From IMG/VR virus record IMGVR_UViG_3300017744_000080, positions 1 through 31,708 of that record: a DNA stretch of 31,708 nt; one strand, 5' to 3'. The notes under the pieces were generated by a model. It worked only from the letters and a program-made list of their open reading frames with translations. It made no database searches and was not told the origin of the DNA. The position numbers and the translations under genes are program-made. Source of the stretch: a virus. Numbering within the stretch: position 1 is the stretch's first letter; every line of letters starts with the position of its first letter. Below are positions 1 to 31,708 of the stretch, one piece after another.

Positions 1-78
1 CTTACAAGCGAAGGGGCAGAGCAGGGACGTCTAGTAGGCGGTAAAAGCAAGGCCGATATAATGGAGTGGTTATCATGA
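1..78 (+). CDS. Thioredoxin-fold protein, C-terminal end only (partial)
   Basis: Frame 1 is open from the window edge to a TGA at 76-78 and encodes the last 25 residues of a protein. The stretch EGAEQGRLVGGKSKADIMEWL aligns by eye with the C-terminal strand-helix of thioredoxins (E. coli [21 protein letters not shown]): a turn with Gly, then a hydrophobic residue-Gly before the last helix, SK at the helix start and a hydrophobic helix end. The stop overlaps the nrdB start as ATGA, so the two genes are translationally coupled. A thioredoxin or glutaredoxin that re-reduces ribonucleotide reductase would suit this position. The active-site CxxC would lie outside the window, so the call rests on a short alignment. 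It does not look like the end of nrdA, which usually carries a Cys pair. Confidence 0.5.
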   Translation, partial: LTSEGAEQGRLVGGKSKADIMEWLS

Positions 79-1037
79 GTAATTTATTAGAAGAGAGAGA
101 ATATTATAAGCCGTTTAACTATCCGTGGGCTTTTGAACATTATAAGTCTCAGCAACATATGCACTGGTTACCAGACGAAGTAAATCTTGCAGATGATTTG
201 AAAGATTTTCGTGAGAATCTTAGTGAAGGCAATAAATCTTTGTTAGCAAATATCTTTCGTTTCTTTACGCAAGCAGATGTTGACGTATGTTGTGGTTATG
301 CTACACACTATTTGCCGACATTTAAACAACCTGAGGTACGTATGATGTTGTCTGCATTTGCAGCAATGGAAGCAGTACACCAGGAAGCATATTCATTATT
401 ATTAGAAACATTAGGTTTCGGAGATGATGAGTATCAGAAGTTTATGGAACACAAAGCTATGATGGATAAGCATGAGCATCTTAGCAACTTTGGTATGAGT
501 AGTAAAATGGATATTGCAAAGACAATGGCTATCTACTCAGGCTTTACCGAAGGGGTACAATTGTTTAGTAGTTTTGCTATTCTGTTGAACTTCCCAAGAC
601 ATAACTTGATGAAAGGTATGGGTCAGATTGTTACTTGGTCTGTGCGAGATGAAAGTCTTCACGTTGAAGGCATGAGTCAATTGTTCCGTACTTATATTCA
701 AGAAAATCCAGAACTATGGAATGATGATCTAAAGTATGAAATCTATTGTGCTGCAGAGCGTTCTGTAGAACTAGAAGATGCTTTTATTGACTTGTGTTTT
801 GCGGGTGCTGATGTACCTGATCTTACACCAGAAGATGTAAAGCTGTATATTCGATACATCGCAGATCGAAGACTATTAGGGCTAGGGTTGAAAAAGATTT
901 TTGGTAGTGATAAAAATCCTTTAGACTGGCTAGACTATATGCTAAACGGCGTAGAACACGCTAACTTTTTTGAAAACAGAGCCACCGAATACTCAAAAGC
1001 GAGTACAACAGGAAATTGGCAAGATATATTTAAATAG
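75..1037 (+). CDS. nrdB: Class I ribonucleotide reductase, small (beta) subunit
   Basis: This subunit carries the di-iron/tyrosyl-radical cofactor that the large subunit needs to reduce ribonucleotides to deoxyribonucleotides. All expected ligands are visible, with the spacing of E. coli NrdB: Asp68, Glu99, His102 (ExxH), radical Tyr106 four residues after the His, Glu159, Glu193 and His196 (RDESLH). At 320 residues it is a short, virus-sized form. The ATG at 75 is preferred over a GTG at 66: a GGAG at 63-66 lies 8 nt upstream of the ATG, and the GTG overlaps that ribosome-binding site. The start overlaps the upstream stop by ATGA. The C-terminal tail ends NWQDIF, as expected for the peptide that docks on the large subunit. 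No nrdA is in the window; it probably lies upstream. Phage nrd genes sustain dNTP supply during infection. Confidence 0.96.
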   Translation: MSNLLEEREYYKPFNYPWAFEHYKSQQHMHWLPDEVNLADDLKDFRENLSEGNKSLLANIFRFFTQADVDVCCGYATHYLPTFKQPEVRMMLSAFAAMEAVHQEAYSLLLETLGFGDDEYQKFMEHKAMMDKHEHLSNFGMSSKMDIAKTMAIYSGFTEGVQLFSSFAILLNFPRHNLMKGMGQIVTWSVRDESLHVEGMSQLFRTYIQENPELWNDDLKYEIYCAAERSVELEDAFIDLCFAGADVPDLTPEDVKLYIRYIADRRLLGLGLKKIFGSDKNPLDWLDYMLNGVEHANFFENRATEYSKASTTGNWQDIFK

Positions 1038-1046
1038 GAAATAAAA

Positions 1047-1277
1047 ATGGCAGATAATAATGAAGAATTAACTTTAACCTTTAACGGTGTAGAATACGAT
1101 ATAGATAGTTTAACCGACTATGGTAAATATGTCGTAGGTCAGTTAAAAGACTTGCAAGTTCAAGAATCCCAATTAAAAGCAAAACTAGATCAAGTAAGTG
1201 TTGCAACAAAAGGATTTGGTGAGCTTTTAGGAAAAGAGTTAGAACCAGAAGAAACTACAGAAGAAGTTTCAGAGTAG
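1047..1277 (+). CDS. Small DUF6447-like protein
   Basis: A 76-residue acidic protein. The first half has a β-hairpin-like segment (LTFNGVEYDIDSL) followed by a helix with regular hydrophobic spacing (VVGQLKDLQVQESQLKAKLDQVSVA), and the end is Glu-rich. This pattern, a short I/L-x-φ-x-G-x-x-Y-D strand followed by a helical hairpin, resembles the uncharacterised DUF6447 family of small phage and bacterial proteins; the match is from memory, not a search. The start has an AGGAA site 7-8 nt upstream and lies 9 nt after nrdB, so it is probably co-transcribed with it. It is the last gene before a strong terminator. Function is unknown and no catalytic motif is visible. Confidence 0.8.
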   Translation: MADNNEELTLTFNGVEYDIDSLTDYGKYVVGQLKDLQVQESQLKAKLDQVSVATKGFGELLGKELEPEETTEEVSE

Positions 1278-1278
1278 T

Positions 1279-1303
1279 AAAAAGGGGCGCAAGCCCCTTT
1301 TTT
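1279..1303. terminator. Bidirectional intrinsic terminator
   Basis: A ten-base-pair stem AAAAAGGGGC / GCCCCTTTTT with a GCAA tetraloop. The plus strand continues as TTTTTT and the minus strand has TTTTT at the opposite arm, so it can stop both the nrdB cassette and the long minus-strand late transcript. It sits exactly between the two convergent gene sets. Confidence 0.93.
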
Positions 1304-1304
1304 A

Positions 1305-2126
1305 TTATGACAAACCAGTAGCAAATGCAACAACGTCATTTTTGGCGAGTATGCGACCATTATCTTCTATCCTAGCAAGAACAATGTTATTTCTTTTGAA
1401 ATCTAAGTTTCCAGTTGTTTGATTGTACTCCTTGTAAATACGATATCTTAAAGGATCGTCGGTAGAACTGTCTACAGCCCGAGTGGTTTTTGTAAAGTCT
1501 GTCTCAACTCTAAAAAGATTATTATCTCCGGTTGCTTGATCTGTATCAACCTCTAAATCTGTCCCTGGTAGCATATCTAGTATAACATTTGGACATTTTC
1601 TGCCAGAATAATAACTATTGACATATATAGCTGCTTTGTAAACACTAAATCCATTAACATCCCAGCCGGTATCTATACCGGTGCTTGCCGTCACAGATAC
1701 TTGTGCACAACTGCTACTGAATTTTTCATCAATAGGAACAATATATACGTCAGCCCCCGCGCCTGTTATGTGATATTTAACAAAACCTCCATTATAATCA
1801 TCATACATATGAAGAGTTAGGTGTAGGGCTGCCGCTTGTTTGTTTGTATATATACTACTTACAGAGTAATAAAAATCTCCTATATGCCAGGTATTAACAG
1901 TAGTTGCACTTCCACTAGTATCAGCAAACTCAGTATGGTCTATATAATAACTTTGAGGGTAAAAAGGGGTTCCCCCAATTTCTACTATTTCATCCGAACC
2001 GTCATTTTTCTTAATAAAAACGCGACCGTCGTAGGTATTAATTGCTACTTCGCCTAACTCAACATTAGAGGTGGTAGGAACCTTGCCTCTAGTATTTGTC
2101 CTTTTTAATTTGATTGTTTGTGTCAT
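1305..2126 (-). CDS. Tail fibre / receptor-contact protein (short)
   Basis: A 273-residue protein. The N-terminal ~50 residues carry a motif seen in many phage fibres: TIKLKR, a short variable stretch, then ELGEVAINTYDGRVFIKK, with a β-hairpin that usually attaches the fibre to the tail. The 459-residue protein encoded just upstream (right) carries a related version (TIQIRR ... LAHGELAY). The remaining ~220 residues have β-rich composition and no recognised family; two stretches contain several Cys and Tyr residues and could form a receptor-binding head. AGGAG lies about 6 nt before the ATG. It is the last gene of the minus-strand late region, directly before the bidirectional terminator. Distal fibre genes often evolve fastest. 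The specific receptor cannot be read from the sequence. Confidence 0.75.
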   Translation of the reverse strand: MTQTIKLKRTNTRGKVPTTSNVELGEVAINTYDGRVFIKKNDGSDEIVEIGGTPFYPQSYYIDHTEFADTSGSATTVNTWHIGDFYYSVSSIYTNKQAAALHLTLHMYDDYNGGFVKYHITGAGADVYIVPIDEKFSSSCAQVSVTASTGIDTGWDVNGFSVYKAAIYVNSYYSGRKCPNVILDMLPGTDLEVDTDQATGDNNLFRVETDFTKTTRAVDSSTDDPLRYRIYKEYNQTTGNLDFKRNNIVLARIEDNGRILAKNDVVAFATGLS

Positions 2127-2144
2127 TTGACTCTCCTATTGCTC

Positions 2145-2156
2145 GCGTATATACGC
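2145..2156. repeat. Perfect 12-bp palindrome in an intergenic gap
   Basis: GCGTATATACGC is its own reverse complement and lies in the 47-bp gap between the two short fibre genes. It has no T tract on either side, so it is not a standard terminator. It could be a small mRNA hairpin near the ribosome-binding site of the downstream gene or a protein-binding site. Function is unknown. Confidence 0.45.
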
Positions 2157-2173
2157 TAGGGTTGGTTTAATTG

Positions 2174-3553
2174 TTAAAAAGTTCCTGCGTCTAATGTAAA
2201 GGTAACATCATCAATATTTGCAATGGTCAAGACTCTTGAAGCAGTAGTTCCATCAGAAGTATCGGTAGGTTCTGTAATAGTCCAAAAGTTTTCACTTTCG
2301 TCCCAAGTAAAGTTTGCATTTGTATAGTTTCCACGATTTATTTCGATACCACCATCCGCTGTATCTCCGGGGTCAGTAGCACCTATATCACTATTAAGTT
2401 CTAATATAGAATCTCCTAGAGCAACAGTATTTGAATTTACTGTAGTTGTAGTACCTTTTACTTCAAAGTCTCCTTCAATAGTAAGTTTACCTGTAGAATC
2501 TAAAGTCATACCATTAGTTAAAGCGTTTGCACTATCTCCGGAACTTCCTGCAGGGGAGACCTTAAATACAATGCTACCCCCGACTCCGGTTCCTGTACCT
2601 TTACCACCACTAATTACTAAAGCTGAACCTGCGCTGTCTGTACCGCTCGCATCCGCCATATCAACACCTAAGGTTACTCGTTGAGCAGCTTGGTCGGCGT
2701 CATCTAATAGACCTCTTGCCGCGGCGGTGAGGGCAGTTACCGCATACGTATCTGAACCTGTAGTATATATCATCTTGTTAGAAGCAGTGGTCAAACCAGC
2801 AATACTAAGAAGTCCTGCATCATATGCTTGAACATTTGTACCAATAGCCAGACCTAAAGCAGTTCTAGCGTCTCCTGCACTTGTAGAGCCTGTACCACCG
2901 TCTCCCACTGCAAGAGTGCCTGTGATTGCACTTGCAGATAAATCAACAGCAAGTTTTGTGCTATCTACAACAATACCGCCGTTTGTTTTTAAGTCCGCAG
3001 CAAAGGTTACAGTATTATCAGTTACGGCAGTAGTGATGCCGTCTCCGCCAGTAAAGGTAAGAGTTCCTCCCGTAGCAAAAGAATCCGTAGCAGTACCATC
3101 CGATACAGTAAAAGTACTTGTTACAGTTCCAAAAGAAAGAGCCCCATTTCCATCAGTTTTTAGAAATTGACCATTAGTACCATCAGCTGCAGGGTATGTT
3201 AAACCATCAATAGTAACCGCACCAGCACCCTTCGCTGTAATAGTAAGATTTACATCATCGCCTGCTCCCAGAGTTTCAATAGTAGTGCCAGAAATTTTAA
3301 CACTTCCTAGAGTTAGCTCCGTCAAGTTTTTGCTAGTACCAGTTTGTAGTAGTTTTGAGTTTTCTACTGAGCCTGCTGTTGTAGGAAAAAGACTGGTATA
3401 GGCTGTACCACCGATTGCTAAAGCATTCCCTGATCCTGGCTCCCCGATATATAATTTATTATCGTTTTTAGTATATGCGAGTTCGCCGTGTGCAAGGGTT
3501 ATTCCAGTTATAGCTGTAGACTCACTACGTCTAATTTGTATTGTTTGAGCCAT
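2174..3553 (-). CDS. Tail fibre protein
   Basis: A 459-residue fibre. The N-terminus has the fibre-attachment motif TIQIRR...TLAHGELAYTKNDNKLYIG (residues about 4-40). The centre is rich in Gly, Thr, Ser and Asp with recurring strands such as TFTGGDGITTAVTDNTVTFA, as in trimeric β-structured fibres. Residues about 365-420 (GTTTTVNSNTVALGDSILEL, then a GGIEI strand) repeat a domain found near the C-terminus of the J protein in this window (GTTTTINSTTLDVDDLNI), so the two genes share a module. The protein ends in DAGTF; the next protein upstream ends in DAGAF. A GGAGAC site precedes the ATG by about 6 nt. The 22-bp gap to the upstream gene holds part of an AGCCTT/AAGGCT hairpin (3572-3585) that also covers that gene's stop. 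Confidence 0.83.
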   Translation of the reverse strand: MAQTIQIRRSESTAITGITLAHGELAYTKNDNKLYIGEPGSGNALAIGGTAYTSLFPTTAGSVENSKLLQTGTSKNLTELTLGSVKISGTTIETLGAGDDVNLTITAKGAGAVTIDGLTYPAADGTNGQFLKTDGNGALSFGTVTSTFTVSDGTATDSFATGGTLTFTGGDGITTAVTDNTVTFAADLKTNGGIVVDSTKLAVDLSASAITGTLAVGDGGTGSTSAGDARTALGLAIGTNVQAYDAGLLSIAGLTTASNKMIYTTGSDTYAVTALTAAARGLLDDADQAAQRVTLGVDMADASGTDSAGSALVISGGKGTGTGVGGSIVFKVSPAGSSGDSANALTNGMTLDSTGKLTIEGDFEVKGTTTTVNSNTVALGDSILELNSDIGATDPGDTADGGIEINRGNYTNANFTWDESENFWTITEPTDTSDGTTASRVLTIANIDDVTFTLDAGTF

Positions 3554-3575
3554 TTAAAGTCTCCGTTCTTTAGCC

Positions 3576-3986
3576 TTAAAAGGCTCCTGCGTCAATATTA
3601 TCAGAATCTTCCGAGTCATCACCTACCATTATAGGTACCCACTCAAAAATTCCGGGAGTTGTTTGACGATAAATTTTTAATTGATGGTCGTTTGTATCAT
3701 ACCAAGTATCTCCAACCTCTACCCTAGAACCTGTTGGCGCATCATCTGTGCGAAAATCTTGGTCTGCAAGCTGCTCTAGAGCACCTTGTAGATTTGTTGC
3801 TGTGATTGTACCTGTAGGAGTAACTGACACCGAGCCAGAACTTACTCCTACTGCATCACTTATGGATAGACCTTTGGCTTCAACAGTTGTAACATTAGGA
3901 ACAATATTAATACTTACCTGAGTATCCTCTACAGATACGGTAGTCTTATTCTCAGATACTGATATAGATGTTCCTTGAGTACTCAT
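3576..3986 (-). CDS. Small virion-associated or fibre-linker protein, function unknown
   Basis: A 136-residue protein without a recognised family. The N-terminal half consists of short alternating β segments (TSISVSENKTTVSVEDTQVS), and the second half has GALEQLADQDFR followed by GDTWYDTNDHQLKIYR. That last pattern, G-D-x-W-Y-D-T-x-x-x-x-L-x-φ-Y, recurs in structural proteins of large phages. It starts within the upstream stop codon (ATGA overlap), so its synthesis is coupled to that of the 124-residue protein. It ends in NIDAGAF, close to the LDAGTF end of the next fibre. Position among fibre genes and composition suggest a structural or fibre-attachment role; this is inference. Confidence 0.7.
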   Translation of the reverse strand: MSTQGTSISVSENKTTVSVEDTQVSINIVPNVTTVEAKGLSISDAVGVSSGSVSVTPTGTITATNLQGALEQLADQDFRTDDAPTGSRVEVGDTWYDTNDHQLKIYRQTTPGIFEWVPIMVGDDSEDSDNIDAGAF

Positions 3987-4357
3987 GATTGTGCTCTAGT
4001 TACTTCCTGCGTTACTGTTACAGTACCTTGAAGCAGTCTAGAGACATAGTCGTCTACGGTTTGTCCATCGACTTCCTTAGTAGTGTATATTTCTAAATCA
4101 TAAAAATAAGTTCCAGCTGTAATTGCTGCACTTTTTTGGTTGGTTAATGACATAGTTATTTTGCCTTGCGCTTTAGTAGAATCCGGTATTGTAGCATTAA
4201 ATTCTTCTGTTTTCGTACTAGAAGATTTAGATGGTCTAATAAATGCTCGAGCATAGTAATTAGTAAGATTTTTACCTGTTCCAGACTCAGACACCGTAAA
4301 CTCTATCGCAAAGTCGGATCCCTGGTCGATAACTAAGTCATATCGGGCTGCTGTCAT
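3983..4357 (-). CDS. Small β-rich structural protein, function unknown
   Basis: A 124-residue protein with strand-rich sequence (YDLVIDQGSDFAIEFTVSES, then NYYARAFIRPS and GTYFYDLEIY). The Q-G-x-D-x-x-φ start and the later Y-D-L-x-φ strand resemble the small Ig-like/baseplate-upper-protein N-terminal domains found next to fibres in several phages. This is a fold-level impression, not a confirmed family. The start is well placed: GGAG lies 8 nt before the ATG, and only about 14 nt separates it from the expected transcription start of a consensus promoter at 4378-4406. It is therefore the first gene of a four-gene distal unit (this protein, the 136-residue protein and two fibres). Confidence 0.72.
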   Translation of the reverse strand: MTAARYDLVIDQGSDFAIEFTVSESGTGKNLTNYYARAFIRPSKSSSTKTEEFNATIPDSTKAQGKITMSLTNQKSAAITAGTYFYDLEIYTTKEVDGQTVDDYVSRLLQGTVTVTQEVTRAQS

Positions 4358-4377
4358 TTGTTTTTCTCCATTTCAGA

Positions 4378-4406
4378 ATTATAGCCAAATTAGGCTATCT
4401 TGTCAA
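4378..4406 (-). promoter_or_regulatory. Consensus sigma-70 promoter for the distal fibre unit
   Basis: On the minus strand TTGACA (4406-4401), a 17-bp spacer and TATAAT (4383-4378) match the sigma-70 consensus at all twelve positions. It lies in the 67-bp gap between two genes and points at the 124-residue gene. The expected start point is near 4371. Confidence 0.88.
4381..4398. promoter_or_regulatory. Inverted repeat inside the promoter, possible operator
   Basis: ATAGCC-AAATTA-GGCTAT is an inverted repeat with 6-bp arms and a 6-bp centre. It occupies most of the spacer and overlaps half of the -10 box of the promoter at 4378-4406, a classical position for a repressor or activator site. The repeat is seen directly; a binding protein is inference. 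Confidence 0.5.
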
Positions 4407-4424
4407 GATTTATTTTTTTGAACG

Positions 4425-7400
4425 TTATGATATATTTCCTAAGATTACTCTTTCATTGCCACCGGAATCTAATACTTTTATTGTATCATTTACAAATTCT
4501 ATTCGTCCTCCAGTAGTACCACTCCTTATTTTTAACTTTCCAGCGCTTTGATCGAACAATAAGTGAGCTCCTGAAGGGTCTCCAGTAAAAAAATCTCCGT
4601 CTTCTTTTAAGAAAACCCCTTTACCTCCTGAAGGCTCTCCGTTTGCGTCTATTGTAATCTCAGTTTGTCCTGATGATTGTACCCTTACTGCTCTAGCTAG
4701 TACAGAGTTAGCATTTAATACATCGGTATCAATTTGATTAGCCACAATAACATCAATTTCAGCATAAGCCGCTACAAGATTATCGAATGTTGCATTTGAA
4801 CCATAAATATGGCAAGCATGGATAATATTTGCACTTACCATGTTCGCACTAATGGTATTAGCTGCTTCAGTAACAACCTTGTTTTGAGTTGTTCCTGCTC
4901 CTGCGTACATATCTCCAGTTGTTGCCATACCCCCTTGACCCATTTGGTCAAGATCAATTTTTGCTCGCTCTACAAAAGAGCTCCAGTTGGAAGAGCCCGA
5001 ACCTCCAGTAGAGTTAGAATGAGTTGATACGCCGGGATCAGTTGCGTCTGCGATAAAGTCTTTTACAACCCATCTCTGATCTTGAACATTATCTCCCAGT
5101 AAAGCTACCCTTAGCTCACTGGCGCCGGAAGTATCGCAGTATATTTGTAAAGCACATCCATCATGAGTACCTCCTTCTTTTATACGAATATATCTTAGAG
5201 GGGTTCCTGCATAGTATGAATAATCCAGAACCGTAATATTGTTAGAAGCATTCGTACCGTAGGTATGGCTAGCATAGAATATACAAGTTTGATGTTTACC
5301 AGAGTCTTGATCCCAAATTGCAAATCTACCCATTGCTCTAGCAGTAGATGCTACTGCTATTGTATACCAACCTGCGGCTAGATTGCTGGCGCTATGGAAG
5401 TTCTCGGAAGTATAACCTCTATCCAGAATAGTATTTATCTCAGATCTGGAATACGCATATGCGTGTATTTGATCACCTGTAGCGAGTGCTGTTACATTGT
5501 CTGCTACAGTAGCTGTTTTAGCAGCAACTTTTGTATTAGAAATCTGTATAGTAGCATCATCTACATCTACTGCAATATCATTAGCATTTGCTGTGATACC
5601 GCTGCCTCCGACAACATTGATGGTTGCATCTCCAGATGTACCTCCCCCAGACAGACCGTTTCCAGCCGTTACACTTGTAATATCACCAGTATTAGTGGTA
5701 TAGTTCAGACCAGTAACAAAATCGTGTATCTGATCACCCGTAGCGAGTGCAGTGCCTCCATCTACTACCGCTCCTGTTTTAGCAGCAACTTTTGCATTAG
5801 AAATCTGTATAGTAGCATCATCTACATCTACTGCTAGAGTTACACCTCCCGAATTACCTCCACCAGACAGACCGTTCCCAGCCGTTACACCTGTAATATC
5901 TCCGTCATTAGTCGTTATTTCTGTTATGACGTTATCCATAACAGAATAGTGGCCAGTAGTTTGCGTAGTATTGTCAAAAACTAAATTTACATTAGCACTA
6001 CCAGCACTTGGTTCTGTTGTAACATAGTTATTACTAGACGTATCAAGATTTATATCTACTTTATTTGCATTACCTTCTCTAAAAATTGTAAGGTTTGCCT
6101 GAGAGTATCTTGTTAGTCGAATATAAACATCTTTATGGTCATAAGAATTATCAGGAATATTAATAACTCGAATACCTACACCTCTACTTGCAGTAGGTGT
6201 ATTTGCGACTGTAAAAGTACCTGCGATATTTATATCATCACTATTACCGGCGCGTCCGAAGAAAGACAGGTCAATTTTTTGCGTACCATAACTTTCTACA
6301 TGGTTATTAATTGTTCCTCGAATTGTTATACCAGAATTACCCTGATTAACTGTAGCTACCTTGTACCAACGATCATCATTATTACTAACATCAGTTACAG
6401 ACCACTCGTATTGTGTACCTTGAAGCTGATATCTTCCGTCTAGGTCTTGAGTTATAGTACCTCCATCCCGTTGAGTTAGTACAAGCTCCCCATTAGCAGT
6501 ACTAAAGCTCATACCCGTTATATTATCATTATAGGCAGCGTCCCAGTTTTGATCTTTTCTGTAGTTAGCAATGGTATACCCATTGCTTGCATCTGCCGGA
6601 TCAGAGCCGGGAGGTTTAGAGTATATACCTTCAGCGTACATCAACTTACCATCGGCAAGTATAGTTGTTGTACTTTCGGAAGATTCTAGAATAAATGCTG
6701 CAGCACTTCCATAAGATTCTGCATCAAAATGGTAGAAGGTCATAGCTCCATTCTGACCATAAGAATCACTAGACTGGTCACTAAATTTAATCCGTGCTCC
6801 ACCACCGTTAGTAGCATTACGGATTTGAAGCTGAGGACTAGCACCTGTAACGATATTTGTTATATAATTCCTACCTGTAACAAAATCATATATTTGATCA
6901 CCTGTTGCAATAGTGGTTGCCCCATTTGTTACGGCTGCTGTATCTCCTGCATGAAATACTATATTATCTACCGAATAGAAGTTTCCATCTGTTTTAATAT
7001 CAACAGTGCCACTGTTTTGGGTATGTCTTACGCCCCCAACAAGAGTAGTATGTTCATAACTTTCACCGCCTGTATACGCTGTATCTGTAGGATTGGCTGT
7101 AACAGTTTCATCTCCTAAAGGGTAAATGGTGGTCTTAAGATCACACGTTGTCGGATGGTTAGCATGATAGGCATATTTAACATATAAGTCAAAATCTTCA
7201 TTATTACCATTTACTTCAACCTTGATAGTAAGCGCGTCATAGTCGCTCGAATTTGATATTATTTGTATATCTTGGCTGTGATTGACTAAAATATCAGCAA
7301 CTATATTCGAAACTAGATTACCTCCATGAAGTGCAAAAACTACACGAACTGCAGAACTTAGCTCATTGCCAAGTACTCGTGCTACTCGTGAATACGTGTT

Positions 7401-10277
7401 TTGGCTCAAAGTAGTTGTAAAAGTTCCTACTTTTTTAGCTGTTTCACTTTTTACTGCATAATAACTGCCGTGCTGACCGTCTAGCTTGTCTGCATCTAGT
7501 CCAGATCCAGCTCCATCACTAGCACTAGACCATGTTTCTCTCCAAGCTGTCCATCCATGAGTATCTCCCCAACGTACACGTATCCAAGCACCGTCGTATT
7601 GATGAGGTATATATTCCTGAAGAATATAGTCATCGTTTGTAGCACCTGTTCCGTCGTCAGAATTCCAGTTTGTTACTCTTAGGATGCCCCATCCATAAGA
7701 GCCTGTAGGAGCATTTGAGACTACATCATTTACTTCATTCCATTCATTAACGTGATAAGTACCAGTATCTAGAAAGTCATCAAAATCTTGAGAAGAGGAA
7801 TTAATACCTACACGGTATTTTGAGTCAAAAATGTTATCTGGGAATCTTGCCGAAGGAATAGTACCGCTTGAAAGATTAGATGCATTTGTAAAATAGGTAC
7901 TATCCTGATTGTCTAAAGTATCTGCATTAATGCCTGTACTTGCAGTAGTAAGTACATTATTACCGCCAACCGTAGGAGTAGAGTTAAAATTAACAACACT
8001 GCTGTTGTAGGGATAATGAAAGACTTCTGTTCTTGTTCCATTATTATTACGATAAAAAGTTATATGATCAGTTGACTCTCCAGAAACAAAGGCAGGAGTA
8101 TTGTCTCCGTTATATGATATTCCTCCGCCGTGAAGACCATCCTGAGTCAGTTCAAGGGCACCCGTACCTTGAGTCCCACCAACCGATTTACCAATCTGTA
8201 GCATTCTAGTGGTAGAATCCGTTGATGTAAGAATTATATCTGCACTACCAGTAAGCGTTCCACTAAAGCTATCAGCAGCATCACTTCTTAAAAATGAAGA
8301 AGCATGAAGTGTGTCCACAGTGTCTGCGTCTATACTTGTCATCAACGAGGTAAAATTATCGTCTGTAAGAATATTATTAGAGTTGTGCTTTAAGTTGGAG
8401 GAGCCGTTAGTAGAGAAAGCGATTCCATCAGTTGCGTCGTTCATAGAACTAAACTGAAGGACAGACCCCGTATGCCCTCCTACATTCTCTGTATGTGTTA
8501 TAAATGCTTTATCACTAAAGTCAGTTGCTAATTCTTTATCGAAGCCAGTAAATTCTATGGTGCGAGATTTGTTATCTGTGGTAGCCTCTCCGTCTAGTCT
8601 TATATTTCCGAAGACTGTTTGCTCTCCTAGGACTGCTTCAGTCACGTCTAGGACGGTGGCACTTGCTAGATACCAATTGAAAGCTCCCGAACCCCCGGAA
8701 ACTGAAATATGTCCAGCACTTGAAAACGACCCGCTATCTCCACAATGATTTACTCGTGCGTACCACTCCCACTTTCCTGTTCCTACACTGTTTGTAAGCC
8801 AATAAGTGGTCTGATTAGTTCCTGTGGCATTTTGGTTAATATTAAGAGTTCTACCCGCAGGTACTTTTGCCTGAAATATTTGTACAAAAGTGTGGTTATC
8901 CTCAGAAGGAAAAGATTGATAAAAACCCCCATAATTTGGAGAGACTGATCCCGTACCGTTATAAGAGATTCTAATAACTTTTCCTGACGAGTTCGGGGCG
9001 GCCCCTCCTGAATTTGTGGTCGCATCTTCTCTAGTGTGAGTTAGTGCAGTTCCTCCTTCGTTATTATAAACTTCTACACTATTTGATCCTCTACTGAAGT
9101 CTTCGTCAGGGAATATTTTTCTACCGCTATTGCGAATAGAAGAAACAATTGGATTCCAAGGGCCTCTTTCTGTAGAACTGCTTGGCAAATTTAGTACCAG
9201 CTTATCATCTACTTTAATTCCTCCCGCAGATAAAGTACCTCCTACATTTAAACTACCTGTGCTAGAGTTAAATGTTAGATTTGTATTTGAATGAAGTGGT
9301 TGAGATTCCGTAGGGTCTTTAGCAAAAACTACAGAACAAGTAGTATCATTAGATTCTACTGTTAAAACGCTTCCCGTAGAAGTACCTCTATAAAGCAAAA
9401 ATTGGCCCTCTCTAAACTCATAAGCGGGTTTATGGGTTGACATTCTGAAATTGTCGTCAGTATTTCCTGAGTAACCTATATGAACATAAATTTTATTGTC
9501 TACTGAAGTAGGGACTGTATTTGTAAGAAAAGAAGTAGTACTAGTACTATCAAGTACAAAGTGTCCATCGCTGTCTAAAGACCCTACTAAATATAAGGGG
9601 GCACCTGCAGTAGTCCAGTCCGAACTATTGGTACGATTCATCCAATATTCGCCAGTACTGTCTTCTCTAGATTCGTAGAGCTCGTTTGTTATCGCAGCAT
9701 CTTCGGCAACATCAGTGCTAGCTCCATAAAATAATATTTGACCGCCGAGTCTCATAGGCTGTGTGGATACAGTATTGTTTGTAGCGTTTGCTACACCACC
9801 TTCTGTTACAGGATAAAATTTGCCATCACTGCCTTCCATAAGCACTTGCTCGCCATGAATTTGAGCACCCGCAATTACATGAGAGTTCCAGCGAAGATTA
9901 TAATAATCCTGGGTATCTATATCAGTAGCAGCATACCAACCGTCTTTTGTAGAATCAAAAGTGTAAAGAATTGTTGTTCCAGTAGGAATATGTGTAGTAA
10001 GTTTATCATTATTTTTTCTATAAACTGTTTTTGCGCCCAGACTGTTTATATTTAGAGTAGTAGTACCGCTTCCGCCAACCGTATTATGTCTAAATGCAAC
10101 TAAAAGTCCATCGTAATAGGAAGAAATATTTGTATTTGTACCTGTCCAAATGCCTGCAGTTCCTTCGCTATTTCCATCGACAAAATGAACGGAACCCTCA
10201 CCTTTAATTACATTACCGGTGATTGTACCTGCAGCGTCTATGCCATTCTTTACTTTGAAATTTTTATCGTTTGCCAC
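4425..10277 (-). CDS. Giant tail fibre protein
   Basis: A 1950-residue, Gly/Ser/Thr/Asn-rich protein typical of long trimeric fibres. The start is GTG at 10277, with GGGGAG about 9 nt upstream. Recognisable parts: β-rich N-terminal region; fibre segments of the type TVDTLHASSFLRSDAADSFSG (near residue 650) and LDNQDSTYFTNASNLSSGTIP (near 790); a pyocin-knob-like domain at about 829-916 (FLDTGTYHV ... GWGILRV ... QEYIPHQYDGAWIRVRWGD ... WTAWRETW); three copies of an ATGDQI(H/Y) module (about 1119-1139 and 1459-1625) shared with the J protein; and a terminal region with ANTISANMVSANII and VLNANSVLA repeats echoing the helical repeats of J. No peptidase S74 chaperone domain was seen. It has its own consensus promoter and probably forms side or central fibres for host binding. 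Confidence 0.88.
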   Translation of the reverse strand: MANDKNFKVKNGIDAAGTITGNVIKGEGSVHFVDGNSEGTAGIWTGTNTNISSYYDGLLVAFRHNTVGGSGTTTLNINSLGAKTVYRKNNDKLTTHIPTGTTILYTFDSTKDGWYAATDIDTQDYYNLRWNSHVIAGAQIHGEQVLMEGSDGKFYPVTEGGVANATNNTVSTQPMRLGGQILFYGASTDVAEDAAITNELYESREDSTGEYWMNRTNSSDWTTAGAPLYLVGSLDSDGHFVLDSTSTTSFLTNTVPTSVDNKIYVHIGYSGNTDDNFRMSTHKPAYEFREGQFLLYRGTSTGSVLTVESNDTTCSVVFAKDPTESQPLHSNTNLTFNSSTGSLNVGGTLSAGGIKVDDKLVLNLPSSSTERGPWNPIVSSIRNSGRKIFPDEDFSRGSNSVEVYNNEGGTALTHTREDATTNSGGAAPNSSGKVIRISYNGTGSVSPNYGGFYQSFPSEDNHTFVQIFQAKVPAGRTLNINQNATGTNQTTYWLTNSVGTGKWEWYARVNHCGDSGSFSSAGHISVSGGSGAFNWYLASATVLDVTEAVLGEQTVFGNIRLDGEATTDNKSRTIEFTGFDKELATDFSDKAFITHTENVGGHTGSVLQFSSMNDATDGIAFSTNGSSNLKHNSNNILTDDNFTSLMTSIDADTVDTLHASSFLRSDAADSFSGTLTGSADIILTSTDSTTRMLQIGKSVGGTQGTGALELTQDGLHGGGISYNGDNTPAFVSGESTDHITFYRNNNGTRTEVFHYPYNSSVVNFNSTPTVGGNNVLTTASTGINADTLDNQDSTYFTNASNLSSGTIPSARFPDNIFDSKYRVGINSSSQDFDDFLDTGTYHVNEWNEVNDVVSNAPTGSYGWGILRVTNWNSDDGTGATNDDYILQEYIPHQYDGAWIRVRWGDTHGWTAWRETWSSASDGAGSGLDADKLDGQHGSYYAVKSETAKKVGTFTTTLSQNTYSRVARVLGNELSSAVRVVFALHGGNLVSNIVADILVNHSQDIQIISNSSDYDALTIKVEVNGNNEDFDLYVKYAYHANHPTTCDLKTTIYPLGDETVTANPTDTAYTGGESYEHTTLVGGVRHTQNSGTVDIKTDGNFYSVDNIVFHAGDTAAVTNGATTIATGDQIYDFVTGRNYITNIVTGASPQLQIRNATNGGGARIKFSDQSSDSYGQNGAMTFYHFDAESYGSAAAFILESSESTTTILADGKLMYAEGIYSKPPGSDPADASNGYTIANYRKDQNWDAAYNDNITGMSFSTANGELVLTQRDGGTITQDLDGRYQLQGTQYEWSVTDVSNNDDRWYKVATVNQGNSGITIRGTINNHVESYGTQKIDLSFFGRAGNSDDINIAGTFTVANTPTASRGVGIRVINIPDNSYDHKDVYIRLTRYSQANLTIFREGNANKVDINLDTSSNNYVTTEPSAGSANVNLVFDNTTQTTGHYSVMDNVITEITTNDGDITGVTAGNGLSGGGNSGGVTLAVDVDDATIQISNAKVAAKTGAVVDGGTALATGDQIHDFVTGLNYTTNTGDITSVTAGNGLSGGGTSGDATINVVGGSGITANANDIAVDVDDATIQISNTKVAAKTATVADNVTALATGDQIHAYAYSRSEINTILDRGYTSENFHSASNLAAGWYTIAVASTARAMGRFAIWDQDSGKHQTCIFYASHTYGTNASNNITVLDYSYYAGTPLRYIRIKEGGTHDGCALQIYCDTSGASELRVALLGDNVQDQRWVVKDFIADATDPGVSTHSNSTGGSGSSNWSSFVERAKIDLDQMGQGGMATTGDMYAGAGTTQNKVVTEAANTISANMVSANIIHACHIYGSNATFDNLVAAYAEIDVIVANQIDTDVLNANSVLARAVRVQSSGQTEITIDANGEPSGGKGVFLKEDGDFFTGDPSGAHLLFDQSAGKLKIRSGTTGGRIEFVNDTIKVLDSGGNERVILGNIS
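5774..5836. repeat. 63-bp direct repeat, copy in the giant fibre gene
   Basis: By eye this stretch is identical over 63 bp to 12100-12162 in the J gene. A third copy in the same fibre gene (5513-5573 region) differs at a single base within the shared part. Both main copies encode VDDATIQISNAKVAAKT in the same frame. Confidence 0.85.
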
Positions 10278-10302
10278 GGTTCACTTCTCCCCAACTGGCT
10301 TT

Positions 10303-10319
10303 GCCCCCATTGCGGGGGC
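10303..10319. other. GC-rich hairpin in the fibre mRNA leader
   Basis: GCCCCC-ATTGC-GGGGGC forms a 6-bp all-GC stem with a 5-nt loop, about 14-30 nt downstream of the expected start of the promoter at 10340-10368 and upstream of the GTG start at 10277. Neither strand has a following T tract, so an intrinsic terminator is unlikely. A 5' mRNA-stabilising hairpin or a control element is possible. Confidence 0.6.
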
Positions 10320-10339
10320 TGTATTTGTATTTGGTATTA

Positions 10340-10368
10340 ATTATAAAATATTACAGATATTTTGTCAA
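10340..10368 (-). promoter_or_regulatory. Consensus sigma-70 promoter for the giant fibre gene
   Basis: On the minus strand TTGACA (10368-10363), a 17-bp spacer and TATAAT (10345-10340) match the consensus at every position. It lies in the 107-bp gap after the J stop codon and drives the 1950-residue fibre gene. The expected start point is near 10333. Confidence 0.88.
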
Positions 10369-10384
10369 GGTTTATTTTTGCCAC

Positions 10385-13300
10385 CTATACTGTAACGCAG
10401 TGCCTTACTATTTTCACCGTTGCTGCGGTTGCGGAGGACATAGTGACTTTAAGCCTTACCGCTGTTCCATTAATATCCGTATTGATTGTACCCAAAACTC
10501 CATTTGTTTCTAGTTTTGCAAACTCTGTAGCAATTGCATTTGTACCATCATGTATTACAAGTACTTCAGATGCTTGATAATTAGTACCTTGAGTAATTTG
10601 TACGGTATACTTTGCAGTTCGGAAATCTGCCTTCGCAAAGCTATCTATAACAGTTTCATTAGTACTCTCTACGGCTGTAGTTAAAGTATCAATACCTAAC
10701 GCCTCTACTTGTAGCTTTGCTTTAGGGTTTTTGGTAGAGATGCCAACATTTCCGCTATCCGCTCTTACAACAAAACTAGTTTCGCTAACAACTGTTCCAC
10801 TGTGTTTAGTATCAATATGGAATCCGTGTACACCCCCAGTATCATCAAAATACCCTAGACGTATTCCATAGTTACCTTCCATACCCCAACCTATTTTCCC
10901 ACTAGCTCTAGTTAAAGATAGAAGTTCCGCAGGTGTAACTACACCTATACCTACTTTGCCTGAGGAGTCTATGCGTAGTCGTTCTGAGCCACCTGCGTTG
11001 AACCTAAAGTCATTACGAGTTTCAATAGAAGCTGTTCCCGTTGTATCCTTAAACTCAACTAAACAAGCTGTGTCTGTAGATTCGAATCTAGCAACTTCGT
11101 TAGTTGTGCCCGAACTTACATGCAAAGCTCTAGCAGGACTAGAAGTACCTATACCTACCTTACCTGTATCTCCGTTCACAGTCACACGTCGAGTGTCGTT
11201 TGCATAAACTACCACATCTCTACTACTTCCGTAACCTCGTATATTAAAATCATCATTAATAGTATCAATCCGGGCTACGTTTGCATTAACATTATCCAAA
11301 AACTGAATTCTATGATCGTCGTCGTCTGACGTATCTCTTATAGTTAAGTAAGGACTGTCTCTATCTATTCTAAGATTTCTATTGAACAACCACCCTGTGG
11401 AAGCATGCTCATAAGTAAGAGAAGCACTTGCACCATCAATAGTAATACCTGCCCCATCTGCAGCTGCAGAATCTGCGGCACCTTTAGCAACAGTAATATT
11501 TAAATCATCTACATCAAGAGTAGTAGAGTTAATGGTAGTAGTTGTACCATCAATTTGTAAATTACCTTTAATAATTAAAGTACCATTATTATTTCCATGG
11601 TTTCCGTCCCCATCCGCAGGGTCAATAGTAAAATTATCAGGTCCTTTTAAAATACCTGTCATGGTTAAATTAGTTAAAGTTCCTACCGAAAGATTATTAT
11701 ATGTTCCTGAAAGTTCTCCGCCAAAAGTAGTAGATGTATTTAAATAGTAAGCAGGTAGCTGATCTCCTAAAGTATCTGCATTACCTCCGTCTGCCTCTGC
11801 AGTAAAGCTGCTGCCATCAAAAACTGTAAGAGGTATATTTGCAGGATCAATAGTATTTTGTGAACCATTATCTAAAACTACAAAACGATCTGTTTCAGCT
11901 ACAAGTGTTGTAGTATCGGTTAGCTCTGATAAATCTACGGAAATTGAAGGGCTAGCGGCCGTTGTGGTATCAACATCGATCAAAGTACCTGCAGTCACAC
12001 CTGTAAGTGTTCCTACGTTACTAGTATAACCTATATTCGTAACAAAAGTATGTATCTGATCACCTGTAGCGAGTGCTGTTCCTCCGTCTGCTACAGCATC
12101 TGTTTTAGCAGCAACTTTTGCATTAGAAATCTGTATAGTAGCATCATCTACATCTACTGCTAAGTTACCTGAAGATGTTACTGTACCTGTAAGACCGTCT
12201 CCTCCGCCTACACTTGTTACTGTACCCGTATTAGTAGTATAGTTTAAACCGGATATATAACTATAAATAGTTCCTGTTGTTGCAAGATCCGTTCCATTTT
12301 CAGCAACGTTTCCTGTTTTGGCAGCTATATTATCACTAACATTAACTTCTATAGTGGTGCCATCTACATTTACAGCTAAGTCTCCTGTGGATGTTACTGT
12401 ACCTGAAAGACCCGCTCCTCCGCCTACACTTGTCACAGTACCTACGTTACTAGTATAACCTATATTCGTAACAAAGTCATGTATCTGATCCCCTGTAGCG
12501 AGTGCTGTTCCGTTCTCCACTACCGAGTCTGTTTTAGCTGCTACTTTTGCACTTGCATTAATTTCAATAGTAGTATTATCGGGATCTACTGCTAAATTAC
12601 CTGAAGAGGTTACTGTACCTGAAAGACCGTCTCCCCCACCTACACTTGTTACAGTACCTGCGTAGTTTGTTGAAACAAAGTCATGTATCTGATCACCTGT
12701 AGCGAGTGCTGTTCCTCCGTCTACTATGTCAGCTGTTTTTGCTTTAACACTTCCTGCACCGTCTGTAGCAGATAGTTCTATTGTGGTATCATCTACAGTT
12801 ACTTCTATCTCGTCTGAGTTTGCTGTAATACCGCCTCCACCGACAACATTTAAAGTTACTGCTCCAGAGTCTCCTCCGTCAGTTAGACCGTTCCCTGCGA
12901 TTACTTGAGTAATATCTCCGACGTTATCAGTATAACCTCTACTCGTAACAAAAGTATATATTTGATGAGCTGTAGCAAGTTCTGTTCCATTTTCTTGAAT
13001 AGCTGCAATCTTAGCGGCTACTTTTGCACTTGCATTGATCTTTAATGTTACATCATCGACTACTACTGCTACTGAGTCGTCTGCTACAGTTATACCATTT
13101 CCTGCTCCCACAGCTAGACTTCCTGAGCTTGTAACGGTACCGGTAAGACCGCTTCCTCCAGATACACTTGTTACAGTACCATCAGTTGTGCTAAAACCTA
13201 GCTGGCCTATATAAGCGTGAACTGTTCCACCTGTTACAAGAGTAGCAGCACCTGTTGCAACGTTTCCTGTCTTGGCAGCTATATTATCGCTAGCATTAAC

Positions 13301-16300
13301 TTCTATGGTAGTGTCATCTACATTTACTGCAACATCGTTAGTATTAACTGTTATACCTGTACCAGCTCCTACAGCCAAATCTCCTGTTGTTGTTACTGTA
13401 CCTGTAAGACCGTCTCCTCCGCCTACACTTGTTACAGTGCCGTCTGTATCTGAAAAGTTTTGGTTAGCTATATAGGTATAAACACCCCCTGCAGTTGCAA
13501 GACCCGTAGCATTTTCTGCAACAGCTGCTGTTTTAGCTGCGACTTTTGCACTTGCATTAATTTTAACTGTAACATCGTCTACATTTACTGCGACATCATT
13601 AGTATTAACGGTAATACCATCCCCTGCTCCTACTGCAAGATTTCCGGCAGATGTTACAGGGTCTCCTGTAAGACCGTTTCCAGCCGCCACACTTGTTACA
13701 GTACCTGTGTTAGTAGTGTACCCTTTGCCAAGAACAAAATCATTTATCTGATCTCCAGTGGCTAGTGCAGTGCCTCCATCTGCTACTGTATCCGTTTTTG
13801 CTTGTATAACCCCTGTGCCGTCAGTCGCCGATAGTTCTATAGTAGTATCGTCTACTGCTGCTTTAAATTGTGTACCATTTTCTCCGGGCAGGGATATGCC
13901 ATCTCCTGCAGTGTATTCTGTATTTGAAGATGAAAGTGTGAGAGTAGTTGCATCAGTTCTAGTAACTGTTACATTCGTGCCTCCAGAAATAGTAATATTA
14001 TCGGTGCTTGAATCACTACCTGCAAGAGAGATATTTGTAGTCGACTCCGGCACTGTTAAGTCATAGGTTGTATCCGAAGTTGCAATAGTAACAGTATCAG
14101 TAGTATCATCTGCTTTAGTCAATGTTAAAGTGCCGCCATCTATACTAAGAGCTGTCGGACTTTTTAGTGCTTGGTCCGAGGATGTAGTAACTCTATTACC
14201 TAAAGCCGTATTTACAGTGCTTGAGAAACTTGCATCATCTCCAAGAGCTGCCGCTAGCTCATTTAAAGTATCCAAAGCTTCAGGAGCTGAATCCACTAAA
14301 CCTGATACTTGATTATCAACATAAGTTTTAGTAGCAATAGTATCTGTATCTACCGATATTGCTGCTGAAGTATTATCAGTTCCTGCAACATTTAATCCCG
14401 TAGTAAAATCTAGAGTTGTAGCGGCAGTTGCCTGAGTTGTAGCATCTTCTTGAACAATTACACCTGCAATAGCATCAATATTTGAAGTTGCATCAATCTG
14501 TACACCCGATAGTTTTAGTTGGTCTCCATCCCATAAAATACTTGCATCTGCATCACCAAATACGAATCTTCCATTATTTAAGTCTATAAACGCTCCTGAT
14601 TCGTTACCGGTAGGAACATCGGTTGCATCAGGAATGTAGTTTGCACCAGAAGTTCTTAAAGTACCTGCCGTAATGTCACCCAAATCTGCTGTAATTGCCG
14701 CTATGTTAGCAGTTTTGATTTCTGCTGCTTTAACCGAGTTAGCATTTAATAAGTTTGCAACAACAGTATCCGCAGTTACGTGATTAGCATCAATAGCTCC
14801 TGTAGCTATTTCTTCAGCTGATATAGTATTCGCTTTAATATCAGCAGATTTAATTGAGTTTGCGGTTATTAAGTCAGATACAACACTTCCTGAATTTATA
14901 TGGTCAGCTGTAATGACATTTGCTTTCAATATCTCTGTAGTAATAGAGTTTGCAGCTATAGAATTTGCATTAATAGAATTTGCCGCTATTTTGTTCGCTG
15001 TAATAGAGTTAGATTTTATATCATTCGCTTTAATAGAGTTTGCACTTATTAGATCCGCAAGAACTGTTGTTGCTGAAAAATGCTTGGCAGTAATAACTTC
15101 TGCTTCCAACTTCTCTGCTGTAACACTATCTGCTGAAAGTGTGTTTGTTTCTATGGCATTAGCACTCAAAGCCGCCGTAGTTATAGAATTTGCTTCTAAC
15201 TTGTCTGTTGTAATTGCATTTGCTTGTATTTTATTAGCACTAATCGCATTTGCTTGTAATTGGCCTGTTGCGACACTTTCGGCAAAAAGAAGTTGTCCAT
15301 CTAAAACTTCAGATTGACTATTCCAGTCTGTTCCATCAAAAAGAAATACAGTTTGACCGTTAGGGGCAGCCTCAGAGCCTGTAAAAAAGTATGCTTGATC
15401 ATTAGTAACAGGGTCTCCAGGTCTGCCATCCCAGTTTGTATCCCATGCAGTATCTGCCTGTGCTGATGTAACAGGTAGACTATTTACAGGAATATGCCAG
15501 CGACCTGGACCTCGATCCCCGTCTTGTCTTCGAGAATGTATAAAAGGTGTTGACCATCCTGACTCTTGAGGAGCAGATCCATCGCTTGTAAATATACGAC
15601 TAATTGCATAAACAATATCTTTATCATTGTTCATTTCAGGAATACTAATAGTCCAACCACTATTACCGTCGGCTGGGTTAGCAAAACTACCTGCCGCCTG
15701 TACATATGTAGGCGCATTTCCATTATTTGCTACTTTTTGATATAATAATGAAGTTTTACCTTGTTGAGGAGTAACGGAACTATCAATATTTATCAAAGAT
15801 ACAAGTTGGTAAGACTCGGTATTATGTTTATACACTCTCGCTATTATTGACTCTGTAGCAATATCTATTCTGTAGTTGGTAGTTTGAGCTTTGCTATTGG
15901 TAAAAGCCGCCCCCATATCTCTATCTACTTCCATTCTAGTATCACTTTCAATAAAGGATATTTTTGCAGCTTGACTTCCGACAACTAATAAGTCGCCTAC
16001 CTGAAAGTCAGAGGTAAATGAAGTACTCGTACCAGTAATTATAGTACTAGTCGCTAGTTTAGAAACAGTTCCTTGAATCCCTTCTTGTTCAAGTGAAGAG
16101 GTTAAACCTCCTGTAGTAGATCCGGTACCCGCATCATACCAATACGGTATATTATATGAGTTACTCCTACTAAACCTAAGAAGTTTAAAAATATTACTAG
16201 TCTGTGTGGTACGTATTAATACATAGTAGTGGTCATCTAAAAAAGTATTAGCATCATTATTATGCTCTGTTGTTGTAGACATACCAGAACAATCGATTTT

Positions 16301-19300
16301 ATATGTATCAGTACTTACACTGTTATTTGATAAAAATGGAGCCGTTGATTGAGGCGCTCTGAATCCGTATACGTTGTGTCTAAATTGGTAAGTACCATTA
16401 GTATCGATAAAAGCGCTAGTACTTGAGGCGCCTCCTGCAGGTATCCCTAAAGGAAATCTAGTTAAAATATCTGGTAAGTTGTTTCTAACTTCTACCCCTA
16501 TTTGCACAGGTTCTGATAAATTACCTAAAGTGTTTCTAGTTCTTAACTCTACAAAGTAAGTACCTTCTGGTACTTTTTCAAATACTAGCTCTGTTGGACC
16601 TTTTTCTATGCCCATAGGACTAGGATAGTTAGGGAAGTCGTGAATTAATTCGTAACCTGCTAGATGCTTATAGTAAGCACTTAGTTCTACGTCTCCTATA
16701 ACTCCATCATCATCTTGAGAATCGTCGGCATCATATACAAGACCAGATATAGCTTCTGCCAAAGGATGTTCCCAGTCTATAACCACATCGCTGCCTTGTA
16801 GTGTACTAGACGATGTTACTTGTTGAGGCCTATAATGTACTGCTCTGGGTTTTGGTATGTCGTCTGTTGATACAATGTCTTTATTAATAGGCTCCACTAC
16901 ATAGGTTGAGAGAGTTCCTTCAATAGAGTCAAACTTAGAATCATAATGCTCTACTGCTACTAAATCAAACTTTGTCCCGTCCGCTGATTGGGCTAGTGAT
17001 AGTATTTTATACTCTTTAAGAGATCCTTCTACAGTCAAGCCATTAGTAGTTTCTTTAAGAGCCCAAATGCTTCCGCTCTCAGGAGCCTCAGTAAAGTCTG
17101 AAGAAATTTCTAGAACATTATGTGTACCTGATGACGTACTTACTTCTCGTGTTTCAGTACGGATGTCTTCTTTCCATCCTAGAGACAGACTGGAAGTGGC
17201 TGAAGAAGTACCCTTAGCATTTGATGCTTTATCTTCAGTATCTAACTCTTGAAAAGTATATACACCGTTACCGTCAGGATCTACATACGCTTTATTTATA
17301 ATATCGCCTTTGGAATAAGATACTCCATTAACAATCATATCCTCTAAAGCATATGCTGTAGGTTTTATTAAAACTGTGCTAATTTCAAATTCACTACCTG
17401 CATCAAGTGTAACAGAGGAGTCTAAAGCTACTCGTGATTTAGAAGAGTAATGAGCAAGTTGATTACTATAAGTTCTTAAGCCCGAGTCAAAATCTCCGCT
17501 CCAAGCAGTTCCTCTAGCCCAAGGCGAAGTATCTCCTGCTATATTACTATAACCTCGACCCCATCCGCCAGGATTACTTCCGCTCCAAATACTATTTTCA
17601 AGTCCAGATCCATTACTTGTAGCTTCATCCATTATAAGTCTACCATCTATCCAGAGTCTTAGAGTTCCTTCTGTAGGATGTATCTCCCATGCTACAGTAT
17701 GAACCAAGTCGTCGAATTCCGGAATATCTGAAATTTTTATATTTTTAACAATGGTATTATTTGTGGTTGATTGAACATTGGCATTTCCGTCGCCTGTTCT
17801 AGCTCCAAAATACTTTTCATCATTGATAGTTAATACACCTATCCAAGTACCTGTAGAGTCTCCTCCATGTTCGAACAAACACTCGGAGGAATTAGAAAAA
17901 GCACTCGGAAGTACTACTTCACCTGCCATTACAACGGACTGCCCTCGTACTGTAGCACTGAAGGCGTCCGTGCCTATCTCTGTATTTGCAGTATAAGTAT
18001 TTCCAATAGTTAAATGTTTTTCGACCTGGGTAGATACAAAACCGCCATATCTAACAGAAGTTCTATCACCATCTTGTATATTTACTATATCTCCAGGGGT
18101 TACGAACGCCCCGTTTATACCTGTGGAAAAACTTACGAGCTCTTGTTGGTTTGCGGCTGTCCATAGCTTCCACTTACCATATCTACTCGCTTGTGCTTCG
18201 GACGTACAGCCCATAGCCGTAACTTCTTGTGTAATAGTAGTTCCTGTCTCTGAAATATTTTGACGATCTTCTACTAAAAGAGGTTCTATCTTATAGTCAT
18301 TTCTAGGATTATTCCAATATACTATAGCTTGGTTAGGTCTAGTCTTACTTCCTGTGCCTTCGTATTCAAATTTTCCATCAATAACATTAGCTTTTGTAAA
18401 GTTTGCTACAGGATAAGAAGGGGCATCGGGGATAGGAGTTATTTTACCTTCCATAAAGTACAGCATACCAATAAAGTTAGTAGCGAGGTCTTTTAGTACT
18501 TTATAGGAATCTACAGCTTTCGTCAAGTATACATTTAAAGTATATCTTGGCTCTAATCCGCCTTTTCCATCTGAAACTAATTCATCACAGTATCTTCCCA
18601 GCCTATATAAAGCATATTTATCAACATCTAAAGAGCTAATAAAATCTCCTAAACCATACCTATTGTTAGTAAGAATATCATAAAAAATCCAAGCAGGATT
18701 ATTAGTATAAACTTTTTCTGATCTAAAAGATCCATCCCAATCTTGATAAGTACTTGTTATAAGTCCTGTGTCTGTATCTCTTTTATATGAAGATATTCCG
18801 TCAGAAGCTTCGTCTCGAGTAACATAATTAGAGGGTACAGATATTAATAATCCCTTTGCATGGTAACTTCTTTTAGGCATCTTCTGGTGTCTTTTTGTGT
18901 TAAAGGACACCTTACCCATTGCAGTTAATGGGTAATTAAGTATATCTTTTGTAATTAGAGTTACGGTAGCCATTTGAGCAGCGGTAACATTTGTCCAGTC
19001 CTTGCTTCTTTTACCTGCTTTACTATATCCATCATCATCATCAGAATCGATTCTAGCAACTACTATTTTGAAATCCTCAAAAGGTCGTAACTTATCTATA
19101 TCTACTTCGTGTTCAAAGGTTCTTGCATTTTTATACTTACCTTTGTGAGTAACTGTTTTCGTTCCAAAGAATGTAGACCAGACTCCATTTTCTTTTACCT
19201 GTGCAGAAATTTTATATCTAATATAAGTGGTTTTATCGTCGCCATCACCGTTTCGGGCATAGAATCCACTACCGTAGTTAATTCTAAAAATAAGAGTATC

Positions 19301-20392
19301 TACTTCCATAAGCTGGGAAGACGACAATCCTAGGTTACCACTACCTTGTAAAGTTTTTGGGGCTTGAGTGCCACTGCCGTAACCAGTGCTTTGCTCAAAT
19401 TGTTGCCCTATATTTACAGTTACACCACTTGAACCGTGTCCTCCAGAACCGCTCAAAGGTGGCTGAGTTAAGTGACCTGTAAGAAACTGTACCTGAGTAC
19501 TCGGTATTTTTGCACCTATCGACTGATTTTTATGATTAAGATCTTTTGCGGCAATTAAACCTAAATTTTCAATTTTGTGTGTTCCGCTAGGGTGGGGCCA
19601 GTTATCTTTCAAAGTAACAGAAGTACCAGAAATACTTGCTATACCCACTGCGGAATCCATTTCTAATTTGTAGTCTCCATTTGGTACTACTGTTGATGCT
19701 GCATAATATTCTCCCCCATTCAGGACAAAAGAGCCGTAGTCATTTGGACCTGCAGAAGGTGAAACTATATTGAAGCCTTGACCGGAAGCAGGTCTATCTG
19801 TGATAAACCCCTCCACAACTCCATTTCCTAACAAAGTAGGAGAAGTTCCTGCTATTTCTTTTAATCTTATAGGTCTATATTTGGTGTCGTCATCAGATGT
19901 GCCTGCATTTAATAGGCTAAGAAGGTTTCCTGACCGTGCTCCTGGGCCTGTAACGGTATCTGCAGTAAAAAAGTCCTCTGCCTCTAAACGAGATGAATAT
20001 GTTCTATTAAGAATGTTACCAGTGGATATATTGGTTTTTGTAACATTGCTTGTATAAACATTTTTTGCAAGTACAAACTGGGACACTCCAATAGGTTGTC
20101 CATTTGCAGCGGATGTAATTACTGTTTGAGAAGTAGTACTTAAAGTTGCATTCTTACTTCCGTTTGTAAAAGTAAGAGTTACCTGAGAGTTTACTTGCCT
20201 AGTTCCTGCAGCTTCTACACTAGATATTCTGTCATTATCCAAAAATACACTAGCTTCGTTATTTACTAGTCCATAAATTGGGCCTTCTGAAATCACATCA
20301 GTTACGGAAAGCGTTGAAGACTCTCCGTTTCTCATTCTTTCGGTTAACTGACCTCTTTCTCTTCCGTCTATTCTTGTTCCACGATTAGCCAT
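10385..20392 (-). CDS. J: Host-specificity / tail tip protein, J family, giant form
   Basis: A 3335-residue protein, about three times lambda J (1132). In lambda, J forms the tail tip and binds the receptor. The start MANRG...LSVTDVISEGPIYGLV matches the J family start, and residues about 505-775 carry the core (NPAWIFYDILTNNRYGLGD, YCDELV, GLEPRYTLN, MGCTSEAQASRYGKW). Additions follow: a LamG/concanavalin-like domain at about 801-985 (LVHTVAWEIHPTEGTLRLWIDGRLI region); a fibronectin-III-like domain at about 1176-1300; about 40 (A/T)(N/D)xIx repeats at 1701-1900; a TKTYVDNQV...LDTLNELAAALG fibre segment near 2018-2068; eight repeats of 65-90 residues at about 2197-2797; a GTTTTINSTTL domain near 2950; and a β-structured end. 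It starts at a TAATG junction with I, with GGAGGA upstream. The C-terminal two thirds behave as a fibre fused to J. Confidence 0.95.
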   Translation of the reverse strand: MANRGTRIDGRERGQLTERMRNGESSTLSVTDVISEGPIYGLVNNEASVFLDNDRISSVEAAGTRQVNSQVTLTFTNGSKNATLSTTSQTVITSAANGQPIGVSQFVLAKNVYTSNVTKTNISTGNILNRTYSSRLEAEDFFTADTVTGPGARSGNLLSLLNAGTSDDDTKYRPIRLKEIAGTSPTLLGNGVVEGFITDRPASGQGFNIVSPSAGPNDYGSFVLNGGEYYAASTVVPNGDYKLEMDSAVGIASISGTSVTLKDNWPHPSGTHKIENLGLIAAKDLNHKNQSIGAKIPSTQVQFLTGHLTQPPLSGSGGHGSSGVTVNIGQQFEQSTGYGSGTQAPKTLQGSGNLGLSSSQLMEVDTLIFRINYGSGFYARNGDGDDKTTYIRYKISAQVKENGVWSTFFGTKTVTHKGKYKNARTFEHEVDIDKLRPFEDFKIVVARIDSDDDDGYSKAGKRSKDWTNVTAAQMATVTLITKDILNYPLTAMGKVSFNTKRHQKMPKRSYHAKGLLISVPSNYVTRDEASDGISSYKRDTDTGLITSTYQDWDGSFRSEKVYTNNPAWIFYDILTNNRYGLGDFISSLDVDKYALYRLGRYCDELVSDGKGGLEPRYTLNVYLTKAVDSYKVLKDLATNFIGMLYFMEGKITPIPDAPSYPVANFTKANVIDGKFEYEGTGSKTRPNQAIVYWNNPRNDYKIEPLLVEDRQNISETGTTITQEVTAMGCTSEAQASRYGKWKLWTAANQQELVSFSTGINGAFVTPGDIVNIQDGDRTSVRYGGFVSTQVEKHLTIGNTYTANTEIGTDAFSATVRGQSVVMAGEVVLPSAFSNSSECLFEHGGDSTGTWIGVLTINDEKYFGARTGDGNANVQSTTNNTIVKNIKISDIPEFDDLVHTVAWEIHPTEGTLRLWIDGRLIMDEATSNGSGLENSIWSGSNPGGWGRGYSNIAGDTSPWARGTAWSGDFDSGLRTYSNQLAHYSSKSRVALDSSVTLDAGSEFEISTVLIKPTAYALEDMIVNGVSYSKGDIINKAYVDPDGNGVYTFQELDTEDKASNAKGTSSATSSLSLGWKEDIRTETREVSTSSGTHNVLEISSDFTEAPESGSIWALKETTNGLTVEGSLKEYKILSLAQSADGTKFDLVAVEHYDSKFDSIEGTLSTYVVEPINKDIVSTDDIPKPRAVHYRPQQVTSSSTLQGSDVVIDWEHPLAEAISGLVYDADDSQDDDGVIGDVELSAYYKHLAGYELIHDFPNYPSPMGIEKGPTELVFEKVPEGTYFVELRTRNTLGNLSEPVQIGVEVRNNLPDILTRFPLGIPAGGASSTSAFIDTNGTYQFRHNVYGFRAPQSTAPFLSNNSVSTDTYKIDCSGMSTTTEHNNDANTFLDDHYYVLIRTTQTSNIFKLLRFSRSNSYNIPYWYDAGTGSTTGGLTSSLEQEGIQGTVSKLATSTIITGTSTSFTSDFQVGDLLVVGSQAAKISFIESDTRMEVDRDMGAAFTNSKAQTTNYRIDIATESIIARVYKHNTESYQLVSLINIDSSVTPQQGKTSLLYQKVANNGNAPTYVQAAGSFANPADGNSGWTISIPEMNNDKDIVYAISRIFTSDGSAPQESGWSTPFIHSRRQDGDRGPGRWHIPVNSLPVTSAQADTAWDTNWDGRPGDPVTNDQAYFFTGSEAAPNGQTVFLFDGTDWNSQSEVLDGQLLFAESVATGQLQANAISANKIQANAITTDKLEANSITTAALSANAIETNTLSADSVTAEKLEAEVITAKHFSATTVLADLISANSIKANDIKSNSITANKIAANSINANSIAANSITTEILKANVITADHINSGSVVSDLITANSIKSADIKANTISAEEIATGAIDANHVTADTVVANLLNANSVKAAEIKTANIAAITADLGDITAGTLRTSGANYIPDATDVPTGNESGAFIDLNNGRFVFGDADASILWDGDQLKLSGVQIDATSNIDAIAGVIVQEDATTQATAATTLDFTTGLNVAGTDNTSAAISVDTDTIATKTYVDNQVSGLVDSAPEALDTLNELAAALGDDASFSSTVNTALGNRVTTSSDQALKSPTALSIDGGTLTLTKADDTTDTVTIATSDTTYDLTVPESTTNISLAGSDSSTDNITISGGTNVTVTRTDATTLTLSSSNTEYTAGDGISLPGENGTQFKAAVDDTTIELSATDGTGVIQAKTDTVADGGTALATGDQINDFVLGKGYTTNTGTVTSVAAGNGLTGDPVTSAGNLAVGAGDGITVNTNDVAVNVDDVTVKINASAKVAAKTAAVAENATGLATAGGVYTYIANQNFSDTDGTVTSVGGGDGLTGTVTTTGDLAVGAGTGITVNTNDVAVNVDDTTIEVNASDNIAAKTGNVATGAATLVTGGTVHAYIGQLGFSTTDGTVTSVSGGSGLTGTVTSSGSLAVGAGNGITVADDSVAVVVDDVTLKINASAKVAAKIAAIQENGTELATAHQIYTFVTSRGYTDNVGDITQVIAGNGLTDGGDSGAVTLNVVGGGGITANSDEIEVTVDDTTIELSATDGAGSVKAKTADIVDGGTALATGDQIHDFVSTNYAGTVTSVGGGDGLSGTVTSSGNLAVDPDNTTIEINASAKVAAKTDSVVENGTALATGDQIHDFVTNIGYTSNVGTVTSVGGGAGLSGTVTSTGDLAVNVDGTTIEVNVSDNIAAKTGNVAENGTDLATTGTIYSYISGLNYTTNTGTVTSVGGGDGLTGTVTSSGNLAVDVDDATIQISNAKVAAKTDAVADGGTALATGDQIHTFVTNIGYTSNVGTLTGVTAGTLIDVDTTTAASPSISVDLSELTDTTTLVAETDRFVVLDNGSQNTIDPANIPLTVFDGSSFTAEADGGNADTLGDQLPAYYLNTSTTFGGELSGTYNNLSVGTLTNLTMTGILKGPDNFTIDPADGDGNHGNNNGTLIIKGNLQIDGTTTTINSTTLDVDDLNITVAKGAADSAAADGAGITIDGASASLTYEHASTGWLFNRNLRIDRDSPYLTIRDTSDDDDHRIQFLDNVNANVARIDTINDDFNIRGYGSSRDVVVYANDTRRVTVNGDTGKVGIGTSSPARALHVSSGTTNEVARFESTDTACLVEFKDTTGTASIETRNDFRFNAGGSERLRIDSSGKVGIGVVTPAELLSLTRASGKIGWGMEGNYGIRLGYFDDTGGVHGFHIDTKHSGTVVSETSFVVRADSGNVGISTKNPKAKLQVEALGIDTLTTAVESTNETVIDSFAKADFRTAKYTVQITQGTNYQASEVLVIHDGTNAIATEFAKLETNGVLGTINTDINGTAVRLKVTMSSATAATVKIVRHCVTV
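12000..13800 (-). repeat. Eight tandem fibre repeats within J
   Basis: The protein here repeats a unit of the form (D/E)GGTALATGDQIHDFV..NIGYTSN-(V/T)GTVTSVGGGDGL(T/S)GTVTSSGNLAV...VDDxTIxxNASAKVAAKT. Unit length varies from about 65 to 90 residues because some copies carry an extra GxGITVNTNDVAV segment. The DNA copies remain similar, for example TGATC(A/T)CC(T/A)GTAGC(G/T)AGTGC near 12058, 12485, 12690 and 13748. Related copies lie in the neighbouring fibre gene. Such repeats usually form β-structured shaft segments. Confidence 0.88.
12100..12162. repeat. 63-bp direct repeat, copy in J
   Basis: Identical by eye to 5774-5836 in the giant fibre gene, in the same orientation. The 6326-bp offset preserves the protein frame between the two genes, so exchange between the copies would yield an in-frame J-fibre chimera. 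Confidence 0.85.
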
Positions 20393-21159
20393 TATGCAAA
20401 AGTTCCTCCGCCAATACCACCACTAAAGCTTACCTGAGCAAAGGCAGTTCCGGTATATCCTGTTAAATCAACTGTAGGGGTTATTGTTTCGTCCAAAGGT
20501 TTTATAAAACCTTGTGATGTTGTTATATGAGAAGGATTTCTAAAATCCCCTTCTATCATATCTACTGCTACTACTTTTCCGGGTACTCTTAACTCTCCAT
20601 ACAATATAGGTATAGGGTCACCCTCTGTTACGTTTCCAGAGTCAGAGCCCCCATAAAGATAGTTAGAAGGATTATCATTATCTACAGAAGGGTCTGGCAT
20701 CATCATTTCCATAATGCCCATTATAGCAAGATTAGTAGCTACCATTGCAAGTCCGAAACCTAAATTGGTACTCATTGCTGCACCAATTAACTGACCTGTA
20801 GTCATACCAGCCGCCGCCGCCGAGCCCGCTGCTGCTGCACCAATAGCTGGCAAAGCAACAAATACAATTACCAAAGCTACTACTATTTTTATAGCTTTTT
20901 TAGATCCTGCAGGAACTAAAGAAATAGTTACATCTCCCTCTTCCAAAGAAGTAAGTAGTTCTTCTTGAGGTATCTCCTTTCCTTGATGTACTATATTCAT
21001 ACATATATCTTCCTGCTGGCATTTGTGTAGAAAAGGTTTAAAGTCGGGTCTATTTGCATTTATGCACTTAAAAATATCTTGATAAGTATCACTGTTCACA
21101 GTAAAACTTGAACCAAAACGTTCTCCTAATTCTCCTTGTAGATAAACTTTACGGCGCAT
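20392..21159 (-). CDS. I: Tail tip assembly protein, lambda I family
   Basis: A 255-residue protein (lambda I is 223). The N-terminal ~85 residues look like the ubiquitin/MoaD-like β-grasp domain of the family (RKVYLQGELGERFGSSFTV ... GDVTISLVPAGSKK). A long hydrophobic Ala/Gly/Met-rich region follows at 89-154, and then the family hallmark GDPIPILYGELRVPGKVVAV at about 180-199. The start overlaps the end of the K gene by 11 nt (ATGCGCCGTAA), and the stop overlaps the J start as TAATG, so K, I and J are translated as a coupled set. In lambda, I is needed for tail-tip assembly but is not found in the finished virion. The last 40 residues are Gly/Thr-rich and end GGIGGGTFA. Confidence 0.9.
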   Translation of the reverse strand: MRRKVYLQGELGERFGSSFTVNSDTYQDIFKCINANRPDFKPFLHKCQQEDICMNIVHQGKEIPQEELLTSLEEGDVTISLVPAGSKKAIKIVVALVIVFVALPAIGAAAAGSAAAAGMTTGQLIGAAMSTNLGFGLAMVATNLAIMGIMEMMMPDPSVDNDNPSNYLYGGSDSGNVTEGDPIPILYGELRVPGKVVAVDMIEGDFRNPSHITTSQGFIKPLDETITPTVDLTGYTGTAFAQVSFSGGIGGGTFA

Positions 21160-21847
21160 ATCTATAAACTCCTGTTAAATATTTTTTCCAAAATGGATAT
21201 AAATTTTCTCGACATGATAGTCTGTTTTCTGCATGGTGAAAGAATAAATCATCTCCTAAGTAAACACCACAATGGTTTGCTATATTTGATTGTACTGTAA
21301 ATATTAGCACATCATTTTTTTGTATATTTCCTTCGACTCTGACATAATTATAATTTTTTATCATTTCATCAGTAAAATAGTCTAAGTCCTTATCCCACCA
21401 ATTATCTTCAAACGCTTTTCTAGCTGGGATATGTATATCTTGGCTCGATAAATAATCTCTCATCGCTTCAAAACAATCATTTGTGCCAAATTCGTAAGTC
21501 CTTCCATATAATGCTTTTGCCTTTCTTTCAGGTTCTTGTATATGAAGTTCCATATTAGGGTAGCTAAAAATATAGTAAGGTAATCCTATAGCGTTACAAT
21601 ATTTGATATCCGCAGGGCTAGGAGTACAACTAGCGTCTGGATGGCTATGAACTATGGCTACAATATCAGCTCTATGGGATATATTTATATATTCTGTAGA
21701 GTCTATAATAAAGTCGTCCTTATCTTCTGCTACATTGGTACAAGGATACCACTTTGACTCTCCTTTTACTACTGCAAAAACTCCACAACCTTCTCGTGGG
21801 TAGCACTCTTCAAAATGCTTTCGTATATCTTCTAAGTGTTCTTGCAT
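21149..21847 (-). CDS. K: Tail tip assembly protein, lambda K family (JAMM + NlpC/P60)
   Basis: Two enzymatic domains in one 232-residue chain. The first is a JAB1/MPN-type metalloprotease-like domain with a complete JAMM motif: Glu19, then His67-x-His69-x7-Ser77-x2-Asp80. The second is an NlpC/P60 cysteine-peptidase-like domain with Cys125 (GTNDCFEA), His192 (NHCGVYLG) and a polar His204/His205. K of lambda has the same architecture; the NlpC/P60 part may cut cell-wall peptides during DNA entry. All catalytic residues are present, so activity is plausible. The ATG at 21847 is chosen over an in-frame ATG at 21898 that would overlap the L gene by 50 nt. The chosen start sits one base after the L stop (TAATATG), indicating coupled translation. 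Confidence 0.92.
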   Translation of the reverse strand: MQEHLEDIRKHFEECYPREGCGVFAVVKGESKWYPCTNVAEDKDDFIIDSTEYINISHRADIVAIVHSHPDASCTPSPADIKYCNAIGLPYYIFSYPNMELHIQEPERKAKALYGRTYEFGTNDCFEAMRDYLSSQDIHIPARKAFEDNWWDKDLDYFTDEMIKNYNYVRVEGNIQKNDVLIFTVQSNIANHCGVYLGDDLFFHHAENRLSCRENLYPFWKKYLTGVYRYAP

Positions 21848-21848
21848 A

Positions 21849-22994
21849 TTAAAACTTCGCTGTGCCAGGGAATCCGGCAAAAGGTAATACTGATGCATTC
21901 AATTTATTACTGGAAGGCAATGTGTTATAACTATGATTGGCGGTTTGTCCTTGAAATCTACACTTACATGAATTTATTAACTTTCCGCAGGCCTCTTCTC
22001 TGACCCAGTATGCACTATTTTGTGATGGTGTATTATTTTGGTTAGAGTCTACTAAAGATTTAAAAATCGTTGTAACTGTTACACCATTAATAGAAATAGA
22101 TGCTTTTACTAAAGAGTCTTTACTATATGAGGACGAAGCAGAGTAGTTTTCAAATGTATAAACTCTTTGCCAATATAATTCTCCCGAAACGTCTCCAGGA
22201 CGAATAGTAGAATTTGATGTATGCTTCTGTTTTGCTACATAGTACTTATTATTTCTTTTTACATAACTATTTTGAGTATATGCTGTACCATCGTTATAAT
22301 TACTACTATGCGAAGTAACATGATAGGTTAAAGCCATAGGTTCATCAAATACATTAAAGTAAAAAAACTTATTAGAACTACTATCACTAGAGTCATAGTC
22401 CTCTAGCTCTGATACAGGACTCCAAGTACAACCTCCTTTACCATGAGTAGAGTGTCCTTGATACTGCCAACTACAATACTTCCCTACTTGTATTCTTCTA
22501 GGTAGCTGTATGCCTTCTAAGTCATAAGCTACTGCTAGCTCGAAACTGACTAACATATTGTTTTCGGCGGAAACTCTATCTATCTTATATCTTACGCGGG
22601 ACATAGTAACAGGGGGGTTACTACTACTACCCAGACCATTATCTAAATATTTATCAAAAGTTATACGAGATACTAATGTAGAACCTACTAAATCATTAAA
22701 ATTTCTAATACCTAGACTATTTTTTAGAATACTGCCCACGTTAGCAATACTTAAAGTAGGACGATTTATTGAGCCATCTGCAGAAATTTCCATGCCGTCC
22801 AATTCCATAGGCATAGCTACATAGGTCTGTACATCTCCACTACTATCTGCTCTGAACTTAATTTCTCCGAATCCTTGATTAACTCCGGGATGAAAATACT
22901 TCTCCCCTCCTGAGGCTAGTTGAAGATCGAAAAGCTCTACCTTGCCCTCATTAATCTCAGACTGTTGAGCATCTGTTGCTATTATATTTGTCAT
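21849..22994 (-). CDS. L: Tail tip protein L with inserted binding-module repeats
   Basis: A 381-residue L-family protein (lambda L is 232). The N-terminal half follows the family pattern (LFDLQLASGGEKYFHPG near 21-37; LPRRIQVGKYCSW near 165-176), and the end LPFAGFPGTAKF is a family hallmark. Lambda L binds an iron-sulfur cluster through four Cys. Here Cys174 and Cys189 form one group and Cys336, Cys343 and Cys345 the other. Between them lie about 145 residues holding two repeats that resemble chitin-binding CBM5/12 modules: YNDGTAYTQNSYVKRNNKYYVA...PGD...YWQRV (233-278), and SASSSYSKDSLVK...TTIFKSL...TPSQNSAYWVRE (285-333). The insert accounts for the extra length and could place a glycan-binding surface at the tail tip. 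ATGA overlap with M upstream. Confidence 0.9.
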   Translation of the reverse strand: MTNIIATDAQQSEINEGKVELFDLQLASGGEKYFHPGVNQGFGEIKFRADSSGDVQTYVAMPMELDGMEISADGSINRPTLSIANVGSILKNSLGIRNFNDLVGSTLVSRITFDKYLDNGLGSSSNPPVTMSRVRYKIDRVSAENNMLVSFELAVAYDLEGIQLPRRIQVGKYCSWQYQGHSTHGKGGCTWSPVSELEDYDSSDSSSNKFFYFNVFDEPMALTYHVTSHSSNYNDGTAYTQNSYVKRNNKYYVAKQKHTSNSTIRPGDVSGELYWQRVYTFENYSASSSYSKDSLVKASISINGVTVTTIFKSLVDSNQNNTPSQNSAYWVREEACGKLINSCKCRFQGQTANHSYNTLPSSNKLNASVLPFAGFPGTAKF

Positions 22995-23365
22995 GCTTCA
23001 TAAACTCTTTTTACATTTACGGTTAAAGAATAAAAGTTATCGTACTGATAATTTACACTATAAGTTGTTAAAACAACTTTTACGGTTTTTTCAGATCCTG
23101 AAGTATTAGTATCAGGAATTTTTAAATTAAATTTAGTTACTGCTTTTGTAGCGTCCAGAAACAATATTACATCATCTACAAACTCTTTCGTTCTAGTTTT
23201 AAACTGAAGTGTGTAGGTTTCTTGTATAGAGTTTAAGCCTGGTGCTATTCTCTGTTCATAACCATCTCCAAAACTAGAAGTTAATACTTTGGGTCTTACT
23301 TCTCTATTCAAAGATTTATCTGGTGTTGCGTAAAGTGCATCTTTATATATAAAACCTAACGCCAT
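22991..23365 (-). CDS. M: Minor tail protein, lambda M family
   Basis: A 124-residue protein of the lambda M (phage minor tail) family, which is about this length. The family pattern is visible: YATPDKSLNREVRPKVLTSSFGDGYEQR, then GLNSIQETYTLQF, and a final strand set ending in VNVKRVYEA. In lambda, M joins the tail tip together with L. The start is within TAATG at the end of the tape measure gene with GGGAG about 7 nt upstream, and the stop overlaps the L start as ATGA. The order H-M-L-K-I-J is the same as in lambda. No anomalies seen. Confidence 0.92.
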   Translation of the reverse strand: MALGFIYKDALYATPDKSLNREVRPKVLTSSFGDGYEQRIAPGLNSIQETYTLQFKTRTKEFVDDVILFLDATKAVTKFNLKIPDTNTSGSEKTVKVVLTTYSVNYQYDNFYSLTVNVKRVYEA

Positions 23366-26300
23366 TATGCGCTCCCATAAGGGCTAAGAATTCCACCCGA
23401 TCTTTTTTGTTTATGTAATTCCTCTTGCACGGCTGCTGCTATACCTTTACTCATAGCTTCAAAATCAGGTGCGCCTTCAGACTCTGTTTTAGCTGTTCCA
23501 TCATTAGCAATATTTACTGTAACATTACTTTGGATATCTCCTCTGGAACCTCCATTATTCATTTCAACGGGAATAGACTTACCATTAGGTAGTGGAACTA
23601 CTGCTTCAGTTCCGTGCAGTTCTGCAGGATATCCTGAAGAAGGTCCTTTTGCAACACCACCTGTAGAAAATTTTAGTGCGCTACCAATGTTATTAATTCC
23701 TCCAGTTGATTGTGCTGCTAACTGTGAGGGTGCCGATGAGATAGCAGACACTGGCATAGTCGGCATACCCGCAGGTACAGCAGGCACACCAAACATGCTC
23801 ATCAACATTCTAGCTACCATTAGCTGTGCTATCATAGCTGCTATTTGTTTTAGTACAGCAATTGCCATCATTTTAAAAGCATCTTTTGCTTTCATACTGC
23901 CGTCTACAATACTTGTTATTGCATTTGTGAGTCCGTCTTGCAAACTGTCTTTAATACCTTGACTTAACTGTCCAACATCTGATAAATTCTTTTTGGCTTC
24001 TGCTAATTTTGCAATACTTTCATCTAAAGCTGAAATTTTCCCTGCCGCTTCTTTGTTTATCATTTCTGCAGTATCGGTTTTTAGAGTATCTAATCCGCTT
24101 CTCTCGCCTCCGAAGCTATCAGCCATAACATCATATTTTATAGCATTAGCACTCGACATGTTAGCTTCGCCTTGTAGACGAGCTTTCTCTGTCGGATTAG
24201 TTGCTGCATCAGCCGCACTTTGAAGTTTTATAGAAGTCTGTCTTTCTTCTTCTGCTAATTTTTCTAGTTCTTTTTCTAGTAAAAGAAATTTCATGTCAAG
24301 CAGTTTAAACTCAATCTCGTTCTGAGCAAGTTTAATCTTTTCTTCTTCTTTTATGGCTATAACATCATCAGGTCTTGCCTTTTGAGCTGCTTGTAGCTCT
24401 AACTCTGCTCTGCGCTGGTCTTCTTTTAAATAAGCAAAAGGATTTGCAGATTGTTCTTTTCTTATAGTTTGATCAATACTTCTACTACTTGATGCTTTAT
24501 TTAAACTGTTTTGTCTTTGCAGTAGTCCTAAGCGTTTTTCTTGTATACTTAAAAGCTCTTTCTCATGCCCAAGCATCTTTTCAGTTATTCGTGCATTAGC
24601 CATTTCAACAGTAGTTTGATATAAATCTTGTGCAAGTTTTACCCTGTCTTCGTCTACTCCGATTAAAGCTTCGGCCGAGGTTTTTTGTTCATTTAATAAA
24701 TCTACTCTTCTTTGCTCCACTTCATTGTATGCAACATTACCTTCGCTATCTTTTTTGGCTGTTTTTGCTAACTTATCTAATTCTGCATTAATGTTTTTTA
24801 ATTTTTCTCGATTATTAATCTCTGCGATTTGAGCTTTAATAAGTCCTTGAGAGTATTGGTTACTAATGCTATTTAATCTTGTAATTTGTTGTTGAGTTTT
24901 CTGAGCGTCTATAAGTCTATCATGAGCAATTTCATTTACGGCACTTGCTACAACTGCTTCTTCTTTCAGTAATCCTAATTTTTTTAGTTGTTCTTTTTGG
25001 AAAATGCTTAAAGAATCTACTTCTACTTTAGCCTTTCCTTTAAAGACGTCCCCATTTTCTTTAAGTGTAAGTCCTTCATCTTTTAAGATTTTATTTAAGT
25101 TGTCTTGTTCTTTTGCAATATTTTGAAGAGCAGTATCCGCAGAGGTTAAGGGGGCTAATCCGTTTCGTAAAGATCCCATCGAGTCACTAGTAGCTTTTGC
25201 ATTTGTTGCTACCGCTGCATAAGCTAAACCGGCTTCAGAAGCGGCTGCTGCCGTTTTCTTAAACTCTGAGGTGCTAATCTCGCCCATCGTATTTAAACTC
25301 TTAAGATGATCTTGGAATGACTTAGGTAAAAATCCATATCTTTCCTCAAATCCTTCTATTTCTTTAATTCTATCATCTACGAACTTTTTAGAGGCCTGCT
25401 CTGATTCGCTGAGTATATTTTCATCATCTCTAAAAATGTTGAAGAAGCCTCCAGCATTTCTAACTGTTTTCTTTCCAAAAATAGCATCTAATTCGTCTTG
25501 AGTTTGAACTATATCAGCGTTGACCTTACCAAGCTCTGAAGGTGCTATATTCCCTTGAGACTCTAAGTCTGCATAATGTTTCTCTAAACGCTCTTTCTCT
25601 TTTTGTAAAGCTGTTACTTGTAGTCTTTCGTACTTTTCAGTATAGCTTCTTAAATCTTTAATTAAAACGTCTTGCTGATCTGTACTAAGAGATTGGTTTG
25701 TTTGACCGATTGCAGAAGCAAACTGGGTTTGTCCACCTCCCTGCTTAGTCACTGCCATTTGTACTTCTAATAAACTTCTATACTCTTCATTTAATGAAAC
25801 TATTTTATCACGAGTTCTATCTAGCATTATCTCGTGGGCACTAATTTCTTTTCCTGTATCAAAAAAGTTTCTAATTGTTTGGAATACAGTTACAGCAATA
25901 CCTGCCCAACCTAGCCAACTTAGTAGTTTCATAGCACCAGCAGCTACGGCGGCACCGGCAGACATTACCCCTGTTTTCAAGGCCTCATACCCTAGTCTCA
26001 TTCTATTAGTATTTTTATTACTAGCATTAGCCATTTTTTCTTCTTCGATTTCTATCTGCTTAAATCCTTGTGCCATATCAAGAACAATACCCGCCTTTAA
26101 GCCTTTAAAAATACCTCTTGTAACTGTTTCATGTCTTTCGTACTTAGCTTCAACAGCTTTTAGACCTTGACCAATTCTAGTTCTCTCTCTTTTATCTAAA
26201 CCTGAAAAACCCTTCTTATCCAAAGCTTGTAGAGTAGGTCCTTTATTTGCTAGATTAGGGTCTGATAATGCTTTCTGTGCCATTGAATCCATGGCTTTTT

Positions 26301-27327
26301 TCTGCTCAAAAATTGCCGCTTTAGATCTTTCAGCAGAAGTTGCCATTTCATTATATAATTTTTTCTGTTCTGTATAAGACTCCCTTGCAGAGTCTCTTAT
26401 TCCTTTTAAATCTACGCCCATTGCCTTTAAAGGGCCTGTAAGTAGTAATCCAAAAGATGCAAAAGCAAGAACAGGAATTTGTTCCAACGCTTTAGCAACG
26501 GCAGAAGCTAAAGGTAGTATACCTGTTTGAATAGACATTACAACATCATCCATTGCTTTACCTAGACGATTAAACTGGTTTACTGCACCTCCACCTGTTA
26601 CTTTCAATATTGCTGCATACTTGCTCTCTGCTTGATTTAACACTTCATTAGTAACAGCTTGACTTTTCTGATATACAGTTAAAGCATCTTTATTTAACCC
26701 TAAAGCATTTGCGTAGTTTTTCGATGCTGTTTCAAGTCGAAGAATAATACCTAATTCATCAAGAAGTTCGGGTTCTGCTTTTGTAACACCTCGTACTAAA
26801 CGGTTAAAGGAGTCTGTTACGTCTCTACCAAGTACAGCGGAGACATCTTTTGCGGCGGCGCCTAATTTGTTTAATTGCTCGGGACTTAACCCTGCTGCAA
26901 CACCAATAGCTGCTGCTTGGGAAGCATCTCGGAAAGTGATCTGTGCACCCGTAGCTTCAACTATAGAATCTGATAAGCTTTTCATTGCAACACCTGTTGC
27001 GGATGCGTAGGCCTGTTGACCTTTTTGAAGAACAGATAGATCACCTGCTCTTTTAAAGAATTGAAATGCAGCGCTTACTGCGAACATTTGGGCAGCTAAA
27101 CTAGCATAAGCACCAACAAGACCGCCCATACCTTGTTGCATTTTTGAAAAGTTTTTACTAGTATTAGAGGATTGAGCACCTACCCCTTTCATATTTCGGT
27201 CAGCGGTACGTGAGCTAGTAGATAAATTATCTAGCTTGTCAGAGGTTTTTTTCGCATCAAGACCTACCTTTTTAGTAGACCCTTTATCATCGACTTTTAC
27301 ATCAATGTGAATTTTATTCTTTGCCAT
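23365..27327 (-). CDS. H: Tail tape measure protein
   Basis: A 1320-residue, helix-rich protein placed after the chaperone genes as in lambda, where H sets tail length and is ejected into the cell. An Ala-rich N-terminal tape-measure core lies at about residues 60-300 (SLSDSIVEATGAQITFRDASQ, GLSPEQLNKLGAAAKDV, VTKAEPELLDELGI). Hydrophobic stretches lie near 285-295, 452-482 (GAAVAAGAMKLLSWLGWAGI) and 1149-1179. Coiled-coil-like Lys/Glu/Gln-rich segments fill about 520-1120. A Gly/Asn-rich region precedes the end, including the HGTEAVVPLPNG motif common in tape measures. It is longer than lambda H (853). The usual relation of about 0.15 nm per residue would predict a tail near 200 nm; this is inference. 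The start overlaps the upstream stop as TAATG. Confidence 0.95.
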   Translation of the reverse strand: MAKNKIHIDVKVDDKGSTKKVGLDAKKTSDKLDNLSTSSRTADRNMKGVGAQSSNTSKNFSKMQQGMGGLVGAYASLAAQMFAVSAAFQFFKRAGDLSVLQKGQQAYASATGVAMKSLSDSIVEATGAQITFRDASQAAAIGVAAGLSPEQLNKLGAAAKDVSAVLGRDVTDSFNRLVRGVTKAEPELLDELGIILRLETASKNYANALGLNKDALTVYQKSQAVTNEVLNQAESKYAAILKVTGGGAVNQFNRLGKAMDDVVMSIQTGILPLASAVAKALEQIPVLAFASFGLLLTGPLKAMGVDLKGIRDSARESYTEQKKLYNEMATSAERSKAAIFEQKKAMDSMAQKALSDPNLANKGPTLQALDKKGFSGLDKRERTRIGQGLKAVEAKYERHETVTRGIFKGLKAGIVLDMAQGFKQIEIEEEKMANASNKNTNRMRLGYEALKTGVMSAGAAVAAGAMKLLSWLGWAGIAVTVFQTIRNFFDTGKEISAHEIMLDRTRDKIVSLNEEYRSLLEVQMAVTKQGGGQTQFASAIGQTNQSLSTDQQDVLIKDLRSYTEKYERLQVTALQKEKERLEKHYADLESQGNIAPSELGKVNADIVQTQDELDAIFGKKTVRNAGGFFNIFRDDENILSESEQASKKFVDDRIKEIEGFEERYGFLPKSFQDHLKSLNTMGEISTSEFKKTAAAASEAGLAYAAVATNAKATSDSMGSLRNGLAPLTSADTALQNIAKEQDNLNKILKDEGLTLKENGDVFKGKAKVEVDSLSIFQKEQLKKLGLLKEEAVVASAVNEIAHDRLIDAQKTQQQITRLNSISNQYSQGLIKAQIAEINNREKLKNINAELDKLAKTAKKDSEGNVAYNEVEQRRVDLLNEQKTSAEALIGVDEDRVKLAQDLYQTTVEMANARITEKMLGHEKELLSIQEKRLGLLQRQNSLNKASSSRSIDQTIRKEQSANPFAYLKEDQRRAELELQAAQKARPDDVIAIKEEEKIKLAQNEIEFKLLDMKFLLLEKELEKLAEEERQTSIKLQSAADAATNPTEKARLQGEANMSSANAIKYDVMADSFGGERSGLDTLKTDTAEMINKEAAGKISALDESIAKLAEAKKNLSDVGQLSQGIKDSLQDGLTNAITSIVDGSMKAKDAFKMMAIAVLKQIAAMIAQLMVARMLMSMFGVPAVPAGMPTMPVSAISSAPSQLAAQSTGGINNIGSALKFSTGGVAKGPSSGYPAELHGTEAVVPLPNGKSIPVEMNNGGSRGDIQSNVTVNIANDGTAKTESEGAPDFEAMSKGIAAAVQEELHKQKRSGGILSPYGSA

Positions 27328-28162
27328 TAGCCCTTAACATTATGGGTGTACTTTCCAGTACTACCGCTTGCAGACTTTCTCTCTGCTGCTTTTCTTTTCT
27401 TCTCTGCTTGCTCTGCTCTATATGCTATAATCATGCCTTCGTACATTTTCATAATATATAATATTGTCTTAGGTTCGTCTACAGTATATAAATTAAACAA
27501 ATATTCGACATTACCCCATCTCTTTCCTAAATAGGACCCTGATGATCCATCCCATACATCTTCAAGAAAATCAAATATAAAAAATGCCACTTGAACCTCA
27601 GATGGAAAATCTGAGACCTCTAGCGGCATTTTTTCGGGGTCAGGCTCTTCTCCTAGTTGTTCACAGATTTTTAAATAAGTATCTAAATCTGTTTGATTAG
27701 ACTGCTTTACATATTTTTCAAGGAGGGAATGAATTTCCCCTACTTGTTCCCAGTAAAATTTTCTAATTCACTTACTGTCTCTGTTACCCACTGATCAAAA
27801 TCAGTTGAGTTTCTCATTAACAACTCGGAATTTTCTTGGGTGTATAGCAAGCAATCTTCTGGGTCAAGAGACGATATATCTACCAATAGAAGCTCTTCCA
27901 GGTATTGATATTTTAGACCTGACCAACCTTTAATTACTGCTCTACAGTATTCTACTAAAAATTTATCGTCATCTAGTATTTCTTCAGACTGACGACTTTT
28001 CTTATTATATTTTGTAGTAATGCATTTTTTACGAAGTTTTACTAGTTCTTCTCTAGCTAAATAACAAAGACTTATTTTCATACCAGAGTAGCCAGGAAAG
28101 TCTATATTTACTGTTTTACTTGGAGTCATTAGACTTGCCAAAGAAACGGGGGTATCGCTCAT
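27327..28162 (-). CDS. GT: Tail assembly chaperone G-T fusion made by -1 frameshift
   Basis: The downstream T-like ORF has its only ATG at 27629, without a ribosome-binding site, but its frame stays open upstream past the G stop at 27740-27742. The T frame is the -1 frame relative to G. A slip on A AAT TTT (27761-27755) joins ...SELENF to YWEQVGEIHSLLEKYVKQ and runs to the stop at 27327, giving a 278-residue product made of 136 G residues and 142 T residues. Lambda makes G and G-T of about 140 and 280 residues in the same way, and the ratio of the two matters for tail assembly. G and G-T coat the tape measure; the T part recruits tail tube protein. The stop overlaps the tape measure start as TAATG. 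Confidence 0.87.
27740..28162 (-). CDS. G: Tail assembly chaperone G
   Basis: A 140-residue protein, the size of lambda G, located between the tail tube gene and the tape measure. It begins SDTPVSLASLMTPSKTV with a β-rich start, followed by a helical region (LAREELVKLRKKCITTKYN ... FLVEYCRAVIKGWSGLKYQYLEELL) typical of tail chaperones. The start at 28162 is chosen because AAGGA lies 8-9 nt before this ATG. An in-frame TTG at 28267 would place translation through a promoter and a terminator. The stop is a TAG at 27742-27740, and the slippery site lies four codons earlier. In lambda this protein is abundant during assembly and absent from the virion. Confidence 0.88.
   Translation of the reverse strand: MSDTPVSLASLMTPSKTVNIDFPGYSGMKISLCYLAREELVKLRKKCITTKYNKKSRQSEEILDDDKFLVEYCRAVIKGWSGLKYQYLEELLLVDISSLDPEDCLLYTQENSELLMRNSTDFDQWVTETVSELENFTGNK
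27755..27761 (-). other. -1 ribosomal frameshift (slippery) site
   Basis: The mRNA reads GAA AAT TTT in the G frame, which contains the heptamer A AAU UUU of the X XXY YYZ type; both tRNAs can re-pair one base upstream. A modest hairpin (GGGGAA/TTCCCT, 27740-27724) follows about 15 nt downstream, so it is a weak candidate stimulator. The -1 frame is open to 27327. Confidence 0.85.
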
Positions 28163-28193
28163 GTTTATTATCCTTAAGTTAATTTGTGTAATG

Positions 28194-28219
28194 AAAAAAG
28201 GGGTGAAAACCACCCCTTT
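28194..28219 (-). terminator. Intrinsic terminator before the chaperone gene
   Basis: On the minus strand a 9-bp stem AAAGGGGTG / CACCCCTTT with loop GTTTT is followed by a run of six T. It lies between the tail tube gene and G, just downstream of a promoter at 28239-28267. Confidence 0.9.
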
Positions 28220-28238
28220 ATTCGATTTTCTATTACAT

Positions 28239-28267
28239 AGTATAGTCGAAATGACCATCAATGTCAA
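28239..28267 (-). promoter_or_regulatory. Sigma-70 promoter upstream of the chaperone and tape measure genes
   Basis: On the minus strand TTGACA (28267-28262), a 17-bp spacer and TATACT (28244-28239) form a strong sigma-70 promoter with one mismatch in the -10 box. It starts 24 nt after the tail tube stop. The expected start point near 28232 lies upstream of the terminator at 28194-28219, so only transcripts passing that terminator reach G. Confidence 0.82.
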
Positions 28268-28291
28268 GAATTATTTTTTACTAGGTAACTA

Positions 28292-29722
28292 TTATAGTGC
28301 TTTACCTTTATACTGTAAGCTACACTCGTTCTTACCATCAATAGTACTAGGTAATGCATGGAAATTTACATCTAAAGAGATAATATCTTCAATAGAGTGT
28401 GTAGGAATTTCCAAATGAGTAGTAGGCATAGTTACTTTTAGTAAAGGTGCGTTTGAACCACCAATACTAAATACCGCATTATGGCTGTTAATAATACTGT
28501 CAGTAGCTTCGGCAATAGTTTCAAACAACTCTGCACTTCCATCATCTTTACCATTTAAGTAACAAGTAAAGTTACCTCCAATATTTCTAGTACCTGTAAC
28601 GTGTCCTACAGGCTGATTTACTACGCCCATTGTTTCCGGAGTAATGAAAGTAATATTATTAGAAATTGTAATATTACCGCCGGTTAGAACTAGTCCGTAG
28701 TTTGTGCTACCATTACTTAATGCTAAAGAGGTTAGACGGTTACGAATAAAGTTACTTGTAGCAGTTGTACCCTCTGTATTGGTAGCAGTAATAGTACTAT
28801 TTTCATTTTCTGAAATTAGCTCACCAAAGCCCGACCAGTTAATAGTTGCAAGACCTTCAATATCAAAGTCAATTGCTGCTTCATTTACAACACAGCCTGT
28901 GATTTTATATACTTGCTTAGTAGCTTCTGCATTAGCAGATCCAATTACAAAGTAAAGGTTAAAAGTACCTAAAGCCGCTTTGTTGGAGTCTTGGAAATCA
29001 AATTCTAACTCTGAAGCATCTCTAGTATTGAAACCAGTAAACTTACTAACGCTTGATGCTGTAATACCGTTTACTTGTACTTCAAGATCAGAATCAATAT
29101 CGCTAAGGCTTTCACCTAAAGCGTCTGCTAGATCTTCTGCTGAGATAAATAATTTATCATCATCAGTATAACCACTACCTTTATTACTTGCATTAAGAGC
29201 TACACTAATTACACCTGAGTCGTTTACAGTTACATCTAACTGAGCATTTCTACCATCGCCATCTGTAGATGTAGAAATTCCGCTTACTGTTTGTTCTGTA
29301 AGATCAGTATCAGTAGTTGGAACAGAGGGGTTATCAATAGCTGTCACAGCACCTGTAGAAGCATTAGCGGCTACATAATCACCGTCACCAATCATTGCGC
29401 CCCATAAAGCTTCTTCAACAGCATAAACAGAACCATTAGTATTACTATCAGCACCGCCTGAAAGGAAAGGACGAATATATGTTTGGAAACTCCACTCTGC
29501 AGGAGCATAAGAATCATTAAACATTCTTCTACCACGACGAGTTTCGCCCCCAGTAGTAGACATTTCGTTCAATGTAACTTCCGAAGTATTTGTTGCTTGA
29601 GAGAATTGATATCCTTCTAAAACCGGCACTTCATAGATTCTGCCTTGAGCAGACCCATTAGAAGGATCGATAGGCTCTAGAAAAACCTTCGTATCTCTAC
29701 TAAAATATAGTTTATCTGTCAT
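28292..29722 (-). CDS. V: Major tail tube protein, lambda V-like position
   Basis: A 476-residue protein, about twice lambda V (246). It sits between the tail terminator and the chaperones, the usual place of the tube protein. The N-terminal part (KLYFSRDTKVFLEPID, then EVTLNEMSTTGGETRRGRRMFN and PAEWSFQTYIRPFL) and the later strand sets fit a tail tube fold. A Ser/Thr/Asp-rich insertion at about residues 140-222 contains VNDSGVISVALNASNKGSGYT, a G-S-G-Y-T motif found in surface β-domains of other phage structural proteins; it may decorate the tail surface. The C-terminal third (NFTCYLNGKDDGSAELFETI, then VTMPTTHLEIPTHSIEDII) returns to the core pattern. AGGAG lies 7 nt before the ATG. The family is judged from sequence pattern and order, not a search. 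Confidence 0.86.
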   Translation of the reverse strand: MTDKLYFSRDTKVFLEPIDPSNGSAQGRIYEVPVLEGYQFSQATNTSEVTLNEMSTTGGETRRGRRMFNDSYAPAEWSFQTYIRPFLSGGADSNTNGSVYAVEEALWGAMIGDGDYVAANASTGAVTAIDNPSVPTTDTDLTEQTVSGISTSTDGDGRNAQLDVTVNDSGVISVALNASNKGSGYTDDDKLFISAEDLADALGESLSDIDSDLEVQVNGITASSVSKFTGFNTRDASELEFDFQDSNKAALGTFNLYFVIGSANAEATKQVYKITGCVVNEAAIDFDIEGLATINWSGFGELISENENSTITATNTEGTTATSNFIRNRLTSLALSNGSTNYGLVLTGGNITISNNITFITPETMGVVNQPVGHVTGTRNIGGNFTCYLNGKDDGSAELFETIAEATDSIINSHNAVFSIGGSNAPLLKVTMPTTHLEIPTHSIEDIISLDVNFHALPSTIDGKNECSLQYKGKAL

Positions 29723-29784
29723 AGTTTATCTCCTATGTATCTTGAAAAGGCTAGGACGTGAACGTTTGCTCGTGCCTGCATTTT

Positions 29785-30237
29785 CTAGTATCGAACCTCC
29801 ATCAGTATTTCACCGACTCCTAAAGGCTCTAGTACACCTTCATCAGTATCTATACTGATGACTGTGATTTGTTGAGTATATTGGTTCGTGCCTGTACGAT
29901 CCTTATACGTTAATTTTGAATTATCCTCTAATACTGTTTCTACATCCTCTAAGAGTTCGTCTAAAGCAGTTACAGAATCTTCGTCTTGCACATAGCATCT
30001 TGCTGTTACAGTAAGAAATCTATGTTTTTGCCCTCCTCCCTGGTATTCTCGTGTTTCAGAGCCCGCATTTAAATGTATTGCGGGAAACTCTTCAACTTCA
30101 TCCCAGAATTTTAGCCTTGGAGATACATTCTCATTTAGATCAGAAAGAAAAGCTCCACTACCATTTATATCTTTTAACTTTTCTGCGAGTGCGGAAACAA
30201 TTCCAGAACGTCTTGTAGTATATTGTCTCGTACTCAT
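29785..30237 (-). CDS. U: Tail terminator protein, lambda U-like
   Basis: A 150-residue protein with a helix at the start (SGIVSALAEKLKDING) and a β-α-β arrangement after it (WDEVEEFPAIHLNAG, KHRFLTVTARCYVQ, ALDELLEDVETVL, ending in GVGEILMEVRY). This matches the tail terminator / minor tail U group that caps the tube and joins it to the head. The conserved pattern is a P-A-φ-x-φ strand followed by a long φ-x-φ-x strand and a D-x-φ-x-x-φ-L helix. The ATG at 30237 overlaps the upstream stop as TGATG and is preceded by AGGAGAG; an in-frame GTG three bases earlier (30240) is less likely. Position between the Z-like and V-like genes agrees with lambda. Confidence 0.83.
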   Translation of the reverse strand: MSTRQYTTRRSGIVSALAEKLKDINGSGAFLSDLNENVSPRLKFWDEVEEFPAIHLNAGSETREYQGGGQKHRFLTVTARCYVQDEDSVTALDELLEDVETVLEDNSKLTYKDRTGTNQYTQQITVISIDTDEGVLEPLGVGEILMEVRY

Positions 30238-31505
30238 CACTCTCTCCTAGTATAAAATCTGCCCAAAGCAAACTCTGCAGCAACTTCTCTAATTGATCTG
30301 TCTATTAAAGTTCTTGGGTCTCTTTCGGGGGTAGCCCAATTACCTGAACTTCCCATTTCAAACACCTCATAAGGATTTCTTTGATAAGTATATCCTATAC
30401 TAGGAAACCCTTGAGGAGTTTGCATAATATTTGTTACTTTTACGCTCTCTGCAAACTGTCCTGTTCTATTTTGAAGCCCAGGCTCTCTCATATTTCTTCT
30501 AACTGTATCAGGAAGTTTTTTATTTAAAACACCTATTAACTGTAAAGGACTGCTTGCAACTCCTTTACTATTTCTTCTTCTTTTATTAGGGGTTCGTAAC
30601 TTTTTACTTCTACTTTTACTCTTAGTTTTTTTAGAAACTTTTTTTGCAGTAGCCTTAGTTTTTTTCTTAGTACGCTTTCTTTGCGGGTCTAATACTTGTA
30701 ATACATCTTCTGTTATATCTTCTACTAAGTTAGGGGAACCTTTTAGCCCTGAAATATCTGTATTACCTATAAGGCGTGCAAAGTGTTCTGTCTCATTCCT
30801 AACAACACCTGCAAAAGCTTGTCCTGCTAAAGCAGATAACTTTCCTTTAAATTGATTAAGCTCATCCCATTCTGCCTCAATTACTAGCTTACCTTCTACC
30901 CCTTTGAGAATGTCTACATCTTTCTGCCAGGTAGAAGTTAAATCTGCCCCATTTGCAGCAATATCTCCTAGTTTCTGTATTAGTTGGTCTTTATTTTCTC
31001 CAACCGTTCCCATAATTTTATCTATTTTATCTATCTGAGTAAGCAACTGAAGAAGAGCTAAAGCAGGTTTTCTTCTAGAATCTTTTTTATCTATTTCATT
31101 TAGAAAAAGAGATATCATACCTCGAAGAACACTTACGTTTTGATGCCCAAACTCGTAACCTTCTTTAAGCTCTGGAAAAAGTTTCTTATTTACAGATTTA
31201 ATCTGTCTAAAATTTAAGTTACCTTTTGCCGCTTTTTCTCCAGTACTTGTTTGAAACTGCATACCATCAAAAGAAAACTTTTTTCTCGAAGAGGCTCTTT
31301 CCTCTTCTGGTATGCTTTGAGCATGCTCTTCGTATGCCTTTAAAAACTCATTATATCTTTCTTTGTATTGTTCATCTAAATCAAAATACTGCTTAATTTC
31401 AGGTGTTCTATCTATTAACTTTCTTAAAGTAGTTGCTCTATAGCTTCTGCCCTCTGCCATATTATCTACAAGTTCTTTTATAGATTTTGGTTTTGTAATA
31501 GACAT
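30237..31505 (-). CDS. Z: Minor tail protein, lambda Z / HK97 gp10-like, extended
   Basis: A 422-residue protein (lambda Z is 192). The C-terminal ~105 residues carry the Z/gp10-like pattern: LPDTVRRNMREPGLQNRTGQFAESV, then GFPSIGYTYQRNPYEVFE and RDPRTLIDRSIREVAAEF. Before that is a very basic linker at about 276-315 with some twenty Lys and Arg (RKRTKKKTKATAKK ... RTPNKRRRNSK). The first 270 residues are helical, charged and of no recognised family. Z-type proteins act at the head-tail joint; in lambda, Z helps place the DNA end in the tail. The start overlaps the connector stop as TAATG. The extra N-terminal part is unusual. Confidence 0.8.
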   Translation of the reverse strand: MSITKPKSIKELVDNMAEGRSYRATTLRKLIDRTPEIKQYFDLDEQYKERYNEFLKAYEEHAQSIPEEERASSRKKFSFDGMQFQTSTGEKAAKGNLNFRQIKSVNKKLFPELKEGYEFGHQNVSVLRGMISLFLNEIDKKDSRRKPALALLQLLTQIDKIDKIMGTVGENKDQLIQKLGDIAANGADLTSTWQKDVDILKGVEGKLVIEAEWDELNQFKGKLSALAGQAFAGVVRNETEHFARLIGNTDISGLKGSPNLVEDITEDVLQVLDPQRKRTKKKTKATAKKVSKKTKSKSRSKKLRTPNKRRRNSKGVASSPLQLIGVLNKKLPDTVRRNMREPGLQNRTGQFAESVKVTNIMQTPQGFPSIGYTYQRNPYEVFEMGSSGNWATPERDPRTLIDRSIREVAAEFALGRFYTRRE

Positions 31506-31708
31506 TAAAAGTTTTTATACAGATCCAAGACTCTTTTAATGTGGTCAGGGAACGCTACGTTATTTCTCTGACTTGAAGAAGCATTATTCTGAATGCTTGC
31601 ACCTGCTATTGTTTGACGAGCTTTGTGCTCATCTTTATGATAGTAAGTAATCAAATCAATAACTGCTAGTTTTAAATCCTCTGGGCATGAAGCATATCCA
31701 GCATTATA
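31505..31708 (-). CDS. Head-tail connector (gp6-like), C-terminal part
   Basis: The minus strand is open from the window edge for 67 codons to a TAA whose last A is the first base of the Z-like ATG. The start of the visible part, AGYASCPEDLKLAVIDLITYYHKDE, matches the C-terminal helix pattern of gp6-like head-tail connector proteins (Y-x-x-G-φ-x-x-φ-P-x-D-φ-x-x-A-φ-x-x-φ-φ-x-φ). The visible piece ends PDHIKRVLDLYKNF. Such adaptors sit between the portal ring and the tail in siphoviruses, which agrees with the gene order. The N-terminal part lies outside the window. Confidence 0.82.
   Translation of the reverse strand, partial: YNAGYASCPEDLKLAVIDLITYYHKDEHKARQTIAGASIQNNASSSQRNNVAFPDHIKRVLDLYKNF

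Follow-up and report, generated by a model that had tools for sequence, protein, structure and literature searches.

Two CBM5/12-like repeats between the predicted iron-sulfur ligands of a lambda gpL-type tail-tip protein

The L gene and its neighbours

The window, i.e. the whole stretch of DNA that was analysed, comprises 31,708 bases of a virus record. PHROG and Pfam matches of the neighbouring genes showed the order H-M-L-K-I-J around L, as in phage lambda. The L gene itself (21849..22994, minus strand) encodes a protein of 381 aa and adjoins M (22991-23365) as well as K (21149-21898, JAB and NlpC/P60). Upstream lies the tape measure gene, and I and J follow downstream. Window L matched Phage_tail_L (Pfam PF05100) with 80.2 bits against a cut-off of 25 and PHROG 18 with an E-value of 2e-36, and among solved structures it hit lambda gpL, the baseplate hub of F2-pyocin and two further hub proteins of phages. 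The predicted model could be aligned to lambda gpL (8iyk_L) over 147 residues in the hub fold (Z 14.2, rmsd 3.4), placing the hub (HDI-like) domain at residues 16-165 (22500..22949, minus strand). Window L is a tail-tip hub protein of the lambda gpL type.

Several other genes of the window were annotated. The very long J-like protein (10385-20392, 3335 aa) matched Phage-tail_3, while a 1950-aa protein (4425-10277) was without Pfam match. Downstream of the J/fibre genes, a product of 459 aa (2174-3553) matched Mtd_N (major tropism determinant) weakly, with an E-value of 5e-4 that is below the cut-off. A T5-like tail terminator (29785-30240; PF23818, E 2e-31) had its best phage matches in the Vibrio pVp-1 group and is followed by a weakly T5 p143-like protein (30237-31505); these T5-like genes beside a lambda-like tip operon possibly reflect a T5/lambda tail mosaic. 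The small chain of ribonucleotide reductase (NrdB; 66-1037, plus strand) was closest, at about 55%, to pelagiphage proteins.

Two repeats between the cysteine groups

The five cysteines of window L are found at residues 174, 189, 336, 343 and 345. Located between Cys174/189 and Cys336/343/345 are two homologous repeats of about 50 aa each, in an interval (21985-22310, residues 229-337) where an earlier note on this DNA had proposed two CBM5/12-like repeats. Repeat 1 covers residues 231-280 (22155..22304, minus strand); repeat 2, the last one, covers residues 283-334 (21993..22148, minus strand) and adjoins Cys336.

Relatives were collected in two IMG/VR scans of 80 loci each, which overlapped partially, and 78 non-redundant proteins, the window's included, were aligned. 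A repeat profile built from the relatives only, with the window left out, located both repeats in window L (i-E 4e-12 for 231-280 and 1e-11 for 283-334, 58 bits together). The real insert scored 64 bits, against 14.4 bits for the best of 20,000 shuffled inserts. Profiles of first and second repeats could also be aligned with each other (hhalign 97.5%, E 8e-12). The two repeats in window L are real, and the proposal of the earlier note was supported by sequence profiles, by the search of solved structures and by the predicted fold. The repeat was present in no other ORF of the window or of the fetched loci, J and fibres included.

Assignment to a known family depended partly on the relatives. 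Pfam CBM_5_12 (PF02839) matched window L at residues 232-270 with an E-value of 0.002 and 18.6 bits, below the cut-off of 26.2 bits, and the insert alone reached 21.4 bits, still under that value, but the equivalent inserts of three relatives exceeded it with 34-44 bits (L016 44.4, L010 39.2, L014 34.2). Whereas all 78 family members matched Phage_tail_L, 23 of them matched CBM_5_12 at E<=0.01. Similarly, window repeat 1 alone aligned to the chitin-binding domain (ChBD) of ChiA1 with an E-value of only 0.12 and relatives were needed for a match; a profile of the double insert gave 3e-6 for the same domain and 1e-10 for the tandem CBM pair of the Vibrio chitin-oligosaccharide deacetylase DA1, with both repeats covered.

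AlphaFold2 models of L were made from 28 and from 78 sequences. The insert was predicted with a confidence around 90, the blocks covering residues 211-330 having a pLDDT of about 88-97, and it had a CBM-like structure: repeat 1 superimposed on ChiA1 (1ed7) with 44/45 residues at an rmsd of 1.5-1.7 (Z 6.0-6.6, TM by target length 0.79). For repeat 2 the CBM5 modules of chitinase C and MmChi60 were matched (Z 6.5-6.6). The structural matches of the insert further comprised a Chromobacterium GH18 chitinase and the COD/DA1 tandem, the latter with Z 7-9 and a high rmsd owing to a different orientation of the two modules. The core aromatics of the repeat, at alignment positions 3, 9, 24 and 45, are aromatic in 95-100% of cases. 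Sequence, profile and structure comparisons thus agree that the repeats belong to the CBM5/12 (ChiA1 chitin-binding) fold family, with the tandem CBM pair of the Vibrio deacetylase as nearest relative.

The predicted iron-sulfur domain

Four of the five cysteines are invariant in the 78 sequences, in the pattern C-C...C-x6-C. Predicted ligand 1 is Cys174 (codon 22473..22475, minus strand), aligned to the CTW motif of lambda with its Cys173, and predicted ligand 2 is Cys189 (22428..22430, minus strand; lambda Cys182). Beyond the insert, Cys336 (21987..21989, minus strand), aligned to lambda KCSKCLSGCKFR and its Cys205, and Cys343 (21966..21968, minus strand), aligned to lambda Cys212, would be ligands 3 and 4. 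Cys345 (21960..21962, minus strand) is an unlikely ligand, since its column holds C, A, S or R in the relatives; of the trio Cys336/343/345, named by the earlier note as a cluster group, the first two members are therefore retained and the third is not. The insert between ligands 2 and 3 consists of residues 190-335, and the distance from Cys189 to Cys336 is 147 residues; the earlier note had given about 145.

In the models part of this domain was less well defined than the insert. Residues 160-191 had low confidence, with a pLDDT of about 42-59 at residues 161-190. Region 165-191 was below 50 in the first model (28 sequences), and with the deeper alignment (78 sequences) Cys336-345 was better modelled while 160-177 still remained below 50. 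The cluster of window L is predicted from its homologues. The function of the gpL iron-sulfur cluster has been stated as open (PMC10721106).

Copy number and divergence among relatives

Profile counts gave one repeat in 23 sequences, two in 51 and three in 3, leaving a single protein (L155) with none at threshold. Some of the single counts (e.g. L144, L152, L159) probably overlook a first repeat that has degenerated. The repeats run up to Cys3 in every case, the one exception being an extra copy after Cys4 in L147 (1282-2394). Nearly all relatives have the last repeat, with a conserved Arg-x-Asp directly before Cys3, and Trp330 and Lys338 are invariant in the 78 sequences. Mean pairwise identity was 27-31% for the insert, compared to 44% for the hub and 56-65% for the Fe-S segments. 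The faster divergence of the insert fits an exposed, host-facing binding part. The repeat is a widespread module, variable in copy number, at one site of the Fe-S hub.

Other variations in length were observed in the family. In L108 (2725-4161) a module of roughly 50 aa (G..YTI.S.G.T.FTSIGA.N...GT.F.ATG.G.G.G.A) lies within CBM-like repeat 1, and the same module was found in the hub domain, at about window residue 53, in L007, L008, L009/L010, L013, L014 and L018, which indicates that L tolerates several mobile modules. L073 to L079 have a C-terminal extension of about 100 aa with a weak DUF7243 match, and the L proteins of L156 and L162 measure 908 aa.

Phage isolates were also searched. The repeat was absent from the L proteins of all ten isolates compared, no relative was found by a profile search of genome contigs with the L alignment, and tblastn of the insert alone against phage isolates returned no match. 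Most isolate proteins have a short, lambda-like loop between Cys2 and Cys3, while the cyanophages S-2L (L085) and S-CBS4 (L168) have unrelated inserts of 182 and 261 residues at this site. The phages of the family are uncultured and probably marine, the latter being a likely reading of the pelagiphage-like NrdB of the window.

Possible function of the repeats

The exposed Trp through which ChiA1 contacts chitin (W687) corresponds to position 36 of the repeat alignment. The window has Ile at this position in repeat 1 and Asn in repeat 2, and an aromatic residue was found there in 0/77 last repeats and in about 1/51 upstream repeats. As the contact Trp is lost in the window and in nearly all relatives, chitin binding by the L repeats is unlikely, and a sugar site, if any, must be re-built. 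Such a site might involve the Tyr residues that are frequent at alignment positions 14 and 44. The repeats probably bind host surface sugars other than chitin. In lambda gpL the Fe-S domain is on the outer surface of the tip (PMC10721106), so the insert of window L should face outward; this position, and a trimeric state of the protein, are predicted from the homologues. The invariant Trp330 and the conserved Arg-x-Asp leading into Cys3 suggest that the last repeat is structurally tied to the cluster domain, the variable repeats being those upstream of it.

The reading that we mildly favour combines both properties. Two CBM5/12-fold domains in tandem split the predicted Fe-S domain of a gpL-type hub after its second ligand cysteine and before its third, and by homology to RcGTA, R4C and lambda the two halves of that domain would still meet and bind a cluster. 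The upstream repeat or repeats may bind host surface polysaccharide weakly and gain avidity together during adsorption; the last repeat, which directly adjoins Cys3 in every case, would also be structural.

A purely structural role is the alternative that survives best, although we regard it as doubtful. The repeats would then be a CBM5/12-derived scaffold without sugar ligand, occupying the periphery of the trimeric hub or docking another tip protein such as J, K or a side fibre. Loss of the sugar-contact Trp with retention of the fold core agrees with this, as do the near-constant last repeat with its Trp330 and R-x-D and the restriction of the repeat to this one protein in the fetched loci. 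A copy number of one to three and fast divergence would however be unusual for a fixed structural contact, and at the same site other phages carry unrelated inserts or none. Far less probable are true chitin-binding modules, by which the phage would attach to chitin particles or a chitin-like polymer where the host lives: the nearest solved relatives are indeed chitinases and chitin-oligosaccharide deacetylases, but a common fold by itself reveals no ligand and the known contact Trp is missing. That the insert destroyed the metal site and left the cysteines without a cluster is hardly credible despite the 147 residues between ligands 2 and 3 and the low model confidence at 160-191, given that the four ligand cysteines, and not Cys345, are invariant in 78 divergent sequences, that RcGTA and R4C hold their cluster across an insert of about 82 residues at the same site and that in JBD30 gp50 Cys147/156/238/245 act as ligands of a putative metal.

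A wider proposal is more tentative. The Fe-S hub gpL, and not only the fibres, might be a modular receptor-binding part of environmental phages, in which the loop between ligands 2 and 3 serves as an exchange site for one to three CBM5/12-derived repeats, re-tooled for non-chitin host polysaccharides, and the cluster as a clamp holding the hub closed around the inserted repeats. In this widespread family the cysteines bracket a copy-variable, adhesion-like domain, which suggests that the clamping cluster may accommodate inserts that are exchanged for one another. The family also provides a concrete set of candidates for glycan binding at the tail tip of uncultured, probably marine phages.

Comparison with known systems

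Fe-S hubs that contain an insert of putative sugar-binding function have been described before. In the RcGTA hub g13 (Rcc01696) the Fe-S domain is formed by segments 143-167 and 250-263, which flank a putative oligosaccharide-binding domain named from its resemblance to the insertion domain of LKA1 gp49 (PMC7296036); in the hub of roseophage R4C (vBDshSR4C_014) the corresponding segments are 142-161 and 244-266 (PMC10276861). Both proteins are gpL-like and, as window L, carry the extra domain between ligands 2 and 3 of the Fe-S domain. Their carbohydrate roles were deduced from structure. The RcGTA insert is a single copy resembling a T4 hub domain, whereas that of window L consists of CBM5/12-like repeats, present in one to three copies in the family, and the structural alignments of the L model to 6tba_7A and 8gtc_P (RcGTA and R4C hubs) span the hub domain only. 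The novelty suggested for the combination of metal-cluster protein and carbohydrate-binding repeats consequently does not extend to the hub with its insert, but applies to the CBM5/12 type of repeat and its variation in copy number at the Cys2-Cys3 site, for which no description was found in the open-licence literature. A search of that literature for minor tail proteins of phages with CBM5/12 likewise gave no report of the L arrangement.

Lambda gpL has the hub fold, the four Fe-S cysteines and the gene order H-M-L-K-I-J in common with window L, but only 22 residues separate its Cys182 from Cys205, without insert. The view that L proteins normally have their cysteines close together is correct for lambda and the majority of the ten isolates, and fails for RcGTA, R4C, S-2L, S-CBS4 and JBD30, whose gp50 has a wide Cys2-Cys3 gap (Cys147/156/238/245) like window L. 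A protein similar to window L has probably been deposited already: A0A6J5N8N2 of an uncultured Caudovirales phage, a 'ChiA1_BD domain containing protein' of 252 aa compared to 381 aa for window L, is likened to it by a structural match to the L model over 172 columns and by its database name.

With the Vibrio DA1/COD tandem CBM pair and ChiA1 (1ed7), the L repeats share the fold, the core aromatics and the tandem layout; these are bacterial chitin enzymes that retain the contact Trp, which the phage repeats lack. On phage tails, a CBM5/12-like fold is also found in phages 7-7-1, Milano and A-1(L), of which tail-fibre or baseplate chains structurally matched the L insert model. The carbohydrate-binding module of the A-1(L) neck fibre did not bind the host of that phage (PMC10966104). 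In these three phages the fold is carried by fibre or receptor-binding chains, whereas in window L and its relatives it lies inside the Fe-S hub protein.
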